From positions 4,321,606-4,385,605 of the forward strand of contig JAJEKV010000052.1 of the NCBI GenBank assembly GCA_021234155.1: a stretch of 64,000 nucleotides of DNA, written 5' to 3'. This document shows positions 1 to 64,000 of the stretch, in pieces. This DNA comes from Isoetes taiwanensis (Eukaryota; Streptophyta; Lycopodiopsida; Isoetales; Isoetaceae). The notes beneath the pieces are model-generated. The model worked only from the letters and a program-made list of their open reading frames with translations, was not told the DNA's origin and did not search any database. Position 1 is the stretch's first letter; each line of letters begins with the position of its first letter. The position numbers were made by a program, and so were the translations under genes.

Positions 1-914
1 GGGAGTAAAAAACCCCGCCCTTTCGGGTTTTCGAGGAAAAACCCTAGCGATAAAATCTCGGCAAGGGGCTTGGACAATGCAGGGCTGCTAAACGTTCCCA
101 AAAAAAAAACCACGCCCACCGAGAATACCGGCCGCCGATCACCCCCGGACCTGCACATCACCAAATGAAAAACCAATAGAGAAAAACCTGTGCAAGCGAG
201 GGCTGGTCACGTTCATCGTGCCAAAATATACAAAAACAACATTTACACCTCGAAAAAGCGAGGGTTGGTCCGCAGCGTTGCCGCGACAATTATAACAAAT
301 ATGAATATATAAATAACAATTTTAAGGGGGGGAAGGGTGGGAGCCATGGATACTACACAAGAGATGAGAAAGCCATACGAAACGCCGATGAAGAACTTTC
401 TGCAATAAGTAGCGATCCCCAACCCGATGAACGGCCTAGAAATGCATGGCGATGCATGCATGCGACGATGCAATGCATGCATGCTGCCTCGCAGAAGAAT
501 GGCGATTAAGCTCAATCTGCGAATCGATGGCATTCTTGCACTGTGACTCGCATGAACACAACAACATCCCGATACCAGAGAACTTCAAATACTAGATCCG
601 AGGAGAAAAGGTTGAAGATTGTCCTAGGCTGGACAAAAGGGCAAAGATAGAAGAGGTTAGAAAGGATAAAAATGGCCAAGAAAGCGAAGCTCATGCAAGA
701 AGAAGCCCCTCCTCCGCATGAGATCAAGAATATAAGCCATGGATACTGCTGAGAGATGAGAAAGCGCCGATAAACGTCGATGAAGAACTCTGCAATAAGT
801 AGCGATCCCCCAACCTGATGAACGGCCTAGAAATGCATGCGATGCATGCATGCGACGCATGCAATGCATGCATGCTCGTCTCGTGCAAGAATGGCGATTC
901 GCTACGCGAATCGA
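1..914 (-). repeat. LINE 3' untranslated region with duplicated GCATGC-rich block
   Basis: Read on the minus strand, this continues directly from the LINE reverse-transcriptase C-terminus at 915-1395 and is best explained as its 3' UTR. It holds two direct copies (about 340-500 and 725-890) of a block rich in overlapping GCATGC palindromes. Near position 1 is a G/C stem followed by T-run on the minus strand (AACCCGAAAGGGCGGGGTT). The same arrangement occurs on the plus strand at 4697-5560, so the two regions are long inverted copies of each other. The terminator-like hairpin recurs in the LINE at 42970-43010. The inference is LINE-derived, non-coding sequence; the exact 3' end lies outside the window. 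Confidence 0.6.
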
Positions 915-1395
915 TGGCATTAAGATATTGTTGCAAAAGCTCAGGATCAGAACTGGCAAGCATCAGGCAGTGCTCTGGTTGCACAGCCCAACGGGCAAAC
1001 CATGTAGTGCAATGCTCTTTCCAACATTGTTTCAAACGCTGAGGAGATTCAGCCATGGCAAGTGCAAGAACAGGATACCTAACATCATCCATGTGGTGCA
1101 CCTTGCAGATATAGTGGAGATGGCGCTTCATGGCAGAATGTTGAAGAGGCCAAAAACCTGTCTCTTGTAAAAGAATAGCATAGGGCACCGTTGTTTTAAC
1201 TCCAAGGCTGTAAGTGAGAAAGGACTTTTGCACCCGCTCCAAGCTCTCCCAAGCACTAGCACTAATGGCAGGCCCCCACACTTCAGAACCATACAGTAAA
1301 ACAGGCTCTACCAAAGCCCGAAACAAGTGGGCTTTCCGTGGCCAATCATGAATTTCTGCGCGAAAACAATTGTTTTGCATTGCATAGAGTGGCAA
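915..1395 (-). pseudogene. LINE ORF2 C-terminal fragment (non-LTR retrotransposon)
   Basis: About 160 residues read open on the minus strand from a TTG codon. They include LFRALVEPVLLYGSEVWGP, the conserved segment just C-terminal of the RT domain in plant L1-type ORF2 proteins. The catalytic RT motifs and endonuclease are absent: the copy is 5' truncated near 1397, as is typical for LINEs. After about residue 160 the frame runs into the GCATGC repeat and encodes only low-complexity His/Ala/Cys peptide, so the true protein end lies near 915. It is a dead copy. A related plus-strand copy occurs at 41690-42960. Confidence 0.72.
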
Positions 1396-1399
1396 CGAA

Positions 1400-2470
1400 A
1401 TATTTAGATTTAGTTACTTCCATTATGGTTTATTATATGATGAAGTAACACTAGCTAAACTTAGATGTAAATTGCTTGTTTATTAAATGTATTGACATGA
1501 TCTGTAAATGGTAGCATAATGCCATTGGCTAGACATATGCATTTTGCCATAAAAAGATCACGTTGCTGGAGCAGGCTTATATGATTCACTGGGATTGCAT
1601 TATCCACACAAATGTTGCTATGGACCTAGTTACATTGTGCTGTGGTTTAATTCTAATATGAGTGGCAACTGGTTGTAGTAAACATGGCACATGTGCTGGC
1701 TGCATGGGTAGTGCTTTAAGCTTTTATGTAAAAGCATTAAGATAGACTACCAATAAATTAGAGAGGTAAGTTATCCCCTTGAAATGGGGAGGAAGAAGCC
1801 TGTGTAAAATGTTATTAAGCTGGTTGAAGCATTATAGTTAGAAACCAATAAATTAGAGGTATGTTATTTCCCTGAAATGGGGAAATACAGCATGAAAGAT
1901 GCATGCATAAAGAGCTGTGAGCCAGTGTTGTAAGTAGACCTTACTGAATCTACAATTGTACTATGCCATTTGGTAAGATTGACGGGCATTTTCCATGTAT
2001 AAATTTAAGTACTTACTGATTGCAAGCAATGTGAAGGGGGATAACCTTAGAGGACCCCATGACGCCTGCTAGTAGCTTAGGCTCTTACCCATGAACTTGG
2101 CTAACCGTCCTTTGGTTCTACTACAGGTAACAGGGTCCTCTACTCTCTGTTTTGTTTTCTTTTAAACAAGTAGCTGGATTTACGCCTTTCGGATGGAAGA
2201 TATGACGTGAAGTTTCTACATTTGTACTCTGACGATGTCATAATGGTTGTAAGATAAACTTGATATGCTATTATTGATAAAGGTCATTTACTTGCTCATA
2301 ATATAAGTTGGGGCAGTATTATTGCTGTTATGAAATTTCAGAGATGTTTTACATTATTGAATATATGGAAATGATGACCTTGTCTAAGTCTTAAGTCATA
2401 TACGCCTGTATGTCTTAAGGACTGCTTATTGATGCTTGTTTTTCAAGTATAATGGTTCGGGTTGACCTGA
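1400..2470. other. No gene recognised
   Basis: AT-rich sequence without a convincing ORF, RNA gene or transposon motif. A short sentence-like repeat (aaccaataaattagag followed by a gaaatgggg motif) occurs twice, at about 1750-1785 and 1845-1885, suggesting a small local duplication. Confidence 0.5.
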
Positions 2471-2477
2471 CCTAAAG

Positions 2478-2511
2478 GTTTTTTTTTTTTTTCCTTTTTT
2501 TTTTTTTTTTT
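2478..2511. repeat. Two poly(T) runs
   Basis: Two T-runs separated by CC (15 and 18-19 T), followed at once by atgcag. This could be a polypyrimidine tract with a 3' splice site, or the poly(A) tail of a minus-strand retroposon. No target duplication was recognised, so the origin stays open. Confidence 0.5.
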
Positions 2512-2620
2512 ATGCAGCCAAGTTTGGCCAGTCTCGTTATGGCTACTATCTCTCTTCCATGTGCCAGTAGCGATTTTTATTTTGAGTGCAAGAGATCATG
2601 CTCATTTGAAATGGCTGCAG

Positions 2621-2705
2621 ACTACAAATTGTTGCAGAGCATCCAGAAAAGTTCAAAGTTGTTGATCTTGCTACGGGTTCAAATGTTGCACTTCTTGCTA
2701 ATAAG
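2621..2705 (+). pseudogene. DXR: DXR exon fragment (1-deoxy-D-xylulose-5-phosphate reductoisomerase)
   Basis: The 85-bp segment starts after a 3' splice site-like ctgcag and ends at AAG before a GT donor (gtgact). In frame it encodes LQIVAEHPEKFKVV and then GSNVALLANK. This matches the conserved DXR stretch following the NADPH-binding GSTGSIG motif (typically TLDIVAE-P-KF-VV-LAAGSNV-LLADQ). DXR catalyses the second step of the plastid MEP isoprenoid pathway. The GSTGSIG exon and the catalytic exons are not visible in the surrounding several kb, so this is an isolated exon: either a relic left by capture or duplication, or one exon of a gene with very large introns outside view. No downstream exon was found by eye. 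Confidence 0.55.
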
Positions 2706-4380
2706 GTGACTAAATGACTTCCTGAATATTAAATAATCTTTGATGTCATAGGAATCACTTGATGTTAGGGAAGATAAGCACAAGTGTTTTCTATTAAACA
2801 TAGTGCAACACAGAACTCAATCTTTTGCATTTTCTTTTTTTCTCGCACTTATGGGGAAGTTTTTGTTAGGACAAACTGATTTAAACTTCAAAAGTGCCTT
2901 CTGGAGATCTTCAAAAGACCGTATACGTGGTGCAACCTTAGTGAGCATCTAGCTTGTAAGTTGTAAGACGCTTTCTTGGTTAAAACGAGCTCCATGATAT
3001 TGTCATGTTAAGATAAATAATTAATTATTGGAGTTGACGGTTTACCAGGTCATCAGATCCTCTAGAATAAGAGGCATTCATTCTAGCTCTAATAATAAGG
3101 ATGTCATCACGTCATCATATGTGACTACTACAAAGTCACATCTCGTAGTTCAATATATTTAGTCTCATTCAGATCAAGTGAGAATAGGCATTTCCACGTA
3201 TCTCAGTAAGTTCCATATATTTCCTGTTCACTCAAATGAAGTCATTAAAATGCTCACCACACGTACAACTTACACTTAAAAAGTGTGCTTGTGAATTTCT
3301 TCACTGTATTTGACCTTTTGCAGAATTTCCCAACATAAACAAACAAATTGCATGAAACCACCTTTGTTTTTATAATCAGTTGAAGATAAAGATAATTCAG
3401 CAATCCGCGAGAGCAAGGAGTCTGGCACATGAAATCAAAAGGAACGACGATCAATTGGTAGTCATAAATAATGCCCATCAGCTTTTCAACGCTGGTACTA
3501 CCAAGGTAGGTGTCAAGCTTCTCATCTCCAAATGGAAGTGTGAACTTATCAATTGTATCCTAGGACGATACCACCAGTTCAGAAACTTGTAGCAAATTAA
3601 TATCAGGTATAAGGTAATGGCTATATTTGCCAACACAACCAAGGAACTGTTGTATTTTCACTTGAAGATTTTCAAATGAGTTTAGTTGCAATACAACAGC
3701 AGACATTCTCATATTATGCCATGAGATGACCATGAGCTATCTAATATTCTGATAAAGAGTGGTTCATATCTTTTGTAATCACAAGCTACTTTATTGTTTT
3801 ACTGCTCTGAATTGGCCAATATTCTGCCTGCCCACATCTAAATGGCATCTTTTATATATTTCATAGTAATCTGAAGCAGAAACAGAGAAGTATAAAACAA
3901 AACCATAACTATGTAATGACTTGCAACCATATTTTAAAAGTAAAATAGAACCTGAACTTCAATTGGCGATATCTTCTCAATCAGAGATCGGATTTGGGCG
4001 AGATTGGATTTGGGTGATTCTTACTTCTCTGGAACCAGCTCATAGTCTAGTTTTCAAATTGGGGTGGCAGTTCTTCTGGTTCATCCGTATGGTTGGCCAA
4101 GGCAAAGGCAAAGGCAAAGAAGGTTAAAGTCGTAAGAAACGAGTTTGAAGCCATTTTGAACAGCTTCATCGTTTCTTCCAATGCATATTTGGCAAACATA
4201 TTTTGTGGTGCTAAGGACACCTATTCGGCATCCTAAACTTAACCAGCTAAAATTCTGCAGCATAGTTATATTCAACAACGAGAACTGTAACTTATGTACT
4301 AGTTGGACAAACAATGTTCGGCAAAAAGCTTATAATTTCTGGATATATATATTTTGGGTAAATGATTTTGTTAAAGAGCG
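2706..4380. other. No gene recognised
   Basis: AT-rich sequence with scattered short ORFs in several frames, none with recognisable motifs. There are no tRNA-like elements, terminal repeats or tandem arrays of note. Confidence 0.5.
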
Positions 4381-4384
4381 TATA

Positions 4385-4600
4385 TATTTTTAGATAAACA
4401 TGTTATTGGTTAGGTATATTCGGACACGTATGTTTTGGACAATTATACTTCGACATGCATATTTTGGATATGCATATTTTGACACGTATATGTTGGATAC
4501 ATATATTAGAAACATATATATTATGGACCGACATGTATTTGCAATGTGTATGTTATGGACATGTATGTTGTGACATCTAGTCCGTTTTCGACACTGGATA
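4385..4600. repeat. Degenerate AT-rich tandem repeat, about 20-bp motif
   Basis: Repeated variants of gacaYgtatRttttgg (for example gacacgtatgttttgg, gacatgcatattttgg, gacatgtatgttgtg) run through this stretch. It reads as a decayed minisatellite with no coding content. Confidence 0.55.
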
Positions 4601-4696
4601 CATGTATTGTAGCCGACGGCCACATTTATCACAAGGACTCAACTATGTTATGCACATAAAATTTGTATTGCATTTATGCACAAAAACATATAATCC

Positions 4697-5645
4697 CATC
4701 GATCCGAGCCCTCAGATCAAAATTCTAGAGGGGGCGAGCATGCATGTCTCGCATGCATGCATTGCATGCCTTCTCTGGTTGGGAGATCTCTATATTAGGC
4801 GAGGTTCTTCATCAACGTCTCATCGGCGCTTCCTCTTCTCTCTTAGCAGTACCTTATTCTCTATTCTTTGAAACCATGCAGGGGAGGGGCTTCTCCCTGC
4901 TTGGATTGACCAATTTGGCATTTCTTTCATGTTGTGGCATGTCCTTTCTCGGCCTTGCCTCTTCTTTAGCCATAATCCTTTGACTTTCGCCCTCGATCCC
5001 TTTTTGATAAGGAAGTTCTATTCGGGAGGTTTTTGTCATTTTCATGCGAGCCCCATTCTAGAAGCCCATCGATTCGAGCCCTTGGATCGAAATTCTAGAG
5101 GGAGCGAGCATGCATGTCTCGCATGCATGCATTGCATGCCTTCTCTGGTTGGGAGATCGCTATGTTAGGCAAGGTTCTTCATCAACGTCTCATCGGCGCT
5201 TCCTCTTCTCTCTCAGCAGTATCTTATTCTCTATTCTTTGAAACCCACCCTCCCCCCCCCCCCTTAATTATTTAATATATTTGTCGTCTGGCACGCGTGA
5301 CCAGCCCCTCTATTTGAAGAGATTTTTGTTTTGTTGTTGCGTGGCACGCGTGATCAGGCCCTCCATTTTGGGAGGTTTGTTTTGTCACATTTGTTCTAGT
5401 AATGGTGATGTGCAGGTACATGTTGTAGCTTTGACTTCTCCATTCGTGGGTTTTTTGGGAGCGAATTCTCAGCCTTACGTTTGTCCAAGCTTTTTGCCGA
5501 AGGCTTATCACTAGGGTTTTTTCTTGGAAACCCGAAAGGGCGGGGTTTTTTAATTCTGGTGATAAGCTTTCGGCAGGTACACAAACCAAACATCTATTAG
5601 CATTGTATTTCATGGGGTCCAAGTTGTATAATTGAATATTCCCTT
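4697..5645 (+). repeat. LINE 3' UTR copy with two direct repeats
   Basis: Two direct copies (4697-4875 and 5067-5247) share the series ATCGA-cgagcc, a GCATGC-rich core, ttctctggttgggagatc and a pyrimidine-rich tail ending ctctattctttgaaacc. Downstream, at about 5505-5560, is the same hairpin-plus-T-run as near position 1, in opposite orientation. The whole region is therefore an inverted relative of 1-900. Because the minus-strand copy is joined to a LINE ORF2 fragment, this is interpreted as the 3' end of a second, severely 5' truncated LINE. A run of C at 5249-5263 may be unstable sequence. Confidence 0.6.
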
Positions 5646-5649
5646 TATC

Positions 5650-7020
5650 TTTTTTCGTGGGTAGTTCGCATGTGTGCGGCTACCCACTATCCACTATTGT
5701 AGAAAATCTGCTGAGATGAATGAGAAGCCTATGAGTTTTTTGTCGTTTTCGTGCGAGCCCCATTCTAGAATGCATTCAACAAGAAGTTCATACTGCATCA
5801 TGCCATCGACAACAATCTAGTCCAATCCTCATACGTCCTCCTGTCATGACTTCAAGCTTTAATCCTCTTTTCCTTTTACTTGTACCTCCAGCCCTTGCCA
5901 TTCGGGCCCGAACAGGAGAGTTACTATTTCCATGTATCCGGGCGGTTGTGTCTGTGATATCTATATTAATGTCGAGAGATATGTCTACAAATCTCTCGCT
6001 CTTTTACTCATCTAGATCACGCTGCTATCCTCTAACTCTTCGAAAAAGTTTTTAGCATGTTTAGCACGTTCATCAATATCCTCGAAACGAGTAGCTCAAA
6101 TTTCAGGATCACGAAGAAGATCTACTCTCACTGCCATTAGTGTGTCCTTTATATACTAAAAAATACTTCTCTTCAATGTCTGCCGCAATGAAAAACTCAG
6201 TTTTTCAATTGTTTATTATTGTTGCAGTTTAAGATCCATCCATTTGAGTAATAAAAAACCAATTTATTTGCTTTCCAGTATGTATTTGTAGGCACTCCAG
6301 TTCCTCTCACTTGCACTATTTGAAGTAATCAAATATAAGCTTGTCATTGTAAGTGCCGCAAACTGTGAATTGCTATGACTTGCTACCATGCATACACCTT
6401 CATTTTAAAAACCCACTCTCGTCTGTCCAGTGATCAGTTAGATTCTGATACTCTGTTAGCTCTATCAGAAGTGCCTTATGATTGGCTATATTAGGAAAAT
6501 ATCTCTTGGCAACCTTCTTCATGCCCCATGATCTCCTTGGTCCATGTTATAGTTAGACGGGTCTAAGGCATAGCGGCGCCATGTAAGTTTATGATTGCCA
6601 ATGGCTTGAGCATCAGCAAATAACTCCTTCCATTTGGAATTATCAAATGACGTTTCTAGTCTGTTGTGCTTTAGAGAGGTTTGTATAAAATGCTAATATC
6701 TTTGTACCTCGCTAGCACTTGCGGTACTAGAGTTGTCTCTTTATGGCACAATAGATGGGCCTTGTACATTTCTCGACATTCTCACTCCTTTCCGAAATGA
6801 GTCACATGCAATCCAGTCTCTAAGTTTTTGAGCTTCTTGACGAGCTTTGGCCCTTTTACTTCCAGTCCGCTTTCTCTCCCACCCAAAGAACAATGTGTGG
6901 TTCAAGGTGCTAAAGACCCAATCATGGCATCTTAGCGACCTCGCTAAACATGTATAATTGGTTGCGAAATGTGTTGGCCTGGAGGTTATAAGTGTTAGTG
7001 CCTTCTTCCGCAAGAGCCAT
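5650..7020. other. No gene recognised
   Basis: No convincing coding, RNA or transposon signal. Short ORFs at about 5846-6055 and 6741-7013 have no recognisable motifs. Confidence 0.5.
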
Positions 7021-7844
7021 TAGGGCGGATTTGGGGTCTCAAAATGGCCCATAACTTGGATGCCAGAATTCCACGTCATGTTTCTCGCGACCAATTATGT
7101 TTGCGCATTTTTTTCCAAAGTCAGTATTAGTTGGCAAGTAGAAAGAGGAGCAGGCTTACTTGGCATCCACATGGCGAAATTTCATGGGACATGTTTGTGC
7201 ATTCATTGCAACCACATTAATGGCCCGCATTTTTCGAAAATCGTATTGCGGACCAAAATAATGGCTACTTTTTCCGCCTACTGTGCACATGCCCACATGC
7301 ACCAACCACCTTATCAAATTTTGGCACCAAGATTTCCATTGTTCACATTAGCGCCGCTACGTGCATCCTCTCTGACTTCACTCTTCATTTGGAATCCAAG
7401 TCTCCAATAGTGTCTGTGTTTTTGCGGGGCGAGCATAGAGTTAAGCAACAACGGCGAGGCGATGTGCGGACAAGCAAACGTACGTTACATGCCATGTTTT
7501 TACTACCCAAATTTCCATTCTGAAGTTTTCCTACTTTTCAGCTCTTCCCATTCATCGTATTGCTCCCTGCCATTCATTCTTACAATTCAACGATCGATCT
7601 GTATCTCTAATTGCATCCATCATTGATCCTAGTACTCCTACATTGCTTTTGCAGTTCATCCCTTACAAAACAATAAAGGCATGACGGTGGAAGGATATCT
7701 ATCTATAGGCTCGTGGGTGAGAATGCTATCTTTAACGAAGGGTGACTATGGAGTTACATTGCCGGAGCGACATTCATACGCAATGAATAGGTAGAACTAT
7801 AGGGTTCAAAATAAATGCTATGGATAGTATATTGCAAAAAAAAA

Positions 7845-8470
7845 AGGGAAGGGAGGAAGGAAGGAAGGAAGAAACTTTTAATGTCCACGGAACCCAATCG
7901 GGTTATGGGACCACAAGTACAAAACGGGACCGAAGTCCCTAACCAGAACAAGGACCGAAGCCCACAGAACAAACCATAATCACCATGGCCCAGATTAAAA
8001 ACCACCTGGGAAAAAACTGTTGCCAGGATGACTACGCATCCAAAAATCCATGCTATTGCAAAAAGCAATAAGCATACCTCCAACAGACAAGACTCCACCG
8101 AACGCCTCGGAACCGTAACCTCTTCACAACTGGGTGCTGGAAAACCGACGCCCCCAACGCCAATCGCCTGACGCCAGCGAGGAAGGCGGGCGAGAAAACC
8201 GCCAGTGGAAATCGCCCGCTGGAGGTGCCTCCTCACTAAAGCGCCCAATCCGATCCGGCATGCTCTCGGGCACACACGCCAGGCACGCTCTCACAGGCAG
8301 GCGCCACCCATCACTGCACCTCCCAGGCGCCATCCATCACTACGCCTAGACAACCCCGAAGCGCCCAGCGCCAAGCAAAGGCGGCGGCGGCGCCAGCAGC
8401 GCCAAAGGAAGGGGGCGAGGGGAAGGGATTTGAAGAGGAGGATATTTGCAAATTTGCACCCTCAATAATA
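7845..8470 (-). repeat. LINE 3' end with (TTCC)n tail
   Basis: Read on the minus strand, the segment ends TTTGTACTTGTGGTCCCATA, then a GTGGACATTAAAA motif, then (TTCC)n and a T-run. The plus-strand LINE at 41690-43110 ends almost identically (TTTGTACTTGGGTCCCATA, GTGGACGATAAAA) but with an (ATTCT)n tail. This is taken as the 3' end of the same LINE lineage with a different simple-repeat tail. The GC-rich part at 8100-8460 is open in several frames, but no LINE protein motif was recognised there. Confidence 0.58.
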
Positions 8471-8473
8471 CAT

Positions 8474-10182
8474 GGATCACGCCATGCGAAAATGCATATG
8501 CACTTTGTAAATGTGTAGTGAGATTTCGCGTCATGTGATCCTTGCTTCTTTTTTCTTCCCTCTTCTTGATTTATATTCACTCACTGAATCAAATATTTTA
8601 ATTTGGGCTATATTTATCAGATGTCGGGGATTTGAGACTAGGGAAAAGCATTACTAGCATCGTTGTTGTCTAACATATGGACATAAGAGACATGCTTTTC
8701 CAAGATATACATTCAGGGCAATGGGCATCTAGTTTTACGTTGTAAAGTTGTGGGAGCCGAGCTTGAAAGTCGTCCCATGACCTCTTTTAAGCGAATTGTG
8801 CAAGCCTCAAAGTTATGAGAATGGTGTCCTTGCAATGAAAAAATATTTGATAAGACGTGCATTCAGGGTTGTTGAAAAAATGAGTTACAAAATATTTGCT
8901 CCGTTAGAGGTGTTTACTAATGCCACGACACAAAAGCTCCAAAGACATATTGTATAAGATGTCGCTTTCATGAGCCTTTGGATCAGTTAACTCAAAGTGT
9001 CACATATGGAAACATTGTTAGGTTTGATAAAATAACATAAAAATCTTATTTAATAAAGCTTTGGTTGTTGGTAAAGTGTTGGCTTATTGATTATGTGTTT
9101 GTATTTTGCTTTGGGACCTTCTTTGAAAAAGTTTAGTTCATAAAACATAATATAACTTAGAATGATACATATTTTATATGCAAATGGGAGACTATTGATG
9201 AGGGACTTGGTGTTATTATTTATTGACAACAAACAAGAAAGTGGATCACACCATGCAAATTTAGTATATTCCAACCTTTTAGCTTATACAAAATTCGCTT
9301 GGTGTGATCTTTTTGGAAAAAGATGACTTCCTATAGATATATATGTGTCTTATTTGAAGTTAAGTGTGGATATGTGACGTAAATGTTTGCTTTTTGAAAA
9401 GGGCTAATAACTTTATGTACTACTAGAGTTGGTAAAGTATTTTAGATGCAAATAGGAAGGGGTACTTGTGTTTAAGTTTAATTTGACAATAAGCAAGAAA
9501 GCGTATCACACCATGTGAAATGATTGTGTTCTATTTTTTTTTTTTTGCATATGTATTATTCGCTTGATGTGACCTTTCTTAAAAAAAGATATGCTCTTTG
9601 AAAAGGACTAATAACTTTATGCACTTGGGGTGATAAAGCATTAAATGAGAAGGGGTACTTGTGTTTAATTTTAATTTGACAACAAATAAGAAAGTGGATC
9701 ACACCATGCAAATTTAGTGTGTCCCTTGTTTTTTTTGCATATGTATTATTCGCTTGATGTGATCCATCTTGAAAAAAAAAATAGCTTTCAAGTAAAAGGA
9801 AAGAAAGAAATATCTTATTTAAAGTGTAAAGTGTTAGTATGTAAAGTATTGGTTTATTAAAAAGGTGTTTGCTATTTGAAATAGGCTTAGAACTTCACAT
9901 GCAAATGGGAGGCTATTGAATGGGTACTTGTGTTTATAATTTAACAATAAACAAGAAAGTAGGTCACGCCATACAGATTTGCTATGTTCCATCTTAATGT
10001 TATGTTATACAAAAATAACATTTAAATATGTTTTAAAAAGTATAAGTAAAATACTATTTGTTTACGCTAAGTTGCAAGTTCAATATTTGTGTTTCTATTT
10101 ACTTTTTTACGAAAGGATCACACCAGGCGAATTTCTTATATGCAATTACTTCTGCGCATGAAGATTTCGCATCATATGATCC
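8474..10182. repeat. Family of about 70-bp hairpins, arms GGATCACACCATGCGAA
   Basis: At least five diverged units (8474-8541, 9243-9309, 9503-9573, 9694-9763, 10115-10182), plus a half unit near 9960, start with a variant of GGATCACACCATGCGAA and end with its reverse complement, for example TTCGCTTGGTGTGATC. Several are preceded by the shared sequence acaataaacaagaaagt, and the units lie about 150-700 bp apart. They may be a small MITE-like family or an internally amplified part of the enclosing element. Confidence 0.6.
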
Positions 10183-10950
10183 TCTTTAAACAAGGATGGC
10201 TTTGACCTTCAATGTCTCCATATCTAAGAGGAGATCTGTCATATATCCAAGAGGGATGGTGACTATTTTTCCTCCACCCCTTTCAGTGCTTCTATGAAAA
10301 AAACTACCTTGGATGCTTACGGGATTTCTCCATGCTTTGTTCACTTCATAATTGTCCCATTTCTAACAAAACCAAGTGCATGCGCCCTGGGAGGTGCATG
10401 CACCCATAGTATATGCCTGTACTGAGTGCATCCATAGGAGCTTAAATAATTTTGTTAGGGGCTTCCACAAACCTCTCTTTGAGATGTATTCGCTATATAT
10501 ATGGGAACAAGTCCGATAGAGCATCTCAAGCTTGTTTCATTCTCAATGGGGAATGGATATCATCAGCGCCTTCCTTTCAACATCAACCATCACTTTTTTA
10601 TATTCAAATTCCTTTGCCTCGTGAATGTCAATAAGCCATCATTATTAGTCGTAGTCGCGATGGTTTAATGCCATAAATATTTTTTACTTGTTTCTAATAT
10701 GTGAAAATAGGACAATAAATGCGCAATCTCTCGAAATCCGTGAGAATCTATAACTATGAAGGGTAGGTAATCTACATGGCATTGGGGAAAAGAATAAGAA
10801 ATCTGACGTGGAATGGCTCTTACGAGACCATTTTGAGACCCCAAATCCGCCCTAATGTTATATCTGGTATTTTCTAGTAAAAGACTTTACAACTCGACAC
10901 CTTTGAGAATTGGGTCTTTAAACCATATATGATTATAATAGCAATCCTTC

Positions 10951-11429
10951 AACAACCAACACATAACTACTATTAACATTAATTAACACAACCATTACAT
11001 CTAACACTTTTAAATTAAAACCCCCTTGAAACCCCCTTTGGTTTGGGTGCATATTCACACGGGGGTTGACTCCGGGCAACGAGAGATGTTGGATAGGCAT
11101 ATTCATCTCTTATTCCTTAATCTACACCGTACGTAAAGTTCCTCGTTTGTGGGGTATGCAAGTACAAAATTTGCTATACTGTATAACAAGATTTACAAAA
11201 TACTATAAGATTTCAAGCAAAATACTATATGGTGTTGATTTTGTACGTGCAAAACATAATTAAAAGGGCTCTCGCTGCCCTACGTCACCCCCCGTGTGAA
11301 TATGCACCCAAACCAAAGGTGGTCTAAGGGGGATTTTAATTTAAATGTATTGGACCCAATGGTTGTGTTCATTAATGTTAATGGTAGTTATGTGTTGGTT
11401 GTTATACTAAAAAAAATTTTGGGCCCTAA
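10951..11429. mobile_element. Foldback/MITE-like element with about 115-bp inverted arms
   Basis: The left arm (about 10951-11065) begins AACAACCAACACATAACTAC and runs inward to tgcatattcacacggggg. The right arm (about 11290-11403) is its reverse complement with scattered mismatches. The loop of about 225 bp has no ORF of note. The right side continues to a gggccc motif shared with the second copy at 13630-14010. No target-site duplication was recognised at the assumed ends, so the borders are approximate. Confidence 0.55.
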
Positions 11430-11487
11430 AAAAATCAAACATACGTAAAAACATGTAAAACATGCAAAACTCCTATGATTTTCTTTC

Positions 11488-11556
11488 TAACCTTCAACCT
11501 CTCTCACTCTTGCAACAATGCTATATAACCTTCAACCTCTCTCACTCTTGCAACAA
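11488..11556. repeat. Two-copy 38-bp tandem duplication
   Basis: The motif taaccttcaacctctctcac followed by tcttgcaacaat occurs at 11488 and again at 11526, a clean head-to-tail duplication. Confidence 0.7.
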
Positions 11557-11559
11557 TAA

Positions 11560-13610
11560 GTCCTGCAACTATATGTAGCAATCTAGAAACATATACCATG
11601 GAATTAAAAAGATGGAATATTTTGTTATGCAAGCCATGAGAACACCTTGGACAACCCAAGCCACTCACATTGCAGAATGTGACATGTGAATCCCTGCCGC
11701 GGTAACACCATACACAAAGAACTCGAGTAACATCAAGCAATAAACCCATTCGATCATTGGTACATAAATGACTCAATTTATAGTGCTTCTAAATAAAATG
11801 CAAAAAATGGAGCATTAAATCTTATAGAGGCTAGCCTGCAATTTACAAGCAAAGGAATGATAGTTCAGTAACAAAAAACAAAAATGCACATTCCTTGCAT
11901 TTGCTTTCAACAACAAAGCTTCAAATTTTAGAAGTTCAAATGCAATACGGTTGCAATTCTATGCCACAACCTATAAAACGGGGCTGCCGTGTTTATAAAT
12001 CATGCTCTTGTGAAAGAGTTATCTTGTTGCCAAATTTTGTTCATGCCTGGTTTACAGTTCATTGCTAAAATCGCCAACTGCAATCAATGCTAACCTAACC
12101 TAGCTTCCTGGATAAAAAAAGCACCAACATTTAGGAATCTTGAACTAGCTACATTGAAGCTACAAACGTTTGCAAATCTTCTTAAAAAAATTCCACAAAC
12201 AAATTCCATCCGAGTAGATCAGAATCCCACCAAACACACCATCTAAGAGCATTTGCCAAGTCTCCTCATCTTCTACAGCGTTTAGCCCATCAATTAGCTG
12301 ATATGGCTAAAGAATTTTGCTATGATATGGCTGAAGAATTGTGCTACCATTAGCAATAAACCTGTACAACAAATGTATCAGTTGGCCAGGTTCAATGTTG
12401 GGCTCTAAAGAGGGGTCCCAAGAACGAAGTTTGATCATGGTCTAGAACTTTGTGAAGAACAAGCTTAGATCCTAGCATAACTTCCTTAATGTAGATTGAG
12501 TGGGACGGCCTGGAGATGCAATGGGAGGAGGGAGACAGATGTGTGGCATATGGCGTGAAATAAAGAATGGAACAGGGGTTTTCACACTACTTGTTGAAGC
12601 TTGAAAGGCTCATACCTTGATAAGACGAAACCAACGAATCCCCGAACTCGCCTCGGCATACTTGTCATGCGGGTAAGCACAGGCCCGCCACTAGTCATCC
12701 AGATTAGAGAAGATATTTTTGCTCCTAGAGAAGGAAAGATTTGCAGAAACAATTCAAGGTATCAAAAATTAGAGAACAGATGCAGTATTAAACCGCTGAA
12801 GATAGTTCTCGGGTCGATGAAACCGGTGATTTGTGGAAGACCCACAACAAAAATCACCAAAAGAAAATTCGTGCTTCAGCATAGCCTAGATAGATTTCCC
12901 GCTTTCTGGCATTCCCGAGCTTCCCTATGGAACTATCTCTGCTGTGATCTCCTCTACTCTCTGATTGGGGCGACATAACCTTACCTAAAAATTGGCCAAA
13001 AGGCAATAGTTGCACATGTCTTTGATTTCGTCCAACCGGGGCACACTAACATGTAGCAACAACCAGCAACCAGCGAGCCCTAAAGTGCGACCAGCGAACC
13101 CTAAAATATGTAGCTTCAATACTTCATGCCTCTGCTATTCTGAAGCTTCCACATGCCATAGCCATAGCTGCCTAGCCCGCCATAGCCAAGAAACTGGAGA
13201 AGAATTGGATTTTGTTAAAAAATTTATGGTAAAAAGCCTCAATTATAGACCTTAAATAACCATTTCCGTTACTAATCTGCGACCATTCTATAGAAATACT
13301 AACAGCCGCTTCATTAATCTCTTCATTAATCTCGACAACAGAATCTTATCTTGCTAATCCCTGTTGTTGCAGATTTGCAAGCCCTGTTTCGTGCCCTAAA
13401 ATGCTATCCACGAGGCTTGCATGTTGAGCCCCTAAAATAAAAAGAGGGCTTTTGTTGTGAGCCCTTGGATGTTGGACCATTGAAAAAAAAAAGCTAAATC
13501 AACGATTAAGAAATGGTGCACTCTAGATGTACGCATTAGTACATCCATTCGAATACGCCATGAAATCTTAGGAAAACCTTTGTGAAAAACGTACAAAAAG
13601 ACAAAGAAAA
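11560..13610. other. No gene recognised
   Basis: Mostly AT-rich sequence. An open frame at 12601-12978 (plus, 125 codons from a non-ATG start) shows no recognisable domain, signal or compositional bias, and is not called as a gene. Confidence 0.5.
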
Positions 13611-13629
13611 CCCCCTGTTATTATGCTAC

Positions 13630-14010
13630 ATATTCACACGGGGGTGACTCCGGGCAACGAGAGCTGTTGGATAGGCATATTCACCCCTTATTCCTTAATC
13701 TACACCGTACACAAAGTTCCTCGTTTGTGGGGTATGGATGTATGGAATTTGCTATACTGTATAACAAGATTTGCAAAATACTATAAGATTTGAGATAATA
13801 TACTATATGGTGTTGATTTTGTACGTACAAAATATAATTATAGGGGCTCTCGCTGCCCTACGTCACCCCCCGTGTGAATATGCACCCAAACCAAAGGGGG
13901 TTTCAAGGGGGTTTTAATTTAAAAGTGTTAGATGTAATGGTTGTGTTAATTAATGTTAATAGTAGTTATGTGTTGGTTGTTATAATAAAAAACAATTTGG
14001 GCCCTTCGGG
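13630..14010. mobile_element. Second, truncated copy of the foldback-like element
   Basis: The core and right arm match 11050-11429 closely: attcacacgggggtgactccg, the CTCGCTGCCCTACGTCACCC segment, and gttggttgttat before gggccc. The long left arm is missing. Just beyond the right side is the palindrome GGGCCCTTCGGGCCC. Confidence 0.6.
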
Positions 14011-14014
14011 CCCT

Positions 14015-16800
14015 AACAAAGCAAGCATAAGTATTATACTGATATGTTTATTTAAAACAACTTAGCTTATTCATTATTCATTCATTATCAGTAATTTAAA
14101 TATTACAATACAAGAATCTAGTTCATGAAGGATCAAATGCAACACACCATTTATTCCACTCTAAACAATGCACAACTATTCTAGAAATACAATGCACAAA
14201 TTTTCATTTATAGAATGTGGACAAATTGAATTAGAAATATAATCCCTAGAAACACATTTCATTGTAATCTCAATTCCCTGCATTGCATACCAAGGGCTGC
14301 CCAAATATACACAAATACACTGTTATAAAATGGGCAAAACAACAATAACATCAACAATAACATAATAAGGTCTGCTGAAGAGGGTCACGATGCTCAATAA
14401 GCTTACATAAATGTGATAATAAGGCTCGTATTCATTGAAAGAAATATGCAAGGTAATCACATGGATAAAGGCCAATCATATCTCATCTGCAACTTGCATG
14501 GTAATCATTGCATATGCTGGATTATAAAAGCTGATCCTACTGTCAGTGGTGTAAAGGAAGCTATTAATTCCTCATTAAGAATCATCAGCTATCTCTGTAA
14601 CACTCTTTCACTTCCAACGATGTGCACTTACTTGGAAACCCAGGCTCTTATTTCATTTCTCCAGAAAATAACTTGACCTGTTATGAAGCTGGCAAGTTGC
14701 CTGATATGAAGTCCCACATTCATCGATGGAAAGCACGCAGGCTAATAAATTCCAATGCCAGCAATTACATCTAGTACAATCTTCAGTAACTTACTCGCCT
14801 ATCAAATCAAGTCCAATAACAAGGAATGAAACCCCTTGAAACAGAAGAAAGTAGAAATGCACCCCTTTGGCTCGTCACCTGAAATACCTCAACATCATCG
14901 TGAATCCTCCGAGTCGCACCTGGATCTCTTGTCAAAATAGCAGGCCGCACAGGAAAAGCCCGATAAAAAGAAGCATAACCGGCTGTACAGAAAAGAGCTC
15001 ACTCTTGCTTTGTGGCCGAATAGCAACATAAGTTAAAGCACATGCAGACGTTTTGTTTCAGACAAATTTACAACAGTACACTGGAGGGTGTAAAAAATCA
15101 AATAAAAAACACAAAATGCTTAAGCCTTAGACATTAGAAATGGGAGGCAACTGTTCCAGTGCAAATTGCAAAGTTGCTGCTAGCAGAAAGATTAGACACA
15201 GGGCAATCTTGACTTTTCCAATATACTCACGTGAACACTCTGGACTGGAACCTGCTGGTACCAATATTGTTTGACATAAGAAATTGCAAACAATGTCATT
15301 TGAAATTACGTTCAGCAGTTCATCCATTTATCCATTTGAATGGATCTAGTCGGCCATCATTTTCCTGCATACGCATTTTTTAGGAATAAGACTTTAGCAC
15401 TATCAAACGAATTCCAAACCCAACTATAGCCTAGTATGACTTGTAGGGCATGCCTTGGAAAATCATAGAAACACCAAGACAGTAAATGGTTTAATGCTAA
15501 ACTATAAATAAAACCTCATGGATGCCAGCTTATCTCATTGATCGTTGTACACTTAAGCTTCCATACATTTCTTCAGAGCAATCGTTTCAGATTTTTATGG
15601 GATCCTCAATTCTGCTACCAGAATCAAGATAGTGTTACAAACTCACGACATAGGTAAGAATTTGCAAGGTCTGTTGAATTTGCAAGGTCTGTTGAATTGC
15701 AAGGTCTGTGCAGATTAATATTATCTGATCCCCTCTCTACAGTGGCCACACCAGCCATACACATGACCCTCAGAAAAGAAAACCTGTTAGCTTTCCAAGA
15801 AATGAAAGATCAACTCCATCTCACTACAAAAAAAGAGTCTGATAGAAATCGATCCACCTGCCATCACCAGGCTGGAACAGTTTAGCCTTTGCAAAGTTAG
15901 AGCAAGATTGGGAGGCACCGCCACAACAAGAGCTTCCATGGCAAATGGATTGCCCACTGGCAGCCGACAACCAAGCAGGATCCTTCCGGCTTCAAGGCGC
16001 AAACAAGACGCTCCCATAAAAATAAGGCAACAAATAAAAGAACGAACCTGGAATAGATGCCCCTAGCAACTCGCCCGCATGCCACGCTAGACGTAGCACC
16101 CAGGCTGTGCAACAAGGTAAGAAAATAGGCTTAGCTGATCCGACATGATCTATGCCCTGTCGAATATGGAAGAGGACCAGATACGGCATAGGCAGAACAA
16201 CAGGGTCTCGAGCCTTGCATGTAAAGCAAGGAAAAAATACTTTTTGTTAGCATACAACCTTAAATTATAAAAAATATATATCAAAATTTAAGGATTCAAC
16301 CATTGGAAAGCGTCACGAAAATTAAAGTGACCGTATGTGCACTCTAGATATACCGATTAGTACGTCTCATGGAATACTATCAACAAATCATATAAAAACC
16401 TTAGGAAAAAAAGTACAAAAATACAAAAACAACCCCCCGTTATAATGCTAGATATTCAAACAGTGGCATTGGCACCCTATGTTGTGTAAACTTGGGAAAT
16501 CTTTCTCCAACACCTCACCTGCTAGCTTGAGTTTGCTGCATTGTCCATAACAACACGATATATTTCTTTCGTCCCAAGGTTTTCAACGATCACCTTTGTT
16601 CTTTCATAAATCCAAGTCACTGACTTTAATTTATTCTTGGTCTCTACAAACTTTGAAAATGCCTCATCTCCTGGATAACAATCATGTACTTAATAAGGTG
16701 ATCTTTGTTTATATTGCTCTCGATGATTAGCCATCAATAGTAAATCCTAAATTGACATATTGTTGGTATTTGCTAACAATGAGACAAGAATTGTTGTACT
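14015..16800. other. No gene recognised; short tandem repeats at 15659-15712
   Basis: No motif-bearing ORF. The unit tgcaaggtctgttgaat is repeated three times around 15659-15712. The stretch at 16330-16460 resembles 13515-13640, another dispersed repeat family lying next to the foldback element. Confidence 0.5.
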
Positions 16801-16810
16801 GATTGGAAGC

Positions 16811-18377
16811 TGTTGACCCTCAACCTAGCTTCAAAGGTCAACCACAATAAGCCAACTTGAGTATAAACCCAAATTGGGGTTAGGACCTCCAGATCACTTA
16901 AGGTGATCAGTCTATGTAAGATAAATCTAGCAAAAGAGCCAAAAACTCAAAGTTTCATACCTTTCCCATTTCTAGAAAATGGAACCTCGATTCAAATTGG
17001 TGCAGCAATCGATAATGGATTGAATTTTTGGGTCAGATGATTTAGACTGGCACAAAAAAGTTGCAGGAATCTAATGGTGAAATCCCTGACCGAGTCAAAT
17101 CATCATCCTGAGAGATATTCAAGCTTAAAGTGGGGTCACAAATTGGTCAATGGCAGTCAAACTGGAAAACAGTGATCAGAAAAATGGAACTAGAGTTTCT
17201 GACCACTTTTTTGGGAATTTTCAAAGCCAATATATCACAAGGGTAGTTTGGAGTGTGGGCATGAGGTCAGATCTTCATTTGGGTGCTCATAGGTATTTTT
17301 GCATTCGGATTTGGCAAAATACAGTCAAGAACAGTCAAAACAGAGTGCAAATTTTCCTAACTCGAGTTGTAAATGGAATTTTTTAGTTTTCTCAAAGCAT
17401 ATGGGTCTCAGATGTCTCAGGGATTGAGGGCAATTGGACCAAAAGCAATTAAGAACATCGGGTAATTTCCTGTAAGATTTTTTGAAAGACAAAATTATTA
17501 AGAATCATATCAGAGAGAATTTTTTCAACTGAGCATCAAATTTTCATTGATATGGAGGTAAATCAATCATAATAATAATGAATAATAGTACTTCAATACT
17601 TCAAATGCAGGGAAATATCAATCTCAGGTCGTCAAATAATTTTAGAAGATAAAATCAACCAAATCTCTTTGGATCTGATCGAGGAATGCTCAGAGACTTC
17701 AAAAATCCTTCAAGTCATGCTTAGCACTGATCACTGTAAGGTTAGAGCGCTTCTGGGCCTTCGAAAATTGCCTGTGTATGTTTGTTCCTGTATATGGGTT
17801 TGATTTTGAGATTCCCGGGGTTACAGACCATAATTTTAGGCTTAATGTATTGCTGGGATGGAAAGAATAGAATAATGGAAACTCAAAAAGATGTGCATGG
17901 GTGATGATAGAAAAATATCTTAATGGTAATATTATGAAAAGAGAAGGAGAATGTGGGTAGAGAAATATTTGAGATGAACAACTTGGCAAATATGGTAAAG
18001 AGATGGGCACAATGGTCAAATAATGGCAGTGGGAAATAAGGCATGAATATAGAGGTAGAAAAGAAAGAGAGAACCTAGGATTTGGTGCCATGTGTACAGG
18101 AATCTTCCAGAATTCTTAACTTCCAAACTTCAAAAGATGTCTTCCAAACTTCATAACCCAGATCCTTCTAGAGTATTATCTTGACTAAGCATTTGACCCC
18201 GAATAAAATATCTCTTGTGAACTTGAGCTCTTGTTGACCTGAAAAGTAAACATCCTTTGACCTCCATATCAATGTTGGATATCAAGATCTTCCAAACTTT
18301 GATCTAGTCTTTCAAGATGAATTGACCTAGTTTGAATGCATAGATCACAATTAGCATGTTGCCCCTTGGGGGCAACA
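16811..18377 (-). repeat. 3' LTR of element 1 (complete)
   Basis: 1567 bp, bounded by TGTTG and CAACA (plus-strand reading). Its left 736 bp match 22893-23627, and its right 445 bp match 33819-34270, with few differences. The left flank is GAAGC. No promoter was assigned by eye. Confidence 0.85.
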
Positions 18378-18382
18378 TCTCG

Positions 18383-18950
18383 CACTACAAAATTAACGCC
18401 CTGTTACGACGTATATTACGACGTCCAGACGTCGTTTGCACGTCGATGATCGACGTCAAAACGTCGATAAACGACGTCTATTTCGACGTCTGAGCGTCGA
18501 TAAGCGACCTTTATGCGTCGCTATACGCTGCGTCAATCGGCGTCGTCTTAAAGCGGCGACGGCGTCGCTCAACGTCGTTATTGTGTACACGGAGTCGACC
18601 CGCGCGGCACCGCCGCCCCGCGGATCGCCAGCCCGGCCTACCGGGCGCGGGCGATGAGCTGGCAATGTCGTTAAACGACGAAAAACGACACGTCATCATG
18701 TTGCGTGTCATGCGTCCAGCGTGGCATTGCCAGCGCATAGTGCTGACGTGGCGGCCACGTGTTAAACGTCGTTCAACGACGTTCCTGCGTGACTGTCACC
18801 TGTCTGCTGGCGTGGCAGCCACGCCATCACATCACGTCGTTCAACGGCGTTCGACGGCGTGCGGCCGCTGCCGGCGTCGAGATCTAATGATGAGTGGCGA
18901 TACGCGGCGCGACCGCGCCATCAACGCCGTTAAACGACGATCAAGGAATT
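18383..18950. mobile_element. CACTA-like transposon terminus with ACGACGTC subterminal repeats
   Basis: Starting six bases beyond the LTR is CACTACAAAA, the consensus start of plant CACTA (En/Spm) terminal inverted repeats. It is followed by about 560 bp dense in ACGACGT / ACGTCG motifs in both orientations, GC-rich unlike the surroundings. Such subterminal arrays bind transposase in CACTA elements. A matching TTTTGTAGTG end was not found downstream (a near match, attgtagtc, lies at about 19530), and no transposase is visible. The short purine-like stretch GCGAGA on the minus strand could alternatively be the remains of the retroelement polypurine tract. Confidence 0.5.
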
Positions 18951-19420
18951 TTGAAAAAAAAAATATTTATTTAATATTATTCAATATTATTTAACGGACA
19001 GTTAATATTCATATTCAAAATTAACAAATATTTAATATAAATAAATATTTAGTAATATTTATTAATATTAAATAATATTAATATTAACAATAATATTAAT
19101 AGTATTAATAAATATTAAATATGAACAAAATAAATCGAGAATAAAAATTTAAAAATTTAAAAATTCGAAAAATAGAAACAAATATTGATTAAATTATATT
19201 AGTATTCAGTATCATGGTAGATAAGCATTATTATTTAATATGTAATTAAATGTTTAATAAATCTAAGAATAAAAAAATAGAATCGAGCATAAAATTAACA
19301 TAACAAAAAAAAAATCACAAATAATAAGAACAAAGCATAAAAAATTTAGATTGAATTCAATTAATATATTTCACAATGTAATTTGCACATTACAAAATAT
19401 ATTGAGTCTTTAGTTGTTGC
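18951..19420. other. AT-rich low-complexity DNA
   Basis: Dense in aatatt and aataatatt words; no gene or clear tandem period. Confidence 0.6.
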
Positions 19421-19422
19421 TC

Positions 19423-19472
19423 TCTTCTTCTTCTTCTTCTTCTTCTTCTTCTTCTTCTTCTTCTTCTTCTTC
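19423..19472. repeat. (CTT)n microsatellite
   Basis: About 16 uninterrupted TTC/CTT units, inside the internal part of element 1. Confidence 0.9.
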
Positions 19473-19559
19473 ATTGGCGCCTTCGTCTTCATTTACCTGC
19501 ATTATATTGTATCGCAACAATTAGTTCATTGTAGTCACAAATAATTATCTAATGAAAAT

Positions 19560-20190
19560 GGCTGGTCCCCTAAGCCAAAACAAGAAAATGGCTGGTCCCC
19601 TAAGCCATGTGATGTCAAAAGTGAATAACTAGAGGGGTCTTCAACTTTGTACCAAGGTGTCTAAGTGGGAACATAGAATGAGAGTGTAAAGTGCAAATGT
19701 TGATGAAATGAGTGTGAATGTGATGATAGAATGATGTGAGTGGAGTATGGTGAGTGAAAAAAGGTAGGAGTGAATGTGAACATGACAGAATGGTGATGGA
19801 ATGGAGATGAAGTGAGTGTGCAAGTATTGAGATTTTGCCAAAACAAGAAAATGCATGTCTTCTCCTTGACCTTCAAAAATTGCAACTCTGCTATGGTGGT
19901 AAATATGAATTGCAGAGTGCTTTCTTCTTTTGGGAATGAAAACAAGAATAAGGAGTTTAAATGGAAGGCAGGACTACTTATGACAAATGAAAAAATGGAG
20001 GAAGGGTGCACCTGTCATGGAAACACACAAACTAATTAGTCTCAGATACTCACAACTCTGTTATGATGGTGAAGATGATTTTGCAGAGTGCTGTCAAGAT
20101 ATGGAAAAAAGAATAGAAGGCTGAATAGATGGTAGGAATGCTTTAAGACAGATGAATAGAGATGGAAGAAGGATGCTCCTGCATATGACA
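19560..20190. repeat. Local duplications in element 1 internal 3' region
   Basis: A short direct duplication (gaaaatggctggtccccta and following bases, twice at 19555-19607) is followed by two diverged copies of about 130 bp (about 19878-20010 and 20050-20180), each starting aactctg-tatg-tggt and containing gcagagtgct. This is non-coding and lies 3' of pol in the element's orientation. Confidence 0.55.
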
Positions 20191-20345
20191 CTTGGTAATC
20201 ATTAGTAACAATCCTTTTCTTGGGATCACTTGTACTGTTATCTGGTCAGCCCATCCTATAAACATAAAACCAACTTATTAGAGTAATGTGCTCAAAAGTC
20301 AAATTGATCTAACTACTCTAAACCTACTGTAGATCCTTAAGCGTT

Positions 20346-21776
20346 TTAATGTAAAAAGAGGAACAAGCAAGCATGCTGGTCCCAATACCTTTTCAAATGC
20401 AAGATATTGATAGGGTTTGGCAATGGCATTCCTGAAGCAACCTCTTGTAACCAATAAGAGTTGGTACCTGCAGATTCTAGCACTACAAAGGGTCCTTCCC
20501 AAATATTATCAAATTTGCCAGCTGAATCTTCCTTTGACTTATTCCATTTGAGGACAAGCTCTCCCTTCCTAAAAGTACCTTGTATTTTATGTGCAGCCTT
20601 GAATGCAGCCAGATCTTTAGACTTTTTTAACAAATTAGTGTTCTCAGCCTCCATTCTATATTCATCTAGATGTAACAAGGCATCCAATCTTTCCTGCAAG
20701 GCATGTTCAAAAGGTAAGCATAATTTATGAGCTAACCTCAAAGAAGGTAACTCAAGTTCTACTGGTAAAACTGCCTCTATGGCATAAACTAAATTGAAAG
20801 GTGTGTGATTTGTAGTTGTTTTGATGGTGACTCTATAAGCCCAAAGTGCATCCACTATTTTGACATGCCAATCCCTCTTGTTAACCTCAACTGTCTTTAG
20901 CAGAATATTTTTCAACACTTTGTTAGTAGCTTCAGCTTGTCCATTACCTTGAGGATAGTATGACGAGCTTTTAGTATGCTTGACCTTCAAAATACTCAAC
21001 AAGTTAGCAATGACTTCATTAACAAAAGGTGTACCCCTATCAGAATGCAACTGGAAAGGAATACCAAACCTAGAACAAACATATTCATGTAAAAACCTTG
21101 CAGTTGTGAAGGCATTGGCCTGCCTCAAAGGTATAGCTTCTGCCCACTTGGTGAAATAATCTGTGGCCACGATAATATGTTGATGTTGACATGTAGAAGA
21201 AGGATTAATGGGGCCAATATAATCTAGCCCCCAAATTTGAAAAGGTCCTGGAGATATGATAGGTAATAAAATTCTTTTGCTAAAAATTTGACATTGATGG
21301 CAAGTTTTTATGATCTCATAGCAATCTCTAAAAACAGTAGGCCAGTAATATCCAGACCTGAGAATCTTTTTTGTTGTAGTATCCCCAGCAAAATGTCCTC
21401 CACATATACCTTTATGCATCTCCCTGATAATTAAGGCAGACTCATCTTCATTTACACATCTCAACAAGATTTCATCTCGGTTGACTTTGCACAAGACATT
21501 GTCTATCAACTTGAATTGTCTGCACTTGTCCTTAAATCTCCTTTTCTGGCTTGGAGTGAGGCTTGGAGAGATGATCCCATATTGTAAAAAATATCTAATA
21601 GGTTGCTGCCATCCTCCCTTGGCTTGATCTCCTTGAGTTACCTCTAAATGTGCCACTGCAAGTGAAGTGTCAGTAGTGTCCAATTCATCTTCATGGTCAA
21701 AAAATATGTAAGGCAAGTAGAGGCTAGGGTTTCGTGCCAAATGCAACTCTTTTACAGAAATATTATAACTTTGCAA
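20346..21776 (-). pseudogene. Ty3/gypsy integrase and C-terminal pol, element 1
   Basis: A 476-residue open frame. Residues about 120-165 carry the HHCC zinc-binding domain (H-KGICGGHFAG, then CHQCQ). The catalytic core follows, with LDYIGP (first Asp), HSDRGTPF (second Asp) and GQAEATNK (Glu), so the D-D-E triad is intact. It ends with the GKFDNIWEGPFVV-type C-terminal fold of Ty3/gypsy integrases. There is no chromodomain. Integrase inserts retrotransposon cDNA into the genome. The frame is open, but it follows the gag knuckle region directly: protease, RT and RNase H have been deleted, so it lacks its normal polyprotein context. The start shown is only the first open codon. Confidence 0.85.
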
Positions 21777-22069
21777 CTTACAAGCCCTGCCTCAGATTTT
21801 TTTTCTCTCTCTTGCTTGGCAAAATACTCTTTGACAGAACACCTAAGATCAGTATGACCAATCTCCTTGCAAAAAGTACAAACTGGACACCCTCTACCAA
21901 AATGACCCTTCTTTTTGCATTTAGGGCATATTTGCCAATAGCAAATGTCAGCTGGATGTGACGTTCTATTGCAATGAATGCATTCAGGATAAGTTTTACC
22001 TGCCCTGCTTGCTTTGAGCTCCACAAGTTGTTTGGTCACTTTTGCTAAAGCTTCAGTTACCTTTGTCAA
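21752..22069 (-). pseudogene. Gag C-terminal zinc-knuckle region, element 1
   Basis: This encodes successive Cys/His clusters: CIHCNRTSHPADIC, CPKCKKKGHFGRGC and CTFCKEIGHTDLRC. The second and third are CX2CX4HX4C nucleocapsid knuckles that bind retrotransposon RNA; the first is a variant. The frame differs from the upstream gag core, so a frameshift near 22133-22170 separates them. Downstream the frame stops about where the integrase region begins, which marks the pol deletion junction at about 21755. Confidence 0.78.
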
Positions 22070-22132
22070 GTCTGCTTTAACCTCTGAAATTTGAGAATCA
22101 GCCTCTTCGTCTTTGGTTTTTTTTTCTTTTCT

Positions 22133-22849
22133 TTAAATGCATAGCATAGATAGGAACAGAATGGTGAGGTTCATAAGGACCATCAATGGCATCAGGGTAG
22201 AAGGGATCATGATGAAAGCTATTGTGTTTTCTGGTAGGATAGAAAGCATTTTGGTCAATTCAGTTGTTTTGGCAAAGACCTTGTAAATGGAATCAAAACC
22301 TTCCACAGCTTGAATCTTGATAAGTTTTCTTTGAATTTCTGGTCTAGAAGATAGGCCTTTAATGAAGGAGGACACCAAAAAAAGCGTGGGGATGGTAACT
22401 TGGCCTTTCTGACATCTATTCATGAAGGTGCTGAACCTTTCCTTGTATTGACTAACACTTTCCTTGTGAGCAGCAAGTTTTCCAAACCTGTCTAAAAACT
22501 TGGTGACAAGATCATCCCAGGAAGTGGTTCCCATAAGTTTCTCATAAGTCAACCAAGCACCAGCTTCACTCTCCTCTTTAAAACACTTCTCAAATTGTGA
22601 GAACTTGCATCCCTTTTTAAAGCCATAATCCCTGTAGTAATCTTCAAAAGTTCTCAGAAAGGTATTAGCACTCATGCTAGAATCAAAAGTAGGCAATGGA
22701 ATAGGCACATTCAATTCAAACTGGTAAGGCGTACTCTGAAGTAATCCAGTTGAAAAACTTGGGGGAAGAGATCTATCTCTGCAGGGTTCTGAGGCTTCCT
22801 GGTCTTCTATTGGTTCTTGCTCTGCTGGAAATTTCTATTTTGGAGCCAT
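22133..22849 (-). pseudogene. Gag core, element 1
   Basis: The likely original start is ATG at 22849-22847 (MAPK), but codon 5 is TAG. The frame is then open from about 22834 to 22133 and contains a retrotransposon Gag core: FEKCFKEESEAGAWLTYEKL, then FLDRFGKLAAHKESVSQYKERFSTF, where the W-x-D/Y-E-L and F-x-x-R-F patterns are typical of the retrotrans_gag family. Near 22170 the frame changes and runs to an early stop. Gag forms the virus-like particle. The early stop and the frameshift make this copy non-functional. Confidence 0.75.
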
Positions 22850-22892
22850 GAGTTCTCAAGATCCAGGTAGGATCTCGGTAGGACCTACAAAA

Positions 22893-23627
22893 TGTTGACC
22901 CTCAACCTGGCTTCAAAGGTCAACCACAATAAGCCAACTTGAGCATAAACCCAAATTGGGGTTAGGACCTCTAGATCACTTAAGGTGATCAGTCTATGTA
23001 AGATAAATCTAGCAAAAGAGCCAAAAACTCAAAGTTTCATACCTTTCCCATTTCTAGAAAATGGAACCTCGATTCAAATTGGTGCAACAATCGATAATGG
23101 ATTGAATTTTTGGGTCAGATGATTTAGACTGGCACAAAAAAGTTGCAGGAATCTAATGGTGAAATCCCTGACTGAGTAAGATCATCATCCTGAGAGATAT
23201 TCAAGCTTAAAGTGGGGTAAAAAATTGGTCAATGGCAGTCAAACTGGAAAACAGTGATCAGAAAAATGGAACTAGAGTTTCTGACCATTTTTTGGAAATT
23301 TTCAAAGCCAATATGTCACAAGGGTAGTCTGGAGTATGGGCATGAGGTCAGATCTTCATTTGGGTGCCCATAGGTATTTTTGCATTCGGATTTGGCAAAA
23401 TACAGTCAAGAACAGTCAAAACAGAGTGCAAATTTTTCTAACTCGAGTTGTAAATGGAAGTTTTTAGTTTTCTCAAATCATATGAATCTCAGATGTCTCA
23501 AGGATTGAGGGCAATTGGATCAAAAGCAATTAAGAACATAGGGAAATTTCCTGTAAGATTTTTTGAAAGACAAAATTGTTAAGAATCATATCAGAGAGAA
23601 TTTTTTCAGCTTGGCATCAAATTTTCA
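22893..23627 (-). repeat. 5' LTR of element 1, inner part
   Basis: Begins TGTTGACCCTCAACC, as the left LTR does at 16811, and follows it with few differences to the word attttca. There homology stops (equivalent to 17546). The missing outer part reappears at 33819-34270. No convincing tRNA-complementary primer site was recognised next to it. Confidence 0.82.
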
Positions 23628-24204
23628 CACTGACCCCAATTTTTGGTCCACAGTTGTTTTTTTGTTGGACAGAAGTGTTGTTTTATGCCAAAAACAACAC
23701 CAAAATGGCCCCAAAAGTCCACGTGGCCTGTTTATCCGGATTTGCACAAAAAGACAGTGGTCTTTTGGCAGAAAAATCCACGCGTAGAAAAAATTGACAT
23801 GGTTTTTGTGAATTTTTGTCAACGTGTAATTTTTTCCTTCACTATTGTTTTTTGCCGGAACCATGTGTTGTTTATCTTTAAAATAGCACATGTAGGTTTT
23901 AATTTTACTACACCTGAAAAACTAAATTACAACACTAGAAATAAAACACAACAAAGAAAAGAACACGTAGGAAATAAAAAATTTGATGTTTTCAAGTGTT
24001 CTTTTTGCAATATGGACATGTTATTTCAAGTGTTGTTTTTAAAAATTAAAAAAAAAAAACGTATGGCCTTTTTTTTTAATTTACGAAACCCTACATGTGT
24101 TATTGAAATCTAGCTATAGTTTTCATAAAATAAGGACATGTAAAAAATAATATTATAACACGTAGAAAAAATGTGTGTTTCTAATGTGGTTGTTTAACTA
24201 ATGA

Positions 24205-24375
24205 GATTTTGACACGTGGCATATTCTAATTAAAAAAACATTATTCTAGCTAATCAAGTATGGACACGTGGCATATTTTTGAAATAAAAAAAACATTATT
24301 ATTACATGTAGAAAAAGAAGTATTGTTTCTAATATGTCTTCTATCAAATCAAATGTTGACACATGGCACACATTA
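24205..24375. repeat. Repeated GACACGTGGCATATT words (G-box core)
   Basis: GACACGTGGCATATT occurs at about 24209 and 24263, and GACACATGGCACA at about 24358, in an AT-rich context. CACGTG is the plant G-box core bound by bZIP and bHLH factors. Any regulatory role is unproven; the spacing of about 54 and 95 bp looks like a decayed tandem repeat. Confidence 0.4.
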
Positions 24376-24449
24376 AAATAAAAAATTACTATAAACCACA
24401 ATTTAAAAGCTAATATATTATGAATTTTTCATTTATCTTTTTAATTGTT

Positions 24450-24490
24450 AAAAAAAAGCCTTTTGGGAATCGAACCCAAACAAGTCCATA
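24450..24490 (-). other. tRNA-like T-arm / Pol III B-box
   Basis: On the minus strand TTGGGTTCGATTCCCAA forms a perfect T-arm, and GGTTCGATTCC matches the Pol III B-box consensus. A complete cloverleaf was not found. It could be a tRNA 3' relic or the head of a SINE. Confidence 0.4.
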
Positions 24491-24780
24491 AGGCATACTA
24501 TGGATTGCAATCTAAATTTTAACGTGAGATTATAACATTCAATGGTTAAGGTTTCAAACAAATTGAATTAATGGTTGTGGTTAAAAACAATGTAGCATAA
24601 TTGACAGTGTGGGCTTTGATCAAACCTCTTGGTGTAGATGGTTCAAGTGCAATGCTATGTCCCCGAGCTTCAGGAGAGGACATAGATTTATAGTATGACA
24701 TAGATTTATATTTTATACTTCCATTCACCACAGATTGGGATCTCCAAATCAATATAGAATTACAATTTTATAAGAGTAAA

Positions 24781-25440
24781 TTACTTCTTCGATGATCTGT
24801 GAGCAGGCTTGGCTGCTACTGCAACAGCAACATGTGTAGCCTGCATCTGCTTCAAACTAGAAGCTCTTCTCTGGCTGAGAGGGTAGTTGCTGTACATCTC
24901 GGTTTCCAGCAAAAGTAGAGTAACCATCAGATAAAGAACTGCAGAAAGAAGAGGATCAGTTCCCCATACAATAAAAAGCATATTCGGTACAACAGAGGAA
25001 AAGACTTCTGGCAGAAGCTTTTTAGCAACACCAAACAAGAATGGCAGGAGGAATTTAACCTGTAAGGAATGAACCTCTACCCCATCGATTGTGGCTTTGC
25101 CAGCAGCAGGTATTAAGGGAAAATACCTCCATTATATGCTTGCTACCAGTCTCATAAACCAGCAATGCTACCAGTCTCATAAACCAGCAAGGGAATCACA
25201 GACACCTTGGCCTCATCATGCTGCTGCACAAAACAAGAAGGACAAAGTAAAAGAAAAGAAACAAATGCAATAAAATGAATCGGGTCTGCAACCAAGAACA
25301 TCACTTACCTTTGAAGCTTTGAAGCTCGCCTGAATCAGGAAACCGGTCATGTGATGAAGAAAGGTTTTCATCTTGCCTCTTATTGTGGCAGTGAGGAAAA
25401 GATTCTCTATGTTCTTTGGACGTATCGCGCCAGCAGCATC
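24781..25440 (-). pseudogene. Captured three-exon gene fragment, predicted membrane protein of unknown identity
   Basis: Three exon-like blocks line up on the minus strand with splice signals. Exon a (25440-25309) ends AAG before gtaagt. Exon b (25223-25127) starts after a pyrimidine tract and gtgcag, and ends GAG before gtattt. Exon c (25059-24781) starts after ttacag and ends with a stop. Exon c encodes VKFLLPFLFGVAKKLLPEVF and then two hydrophobic stretches (NMLFIVW, AVLYLMVTLLLL), followed by a basic C-terminus ending RSSKK. Exon b contains a 25-bp direct duplication that shifts the frame and creates a stop; without it, exons a-b-c stay in one frame. The family was not recognised. It is broken, 5' truncated and embedded in repeats, consistent with gene capture. 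Confidence 0.6.
25141..25192. repeat. 25-bp tandem duplication in exon b
   Basis: tgctaccagtctcataaacc followed by agcaa occurs twice head to tail, and breaks the reading frame of the captured gene. Confidence 0.8.
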
Positions 25441-25575
25441 CGATTGACGGCGAGACTAGGGATATGGCCAGATTACGGATATGGCGAGATTAAGGAAGAT
25501 TAAGGATATGGCAGAAGCCAGATCAAGGATATGGCGAGACTAGGTAGAAGCCAGATATGGCGAGACTAGGTAGCT
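25440..25575. repeat. Short irregular repeats of ggatatggcgaga
   Basis: Variants of gattacggatatggcgagac and ctaggtagaagccagatatg recur five or more times. This is a local minisatellite-like expansion between the two captured gene fragments. Confidence 0.6.
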
Positions 25576-25711
25576 CGCATTCACAAAGTTCAAATGGTCG
25601 AATCGAAGACAAGAGGGACTGTGCCACTGCCGGATCGAAGAAAAGAGGGGCTATGCCAGCCGAAATTGCCATCACCATAGCCTAACACCATAGCCATCAC
25701 CATAGCCTCCT

Positions 25712-25810
25712 GTGCCTCCGGCCTCCTGTGCCTCCGGCTATTGTTGCAGCCAGTATGGCTTCTGCGGCACCTCCTCTGCCTACTGCGGACTGGCTGCCAA
25801 AGCGGCCCCT
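25712..25810 (+). pseudogene. Hevein-type chitin-binding domain fragment (class IV chitinase-like)
   Basis: The plus-strand frame encodes CASGYCCSQYGFCGTSSAYCG, the heart of a type-1 chitin-binding (hevein) domain. The Cys spacing and the aromatic S-x-Y-G-F/Y binding-site residues are intact. The short CASG lead-in is typical of class IV chitinases rather than class I. The N-terminal cysteines, signal peptide and GH19 catalytic domain are absent. A 16-bp duplication (cctcctgtgcctccgg, twice) lies at its 5' edge. Downstream the frame degenerates into repeated lysine- and arginine-rich sequence. It is an isolated fragment, on the opposite strand to its neighbouring captured gene. Confidence 0.72.
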
Positions 25811-25934
25811 GTTCTGGCGGCTATGGATCGAAGAAAAGAGGGGCAAAGGCTATGGCTATGGCCGGATTTGCCATTACCATGGCAAAGGGAGTGTCGCCAT
25901 AGCCGAGGGTGGGAAAGAAAAAATAGGACATAGG

Positions 25935-26600
25935 TAGATGTCATTAATTGTAGCCCTTCAAGGAGCCAATCAAATTAGAGGACTCGGATCACGATCTCTG
26001 CCGTTGATCTCTTCGTCAATCTCCACCATTCATTCTAGAACCAATAAAATTATAGGACTGGGATCAAGATCTTTGCTAATTACCTTGGCCGTTGAATACA
26101 ATACTACAGTATTATTTTATGGTTTATGCGTAGCAAAAGCATTATTTTAATTTTCAGCATATATTGTTTACCAGCAAACATGCTCGGATTATCGAGTGTT
26201 ACCCAAGCGATAGGTTATTTTGACTCAATGGCTACTTGCATAACAGGTGCTTGTGATAGTTTTGAAAAATAAGAACTTTTGGGTTAGATAGCTTTGCCGA
26301 GTTATTTGGTCTTGCCTTGAAGCTTAAATCTCTTTAATTTGATTAGCCACAAAGGGAAGTTGTTTTTTTGCTATGGAATTTGATTGCCTAAGTATTAGAT
26401 CACTCCAAAATTATTATCTCGAGCTTATAGAAAGGGCGAGACTGTGGTTCTCTAATAGTTGGGCATATATTGGACATATGGTGGGCAAAAATGTTCGAGC
26501 CAAATGTTAAATGCACCGCTTTATATGTTGGCGGACCTTGATTATGCTTGTTTGTAGAAAATATTAACAACTTAAATCTGAATTCTAATTTCGTGTTCAT
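25935..26600. other. No gene recognised
   Basis: Contains two diverged copies of a short block (aaattagaggactcggatca with gatctctgccgttga, and the related aaaattataggactgggatc) at about 25965-26020 and 26045-26095. Otherwise unremarkable AT-rich DNA. Confidence 0.5.
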
Positions 26601-26606
26601 ATTAAC

Positions 26607-28425
26607 TCAAACATGCCATGTGGGCTCCAACATGCCACCTATGCTCAAACATGGCAAGGTAGCTCAAGCACGCCACCTAAGCTCAAACACGCCAAGGTGG
26701 CTCAAACATGCAACCTAGGCACCAACATACCACTTAGACTCTAACATGCCGCCTAGGCTCCAACATGTCGCCTAGGCTCAAACATGTCAAGGTGGCTCAG
26801 AGATGCCACCTAGGCTCCGACATGCCACCCAAACTCCCACATGCCACCTAGGCTTCAACATGACACCTAAGCTCAAACATGACAAGGTGGCTCAAACATC
26901 CCACGTGGGCTCGAACATGCCACCTAGGCTCCAACATGCCAAGGTGGGCCAAACATGCCACGTGGGCTCCAACATGCCACCTAGTTGGCTCAAGCATGCC
27001 ACGTGGGCTCCAACATGTCGAGGTGGCTCAGACATGCCAAGGTGTCTCAAACATGCCACCTAGGCTCCAACATGCCAAGGTGGCCCAAACATGCCAAGGT
27101 GGCTCAAACATGCCACCTAGGCTCCAACATGCCAAGATGGATCAAACATGCCACCTAGACATGTTTGAGACACCTTGGCATGTTGGAGCCTATGTGGCAT
27201 GTTGGAGCCTGCATGGCATGTTTGAGCCATCTTGGCTTGTTTGCGCCACCTTGGCATGTTTGAGCTAAGGTGGCTTGTTGGAACCACCTTGGCATGTTGG
27301 ACCCATCTTGGCATGTTTGAGCCACCTTGGCATGTTGGAGCCTAGGTGGCATGTTGTGAGCCACCTTGGCATGTTGGAGCCCGCGTGGCATGTTTGAGCC
27401 ATCTTGCCATGTTTGCACCACGGCATGTTTGAGCCAAGGTGGCATGTTGAAGCCTAGGTGGCATGTTTGAGCCACCTTGGCATGTTGGAGCCTAGGTGGC
27501 ATGTTTCAGCCACCTTGGCATGTTGGGGCCTAGGTGGCATGTTTGAGCCACTTGGCATGCTTGAGCCACCTTTGCATGTTTGAGCCACCTTGGCATGTTT
27601 GAGCCACCTTCGCATGTTGGAGCCTAGGTGGCATGTTGGAGCCCGCGTGGCATGTTTGAGCCACCTTGGCATGTTTGAGCCTAGGTGGCATGTTTGAGCC
27701 ACCTTGGCATGTTGGAGCCTAGGTGGCATGTTGGAGCCCCCGTGGCATGTTTCAGCCACCTTGGCATGTTTGAGCCTAGGTGGCATGTTGGAGCCCACGT
27801 GGCATGTTTGAACCACCTTGGCATGTTTGAGCCTGCGTGGCATGTTTGAGCCACCTTGGCATGTTTCAGCCAAGTGGCATGTTTGAGCCACCTTGGCATG
27901 TTGGAGCCTAGGTGGCATGTTGGATCCCACATGGCATGTTGAGCCACCTTGGCATGTTACGGCCTAGGTGGTATGTTTGAGCCACCTTGGCATGTTGGAG
28001 CCCGCATGGCATGTTTGAGCCACCTTTGCATGTTGGAGCCCGCATGGCATGTTTGAGCCACCTTGGAATATTCGAGCTTCAGTGGCATGTTGGAGCCCCC
28101 GTGGCATGTTTGGGCCAACTTGGCATGTTGGAGCCTATGTGGCATGTTGGATCCCGCGTGGCATGTTGCAACATGCCAAGGAGGCTCAAACATGCCACAT
28201 GGGCTCCCAACATGCCACCTAGGCTCCAACGTGCCAAGGTGGCTCAAACATGCCACTCGGCTCAAACATGCCATGTGGGCTCCAACATGCCACCTAGGCT
28301 CCAACATGCCAAGGTGATGCCACCTAGGCACGAACATGCCACCTAGGCTCAAACATGCCAAGGTGGCTCCAACATGCCACCTAGGCTTCAACATGCCAAG
28401 GTGGCTCAAACATGCCATGTGGGCA
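26607..28425. repeat. 19-bp-monomer satellite, block 1, with two orientation switches
   Basis: The monomer is AACATGCCA + a variable hexamer + CTC and one spacer base, 19 bp in total. The hexamer is mainly CCTAGG, AGGTGG or CGTGGG. Monomers run forward at 26607-27158, reverse-complemented at 27159-28168, and forward again at 28169-28425. The second switch is the perfect palindrome GGCATGTTGCAACATGCC at 28160-28177. Long peptides of CHLGSNMPRWLKHAT type are open in several frames on both strands only because the 57-bp triplet of monomers lacks stops; they are not genes. Long hairpins are possible. Confidence 0.9.
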
Positions 28426-28481
28426 TGATGACTAGGACTTCATGCAAGAAATATGATAACCTTTGGAATTTTTGGTAGAGG

Positions 28482-29090
28482 CATTTTGTTGTTCGGGCAG
28501 TACAAAGACTCCGGAATGGAGATTCGACTTCGCCATGTCATCCGGAACGGCGAAATTACCCTAGAGACCAAGTTACAGGGTCATTTTTTGCAACGAAAAA
28601 AACACGAACCCTCTACATGGCAGTATTCTGCAGCCACCTCTTAGACCAATTGACTACGAACATGTTGGACATGAGCTACTTTGGCGCTTCTTGGAAAAGG
28701 GATAGTCTTCTGCCCACGAAACTTGGTTTCCAGGGTAATGTCAATGTTTTGAGTCCATTGGCAGAGTCAGTTTACAGTTCCGAAGTAGGAAAGTTGCCCG
28801 CCCGTGGCCAGGGTTCTTTGGGAGAGGACCTTTGGGGCGAACTGCCTCCGGAAGGTTTTAAAGGTCCATCTTCTGGCATTAACACCCTCCCTCTATGTGA
28901 TGACATTGTACAAGATTTTGGTCGAATTTGACTAGGATGTAGCCTCCGAAACGTAAACCCTGTGTGTTGCTAGGTTATTGAAGGGTTTACGTTATGGGGG
29001 TCGAGTTTTAGTCGGTTGCACTTGGGACATGGTTGAGAAGCTGCAATTGAAAATATGATGCAAAAGGAACTGATGGAATGGGGTTTGGAG
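28482..29090. repeat. About 810-bp repeat family, copy 1
   Basis: Begins ttcgggcagtacaaagactc and runs to tggaatggggtttgga, where it leaves the other copies. It shares an open stretch with them (for example GNVDVSSPLAES and VRGQGPSREDLWVELLLEGF in the better-preserved copies), which hints at former coding sequence of unknown identity. It contains the inverted repeat AACGTAAACCCT (28950-28961) / AGGGTTTACGTT (28982-28993). Confidence 0.7.
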
Positions 29091-29266
29091 TTATCCTCCT
29101 CCTAGTATGGCAATTAGAAGTCAAGAGCGCCTTTTGCAGTAGCAAAATTGTTTGGGATCATTCAGGATGGCCAATGGATCCAAACTCCATTATTTCAGTT
29201 GCGGAGGCTCCGCATGTGTGTTTAGCAAAGGTGCACCTAGCTATCCAAGAAAACGACCACGTTTTG

Positions 29267-29317
29267 GCCTCTGAAACGTAAACCCTGTGTGTATTGTAGG
29301 GTTTAGGTTTCGGAGGC
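29267..29317. repeat. 20-bp-arm hairpin variant of the AAACCCT inverted repeat
   Basis: GCCTCTGAAACGTAAACCCT pairs with AGGGTTTAGGTTTCGGAGGC across an 11-nt loop with three mismatches. It sits 8 bp before satellite block 2, at the edge of repeat copy 1. Confidence 0.75.
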
Positions 29318-29324
29318 ATGCATG

Positions 29325-29953
29325 TTGGAGCCACCTTGGCATGTTGGAGCCTAGGTGGCATGTTGGAGACCACGTGGCATGTTTGAGCCACCTTGGCATG
29401 TGAGAGCCTAGGTGGCATGTTGGAGCCCGCGTGGCATGCTTGAGCCACCTTGGCATGTTGGAGCATAGGTGGCATGTTGGAGCCCGCGTGGCATGTTTGA
29501 GCACGTTGGAGCTCTAGGTGGCATGTTTGAGCCATTTTGTCATGTTGGAGCCTAGGTGGAGCCCACGTGACATGTTTGAGCCACCTTGGCATGTTGAAGC
29601 CTAGGTAGCATGTTGAAGCCCATGTGGCATGTTTGAGCCACCTTGTCATGTTGGAGCCTAGGTGGCATGCTTGAGCCACCTTGGCATGTTGGAGCCTAGG
29701 TGGCATGTTGGAGCCCATGTGGCATGTTTGAGCCTAGGTGGCATGTTAGAGCCACGGTGGCATGTTGGAGCCTAGGTGGCATGTTTGAGCCAACTTGGCA
29801 TATTTAAGCCTAGGTGGCATGTTGTGAGCCACCTTGGCATGTTGGAGCCTAGGTGGCATGGTGGAGCCCACGTGGCATGTTTGAGCCACCTTGGCATGTT
29901 TGAGCCTAGGTGGCATGTTGGAGCCACCTTGGCATGTTGGAGCCTAAGTGATG
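29325..29953. repeat. 19-bp-monomer satellite, block 2
   Basis: The same monomer family as 26607-28425, in reverse-complement orientation (TGTTGGAGCCTAGGTGGCA and variants) throughout. It ends abruptly at the start of repeat copy 2 (tttccagggtaatgtcgatg). Confidence 0.88.
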
Positions 29954-32900
29954 TTTCCAGGGTAATGTCGATGTTTCGAGTCCGTTGGCAGAGTCAGATC
30001 ACAGTTCCGGGGTGGGAGAGTTGCCCGTCCGTGGCCAGGGACCTTCCAGAGAGGACCTTTGGGTCGAACTTCTTCTGGAAGGTTTTAGGGCTCCGTCTTC
30101 TGGCGTCAATGCCCTCCCACTACCTCATGACATTGTGCAAGATCCTGGTCCAATCTGACTAGGGTATGGCCCCCAAAACGTAAACCCTGTGCGTTGCTAG
30201 GTTATTGTAGGGTTTACGTTATGGAGGTCGAGTTTTATTCAATTGCACTTGAGACATGGTCGAGAAGCTGCAGTTGAAAACAAGAAACAATAGAAACTGA
30301 TGAAATGGGGTTTGGATTTACCGAGGCAGGCTTTCCTACCAGTGCTCCTCCGGGAGGGCAAATGCCAATGCCTCCCTTCCCGGAACCCGATTTTCCTATC
30401 CGACCGTTGAATTCTCCATTCAAGTAACTTGCTTCGAGTAGGCTCAAAAAAATTCAAGATCTGTCCGGGAGAACATATCAAACCGCAAAGTGTCCTGCAG
30501 TCGACCGTGTAGAAACCCAAGTGTTTTGTCGTTCGGGCAAAGATGGAGGTCTCGAATGGAGATTTGACTTCGCCATGTCGTCCAAACAAATGAAATTACC
30601 CTTAGGACCAAGTTACACGGTCATTTTTTGCAAAGAAAAGAAACACGAACCCTCTATATGGCGATTCCGCACCCTCCGCTAAGGCCAATTCACTACTTAA
30701 CGCGTGTTGGACATGAGCTACTTCGGCGCTTCCTCGAGCAGGGTGGTCTTCTCTCACGCAAACTTGGTCTCCGTGGTAATGTCGATGTTTCGAGTCCGCT
30801 GGCGTGAGTCAAATCACAGTTCCGGGGTGGGAGAGTTGCCCGTCCGTGGCCAGGGACCTTCTAGAGAGGACCTTTGGGTCGAACTTCTTCTGGAAGGTTT
30901 TAGGGCTCCATCTTCTGGCGTCAACGCCCTCCCACTACCTCATGACATTGTGCAAGATCCTGGTCCAATCTGACTAGGGTATGGCCTCCAAAACGTAAAC
31001 CCTGTGCGTTGCTAGGTTATTGTAGGGCTTACGTTATGGAGGTCGAGTTTTATTCAATTGCACTTGAGACATGGTCGAGAAGCTGCAGTTGGAAACAAGA
31101 AGCAATAGAAACTGACGAAATGGGGTTTGGATTTACCGAGGCAGGCTTTCCTACCAGTGCTCCTCCGGGAGGGCAAATGCCAATGCCTCCCTTCCCGGAA
31201 CCCGGTTTTCCTATCCAAAATTCTCCATTCAAGTAACTTGCTTCGAGCAGACTCAAAAAAATTCAAGATCTGTCCGGGAGAACATATCAAGCCGCAAAGT
31301 GCCCTGCAGTCGACCGTGTAGAAACCCAAGTGTTTTGTCGTTCGGGCAGTACAAAGGCTCCGGAATGGAGATTTTTTTTTTTTTTTTTTTTTTTTGAGGG
31401 AACGGGGTTGTTTTTTATATTATATATAAATCAAGAGTACAATGTTTGATGTTAATAGAGAATTACTACATGAGTAATCTCGACATCTTCATTCTCTACA
31501 AACACAAACTTATTTGTTTGCTCCAAAAGCTGATATACATGAAGCCCATATATAATCCGGCCCACAAAAACCGATGACGGATGATGATACGAGATAAGCC
31601 ATTAAGGCCCCCTAAATTCTCGCAAACCAAGTAGAAGAACCACATAAATTCTCCCGAAATATTGGGAAAAGGCAAGAAAAAACTCAGATATCTGATAGCA
31701 AGATGGGTAATGGAATGAGGTTCTTGGCATAGCAAGATTCAAAAACAATCAAGCATCAAAGACTTGAAAGATTCGCCCGGGCATAGCGCATTCTGAGCAA
31801 GAACCGAGCTAAATAAATATAGGGTTCTTGGCATAGCAGTACCAGAATCAATCAAGCATCAGCACTTGAAAGATCCGCTCAGGCATAACAGTACCTGAGC
31901 AAGAACCGAGTATTTAGGATCATCCCCCCATGCTGCCATGCTTCCTGTTATATCTGCAATTTCTGACCATTTACCAACAAATCCGTAGTAATCCACATAA
32001 TTTTACTAATCAGTGTGAGTCTTTACTATCATCCAAATACATAATCCAGACCTTTCTGCTAGGAAGAAAGAGTGGAAGGAAGGGGAGAATTTCTACTGTA
32101 AAGAAGACTTGAAGAAAGATAGCACTGCCAAAATCTGAAAACTGCCACCATAAGCTAATATTCCAAAATCATAATCCTGCTCCACCTTATAGACATCTAC
32201 GTCTTTTCGGTGTGTTGCTCAATAAGATAGAAACAGCCATAAAAGATAAAGAAAGATCCTTCAGGAAAGAAAAGATCTTTCAAGAAATAGAGTACCTCTG
32301 TTTTTATCTCTTAGAACCAGATCATAATGCTTCATAGGAAGCAGAAGAGCAGAATTAACCACGTTAGTGGCTTACCCGGAATCGTTAGCATACCGCCCTG
32401 GTGCTGCTACAGAAAATCTTTTTGCTATAAATCTTTCAACTCCACAAACAGAGATCAGAGTTTCCCTTCTTCTAGCAAGGGAAATCAGAGTTAGGAAGAC
32501 AAGAATTTAGCAGCAGTTCCGGTGGAGAGAAGGGGGGCGGCCCCTGTCTCACGTCGCCGCCCTAGCCGCTGCCGCTTGCGCCAAGAACCATTTTCCCGTG
32601 TTCACTGTGCCATCTGGAATGGAGATTTGACTTCGCCATGTCGTCTGAAACAGCGAAATTACCCTAGGGACCAAGTTACACTGTCATTTTTTGTAGCAAA
32701 AGAAACACGAACCCTCTACATGGCAGTATTCCGCACCCTCCGCTACGGCCAATTCACTACGAACGTGTTGGACATGAGCTACTTTGGCGCTTCCTGGAGC
32801 AGGGGTGGTCTTCTGCTCACGAAACTTGGTCTCCAGGGTAATGTCGATGTTTCGAGTCCGTTGGCAGAGTCAAATCACAGTTCCGGGGTGGGAGAGTTGC

Positions 32901-33450
32901 CCGTCCGTGGCCAGGGACCTTCCAGAGAGGACCGTTGGGTTGAACTTCTTCTGGAAGGTTTTAGGGCCCCGACTTTTGGCGTCAACGCCCTCCCACTATC
33001 TCATGACATTATGCAAGATCCTGGTCCAATTTGACTAGGGTATGGCCTCCAAAACGTAAACCCTGTGCGTTGCTAGATTATTGTAGGGTTTACGTTATGG
33101 AGGTCGAGTTTTATTCAGTTGCACTTGAGACATGGTTGAGAAGCTGCAGTTGAAAACAAGAAGCAATAGAAACTGACGAAATGGGGTTTGGATTTACCGA
33201 GGCAGGCTTTCCTACCAGTGCTCCTCCGGGAGGGCAAATGCCAATGCCTCCCTTCCCGAAACCCGGTTTCCCTATCCGACCGTTGAATTCTCCATTCAAG
33301 TAACTTGCTTTGAGCACGCTCAAAAAAATTCAAGATCTGTCCAGGAGAACATATCAAGCCGCAAAGTGCCCTGCAATCGACCGTGTAGAAACCCAAGTGT
33401 TTTGTCGTTCGGGCAGTACAAAAGCTCCGGAATGGAGATTTGACTTCGCC
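29954..33450. repeat. About 810-bp tandem repeats, copies 2-5
   Basis: Copy 2 begins truncated at 29954. Copy 3 starts near 30529, and copy 4 near 31337 (interrupted by a retroposon at 31374-32615). Copy 5 starts near 33397 and breaks off at about 33450. The start-to-start distance is about 808 bp, and about 819 bp after subtracting the retroposon. Each unit has a GC-richer open stretch, the AACGTAAACCCT inverted repeat (30177-30220, 30992-31035, 33053-33096), and a second open stretch on the opposite strand (GFREGRHWHLPSRRSTGRKA). Both stretches are conserved between copies, but no protein family was recognised. Confidence 0.8.
31372..32615 (-). mobile_element. Poly(A) retroposon with 13-bp target-site duplication
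   Basis: A run of 24 T at 31372-31395 is the poly(A) tail of a minus-strand insertion. GGAATGGAGATTT at 31362-31374 is repeated at 32616-32628, the length expected for target-primed reverse transcription. Uninterrupted copies of the host repeat have this word once, which confirms the insertion. No RT or endonuclease motif was recognised in the roughly 1.24 kb. The minus-strand start is GC-rich (CGCAAGCGGCAGCGGCTAGG region, 32550-32590). It could be a SINE, a LINE fragment or a processed transcript. Confidence 0.8.
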
Positions 33451-33620
33451 ATTGGATTCTTAGTGCAAATCGTCTAAGTGCAATAAGTTATCTTGTTTTT
33501 CAAAGAACCATTGGATTCTTAGTGCAAATCGTCTAAGTGCAATAAGTTATATTGTTTTTCAAAGAACCATTGCATTCTTAGAAAGAACCATTGGATAAGA
33601 TAAATTAGATACAATTAAAA
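33451..33620. repeat. 59-bp tandem repeat, two and a half copies
   Basis: attggattcttagtgcaaat plus cgtctaagtgcaataagtta and ttgtttttcaaagaacc occurs at 33452 and 33511, with a shortened third copy. Confidence 0.8.
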
Positions 33621-33818
33621 CCATTGGATGACGTGGATAACTATTGGATCGTCTATAGCGAACCTTAGTACCAACTAGATATAGGCATGGTTTAATGGTG
33701 TTCCACTAATGATATCCAAAATGGGGGGATAATGTTAGGATATTGCGTAGTCTTGCCATTTTATAATGCTTGGGGATTCGTTGCAATGGTCCTATTCCCC
33801 ATAAACAATTACATCTCA

Positions 33819-34270
33819 TATGAAAGGAGAAGGAGAATGTGGGTAGAGAAATATTTGAGATGAACAACTTGGCAAATATGGTAAAGAGATGGGCACAATG
33901 GTCAAAAAATGGCAGTGGGAAATAAGGCATGAATATAGAGGTAGAAAAGAAAGAGGGAACCTAGGATTTGGTGCCATGTGTACAGGAATCTTCCAGAATT
34001 CTTAACTTCCAAACTTCAAAAGATGTCTTCCAAACTTCATAACCTAGATTCTTCTAGAGTATATTCTTGACTAAGCATTTGACCCCGAATAAAATACCTC
34101 TTGTGAACTTTTAACTTGAGCTCTTGTTGACCTGAAAAGTAAACATCCTTTGACCTCCATATCAATGTTGGATACCAAGATCTTCCAAACTTTGACCTAG
34201 TCTTTCAAGATGAATTGACCTAGTTTGAATGCATAGATCACAATTAGCATGTTGCCCCTTGGGGGCAACA
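33819..34270 (-). repeat. 5' LTR of element 1, outer part
   Basis: Matches 17933-18377 of the complete LTR with few differences, ending GCCCCTTGGGGGCAACA, and is followed by the target duplication GAAGC at 34271-34275. Together with 22893-23627 it makes one split LTR lacking about 386 bp. Confidence 0.84.
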
Positions 34271-34275
34271 GAAGC

Positions 34276-35640
34276 ACAAGTTTTTATTACATAGCCATGA
34301 GCTAACATTGGATTTGCTCAATCGACCTTTAGGGAGGGGTTCAGAAATAGTCAACTAGAGGCTAATGTGTATAGCTAAAGGGATAGCTCACTTGCATATG
34401 TCACACTGCCTCTTATTAGAGCTGATGATTTATGACTAGTGATCGCAAGACCACTACAACTAGCGAAGGAGTAAGCTAAAGTTGCTAAGAATAGCATCCA
34501 GTTCATAAACTAAATTACAATATCAAAGGAAGACCGTTTCCAAAGAGTTCTTGAACTGCACTTGGTGGTCAAAACTTTGTAGGAAGGATAACAACCTGAA
34601 TGAGTCTATTATATATCAAACTTATTGTAGCATTTCTGCATGAATACTGCAGCAACTCTTCACAAGCTTCCTCAACCTCCACTTCGTGCATCCACGTATA
34701 ATAAAAAGAAAAACTGGCACATCTGCAACTATACGCATCCACCCTAAAGTTGACGCATCAATGTCTAGCACGACATGCAGATGCGACATTTAGCGCTAAA
34801 ATCTTAGGCGTGATTCGCATCCGCTTAGACACCCGACGTGTCTGCACATGTTCTAACACGTCAGCATAGAAAAAAATAAGCAGCTGCCAAGATGTTGTAG
34901 CTTGTGTAACAGTTCGTGGATATCATGAGGCATCTGCAAGATCAGAACAACAGGACCACATTTTTCAAACTTTTTGAGTCCGTAACAATGGCAGATTGTG
35001 GCCGCTGAAAACTATACACAAGTATATTCTTAGAGCTTCATGTCCACGTCAATTACCAATGGTTTCTAACAGATGTCTTTTTGTTTCCACGTATAAAAAG
35101 TATATTTTTCAAATAAAAAAGGGGAGGTTTCATATGTTTTATATTCTTTTCATACTTTACGTATACAACTTCAGACCTATCCTTGTTATGATGCACTTGA
35201 TGACTTTTGCAGATTATATACGAAGGCTATATCTTGACTAGCAAATGTAAAAATAACAAAACTAGACCTCTGCATGGTCGTAATCTAAGCGCGGTTGAGG
35301 GACATGAGGCGTTGGAGCATGGGCATGCAAACACTCTACCAATCCCTCTTGCAGGAGAATGGCTTGGTGGTCAGAATCAAAATTTTCATCTCTTGTACCA
35401 ACGTAAGTAGGTGCAGATTCTGCTCTGCCAGCAGTACATAGTCAACAGCAATGGATCCATCGCCCTAGTTCTCTTGCCTACAAGTGTAGTTATTAGGCAC
35501 TGCACTAGTCCATTTCAAATTATCAAATCAAAGATATTGCATAGCTGAAGCGACTACCTGCCAAAGCACGTGACATCGCTATCATCTGATGTGCGTGGCC
35601 AAGGCACCTCTGGGGGGCACAGATGTAGCACGTCCTCTGC
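34276..35640. other. No gene recognised
   Basis: No clear coding or repeat signal. An exon-like open stretch at about 35260-35405 ends before gtaagt, but its peptide (LSAVEGHEALEHGHANTLP) was not recognised. Confidence 0.45.
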
Positions 35641-36031
35641 CTAGGGATCTAATTTCATGAATTGTTCCATCCCCATGCGTGCATTGAAGTTTCCAAGCAA
35701 CATGACCCTGCCCAACTGTTTGTGTTGCTGTATATCATCATATATATCGATATAGGGTTCTAGCCTATCCATATCTGAGTGCGTGTGATAGAAGTTACTA
35801 TCTGCATGCGAGAAGTAGCATGCCGCCATAAAGAGAGGATTTCCACTGTCATACCCGCATCCACAGGTAGTGATTGTGTCTGTCTATCTTGTGCAAAGAG
35901 ACTAATGGTGCCAAGGTTGTTTGATAGTAGCAAGCGATACCCCCATGTCCCCATTTTTCTGTGCACTCATTGAACACTGAGTAATGCTGATAGCCCTGTA
36001 AATCTATTAACCTGTGTCCTGTATGTTCCAT
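35641..36031 (-). pseudogene. LINE endonuclease (APE-type) fragment
   Basis: Minus-strand frames 36031-35849 and 35829-35641 give, in order, GHRLIDLQGYQ, KWGHGGIACYY and LGRVMLLGNFNARMG. These are the layout of an exonuclease-endonuclease-phosphatase domain in plant LINEs, where the last motif is normally GDFNAR; here Asp is replaced by Asn. At least one frameshift separates the pieces. The RT is absent. Confidence 0.65.
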
Positions 36032-36347
36032 ATCTCCATGAGGAAGATAAAATTCATATCGACAGCAATAGAGTTGAGACTATCTCAGTGCTGTCAAGGG
36101 AAGCCCGGCAATTCCAGGCGACCATATGTAGGCACAATTTCTATTTGTGAGCGCCACATGTAGATAATGGCTCAATGTTCCTCGGAAGCAACTACCGTAG
36201 CATGCTACGCAGATCATAAACTAACTTTCATTCCTTGGAAGGAACTGCCGCAACATGGTATGTAGATCATAGACTAACTTTCTACACTTGGGAAGAAGAA
36301 GTCCATCTTGAAAGTTTTGAGATGATAGTCATGGACGATAAAAATAC

Positions 36348-36457
36348 ATTCTATTCTATTCTATTCTATTCTATTCTATTCTATTCTATTCTATTCTATT
36401 CTATTCTATTCTATTCTATTCTATTCTATTCTATTCTATTCTATTCTATTCTATTCT
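36348..36457 (+). repeat. (ATTCT)22 array, probable LINE tail
   Basis: A perfect array of 22 ATTCT units preceded by catggacgataaaaatac. The same lead-in (GTGGACGATAAAA) precedes the (ATTCT)n tail of the LINE at 43060-43110, so this array is probably an expanded LINE 3' tail. Confidence 0.85.
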
Positions 36458-37680
36458 GAAAAGAACTGCAACGTCTCTTCAACATCCTAAAAGTCTCAAA
36501 AGAAGAGACTTCAGTAGAGTTTGCTTACAAGATCAAATTAATTGCCTCTGATTTAACTCTCCAACCCAGTTCTAGTCAATGGACACACTGCCACTATATG
36601 GATGAGGCATTTGATGCCATTGTTAATCATCGCAAAAATATCAAGAGGTCAGTTGTATTTTGATCACTATCTAACAAAGGAATACATAAGTTTGGATATT
36701 AAGTAATTTGAGAAATTGTCATTCGCATTTGCTGAGAAATATGATCTAGCAACGCATCATGTATTGGAAGGAAGGAAGGAAGGAAGGTTCTAACGAGTTA
36801 CTAAGATGATAAAGGAAAATGAGAAGAACAACGACTAAGAAGAACAATGACTACACAGTTGAGAAGTCATAGGACATGTCATTTTCTATAGTTGTTTCCT
36901 CTAGTAATGATCTCATTTCCTTGAAATAATCTAGTTGTAAGCATCAATTACTTGGATGCAATGATCAAAATAAATGTTTTGCTCAATATGAAAATACATG
37001 AGGGTGAGGCAGGAAATATCCTTGGCCCATTATTACTCTAAGCAAGTTTCTACAATTTATAATAGTTGTGGACCTTTGAAATAAAGCATTTTACATTCAA
37101 CCATATAGTTTCAAGCTCTTTTTTACGTCTATATAGATGCTTAATAGTTCATGACATTTTGCTAACTTGAATATCGATAAAAGTAATTTCTTTTAAACAC
37201 AAGTTGGACTCCTGGACAACAATGACAAATTGCTTAAAAAAACGAATAACTACTCATGTTTTTAGGACCAGGAAATATAGAATGGGGAGTGTACAAATCT
37301 GCTACTGCAGTTATCCATTAGATTGCTATAGGATTATCCTCTTCTATTTCAATGGATGACCATATTTAGAAACATAAAATGTTTGCTTAATTAGGTGGTT
37401 TTAGGCTGTTTTATAAAAGAAAGATTTGGAAAATATCAAGCTATATTCAAGTGTAGTTTTAAGCAATATATTGAGAGACTTTCACATGCTTGCTTTTTCG
37501 CACACTTATGCCTACAAGATACTACATAAGAAAACATTTTTCAACTTATGTCATCTACATGCTAGTGTAATATTACATACAGTTTGAAGCATTGAGCTTT
37601 GAGAAGCAATTGAAGCATTGAGCTTTGAGAAGCAATCTGACATCTATTTTCTTTTTTATTTTTTGATGTGGTTGGGTTCC
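36458..37680. other. No gene recognised; (GGAA)n at about 36770-36788
   Basis: AT-rich. Apart from a short (GGAA)n run and a 31-bp duplication (gcattgagctttgagaagca and following bases) at about 37585-37635, nothing notable is visible. Confidence 0.5.
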
Positions 37681-37687
37681 ATGCCAA

Positions 37688-37722
37688 GGGAACGCCGCAT
37701 GTTATGCCACATGCGGGTTCCC
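37688..37722. repeat. 14-bp-stem hairpin
   Basis: GGGAAC-CCGCATGT pairs with ACATGCGG-GTTCCC around the loop TATGCC, with one bulged G at 37694. A related hairpin (CGCATGTG CAGA CACATGCG) lies at 39604-39623, so these may be two ends of one element of about 1.95 kb or two copies of a family. Confidence 0.7.
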
Positions 37723-37729
37723 TTCCACT

Positions 37730-40700
37730 TTGCATCCCCCCTACAGGATTATAGTTGCCCGAATTGAATGCTGTGAATTTGAACTCAGATGCCATCATTC
37801 ATGAGAAATCTTAGACTGAAAAATCCCAATCCCGATATGTGGCTCCTCTACGAAATTTTTCTACTACGAAATTCCTTCCGTCTCATTTTGGCGCCTCAGC
37901 TTTGGAAGCTTTGAAAGCTTTGGAAAGGTGAGTCGGATCTTTGGCATTGATCAATGAGCTGTGTCGTATCTTCTTTGGCATTGATCGGTTGGGCTGGGTC
38001 GGATTCTGATATCTTCTTTTTTATTTCAGGATTAAGCCAAGTTGGAGTTCATTCTCTTGCTTCTGGAGCCAATTTTCCAAGGTAAGATTCATCACCAGTT
38101 TTGATTTTGTTATAAGATTTAAAGCTTGGTACATAATAGTGACCTCTTTCTTGGTCATAAATCGATGGCTCTTCTTGGAATGGTTTGCATATTGGAATGA
38201 TTTGCATAAGATATGATGTCGGCACTGCCTGTTTCACTGCCAGAAATGGATGTTGGCGCTGCCTTTTGCAATAAATCGATGGCTCTTTTTGGAATGGTTT
38301 GCATACTGGAATGATTTGCATAAGATATGATGTCGGCACTGCCCTGTTGCAGCCGAATGTATGTAAACCCCAAAATTCGACTGAAAAACTATTCTCTTTC
38401 TTTTAGGCTTCAAGTCAACATGTTCAGGATGCAAAATTAGTGGAACGTATAATGATAGTTGGAAAAATAGGCTGCAGAGCAAGTTCCTTGTTGACCAGTA
38501 GCTTAATCCAAGGCTTTTCAGATTCTACATATCATTTAAGCAAGAATGGATTAGCACAAATAGTTCTACATTTATAAGCAAGAATGATTAGCAAAGATAA
38601 TTCAAACTATCTGGTTTGTTTAAGCATATTGTTATTTTGACAGTGCTTCACCATCAATTTCAACCAGTTTAGTTAGCTGTGAAAATGCAAGATGCATCAA
38701 AGGCTTCAGATTCAGATGCAGAAGAGTTAATTTCCAGATTTCAAAATGTAGGCATATTGCTATGTTTGTCCATGTAGCCTAGATATCTTAGGCAAACTAG
38801 ATCAATATTTCACCTGTACAATCTGCTGGATTTTTCTTTTGCAGCCTTAAGGAATTATTTGCTTGCAGCAACATTCTCATTGGTCTACTCCAACTTATTA
38901 TTTCTGATAGGTTGAGGCATAAAGAGAAATCATAATCTCTAAGAGACATAATCCAATGTTTCAAACTTTGTAGTCATAAAATTGCATTACAGGGTTCAGT
39001 TCAGTTCAGGCTGCAATAAATCTTTTATATGTTAAACATTGAGGCATGTATACATTGCTTTGCACTGATTTGCTAAATTATCAATATGTTTTTCCAGATT
39101 TCATTGCCCTGTCTCAGCGTCAAACATTGCTCCGCTGCAGCAGCATATTTCTGATAGGTAAGATCATGCTTTTATAAGATTGTGACTCTTTCCATGTCAT
39201 CAGATTAAGGATTCAGATGTATGTATATGAGACATACATGCCAAGCAAGCTGCTCCTCGGCAGCAGCATATTTCTGATAACCACGATTATGCTTTTAAAA
39301 TTGTAAATAACCAGCAAATCTTAATGCAATTTAAGCTGTTTTTTCCAAAATTTAGATCATTATAGTTGGGTCCTACCACAGCAACATATTTCAAAAACGT
39401 ATCCTGAAATTGTAGAAGCTGATTCTGATAACCACATTCTGATCACAACAAACATTAGATGTGATATTGCTGTAGAACAGATTGGGGGTTGCCCTTTAAA
39501 TTGAAATTACGTTTTTATACTTTTGCATTTTGATCAGCAACTATGTAGTGGAAGATATCTTCTTCATTAAAATGGGATAGCATTGATATTTGTGCCAAAA
39601 CGTCGCATGTGCAGACACATGCGGCATTCCCCCGCCTCCCCTGGGTGAATATTTTAGTCGTGCGCATCTTCTCTTCCTCTCTTACCTCCATTACTGAATA
39701 CGGGTAGTTCGAATTCGACCAAGGAAGTGAGTTTCTCAGATCTTTTCACATCGGCCATAGCCTATTTGTCCTCATAAGTGCACTTTCACCTTATCAAGGA
39801 GGAGCATATGAAGGGCTCGGCCATTTTTCCGCTGTTAGACAATCAGGTCAGATCAACGCAGCATCCCATGCTATATCCATTTTGTTCCTGATGAGCAACA
39901 ATGCTGTAGTTCGAAGTTGGGGCCATTTACAAAAAAAAAAAAAAAAAAAAAAAAAAAACATTCTCTTTTTAGAGGCCAACAATTGTTATTTAGGGAGAAA
40001 CATATCTATATGCGTTGCATTTCAGAAGAAGGGAGGATTATATAACTATTTTTCCTGTGTTTTGCATCAAGTTTTTGAATATAGTTTCACAAGCGTGCTT
40101 TCAAAGAGGTTTCATCTTTGCCTTCTACTCCTGCCCTCAGATGGAAGTCTGAAACGGTGTTGGAGGCATTATCTAAAAAGCGTGAGTAAATGTATCTCCT
40201 TTGCAAGTAACTTTTTTTTTAGCACTGACCTAGGTGGCATCAACTTGCATATGCTTTATATAGAAGGACTTAATATAAAATAGGAAATGATCCAATATAG
40301 AAATCTATGAAACATTTAGAATCATTTGTACTTGGATTTTGGAGATGTATTTCCCCTCTTTTCCATGGGGTTTTGGTGTGCAGGCTGTGGATGATAAGTT
40401 TTAGACCTGGAAGATCTTAAATAAAACTTACTCTGCTATGATAGATCAAAGATTTTGTACCATCTCTTTTTTCAAATACCATAGCTTCCAGACCTTTTGA
40501 TGCATGCTCTTCTTCTTGAGTAGTATTTTATTCCTGATTAAGGAGTTACGTATCTATACTTGATTGTCATCTTATGCAGGTGTAACCGTCTAGTGCATTC
40601 AACTCTTACACTGTTCAACATCTGGTTATAAGCCAATCTACCTCATCAAAGCATACTTAAAGGCACATGGCATACAAATTGCTTGGAAAGGTATCTGCTA

Positions 40701-41680
40701 TAATACTTTCCAATTAACAAAGTTTACCATTTATGTTTGTCCTGTGTTCTGGTTATTCAAAAGGTCATTTTCTTTCTGGCTTTGCAAAATTTAGCAACAC
40801 GTCTGACATTCAATGACATGAACTCTTAAGCAATTGGACTGCTACATATTTCTTATTGCAATTAGAGCGCATTTAGATTACTTCCAACAGATTGCTTATC
40901 TGAAATAAACCTGGAAGTCAGGAATTTATATGCAGAATGAGTTAAGATTTTGAGACACGTGCAAGATATACCAAGCAGGTTAAATGGATCTTTTCTTTCC
41001 ATGAACCGCAGTTTCAATGGTTAATTTGATTTGCTAGAACTTCGCTTTAAATTGACATGTTTAAAGGAACCTTAGTCTGCAAAAGTTAAGCTTTGATTGT
41101 ATTGCCTAGGACTGCATGCTTCTACTGTATTGTGTGCTCTATTTTGGAAAAGATATTCTAACCATCTAGCTTTTGCTATCTTTATCCCACAAAGTATCTG
41201 CCTTATCTTCAAAGTCTAAGAACCATTTCCAGCAAATTCTAATGCAACATCAAGCAGTTATATGAACATTTCTCTGGTAAGATCCATTTTGTTTGTTCTA
41301 ATGTTCTCCTTTCATCTTCTAGACTTGAACACAAATTTTTTTTTTTAGCCAGCCATCGAACATGGCATTAGTAAAATGGCTCCCATGGCTTTATCTGCCA
41401 GCATTTGCATGTGCATTTTGTTATTTTTATGCTGCTATATAAGTCTGGATTGTTTTGACTGAGAGCAAAAGATGCTCAGCAAATAGCCAACGGATCTAGA
41501 TTTAAAGATAGTGTTTTTAGGTGTTTTTGTACGTGTCTTTCCTTCTCTGTGCAACCGTGTCTTTCCTTGCACGTGCATTGTGGCTTCAAACTAGAGAAGC
41601 CATATGCTTTAAATTTGGAAATACATATCTGTCTCATCTTTAATACGCATGAGCGCTTTATATTGGGCCTCTTTAAATTG
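37730..41680. other. No gene recognised; 115-bp duplication and A28 run
   Basis: A direct duplication of about 80 bp (aaatcgatggctctt to gatgtcggcactgcc) at 38158 and 38273 has a 115-bp period. The words cagcagcatatttctgata recur near 39140 and 39265. A run of 28 A occupies 39931-39958. Several good donor-like sites (AAGGTAAGAT, AAGGTGAGT) occur, but no coding exon was identified. A spliced non-coding transcript cannot be excluded. Confidence 0.45.
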
Positions 41681-41689
41681 CTTAAGTTT

Positions 41690-42960
41690 ATCCAATTGTG
41701 GCATGGATTTCATTCCTCCGACTGGGCATTGTTATTTCTCTTAAGGGCTGCTTCTACCTGGATGCTTTGGACACTTTCTGCCAATTCACTGACATGAGAG
41801 TTAACTTGGCCAAGACAAGGGTGCTGCTGGTCCCATCATCCCGGCACCCACGCCTTCCCTCATTCACTTACCGTAAGGTGTAGTGGAGGTGGCTCGATCT
41901 TATAAGTATTTGGGCATTGAGTTTTCTACTACCACACACCGGGATGCATCCATCGTTACGGGTCACCGCGCAGTCGGAAAGCCCCAGATGCAATGCAAAA
42001 CAACAACCACAAGGCGTAGTCAGATGCATGGGGTCACCAGGCACACTTGTTCGTGGCCTTGGTTGAACCGGTCCTCCTCTATGGGGCGTAAGTGTGGGGG
42101 CCGGTGATATCCCTCACCACTTGGAACGATCTAGAGCAGTACGTGTAAGGCCTTCTTGGCCCGGCACCGGGAGTGAAATCCACGGTCCCATATCGATCTT
42201 GCTCCAGAGAGACGCTTCCTTCCATTACGAGGGGCTACTGAACGCCACGCTATTTACTTCCGGAAGGTGGTGGCTATGGATGAAGCCCGGCTGCCCAACC
42301 TTGCTTTGGCAAAGGCGATGGGCCCGCAAATGACTCAAAGCCCGGGCTGAAAGACAAGCAAGCCCAAAGGTTCTCGCTATGGAATGTGCAGCACACGATG
42401 TGGACCAAAGCATACACCGAAGGAACGCTACCGCCTTTGAAGCAAGATTTGGATGCTTGCTTCATGGCCAAGCTTTGGGATGCAGAGGCCCCGTCACATG
42501 TCAAGGTGGCAAATTATCGGCAGCGTTTAATCCCATGCTCACGAGGGGCCCACACCACTACACTGCGGCACCCATCTACCCATGAAAAAGCACATGGGTG
42601 ATTGCTTCCATTCGCGACAGTGCACACCACCTCCGCATTGAGACAGGGGAGATGGATTCGGGAGCCGCGTGAGGACAGAGTCCGTCCAATCGCCGTCAAC
42701 AGGCCATTGAGGATGAAAGTCACGCCTCCGTGCCTGTCCGTGCGTCATTTCGAGCATATCCGGGCTCGGTATGCTCTGGTTAGTTGTGCCCCATCGCCTT
42801 GCATGAGCTACCGAGCACGGCCTCTGTAGGCTTGTTGGGATCGCACCCTCGTGAGGTAATGGATAATGCCAGAACTTCGCTTATGCCCCCGTCCGACATT
42901 AACCTCAAATTGCATTTGTGATTATGTATATAATCGTGCGGTATGTCAAAGATCCTTATT
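41690..42960 (+). pseudogene. LINE ORF2 RT C-terminal region
   Basis: Plus-strand frames carry, in order, YLDALDTFCQFTDMRVNLAKT (the post-YADD RT region), VARSYKYLGIEFS and LVEPVLLYGA-VWGPVIS. These are the consecutive landmarks of plant L1-type ORF2 proteins. The YADD box itself is replaced by unrelated residues, and there are several frameshifts and stops. Downstream frames continue to about 42850 without further motifs. It is 5' truncated and related to the minus-strand fragment at 915-1395, with the same VEPVLLYG signature. Confidence 0.72.
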
Positions 42961-43110
42961 GCTACTAAGGTTTTTCCCCCGAAAACCCTTCGGGGCGGGG
43001 GTTTTTTAATCCTGGTAGTAATACGCCTGCTGCTCTCTCTTTGTACTTGGGTCCCATAGGCCAGTTGGTCTCCGTGGACGATAAAATCATATTCTATTCT
43101 ATTCTATTCT
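42961..43110 (+). repeat. LINE 3' end with hairpin and (ATTCT)4 tail
   Basis: The end of the preceding LINE. A stem with TTCG loop before a T-run (AAAACCCTTCGGGGC region) is followed by TTTGTACTTGGGTCCCATA, GTGGACGATAAAA and (ATTCT)4 at 43091-43110. Confidence 0.68.
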
Positions 43111-43304
43111 GTTACCCATACTATGCAGGTTGGTTACTAGCATTTTGTTCACATTCTATTATATTGATTGTTTTTATTCTCCTAAGTTTTACTGATCCCA
43201 ACTGAGTATCTGCCTTATCTTCAAAGTTTGACAACTCTCCGCCCATTTTAAATGCAAAATTAAGCACATAAATGTTGAGAACAAAAATTGAGCACATAAA
43301 TTTG

Positions 43305-43454
43305 CAACATGTGATTTGCAGTTGTACCCATCGTATATGTTATGCTACTTACATTTTTTGGTTAATTGACATATTAGTTCAACATGTGATTTGCAGTTGT
43401 ACCCATCGTATATGTTATGCTACTTACATTTTTTGGTTAATTGACATATTAGTT
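43305..43454. repeat. 75-bp tandem duplication
   Basis: caacatgtgatttgcagttg through ttggttaattgacatattagtt occurs twice, at 43305 and 43380, with essentially no differences, suggesting a recent duplication. Confidence 0.85.
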
Positions 43455-45120
43455 ACTATAGGCTCGAAAAGTTAAAGAAAAGAAGAAAAGATGCAAATCT
43501 CTAACGATACTGCAGTTCCAAATAAGAAGTAATGATACGACAGTTACAATTAAGAAATTTGATGATGCAGTAAGATTAATATTTCTATTTGCTAGGAACT
43601 TCTAATATAATGTAATACTATCCTAGCACATGCAGTTGCTGAAAATTTTAACTCTGTCTGCAGGACAACCTGATTATGTGAAGTTAATGAAGAAAATGAT
43701 TTTTGAAATGCACGCACGTATCTTTGATAGGCTTAAAACTTCAAAGAAAAACTCCAGTGCATGCTGACTTATATTGTCCAAGATATATTGTCTGGTTTTA
43801 GTTGACAAAGGTTGATCATCCTTAGTTGGAAAAAATTCTACAGTTGCATATAGCATGTAGTTACTTGCGGGACCATTCTTGGCACATATGAACGTATTTG
43901 CAAAGCAACATGTACATTTATATTCAATGCATTTTTATTGGGTTATGGCATGACAACAACCAATGTAGGTTCAGAAACTGCAAGATTATCCAAAGACTAT
44001 TGCATTGCACTACTTGAAAGGATGGTTTTTTCTAGATTTTGTTACATATCTGAGATCTCTATACCATCCTAGATTTTCCTCATCCCATATAGCAGGTCCA
44101 TTTATGTAAATAAAACTCATTTCAACTACATGAATTGTTGACAAAACACTTGAAAACTAGGATTAATAATGTCTATATTTTGAATTCTATGGAGTTTATT
44201 TTTGAAGCACCTACAATTTCTAGATTTTGCTTTGATTTGTGGTGAAAAAAGATGCAAGGAGAGGAGTAAAAATCTCTATATATAAAAGATGTACTACATG
44301 CTGTTGTTTTGCTACAATACTTACCATGGATCATCAATTTCTCTTTAAATGTGTTGCTATGCAACATGTACTATTGGAAGCAGTATAATTTTATGTGCAC
44401 CATGTCTATGCAGCCAGATGGTTAATGTGACAGGACTGGCTCTTTGCAATTTGTCTGGTGTAGACATGCACCATTAGGAGCACCTTCCCTGTTTTGATAT
44501 ATTGGAGGAATTTATGTCTACAAGCACAAGAATCGCTCCACTGTTTTTGCGACTTGAAATGCAATGCCTCCACATAGATAAGTTCTCTAAATGACAGACT
44601 ATTGAAGTTGAATCGCCAATCTCATTTGTTTTAAGCATTTTGAACAATTAGAGTGTTGGGCTGATATGTAAATCAAAGTTCCGTTGCTTTAAGAAGGTTG
44701 TTAATATGCCCTGAGGCACATTGATAATAGGGATGGAAAAGTAGTAAAGGACAATGTTTAAATGCCATTCAAACTATTCTGAATGAACTAAAAGTTGAAT
44801 GGCATAAAAGGAGGTATAGGGAACCCATCTATTGGTGCTAGAATGTCTTATATTCTTTCCATCACATAGTGTGTGTTTTTTATGTTATATTAACATGTAT
44901 GAATATCCTTTGAATGGATTGTGTACTTTATTTTCTATTTCTATGATAGAGCATTTTAGGTAATTCAGGCTAGAAAATGCTGCACACATTTGTATAATCA
45001 TGTGATGGTTTGTATTTAGTAATACTTCGTTTGCCTTGAAAAAATGGTTGTCAGAACATTGCAAGCATGTTTAAACATATATAGAATTGTATCTTGATAT
45101 GACTCAAGTTGGAACTTTAA
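43455..45120. other. No gene recognised
   Basis: AT-rich, with no motif-bearing ORF or repeat. Confidence 0.5.
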
Positions 45121-45126
45121 TGGAAG

Positions 45127-46701
45127 TGTGACGTTCCACGTATTTATACGGTCTACTATACGGGACACGTACAAATACAAGCACGTCACTCCCTAAAGGT
45201 ACGCTACCATGGGGGTATGGGAACTTAATTGCAACCTAGGGGGTTACCTTACAAAGGATTAAATTAGCTATGCTAATTTAACACATTATTAATAATAACC
45301 TATAACCTAGGAAATTAGGATAATTACCAATTGGGAAGGCGCCACCTGCCCCAATCGATTGGGCAAAGATGGGGATTGCCAAGTTTGGATGCCAACTTGA
45401 CCCCTATCCCCTCGATTGACTCACGAAGATCGACCAAGGAAGGCCGGGAGCTGAGCCATCAACCACCTGCAGAGAACCGCCATACCGAGCCGTCCCCGTG
45501 AAGCCACAAATGCATCTTCAACCGCCAGAGATGGAGGCCCCCATGGGAATGAGTCCAGGCCGAAATTCAGGTAGGTGGCTATGTGAATTCTAGTTAACAC
45601 TTGGTTGTGTCCGTTTTTCTGTTCTCTTTGTAATTCAATCATAGAGACTAACCCTTGATTGTACAAACAAGTTCTCTTTATATTCAATTTTGGTTCTTAC
45701 TCAAAGGATGGATTGTTAATTCTTTGTTTGGTCCGACTCAAAACGGGGATTACGGGGTAGAGGCCTCAACCGCGGTACCGTGTCGAGGTATGCTCCTAGA
45801 TAGCTCTGTAAAAAGTCCCATTAGTTGCGGCCCTCGTGCACAAGAACCCACCGGGTCCTAGATGCTATGGTCCGGCTTAGCACCGCACAAGGAACACAAG
45901 GTGACATGAGGGGTGGGGTCTTGCATGAGCATACAAGGCTCCTGAGACTCCTACAGTGGGCTAGGCCTGATAGCCGGTCACGTAGAGGGCCGGGTATGGG
46001 TCTGACACTCCCTGGGTGGGAAGGTGTGATCCGTATGGAGCACCTTGCACTTTGAGTAGATTTAGGGTGAGTAAGTTGGGTACGGATGCGGGGTCGCCGA
46101 TGCGCACGCATTCTCTAGCTCACCCATGGAACCACCGTGGATTCGGAAGGGGACGCCCCCCCCCCGCCTCATCGGACCAAAGGCCATGAACCCGAGTAGG
46201 CTCGCAGGGTGATGCCCTCGAGTTTTGCGTCTCCGGAAGGCTATAGCAAAGCCATAGCATGAATTGACCCATCCGCAAAGTGTGCAATGGAGGGGCGGAT
46301 GGAGGGACAACCCTAGCCAATGTTCTATGCCAGCCAACGCCATGCCAAGACTCGGTCTGCTGATCTCTTGAGGCCCAGCCGTCAGTCGATCCCCACGGGA
46401 GTCTGAGCCGGGGTAGAACCTGGGGTTTGGGTGTTTTCTTAGGATTAGATGCATATTCTATGCCGCTGGTATATTGATGGATGTGCCACCCTTCGTGGTG
46501 GTTATTTATGTATATTCGCGGCCGTGTGCTAACCCTCATTGAAGGCGGGCCGAATGACCCCTTCAGGTCCTTCTTCGGCCTCATTTCATCGATGGCCCGA
46601 ACCGCATCGGAGGGCCCCGCCATGGTGAGATGATCGCCATGGGAGGGGAAAGTCCTCGCATGTATACGTCCGAGGGTCGATATATATTAAGGGAGCGCCC
46701 A
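45127..46701 (+). repeat. 5' LTR of element 2
   Basis: Starts TGTGACG and ends GCGCCCA, a degenerate form of the GCGTCACA end kept in the 3' LTR. Compared with the 3' LTR it has many one- to few-base indels and one larger deletion near 46530. The flank on its left is GGAAG. Confidence 0.86.
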
Positions 46702-46704
46702 CGC

Positions 46705-46719
46705 TGGTATCGGCCGCGG
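46705..46719 (+). other. Primer-binding site (initiator Met tRNA type)
   Basis: TGGTATCGGCCGCGG begins three bases after the LTR. The first seven bases match the initiator methionine tRNA 3' end complement (TGGTATCAGAGC), and the rest is degenerate. Confidence 0.6.
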
Positions 46720-47430
46720 ATTTCGGGTTGTTCAAATCATAGCACCGGCCAAACAAGAACCTCGTAAGCACGGTAGTTAGGAGGAGGCTAAGTCAATGTG
46801 TCGTTAGTTCTCTTTGTTGTTTGGTTTGGTGTTAGGTTAAGTTAAGAGATTGTAGCTTTGAAGTGGAGGGGCCAAGATTGGAGGCCTAGCAAAAGCCGGG
46901 GTAACTCAAATGACAAAGATGATGGCTCCATTGGATTGGGCGACACCACCCATTACCCTAAAAACAAATAACTCCAGCGAAAAATAGTCAAGGGCGTGCC
47001 CAAAACGAATTCGGCGCCGCTTTGCTTTTTGTCGCTTTGCGTCAAGTTAAAAGCGAAATGTCGTTTCTACCGAATCTGGACTTCGAAGTCAACGCGGGCC
47101 CGCCAGGTCAACTCGGGCGCCGCTTGCATTTCGACGACACCCAGTCGAGGCAGAAACCCGTATAATGCCATCGGCGCCCGACCGTATGTGGCGCGTATTT
47201 CCGCCGTATAATTTTTTTAATAATAAAATTTTGAAGTTAATAAGAAAAAAATTTGAAATTTTAAAAGTTAATTGGCCGTTTAGCAAACCATTTTCTGTCA
47301 TTTGCTTTTGCTTCCGCGCCTCCAACCGCCTGAGCCGCCCTCCGCCATCGCCACCGGACCGGACCTTGATACTGCGCCCTTGTGCTTTGTGCCTCCTAGC
47401 GCCCCCTCTGCCATCCTCTTCGCCGCCAGC
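46720..47430. other. Leader of element 2, no gene recognised
   Basis: Between the primer site and the first open frame. Includes a short AT-rich stretch (47205-47275) and a region rich in CCGCC and GCC at 47310-47420. Confidence 0.5.
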
Positions 47431-47442
47431 GCCTCACTATTC

Positions 47443-47769
47443 CCTATGGCTATTACCAAGAGCGCTCCGGACCCGTCCACCATGAGCATCGTGGAGATCT
47501 ACGCCATGATTGCTAAGCACATGGCTACTGACCCAGCCCTCATCGACATCTTGTTGGATGAGCTGGTCAATAGGTTTGAGAACAATGATAGGATTCCATA
47601 TCCTGTCTATCACTTCTCAGAGCCATTCCTCATCCGGCTGAACCTACGCCAGCTCCCCTATACCCTTGTTGAGCAACCTGATATGGTGATGATGCTCATC
47701 AAATTTTATCCTCCTAACAAGAAGGCCATACTGAGGAGGAAGATGTCGACGGAGGCCGAATCGGATTAG
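47443..47769 (+). CDS. Unrecognised ORF in the 5' region of element 2
   Basis: An ATG at about 47446 (MAITKSAPDPS) opens a frame of about 108 codons within a longer open stretch from 47302. The peptide contains PALIDILLDELVNRFENND and YPVYHFSEPFLIRLNLRQLP, looks helical and ordinary in composition, and ends at a stop at 47767-47769. It resembles no gag, pol or env domain that I know. It lies between the primer site and the histone H3 core, so it is probably part of the same captured or accessory block. It may continue, frameshifted, through 47770-48200, where open fragments persist. Confidence 0.4.
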   Translation, partial: PMAITKSAPDPSTMSIVEIYAMIAKHMATDPALIDILLDELVNRFENNDRIPYPVYHFSEPFLIRLNLRQLPYTLVEQPDMVMMLIKFYPPNKKAILRRKMSTEAESD

Positions 47770-48207
47770 GGTTTTGCCAGGGAAGACGACCACCGAGATT
47801 GAGCGTCCGACACAAAGAGCCCGGTAGGGAGTACCGGTACCTCTGAGACGGCTTTGCCGGGCCATCGATGGCGTAGCCATTGAGGTTCCCCATACCAATG
47901 GCATGAGGGTTCCAACAGCCTTTGTCCGGGGAGAAATCCCCGACATCGGCATAGACTATCTGACAACTATTCAGATAGATATGGGTCTTCGGCCACAAAG
48001 GTACCACGCTGAACTTAATCGCCGTGCCGCAGCCCCAACTTTTTGCTCGTGATCCAAGAAGACCTAAGGAGAGCTCGGGAAGAGCGCCGGAAGTTGGAGC
48101 AAGAGGAGCTGACCGACAAGATCAGCGGACCAACAGGAGGAGGTGCATCCGGGAGTGGCTCAACCCAAAACCCACGATCCGCCCGTTAAGCTCCGAAGGA
48201 AGGGAGT

Positions 48208-48669
48208 TGCTCATAAGGCCGGCAGTCAATACAAGGATAAGTTAAAGACTGTCGGGGCTTTTGGGAAGAAGACCAGCTCCGACCGGAGGCAGCAGAGAGT
48301 GGATAACTCCCGGCCGGTTGCTGGGGCTAAGACGGTGCCAACATCGTCGGGGCCTCGGCCGCAGCGGAAGCCTCATCGGTTCCGACCGGCATCGCGGCAT
48401 TGGCGGGAGATCCGCAAAATTTCGAAGTCCACGGACCTTCCGATCGAGGAAGTCGCCTTTTCGTCAGGCCGGTACGAGATCGCACGCGGCAATTTAAGAC
48501 CGATCTCCGCTTCGGCACCTTTTGTAATTTTGGCGCCCAAGAGGTCAGCCAAGCCTACTTGGTAGCACTTTTTGGTGATGCCAACCTTTGCGCTATCCAC
48601 GCAAAGAGGGTCACCATAATGCCTAAGGATTTAGCCCTCGCCCGTAGGATACGGGGGGAGCAACCTTAG
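48208..48669 (+). pseudogene. Histone H3 gene carried inside element 2
   Basis: The core 48368-48669 is recognisably histone H3. KPHRFRP, REIRK and KSTDL lie in one frame. After a frameshift come [27 protein letters not shown] and [18 protein letters not shown], then TAG. The span of about 302 bp equals the length of H3 from the KPHRFRP motif to the C-terminus, so the fold is complete in length. The upstream stretch (from about 48208) is Lys/Arg-rich but does not match the canonical ARTKQTARKS tail. The C-terminal half is canonical-like rather than CENH3-like. H3 packages DNA in nucleosomes. At least one net frameshift, plus local changes in the alpha-N to alpha-1 region, make it a probable pseudogene. 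A polyadenylation-like aataaa follows at about 48717. Confidence 0.82.
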
Positions 48670-48840
48670 CCTACTTGCGGGGATCCGCATTTGTACATAT
48701 TTTTTTGTGATAATTAATAAAGAAGCTTTTATTTTGAATTAAAAGTTTAATGTTTTTTTTCCATGTTAAATTTAAAATAAAATGCTGACATCAGCTTTAT
48801 TAAGAGGGTTTAAAAGGGGACTGTAGGGTTATTTTAAACG
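48670..48840. other. AT-rich spacer with aataaa signal
   Basis: Follows the H3 stop. It contains taataaagaagc and further AT-rich sequence, then a pyrimidine tract ending cttctag at about 48867. It could be an old gene 3' end or an intron. Confidence 0.5.
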
Positions 48841-48889
48841 CTTCTTTTCCTCTCTCCTCCCTTCTAGCGCCATGGCTGCCAAACCTTTG

Positions 48890-49226
48890 TCTTGCTGCCT
48901 GGTACCTTGACGGAGAGAAATGGGATCCACAGGTTCCCTTCGACCTGCTGCAGCCTTTGCTATGCCAACGCATAGATCTCCTTGCGAACATGCAGCGGCA
49001 TCCGGACTATGCCGGATTCCTTGACTTTTACATGGAGGAAATGCTTCCTCTGTGTATTCCTCTAGGGGATCCTCCCCACTTGTATTTGGAGCGGGAGATA
49101 GTTCGGCAGATGCTAGGTGGGGACACACATGCTTATGATGTCCTGAAAGGTAAACTCCGATGGGGTAAACACCTACCGCTGGTCCAAAGATCGTGGGCGG
49201 TAGTATCTGAAGCTACTTTCGCCTAG
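48890..49226 (+). pseudogene. Unrecognised coding-like block in element 2
   Basis: An open frame gives AAWYLDGEKWDPQVPFDLLQ, then LLANMQRHPDYAGFLDFYME, then HLYLEREIVRQMLGGDTHAY, up to a stop at 49226. The peptide has a globular-protein composition. It follows a 3' splice-site-like cttctag. Related frames continue with breaks to about 50290 (for example FKYGQVLFIARDLGPEAEASW at 49925). No family was recognised. It lies between the H3 core and gag, so it is probably a captured or element-specific accessory gene. Numerous stops and frameshifts make a full protein unlikely. Confidence 0.4.
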
Positions 49227-49229
49227 CCA

Positions 49230-50290
49230 TCCTCATGGACCAATACGCTGAGGATGAAACCTTGCCGCAGAGAAGGGCAAGTCGCCGAGAATCCTCCGAG
49301 GAGGGGATGACGAGCATATAGGAATGGGCTTACTTTGCCCGCTGGAAAGAGCTAGCAGAGGAGCTACCACCGCCGTGACCAATCTATAGGCTTGTCGGGT
49401 TAGACGGCCTTCCAGCTTATTTATCACCGTAGGCGGGAATACCTTCTCTTGGATGATATTATCCGGACGTATCAATGTAGTGGCGGGATTTAGACGCAAG
49501 CGCAAAGACCATGTACTTTATGAGCTTGCGGAGTATTGTATGGATGATTTCATCGACTTCACTTCTACCGAAGCTTCCTCCGGAGGTGCACCACCGCTGC
49601 AGTTCCGTCGAGAGACCCTAGAGCCGCGGAGACTCTATTACGCCTTCGTGACTTTGTGATGCAGAACCAGCCTTCAAACTTCTCACGCACTGTGATGCCT
49701 TCACGCTATGGGACCTCACGCCCCAAACATCAATATGGTTGAGGTTCCTCCGCTCGGATGATGAGGGTGAAGATTTATATCATAACCCCAAGCAAGATAA
49801 GAAGGAGGAGCAACAGGAGCTCAAGGAGGAAGAAGTCCCCATGGACTTGATAAGGAAGTGGCCGATCCGAAACTCCGCAAGGGGAGGCGCTCGGTAACCA
49901 CCTTACCCGTTTCTTTTTGTCGGCCTTCAAATACGGGCAGGTTCTCTTCATAGCCCGGGACTTAGGGCCAGAGGCTGAAGCTTCATGGTGGGCCCTCCGT
50001 GCACTTTCTACACTCGCCGCCACAAGAAGCTTCCCTATCGTGACGCTTACGTATGTACTGCATCATGACGGGATCTTGCCCTTACGGCCTTGGGCCAGGA
50101 TATTGCGCCTTGGATGGGCATGAAGCTCCTCACGGCAGCCCCATTGGCCGTTGCCTATCCACCAGAGGTTGCATCTGTTGCGGCTGCCACAAGAGACCCC
50201 AGGGTTACTCACAAGGACACCGACCACCTCCACCACCTCCTAGGGCGAAGGATCAGGAGGCAGGGCATAGTTCCTAGTATAATTTTGCTA
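49230..50290 (+). pseudogene. Continuation of unrecognised coding-like block, heavily frameshifted
   Basis: Several frame segments of 50-80 codons alternate, including DDFIDFTSTEASSGGAPPLQF (about 49540-49600) and VAYPPEVASVAAATRDPRVT (about 50150-50205). GC content is higher than in the flanking AT-rich spacers. Nothing was recognised as gag, envelope or a known host domain. Confidence 0.35.
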
Positions 50291-50545
50291 TGAAAGATGT
50301 ATATATATATATGTTTTGCTAGTTTTTTTTTCTTATATATCTATATATGTGTGTTCTGGGATTTTCCGTTGGCAATTGAATGGACCATATTGACAAATGG
50401 TGTACCTTATTTACTTATTAAATACAAAGTTCTCTTGAGAAGTATTATTGAATTGTGTGTTCTTCTTTATGACATCCTCTTCAAAAAGTATTAAAACTTT
50501 AGAATATAATGGAATTACAAAATGTTCTCTATTTATTCCAACTAT
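50291..50545. other. AT-rich spacer ending in a 3' splice-like site
   Basis: TA-rich DNA with atatatatat, a pyrimidine-rich stretch, and the word ctatgttgcag at about 50541-50552 before the next open block. It has the form of an intron, but no clear GT donor was assigned. Confidence 0.4.
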
Positions 50546-50551
50546 GTTGCA

Positions 50552-51115
50552 GGAAAAACATTTGGGAATATGAGGAGAGAATCACCGATATGGTTAGGAG
50601 GGACGATCCCGCCCCTTGAGACTGTGACTATGGCCAGAGATATGGTGAATATCCGTGAGTGGGAGGAAGGCTATGAAACCAACCACCGCCTCCAGTGGGA
50701 ACTCTACGACCCTCGACAAAGGGTCTGAGATAGTTAACATCCTCGTGGATCAAGCTTTTCGAGGATCCAAGATGACCCCTCGCGGTCGCACTGGACCTAC
50801 CGGAATATGACCAGCACGCCTTCGAGGACGCCAATGACCATCTTTGGCAACTCTTTTATGCGATGCGCGAAGCTCTTTAACCTTCTGATTATCAGCCCAA
50901 CATGGGAGTACCAAGCAATTATTGTCCAAGCCCGGGCACGCTTATAAACTCGTCCGAGCCGCAGACGGAGAGTACCGCCACGCGATCCTCAGACTTTCGC
51001 CAACCCCTAGGCTTGGTCTCTTCATTATGTTTTCTTTGTTGCTCAAGCATTACTGCAGCGGATAGAATTTTAAGAGTTTCCACTGTATCATACCTACTTT
51101 CGTCTTAACCCATGT
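50552..51115 (+). pseudogene. Unrecognised coding-like block before gag
   Basis: The open stretch includes GKTFGNMRRESPIWLGGTIP and NIREWEEGYETNHRLQWELY. After a stop at 50728, related frames continue to about 50960. An AT-rich tail with aataaaaac follows near 51150. No family was recognised. Its position just upstream of gag leaves open that it is an extension of the element's own 5' gene. Confidence 0.35.
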
Positions 51116-51254
51116 ACCAATATACTTGTTTTGTACTCGACTTCAATGAAATAAAAACATTGTTTTCTGTTTGTATATTCTTTTGATCTCAATTATTTTA
51201 AAAGGGATTATACATTAGTATAAATCTGCTTATATATTCATGAATGCTCCCTAT

Positions 51255-52415
51255 AGATCGGTTATGCGAACGCGCTTTGGCAAACACCCTCCAACGCCAG
51301 TAGGCTCACCCCTGAACAGGAATTGATGTTAATGAAAAGGCAACTCGGTGAGTTACAGGCTTATGTGTTGCATACCAATCCACTGCCACATACTCAGGAG
51401 GACGGACCGGAATTACCTCCACGACCATTGAGTCCACCCGCGCACAACCCATCTCCTCCCGAGCTAGCCCCCTGCACTGCATGCAGGAGGACTCATGCTA
51501 AGCGCCATCGGTTCCTCTAAGGATAGCGCCGCTTCCTCACATTCAACCACTTCTGGTTCTTCGGGTCCTCGCTATCGGACGCTGATCATTCAAGGCGTAA
51601 GGATAAGGAATACCGAAAACCGCTGATACAAAATCACTAGTATATGGAAGAACCGGAAGTCGGCTCGGTTTGATGGGAAATCCGAGGAGGCTTGAATGCG
51701 GAATCTTGGTTGGACGAAATGAAGGAATTCGAAGTCCTATGGAATGACAGAGAAAGATACAGTGGAAGGTCGCCACCACCATAACCTTACCGAGCTGCCC
51801 GTATTTGGTGGAAGGGTTACGCCGAGCTAAACACCGGATAGGAGCGTATGCAAGTTCGTGAAGTTTGCTAAGGCTTTTTAAATCGCATTCGTGCCTCTCG
51901 CCGCACAAATGCCAACAGATTCGACCTTCTACGCTTTGGAACAGTATGGGCATGTCCGCAAGGTGCCTACACCGACGAATTCATGCGCTTGAGGTTGTAT
52001 GTGCCAGAATGAATGAGAAAAGAGCAAAGAGAGGGCTACATTGAAGGGTTGGCCCCATCTATTAAACGAATGGTCAAGGCTATCGACCCAAAGTCAGTAG
52101 CGTAGGCGGGGCTAAGGCATTAAGCCTTGAGGAAGACACGCCAAAGAACCAAGATCTGCGACCGCTGCCCTTACTCGCAGCCCACGGCCGTCCACACCTT
52201 TACAAACCCCGTCGCCAAGTCCGGGGCCCTCTCAAAGACAATTCTTATGGCCGCCAGAGAAGAAAGTCGCCTTTAGCACGCCGGATAAGCGTAACAATGC
52301 CGGGTAAGGAAATACGGGCCTCTTACCCATTCCTAAAGAGGCCGTGAGAACAGTTCCGCGGATAAGGCATGCTACCGGCAGATGAGGCCCGACACTTCAT
52401 GCGTAATTGTCCGTG
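51255..52415 (+). pseudogene. Gag of element 2
   Basis: Starts near ATG 51268 (frame MRTRFGKHPPTP), or in the overlapping frame giving LTPEQELMLMKRQLGELQAY, a leader typical of chromovirus gag. Broken frames then give LDGKSEEA, the gag core region to about 52150, and a degenerate CCHC knuckle at 52367-52412, where a C-Y-R segment and ARHFMRNCP are recognisable only by changing frame. Gag forms the particle and binds RNA. At least six frame changes or stops are visible, so no functional product is expected. Confidence 0.6.
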
Positions 52416-52574
52416 ACGCCACGCAGACGCTCAACTGCCATGGCCGACCGATTGGGAAGATTTGGAGTCCAATCTTGCCGCGGGAGGACGAGGCTCCCCG
52501 AGTACATTCATGGTGCGCCTCATATTCTTGCCGCTATAGAAACAGTAACGCCGAAAGTCAGCCTTCCGTTATTT

Positions 52575-52720
52575 CTACAATAGGCCAAGTAGACAAGAAG
52601 CCCTTCATAATTTTGATGGACACGGGTAGTAATACGATAATTTTGCTTCTCCTAGAATGGCCCGTGCATCGCAAGCCGGAAACATTGAGATCCCGTCCCT
52701 AAGCCAGTCCACATTAGCTA
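52575..52720 (+). pseudogene. Aspartic protease of element 2
   Basis: The frame gives QVDKKPFIILMDTGSNTIIL, where DTGS is the catalytic motif of retropepsin-like proteases, which act as dimers to cut the polyprotein. The downstream flap region is frameshifted. Confidence 0.7.
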
Positions 52721-53029
52721 GCGGTAAGATCGACACACTCATGGCCACCAGATAACCTTAAAATGCAAATGCCAAAAATGCACCAGCTTGCCTTGGGTGC
52801 CGAAGTTAATGGACATTGGCAAATATGATCTTATTGTGGGAATGGAGTTTTTAGCGCCCGCTAGGGCCCACATAGACCGTGGAGAAATCGGAGGTCACCT
52901 TCAACGCCGCTAATGGAGCACGCGGTGACAATAAAAGGTGATTCATTACACTCCGCTATGCGGTCAATGTCAATAAAGCAAATAGGAAAAAGCTATAATG
53001 CAGGAATGAACTTCTTTGCCTCATTAAAC

Positions 53030-53950
53030 TTGCTTCCATTGAGTCGGACTCCAAACAGCAGCAAGTAATCGACGCTTTACCATCGGACATTGCTACCCTT
53101 CTTCGAGAATTTAGCGATCTTTTTCCAGATGAGATCCACAAGCTTCCTCCTTTCAGAGGGGTGGAATGTGAGATAACTCTTGAACCGGGTACTAAGCCTA
53201 CCAAGAAAGCCCCTGCATCAATGAGTCCTCCTGAGTTAGCGAGCTTAAGAAACAGCCTACAAGAGTTACCAATTTGGGGTTTATTCGCCTAGTGTTTCAC
53301 CATTTGGCTCCTATTCTTTTGTCAAGAAGAAAGATGGCTTCTTAAGGATGTGTATTGATTATAGGCAACTCAATAAGCATACCATCAAGAATCGCTATGC
53401 TTTGCCTAGGCGCATGATCTTATGGACCGGTTGCAAGGAGCAAAATATTTCTCAAAGATTGATTTGGCTCGGGGTACCATCGATAAGGATTAAGGAAGAG
53501 GACATCCATAAGTCCGCTTTTTCACTGGATATGGGCATTACGAATTCAATCGTCATGCCTTTTGGATTGACCAACGCCCTGCGTTTATGCGGTTGATGAA
53601 TGACATCTTCCGCCAATACTTGGATGACTTTGTTGTCATTTTCTTTGATGACATTCTCATCTATAGTAAAACCTTGCAAACAACATGAACAACATCTTCG
53701 ATTAGCTTTGCAAAAGCTAAGGCCCATCGACTTTTGCCAAGTTCTCTAAATGCAAGTTCGCCACTCGAGGGTAGACTATTTGGGGCATATTATCTCGTGA
53801 AGGAATTGCTACAGACCCAAATAAGATAGAAGCAAAGAAAGGATTGGCCCATTCCAGCTAATGTTTCAGAGGTCCGGAGTTTCCTGGGACTCGCAGGATA
53901 TTATCGGAAATTTGTCAAGGATTTTGCAACAATTGCCGCACCTCTTACTA
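53030..53950 (+). pseudogene. Reverse transcriptase of element 2
   Basis: Successive landmarks: LLREFSDLFPDEI, VSPFGSYSFVKKKDGFLRMC, IDYRQLNKHTIKNRYALPR, then frameshifts, then [18 protein letters not shown], the polymerase active-site motif with both catalytic aspartates, and [16 protein letters not shown] at the RT / RNase H connection. The order and the FFDDIL motif are typical Ty3/gypsy. Several single-base indels and in-frame stops (for example around 53480-53500 and 53600) destroy the frame. Confidence 0.82.
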
Positions 53951-53954
53951 ATCT

Positions 53955-54440
53955 CACAAGGCATGAGAAAGTAAAGGATTGGATGGAACATTGGAAAACA
54001 AAAGTCCAAGTCGGCTTTCAGAAACTCAAGGATGCTTTAACATCTGCACCAGTCCTTACCTTGCCTGATCCGGAAAAGGATAAATCGGTAGCCACCGATG
54101 CGAGTAAGATAGCTACCGGTGGTGTCTTAATGCAGGAGGGGAGAGTTGTTGCTTACGATTCAAAGAAGATGAACGATGCAGAGCAGCGATATCCTACCCA
54201 TGATCGAGTTGCTAGCGGTTATGCGTGCTCTCCGTGATTTGGAGACACTACCTTCTTGGTAGAAGATTTCAGTTGGATACGGATCATCAGAGTCTCCGCT
54301 ATCTATCCACCCAGCCAAATCTAAATCTCCGTCAGCGAAGATGGATGGAATTCCTCGAGGAATATGACTTCGAGATTGTATACAAGCCGAAAAGCACAAT
54401 GTGGTTATGGATGCTTTGTCACGCCATCCCTTTATAACCC
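53955..54440 (+). pseudogene. RNase H of element 2
   Basis: [18 protein letters not shown] carries the first catalytic Asp. After a frameshift near 54200, WRHYLLGRRFQLDTDHQSLR and a final VYKPKS complete the typical Ty3/gypsy RNase H domain, which removes RNA from the RNA:DNA hybrid during reverse transcription. Confidence 0.78.
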
Positions 54441-54539
54441 GCACCCATTGTAATGCCATTTCCACACTCACCAAATGAGTTTGGGAAGCGTGATAGAATG
54501 CACCTTGGCCACGATCCCTGCGTAATATTTGGGAAAGTT

Positions 54540-55500
54540 TGGGTAAGGAAGCCCGCATCGATAGAGAACGTGAAGCATTTCGCTCATATAAGAAGGAGGG
54601 CAATTTATTATATTACAAAGATAAGTTGTGTGTTCCAAATGACTTGGGGTGCGAAAAGTTGATTCTCCATGACACACACAACAGCCTTATAGCAGGACAT
54701 GCGGGTTTTATGAAAAACTTACTTTAAGATCCGCTCCAGCTATTTTTGGCCTTCCATAAAGAAGGATATTGCTAGGTACATCAAATGATTGTCGTTTGTC
54801 GACAAAACCAAGGCGGAGCAATTAAGAGTTCCCGGGAGTTGCAACCTTTGGATGTGCCCAACGCCAAGTGGGAAGTCATAACCATGGATTTCATTGTGGG
54901 GCTTCCACGCATCTCGTGGGTATGATGCCTTAATGGTCGGGGTCGACAAATTATCAAAGATGGCTCACTTCCTGCCATGTCGCACCACGGACACCGCCTT
55001 TGACACCGCCTTTGCTCTTTGCAAAGGAAATTTTCGTGGTTGCACGGGATGCCGAGAGTAATTGTATCGATAGGGATCCTAAGTTTGTCGATGCATTCTC
55101 GAAGGATTTCTTCGCCACCATCCGACCAAGCTTGCCATGAGTACAGCCTACCATCCTCAGACAGATGGTCAAACAGAACGTGTCAATCGTATTATCGAAG
55201 ATATGCTAAGAAGCTATGTATGGAGTAAACAAATACAATGGGCCGATTATATTTACTTGGTGGAATTTGCCTACAACGATTTTAAAGCAGAGTCTTCTAG
55301 AATGTCTCCTTTCATGATAAATTATGGCTATCAATGTCTTACTCCGCACACATGGCATAATCCTGTTTCTAAAGTGGAGGTCTCTCAACAACTCCTTCTA
55401 GAAATGCGTGCCTTGGTGGAAGAAGTTCGGGTTACTTATTGGCCGCACGTGAGTCGCCGAAAGAGTCTAGCGGATAAGCACCCCAACCCCACCTAATCTT
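54540..55500 (+). pseudogene. Integrase of element 2
   Basis: The N-terminal H2C2 part is seen in LCVPNDLGCEKLILHDTHN and LIAGHAGFMK, and the second half is damaged. The core is marked by KWEVITMDFIVGLPR (first catalytic Asp). A damaged second Asp region near 55060 follows, then STAYHPQTDGQTERVNR, containing the catalytic Glu, and WADYIYLVEFAYNDFK. Frameshifts near 54730, 54920 and 55020-55130 disable it. Confidence 0.8.
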
Positions 55501-55900
55501 CCGTGGGGCTTAATCGGTTTGGCTTAAAATCAAAGTAAAACAAGCCAAGCTTAAAATTGGTAATCAGAAGAAGCCGGCACCCGATATCGGGCCGCTCGGA
55601 TTACCGAACGTGTGGGGAGAACAGCATATCGCTTGGACTTGCCACCCCGCTTGAAGATCCACAAGGTCTTTCACGTGAGTCTTCAAGCAACACACCCCCA
55701 TCGCAGGGAGGTTTTGGATACCCCTACCCTCCTAGAAATGACCCAAGAGCAGTGGAAATAGTGCCCTAAGCTCTTCTTGATCGAAGCTTACAAAACGGAC
55801 CAGGCGGACTCAAATGTTGCAATACTTGGTCAAGTGGAAGCACTTACCGCTTGAAGATGCTACTCGGTGATGAAGATAGACCTTGAGAAGCACTATCCGG
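55500..55900 (+). pseudogene. Integrase C-terminus and chromodomain of element 2
   Basis: At 55825-55872 one frame reads QMLQYLVKWKHLPLEDAT, the core strand-loop of chromodomains of plant chromoviruses, followed by Arg where a Trp is normally found, and then TGA. This motif guides integration to particular chromatin marks and defines the chromovirus clade. The preceding PFR-GPY-like region (55610-55700) is only readable in pieces. Confidence 0.7.
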
Positions 55901-56516
55901 ACTTCATGCGGGAATCTCAAGGCCGCACCATCAACGATGCTATCAACCCCGCTCCCGGCGGTAAGCTTGAAGGCTTGATTGACCGAGAATCATGTTTTAG
56001 AGGGGTAGACGCATCGTATATGATAGTAATAACGGACGTAGTGTATTGTTGATGTTGACATGACCGCGAATTGCTAGGAAGGCATCTAGTAAATAGACTG
56101 CGTTCGTTCTGGCTATAAGAGGAATATTTCTAGGGGGTGGTCCCTGCAACCACAACTTAATCATACTATTAACCTACGGGTATATGGTTGTGTGCAGGCC
56201 AATGAACAAGTCGTCACCTGCATTGTATAGAGGGTTGTTGATGACCCAACTTGTCCCGTATTGGTTTTGTCTACATGTGTGAATTTTGTTGTCAGAATGT
56301 TTTAAATCGGACTCCGGTCCTAAACTCCTTTGATCATAAGTTTGTATCGAGCACCCTGGTGCTTCTACTTTGATATTTTAACTTCAATGTATTACTGTCC
56401 AAATTACTATAATCTCAACGTATTAATGTTATATTCTTAACTTCATTCTCTAATTCAGTGCTTTACGTATATGTATTCAATTAGCTAACCCTAATGCTGA
56501 GGACAGCATTATTTTT
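55900..56516. other. 3' untranslated region of element 2
   Basis: Between the chromodomain and the polypurine tract; no further domain recognised. Confidence 0.55.
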
Positions 56517-56529
56517 AAGGAGGGGAGAA
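56517..56529 (+). other. Polypurine tract
   Basis: AAGGAGGGGAGAA directly precedes the 3' LTR. It is the expected plus-strand primer of an LTR retrotransposon. Confidence 0.88.
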
Positions 56530-58148
56530 TGTGACGCCCACGTATTTATACGGTCTACTATAACGGGACACGTACAAATACAAGCACGTCACTCCCTAAA
56601 GGTACGCTACCATGGGGGTATGGGAACTTAATTGCAACCTAGGGGGTTACCTTACAAAGGATTAAATTAGCTATGCTAATTTAACACATTATTAATAATA
56701 ACCTATAACCTAGGAAATTAGGATAATTACCAATTGGGAAGGCGCCACCTGCCCCAATCGATTGGGCAGCATGGGGATTGCCAAGTTTGGATGCCAACTT
56801 GACCCCTATCCCTGGGATTGACTCCCCTCAAGATCGACCAAGGAAGGCCGGAGCCGAGCCATCAACCACTGCAGAAGAAACCGCCATACCGGGCCGTCCC
56901 CCGTGAAGCCACAAATGCATCTTCAACCGCCAGAGATGGAGGCCCCATGGGAATGAGTCCAGCCCGTAATCTGTAGGTGGCTATGTGAATTCTAGTTAAC
57001 ACTTGGTTGTGTCCGTTTTTCTCTGTTCTCTTTGTAATTCAATCATAGAGACTAACCCTTGATTGTACAAACAAGTTCTCTTTATATTCAATTTTGGTTC
57101 TTACTCTGAAAGGATGGATTGTTAATTCTTTGTTTGGTCTGACTCTGAAACGGGGGGGATTACGGGGGGGTAGAGGCCTCTGAACCGTGTACAGTAGTAT
57201 GCTCCTAGATAGCTCAGAAAGTCCCATTAGTTAGCGGCTTTGTGCACAAGAACCCACCGGGTCCTAGATGCTATGGTCCGCTTAGCACCGCATAAAGGAA
57301 CACAAGTGGTGACATGAGGGGTGGGGTCTTGCATGAGCATACAAGGCTCCTGAGACTCCTACAGTGGGCTAGGCCTGATAGCCGGTCACGTAGAGGGCCG
57401 GGTATGGGTCTGACACTCCCTGGGTGGGAAGGTGTGATCCGTATGGAGCACCTTGCACTTTGAGTAGATTTAGGGTGAGTAAGTTGGGTACGGATGCGGG
57501 GGTCGCTGATGCGGCACGTATTCTCTAGCTCACCCATGGAACCACTGTGATTCTGGAAGGGGACGCTTCCCCGACCTGCCTCATCGGACCAAAGGCCATG
57601 AACCTGGAGTAGGCTCGAGGGTGATGCCCCCGAAGTTTGCGTCTCCCGGAAGGCTATAGCAAAGCCATAGCATGAATTGACCCATCCGCAAAGTGTGCAA
57701 TGTGAGGGGCGGATGGAGTGGACAACCCTAGCCAATGTTCTATGCCGCCAACGCCATGCCAAGACTTCGGTCCTGATCTCTCTGGAGGCCCACCACCGGT
57801 CGATCCCCACGGGAGTCTGAGCCGGGGTAGAACCTGGGGTTTGGGTGTTTTCTTAGGATTAGATGCATATTCTATGCCGTTGGTATATTGGATGGATGTG
57901 CCACCCTTCGTGGTGGTTATTTATGTATATTCGTGCTGTGTGCTAACCCTTGTATTCATGCTTCCGCGACGTAGGAGTCCCATTGAAGGCGTGGGCCGAA
58001 TGACCCCTTCGTGTCCTTCTTCGGGCCTCATTTCATCGATGGCCCGAACCAGACGGAGGGCCCTGCTCATGGTGAGATGATCGCCATGGGAGGGGAAAGT
58101 CCCCGTATGTATACGTCCGAGGGTCGTATATATTCTGGGAGCGTCACA
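56530..58148 (+). repeat. 3' LTR of element 2
   Basis: 1619 bp, starting TGTGACGC and ending GCGTCACA, a perfect 8-bp terminal inverted repeat. It is followed by the duplication GGAAG at 58149-58153. It is slightly longer and better preserved than the 5' LTR. Confidence 0.9.
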
Positions 58149-58153
58149 GGAAG

Positions 58154-61100
58154 TACTCATGATGCTGCTCAGAGCATGTGAGACTATTCCTAACAATGCA
58201 ATCTAGCTACCCATGACCTCTTTATTTGAGATACATGAGTGTTAGTTGAGATTTTGCAAGAAGAAACATGTGTGTTCATGTTGTTTTGGAACTAATAAAA
58301 ATCCACATATTAGTTATTGTAGAAACCTCTAAACTTGGATGTTATATCTCACATCTCACATCTCACATGCTTAAGAAAAAGTTCATTTCAAGACAACTTG
58401 CTATCAAACCTCACTTATCCATATGAATTATCCATCATGTGATACATTATGTCTTACGAAGCATTGAAGGTAGCAACAAGAATAAACACGACTGATTGGA
58501 GACTCAAAACATCCCATATTCTACACATTCAAGCCTAAGACATCCGTACTCTTGAACAACCTTTAAATCATCTACCTTGATCACGCAAACTACACCTAGA
58601 CATCTACATTTGTAACATAAGGTTATTCTTGCAAGATAAAGGATAGTTTTGTGGTGGCTCTGACATTGTTTAGCAAGAATAGCAAAGCCTCTCACATGTT
58701 TAAGATCCAAGTGAGTTGTCGCATAGTTAATTAAGGCGGGAACAGTTAATTAAGGAGTTCAAATGTTACATTAAAAGTAAAAAAAGGGAATTCTACAAGG
58801 GAAGCAAAAGTGACATGTTTCTAAAAAGACTTTAATTACTATCACGCTCAGTGACTATCCATTACATTACTTAGTCTGTTCCACTGACTTACTCCATTAA
58901 ATCCTCTCACTCAATGCTCAAGGATAATAGCATCGAGCACCCCTTGCTTTTTAGCATTCCATTCAATCTATATATTTATAACATTCTATTGTATTGCACT
59001 CGCCAAACCTAAGGCCTAGATCTATTCCAGAAGTTACAACTCATGCCCAGCATTGCCGGGCGCATTGCATGAAATTTAGCAATTTAATGCAAAAAATACA
59101 TGACAGTAAAAAAATACATCCACAAAAGGCTAAACCACGACAAACCCTAAACCAATGCTAAATGATATGCACTCCATTACATTCGCGCATTATGTTCCAC
59201 ACTATGTTTTTTGTTATTCCTACCATGATTGATGCCTAAACCCAAACCTTCACACTTGGCACTCCAGTACATCTTCAGAAACAATTATATTTATACCTTT
59301 TTATTGTACCTACAAACTATATTAGTTACCCATTCTGCACGTCCAGGGCTAATGTCGGCATCGCCGGGCACACGTTTCTAGTTTTTAATATAAAGGCAAT
59401 AATCAGATTCTACTTATTTACTCGGTCCAACAAACATCAGATAATTTGCGCTGCTCCTAAAATGGTTGTGGTCAATCCTTCATACAAATTGATCCAACTT
59501 ATTTCATAGGTGGGATGCATGCCCGTCTGGGTTTTTCCTTTGATTGCCTCCATCTAGTCGTATCAATTTTCCTTCTATTCTTGTGAAATTATATCCTCCC
59601 GACTATTACAATTAAAAGCAATCACATACATATATTATGAATTAAAACCACAATATTCCCACACCTCTCCCTTAGGCAATGGGTGATTACCCTCTCTAGC
59701 GTCACCAACATTGAATGCAAACCTTCTTGGAGTTTTCCTTTAGTAATATAAATGCTGGCATCTACTTTTAACCTATTTGCCCTACGAAATGCTAGTAACT
59801 GCCGATTGGCCTTCGTGGATGGTAAAAGCCTATTCTATTCTAATCTATTCTCACTAAGTCACTTCTACAAAGTTAGTAACTAATTTGCTAAGGTTAGTTA
59901 GTACATGCTAATATTATATGGGTATTATATGAGTAGAGGCATGTTATAAAAGTCATCCACATGGAACTTCCGAGTATGTCTTGACATAATGTGTGCAGTG
60001 TTTTTATCCTTATATATTCTTGTTCTATTTTGTTTGCTTAGCTTCTTCTAGAATGCCCATCCAAATACTTGAAATTGTGTGGAGTAAATTTACATCCCAA
60101 AACTTCTATAAGGTGTAGAGGTATTAAAAATTTACTAGTCAGTTCACCAAAAATGTCATAGAAGTTGACACATTATCTCAGCTCATTTATGCAAGGAGGA
60201 GTCAAACACAACATGCATAGCATGCTTTTGTATATTTACATCCTTCTTGGTTAAAGAGATTAGTTTGATTCCAACGTTTTTATATCATTTTTGTGGCACT
60301 TTATTAAACGATTCAAATGAATCAATCAGAAGAAGACAATGATTGCAATAAATTCATTTCAAGTACATCGTGATCGACGTCGACTTCAAACTTGATTGAA
60401 TAGTAGAAGTGAATGCCGGATAACAAAGCCAACTAACTAATTGTATAGTAAATTAGAAGCTAAATAAAATATTTTAGATTGGTGCTTCTAAGAAGTTATT
60501 TTCTATTATAATTTTGATTTGCTAGACAGGAAGTGATCGTTACAAACTTATCATCCCGCACTCCGCTCCAAGTCAAAGGCTAAGTATATCATCAAGGAAG
60601 CGCATAACGATCAAGATGCTTGTACCCTAGCACGTCCTTGGGCACCACAAAGGAGGCCAAGCTTTCTTATCAAGCGTGTGCATGCACATGTCTACCTTCC
60701 ACTAATTGAATATTGGCAAGAGGAGAACTTGCAAATCTAACCTTGTAAACTACAACATTCATAATAAGTGGTAAGGGCTACAAGTCTCACACCTTCAGAA
60801 CTCTCACACGCACGTGCAATCTAAAACTGCTTGTAAAGGTTTTATCGAGAACAAATAAGACTATCACATGTCTCTTGGCTATTGTGTAACTCTAATTTTG
60901 TGTTGGCCCATTAATAATCTCCTTATTATTCTGGAGTTAGGAAATACCAGAAATGAATACAATCATGTGATGAGAAAAATTTGTCACAAGAAACCCTTAT
61001 TGTATGTTTCTAGATTGCAATGTACATAACCACTAATTAGTGAACAATGCATGTTAGCATCTTAACTTAGGACATGCTAATTGATAATTACTTTATACCT

Positions 61101-62130
61101 CTAGCATCGTCACAATTGTCGAGTCGAATATGCTCCAAAAAGAAAGTCAAGTGTGCTATCAAGGTATATTTCAACTCACCTATATCTCTGGCATTGGAAT
61201 TACCATTATATTAATTTACTCAACTTGTCACATGGCGAGGGTGTTATGATGACGAAAAATGACTTAAATATAACATGCACAGAAATGGGGATTATAAAGA
61301 TTCACGTGTAGCCCAAATGCCAAAAATGCATTTTTTCAAGGAAGAAACACGGAATCACAACCAAGATCAAGTAAATTATGCTTTAAAAAAATAGGATGGC
61401 TTACTTTTATGTTATCTGCACATGGATGTGTATACATTTGGGAGAAGCAGAAAAGAGTGAACAAGAATGGCAATATTGCTTTGATTTGTGCATTAACCAC
61501 TGCAATGTTAATTCAATTACATTAGACACCACAGATTTGTTTACTTTTATTTATAGACAATGCAGTAACCTATAAAGCAAGGAATGATAAAATAATATTT
61601 GTAGAGGCAGTAGAAAACGAAGGCTTTGGCAAATAAAAGAATATGAAGCCCGCTATACAATTTAGAGCTTTTCTTTCCTTTTACTTTTTATTAATCAAAT
61701 TCTTCGAGGAAAATGCTTAGCCTATCCTATTTGGGGAATCTATGAAATCCTTCTAGTTCCTTCCCTGGACCACTAGATTGTCCTTATTCTTCTTTCTTTT
61801 CTTTGGATTGTTAGGAGCACTTTTATATGGAAGGAGTAGCTCACAAGGATGTTCAATGAGGGAATTGTCTAATAAATATGCAAAAATGAACTAATTTGGA
61901 TTGTAAGATGCACGTATCACACAAATATCTTCGATCCACATCGTTGGATCAATATTCTTGGGAGAGGACGAGCGATATATATTTGGTTTCTCATGTCTAT
62001 TATATTAATCGGCATGTTTCTCAAATCAATTTAGTATATTGAGGAAAACACACCGCACCAACATTGCAAATAGAAGGTGCCAAAATGGGTGATTTAAAAT
62101 CTTAAGTTTAAAAAAATGGGTGTTTTTTAA
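58154..62130. other. No gene recognised; LINE-tail relic at about 59775-59853
   Basis: About 4 kb of AT-rich DNA. At 59775-59853, gccgattggccttcgtggat followed by ggtaaaagcc and imperfect ATTCT units resembles the 3' end of the LINE at 43050-43110, so it is a short LINE tail remnant. Nothing else was recognised. Confidence 0.55.
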
Positions 62131-62133
62131 AAT

Positions 62134-62157
62134 CTTAAGTTTACAAGTAAACTTAAG
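62134..62157. repeat. 24-bp near-perfect palindrome
   Basis: CTTAAGTTTAC and GTAAACTTAAG flank AA. The same word ttaaaatcttaagttta also occurs about 35 bp upstream. Confidence 0.8.
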
Positions 62158-62159
62158 TG

Positions 62160-62811
62160 CTGGCATGAAAAATACTCTGCGCCGTTTCGTGCATATCAAG
62201 ACATGGATCGCACGTTGGAATGGCAGTTTGTATGTCGGATTCGATCGGCGAGACGATGGATTGAGGTATGCAGTACGACTCACAGAATTTCTGAAACAAC
62301 GATATAATATTCTTCCAAGAAGGACAAATGCCCATTCAACCCTAAATCTGGCATTCTTACATTGTCCCAGTTTAGACAGTTCAAGATCAGTAGGACCCAT
62401 TACAAATCTTACCTCCAGTTGTATAGATCAGGTTCCTGGATTTTTCCTTTGGCCTTCATAACAATTTCTCTAACCGAGAAACAAGTGTCTGCATCAAAGG
62501 CATAAGAAGTAACTGAAGTGCAAATCCTTGGGAAAAAACATGGAATGCACCTGAAAACAGTTCAGAGGAAATTGAAATTGTTGTATTAACTTTACATGGC
62601 CTTGCTATGTCCTTCATTTTTATACAAAAAATGTACAGATTAAAGGAATCTGTAAATAATCTTTCTGTAGAGGGTAATCACCATCCTGGCCAAGTTCATT
62701 TCTGAAGTAATGCCATGGCTTCCCAGCTTCAGAAAGCTTGATGCCTCACACTTTCCAACTTATGATTATAATAGCGTCATTTTTATCAGTTGTATCAATA
62801 CTATAAAGATG
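62160..62811 (-). other. Probable 3' flank of the receptor kinase gene
   Basis: Downstream of the kinase stop. Overlapping frames on both strands at 62026-62461 lack recognisable motifs. An AT-rich stretch with acaaaaaatgta at about 62620 could hold the polyadenylation site. Confidence 0.4.
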
Positions 62812-64000
62812 CTATATGCTTTCTCTTGCACTTGTTGACCGCAACTGAATTGTAACTGCAGCCATGTAGTTTCCAGCCTTAATCTCCTCGAGGACTCTCA
62901 AAACCTCTCGCATTGCAGGCCTTTTAATAGGAACCTCTGCAGTGCAACTTATACCAAGCTTGAGAAATGCAAATAACTCAGCAGGAGCTCCAGCACTGGC
63001 AACTATTGGATCATAAGTCTGATTTTGGGTACCCTCTTTCAAATGTATATTCACCCACTCCACAAGATTTCCACAATTCTTCTCGCTAAATGCTATGGAC
63101 ATGGGACGCTTACCTGTGACCAGCTCTAGAAGAACCACACCAAAACTATACACATCTCCTTTAGTGGTGGCTCTCCATGTCTGGCAATACTCTGGAGGAA
63201 CATAACCAAGGGTGCCAGCCACTACAGTACTAACATGAGTTTCCTGAGATCCTAAAACCCTAGCAAGACCAAAATCTGTGAGACGAGGTTCGAAACTCTC
63301 ATCAAGCAGAATATTACTAGCCTTCATATCCCTGTGAACTATTGGCGGCGAACAATTATGATGTAGGAATTTCAAACCCTTTGCTATGCCCAGAGCAATG
63401 TTAAGACGTAATGGCCAAAATAATGCCTCTGAACCTCCAGGACGCTCATGTAGCCAGTCATCCAAGCTGCCATTTTCCATATATTTGTACACCAAAAGTT
63501 TTTCTGTTCCATATGACGAACATCCCATCAAGGGAACTAAATTCTCATGATGCACATGACCAAGTGTTTCCATCTCTGCCAAAAATTCTCGCTCTGCCTG
63601 TGGACCTTCTTGTATTAGCTTTTTGATAGCTACTGTAACGCCATCTAGTAACTTAGCTTTATAAACAACTCCAAAACCTCCACTGCCTACTACATTAGCT
63701 TCATCAAAGTTGTTTGTTGCTTTCAAGAGATCTGCATATGAGAGATGCTTAGGAAGTTCCACTGCAAATAATGAAACCTGCACACTGTTATCACCAAATC
63801 GGCTGCTTTCATTGCCGACCACCATGAAGTTTAGTGATGCAGTTGGAGGTGGATTTCTTCCAAGTATGCAAAAACCAGCCAATAACAGGAAAATTAGCCC
63901 TAGCAAGGAAGCAAGGGTAATGCCTATGATAGTTGCAGCTGGCATTTTTTGCGGACGCCCAGCAGGTGAATCAATATTGCTCTCAGCACCCCTACAGACT
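62812..64000 (-). CDS. LRR receptor-like kinase, transmembrane and kinase domains (EMS1/PSKR/BRI1-like, partial)
   Basis: Minus strand. The frame is open to the window edge, so the extracellular leucine-rich repeats and start lie outside. Numbered from the internal Met at 63945: residues 5-28 form the transmembrane helix (IIGITLASLLGLIFLLLAG); 29-75 the juxtamembrane segment; 85-355 a complete protein kinase domain. Key residues are present: glycine loop GSGGFG at 87-92, VAIKK with Lys108, Glu124 in AEMETLG, HRD at 204-206 with Lys208 and Asn211, DFG at 224-226, and PPEY at 250-253. It is therefore an RD-type, probably active Ser/Thr kinase. EMETLGHVHHENLVPL and GTLGYVPPEYCQTWRATTKG are closest by eye to the EMS1/PSKR/BRI1 subfamilies (LRR-X), which sense peptides or steroids at the plasma membrane. 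It ends SARESI. No disabling change is visible, and it is the only intact gene in the window. Confidence 0.92.
   Translation of the reverse strand, partial: VCRGAESNIDSPAGRPQKMPAATIIGITLASLLGLIFLLLAGFCILGRNPPPTASLNFMVVGNESSRFGDNSVQVSLFAVELPKHLSYADLLKATNNFDEANVVGSGGFGVVYKAKLLDGVTVAIKKLIQEGPQAEREFLAEMETLGHVHHENLVPLMGCSSYGTEKLLVYKYMENGSLDDWLHERPGGSEALFWPLRLNIALGIAKGLKFLHHNCSPPIVHRDMKASNILLDESFEPRLTDFGLARVLGSQETHVSTVVAGTLGYVPPEYCQTWRATTKGDVYSFGVVLLELVTGKRPMSIAFSEKNCGNLVEWVNIHLKEGTQNQTYDPIVASAGAPAELFAFLKLGISCTAEVPIKRPAMREVLRVLEEIKAGNYMAAVTIQLRSTSARESI

Follow-up and report, generated by a model that had tools for sequence, protein, structure and literature searches.

A histone H3 core in an extra gene of a chromovirus family from Isoetes taiwanensis

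The H3-bearing element and its gene relics

The window, the whole 64,000-nucleotide stretch of Isoetes taiwanensis DNA that was analysed, contains an H3-bearing LTR element spanning 45122-58153, with the target-site duplication GGAAG on both flanks (45122..45126 and 58149..58153, identified by sequence inspection). Comparison of the window with itself by blastn revealed a 5' LTR starting with TGTGACG at 45127..46697 and a 3' LTR ending with CGTCACA at 56530..58148, both on the plus strand; the blastn match covers 56530-58143 and the last five bases to the CA end were assigned by eye. The LTR pair differs by 43 substitutions and 52 indel events, giving 2.8% substitutions (43/1542). A primer-binding site (PBS) starting with TGGTATC lies at 46705..46717 (plus strand). 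The LTRs, target-site duplication and PBS of a chromovirus are therefore all present, and three gene relics lie between the PBS and gag, the first of which contains the H3 core.

A gag-pol relic at 51278..56025 (plus strand) was delimited by matches to two other copies of the family, L026 and L028. Pfam matches on the plus strand follow the order reverse transcriptase (53584-53727, 18.4 bits, below the cut-off in this broken copy), RNase H (53992-54213) and integrase H2C2 (54711-54785), followed by SH3_Tf2-1 (55597-55683), the last three all above cut-off. A weak match to the integrase chromodomain (PF00385, 16.5 bits, E=0.008, cut-off 25.1) is found at 55793..55864 (plus strand), the correct position at the integrase C-terminus, and the corresponding position in copy L012 reads ...YLVKWKHLPVEDATW... 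by eye. The first-pass annotation had described a chromodomain Ty3/gypsy element bounded by GGAAG duplications. The LTR pair with GGAAG on both sides bears out the element, and the sub-threshold PF00385 match together with the L012 reading by eye bears out the chromodomain. By its sequence features, the window element is thus a chromodomain Ty3/gypsy element, or chromovirus.

A second LTR element of the window is encoded on its minus strand (16811-23627, LTRs 16811-17546 and 22893-23627), and the integrase and gag frames of this element are open. Long minisatellite arrays built from a 19-bp unit occupy 26606-29956 in about 29, 54, 13 and 34 copies, partly in opposite orientations, and a perfect (ATTCT)22 microsatellite is found at 36348-36457.

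Three-frame translation and alignment with L026 resolved the first gene relic, ORF1 (47446..48669, plus strand, frame-broken), into an N-domain, a linker, a basic segment and the H3 core. The start of the N-domain is preserved in a single open frame (47446..47769, plus strand) that encodes the same protein in L026. The H3 core including its stop, identified using PF00125 and solved H3 chains, lies at 48368..48669 (plus strand) and is spread over more than one frame, with several frame changes and no single open frame. The peptides KPHRFRP (48368-48388) and REIRK share one frame and two further H3 peptides lie in another, while the stop codon at 48667-48669 coincides with the end of H3. A 112-aa frame at 48331-48666 matches PF00125 with E=7.7e-16 (58.9 bits; cut-off 26.4) and solved H3 chains with E of about 8e-24, excluding a chance match to H3. 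All five H3 peptides quoted in the first-pass annotation are present on the plus strand in H3 order. Its interval for a captured H3 gene, 48208..48669, does contain H3, though only as the C-terminal part of the longer ORF1 relic: the H3 is not a free-standing gene and forms the C-terminal domain of a protein of 411-464 aa.

Alignment of the window ORF1 with that of L026, with which the window copy groups in subfamily C, gave 975 matches, 228 substitutions and 57 indel events. The substitutions fall at the three codon positions in the ratio 47/36/142 over ORF1 and 5/10/28 in the core. This pattern indicates that, until its frame broke, the window copy was evolving as a coding sequence.

The second gene relic, ORF2 (48873..50290, plus strand), is frame-broken, lacks a known domain and is colinear with L026 to 50290. 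The third, ORF3 (50498..50953, plus strand), matches L026 6166-6620, the site of a 165-aa frame. Intact stop-to-stop ORF2 frames of 460-502 aa are found in L009, L015, L018, L022, L024 and L025. No Pfam family scored above cut-off for ORF2 or ORF3, and the predicted ORF2 model has a mean pLDDT of 38.9, too low for a structure search. ORF2 and ORF3 are conserved frames (window 48873-50953; L015:4635-6020, L022:4328-5734) and, judged by eye, could belong to a single gene as exons separated by an intron near 50280-50555. An origin of ORF1 and ORF2 as duplicates was not supported by hhalign (E=0.39). In L012, judged from its frames, gag-pol follows directly after ORF1, without ORF2 and ORF3. Rfam and tRNA scans gave no matches.

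A multi-copy family and selection on the H3 core

A Pfam histone profile search was carried out over the genome (1,658,258,908 bases, 1110 contigs), and the best-scoring 150 of 8705 first-look candidates, which take in every core histone and are not a copy count, were scored. Fifteen of these matches cover the profile from position 2, and three of them were translated in full, all proving to be host H3 that bears the canonical tail. The other 135 are non-canonical. Among the 135, a stop inside the match was found in 5 and none in 130, and the open frame reaches 300 aa or more in 55 and 400 aa or more in 36, the best-scoring 150 being biased towards intact matches.

Twenty long-frame and eight short-frame non-canonical loci were then fetched, and all 28 sit in an element like that of the window. 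The H3 frame was recovered from 20/20 long-frame loci, where the window element matches over 2.5 to 8.8 kb. A short-motif scan of these 20 loci recovered the LTR start in 18, the PBS TGGTATCAGAGCC with at most two mismatches in 14, and the gag start in 10. In all eight short-frame loci, the core is preceded by the N-domain and followed by ORF2. A second sample was chosen independently of H3, using a piece of the L026 ORF2 as query: among the best 150 of 5568 first-look candidates (at least 89% identity, and hence subfamily C only), every 14th row from the third was taken by hand count (n=10), and 400 bases were fetched at the expected H3 site. A recognisable H3 core was detected by tblastn in nine of the ten; the 400 bases fetched at L046 contain none, and some copies have possibly lost H3. 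Among the others, a deletion has removed nine residues from L043, L049 has decayed, and the core of L051 is interrupted by a stop, while L047 shifts frame ahead of its core.

Colinearity of the window copy with L026 over 45822-50290, from the LTR through H3 into ORF2, rules out H3 as a nested insertion in a single copy, which the first-pass annotation had named as a result that would count against its reading. Copies without H3, the other such result, are represented by the L046 fragment alone, the core being recognisable in the other nine ORF2-chosen loci. The finding of H3 in a multi-copy family also disposes of the proposed alternative of a capture confined to a single copy.

The ORF1 protein is 411-464 aa long in 19/20 long-frame loci and 326 aa in L010; in L014 the stop at the usual place has been lost. 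The protein is conserved in all four subfamilies, A, B, C and D, which were distinguished by their N-termini and have a common layout of N-domain, linker, basic segment and C-terminal H3 core. In an alignment of 16 ORF1 proteins, the longest invariant stretches are in the H3 core, and N-domains from different subfamilies show about 45% identity. All four intact ORF1 proteins tried match PF00125 with E=2.9e-41 to 3.6e-44, as expected for an H3 fold, and Pfam returned no family above cut-off besides histone for any of the four. An AlphaFold model of ORF1 (16 rows) is fairly confident for the N-domain, with pLDDT mostly below 50 in the H3 part. The sole good Foldseek match of this model is a nucleosome chain (6fq8_A, rmsd 15), and no known fold in the PDB was found by Foldseek for the N-domain beyond this H3 match.

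The canonical H3 tail, with K4, K9 and K27, is absent: ARTKQTARK or ARKS[TA] occurs in 0/20 rows. The basic segment is no closer to the H3 tail than its own shuffles in 6/6 rows, and a tail remnant in this segment (RTK..STGGK) was rejected, as 194 to 629 of 1000 shuffles reached its score in the six rows. These results agree with the earlier remark that the N-terminal tail does not match canonical H3. The subfamily D ORF1 at L028:3065-4309 starts with MARTKGTKS, compared with MARTKQTARKS at the H3 N-terminus, a resemblance that may be due to chance.

Nei-Gojobori counts were carried out on 16 of the 20 ORF1 genes, leaving out L010, L018, L021 and L023. The core gave pN/pS of 0.067 within subfamily A (36 pairs) and 0.034 within B (10 pairs), values biased downwards since the 16 genes come from the best H3 matches; the N-domain gave 0.235 and 0.190. 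The corresponding dN/dS values within A and B are 0.044 and 0.024 for the core, 0.121 and 0.130 for the N-domain, 0.208 and 0.138 for the linker, and 0.135 and 0.185 for the basic segment. The H3 core is the most constrained part of ORF1 tested. The ORF2-chosen loci remove most of the bias of selection by H3. Seven of the ten fit an ungapped core pattern, which itself fixes about 14 residues, and these subfamily C cores gave pS 0.441, pN 0.0076 and pN/pS 0.017, with differences at the three codon positions of 71/0/493 (the L051 stop codon was skipped). An earlier count on fewer ORF2-chosen rows, one of which shifts frame near the end, gave a ratio of 0.055.

These ratios indicate that the H3 core is under strong purifying selection, and point to H3 as a selected and working gene of the family. 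Its near-unchanged state suggests that the histone does useful work for the element, although purifying selection by itself does not specify which function is kept. The 28/28 fetched loci and 9/10 ORF2-chosen loci, together with purifying selection, gave the outcome that the first-pass annotation had proposed for an H3 belonging to the element: H3 at one common site in many copies, with an open frame and low dN/dS. Its inference of a captured H3 or an H3-derived accessory protein is supported by the same tests. That the H3 is a functionless passenger, a piece of host sequence transduced a single time and since copied along with the element, is highly improbable for the family. Plant LTR elements are known to transduce pieces of host genes, as described for Bs1 in the relevant passages of PMC13317346, and the broken frame of the window copy fits such a fragment, as do the damage in L043 and L049, the stop in L051 and the missing core in L046 among the ten ORF2-chosen loci. 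Against it stand the core pN/pS of 0.017-0.067 in three subfamilies and, among the best 150 matches with their bias towards intact ones, the 130/135 non-canonical matches free of stops and the 36/135 open over at least 400 aa. Unless the low pN/pS is artefactual, a passenger is refuted family-wide, and the description holds for dead copies such as that in the window.

Origin and age of the captured core

Sixteen TE cores were compared with host H3 and gave 82-88 identities over 99 positions, with pS of 0.79-0.97. At silent sites, divergence of the TE cores from host H3 is thus saturated, and the capture is therefore old. In a tree with seven host rows, the 20 TE cores form one clade with branch support of 100/93; the tree is built on few columns, good support was reached by 9 of the 54 inner branches, the bootstrap had yet to settle, and many of the reference rows come from odd H3 gene models. 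A recent single capture was rejected on the basis of the saturated silent sites and the single TE clade. Because of the low core pN/pS and the single clade, the H3 appears to have been captured once, long ago, by an ancestor of this chromovirus family, and kept as a selected gene. The motif QEFKTDLRF is common to host H3 and most TE cores, which fits, weakly, a capture from this plant lineage. CENH3 has a longer loop 1 and a diverged core. A CENH3 identity was ruled out, as the 16 TE cores align over the 99 positions at 82-88 identities and keep FKTDLRF.

Six LTR pairs of the family differ by 1.5 to 4.2% substitutions, with the pairing in L009 uncertain owing to a second LTR copy in the locus. 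At a substitution rate of 1.3e-8, which is calibrated for rice and not Isoetes, the H3-element copies would be roughly 0.6 to 1.6 million years old. The LTR pair of the second window element has 1 indel event against 27 substitutions, and the pairs of six other H3-family copies have 15-45 indel events against 17-52 substitutions. According to the relevant part of PMC8566536, the Isoetes taiwanensis assembly was made from Nanopore reads and LR_Gapcloser, so that assembly errors in the H3 repeat family are possible. The frame breaks in the window copy may be due to such errors or to decay.

Possible function and comparison with known systems

To gain insights into function, the 20 TE rows were scored at 19 H3 positions that we take to be DNA contacts and at nine that we take to form the H3-H3' interface. 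Fifteen of the 19 DNA-contact positions are unchanged in all 20 rows, with variation at 42, 53, 63 and 64, and all nine interface positions are unchanged. The DNA-contact arginine at position 72 is changed in two of the seven ORF2-chosen rows, as in decaying copies. At five positions (86, 87, 105, 107 and 135) the host residue is found in no TE row, changes that could weaken partner contacts, and the large N-terminal fusion might hinder entry into nucleosomes.

We propose a mechanism in which a chromovirus ancestor joined a captured H3 core to a new N-terminal domain, and the fusion was retained as a working gene upstream of gag. The ORF1 protein would pair with host H4 and enter nucleosomes, in which the position of the H3 tail would be taken by the element's own N-domain and basic segment. 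The H3 tail, and with it K4, K9 and K27, would be missing from nucleosomes on element DNA, whether this is cDNA not yet integrated or a new insertion, and the element would be harder to silence or would present a marked chromatin substrate for its integrase machinery. That a retained ORF1 is incorporated into nucleosomes in this way, as an H3 with a swapped tail, seems to us evenly balanced. The more specific proposal that the element builds its own nucleosomes, with the tail-swapped H3, maintained by selection for long enough that silent sites have saturated, replacing host H3 and blocking K9 and K27 marks on element DNA, is possible and more tentative. Both the action on element chromatin and the counter-silencing are what we infer from sequence.

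An unlikely alternative is that the fusion acts as a decoy, soaking up H4 or H3 chaperones or blocking writers of the H3 tail, and so impairing chromatin assembly on the element. Conservation of the core and of the H3-H3' positions, combined with a tail that is not H3-like, is what a tail-less competitor would show, but a decoy has no obvious need for the DNA-contact residues, 15/19 of which are unchanged in 20 rows. This constraint favours nucleosome entry over a mere binding decoy. The separate basic segment ahead of the core and the position of the gene beside gag would also suit a role in packaging, where the H3 core coats or compacts element cDNA or serves in the particle and not in host nucleosomes. 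H3 wraps DNA only together with H4, yet a Pfam search of the three frames upstream of gag returned the H3 match only and no H4-like ORF, and we consider packaging quite improbable. The same element encodes a chromodomain, and the ORF1 protein might mark chromatin for recognition by the chromodomain integrase. We regard such guidance of integration as improbable, since the L012 chromodomain looks by eye like type II, the partner of which is given as unknown in the relevant passages of PMC6317226.

Incorporation of ORF1 into nucleosomes as a tail-swapped H3 remains our preferred reading. Mobile elements are silenced via marks on the H3 tail, and a successful element family whose own selected H3 core is joined to another N-terminal sequence would, if the reading is true, have a direct route of interference with that silencing. 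The family makes the role of the extra ORFs of plant LTR elements a testable question, and the natural fusion shows which residues of the H3 core matter without the tail.

Protein database searches using the broken pieces of the window copy as queries did not find the ORF1 fusion in 14 of the best 120 of 7986 matches, nor did further protein searches or a search of viral contigs with the same pieces. The word histone is absent from the two Isoetes genome papers, including PMC8566536, and searches of literature listings and passages found no H3-carrying element in Isoetes. Extra ORFs upstream of gag in plant chromoviruses are already known from the passages available of PMC3485330 (ORF0 of Retrosat2, RIRE3 and RIRE8) and PMC11728184 (the sunflower Tekay 5'aORF, which is conserved and has a nuclear localisation signal). 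Like ORF1, these lie upstream of gag-pol, and the word histone is absent from both papers. The Isoetes family is compared below with three cases in which a host-type sequence is found in mobile elements.

Some 5' extra ORFs of grass (Poaceae) chromoviruses are reportedly partially similar to H3 (Steinbauerova et al. 2011, Genetica 139:1543), which makes doubtful the earlier statement that no standard LTR lineage is known to carry an H3. Compared by description only, the Isoetes element is likewise a chromodomain Ty3/gypsy element with an extra ORF upstream of gag and similarity to H3. Its core differs from the partial similarity of the grass case in being complete, with 99 residues, and strongly selected; its host is a lycophyte, and two more extra frames follow. 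Passages of PMC9289625 bear out the part of the 2011 survey that concerns a LONELY GUY domain, and not the H3 part.

In fungi, according to the abstract of PMC6710886, H3 has been captured and amplified by DNA transposons. As in Isoetes, a housekeeping H3 was captured by a mobile element and multiplied; the fungal element is a hAT DNA transposon, and the copies in P. fijiensis are inactivated by RIP except the original, whereas the Isoetes LTR element keeps its H3 under purifying selection. Orchid Ty3/gypsy elements carry a captured m6A demethylase domain (PMC9289625, in the part available), and here too a Ty3/gypsy family has kept a host-type domain plausibly useful to the element, in this case an enzyme acting on RNA and not a chromatin subunit. 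What is probably new in Isoetes is the lycophyte host, the complete and strongly selected H3 core, and the multi-copy family with two further frames.
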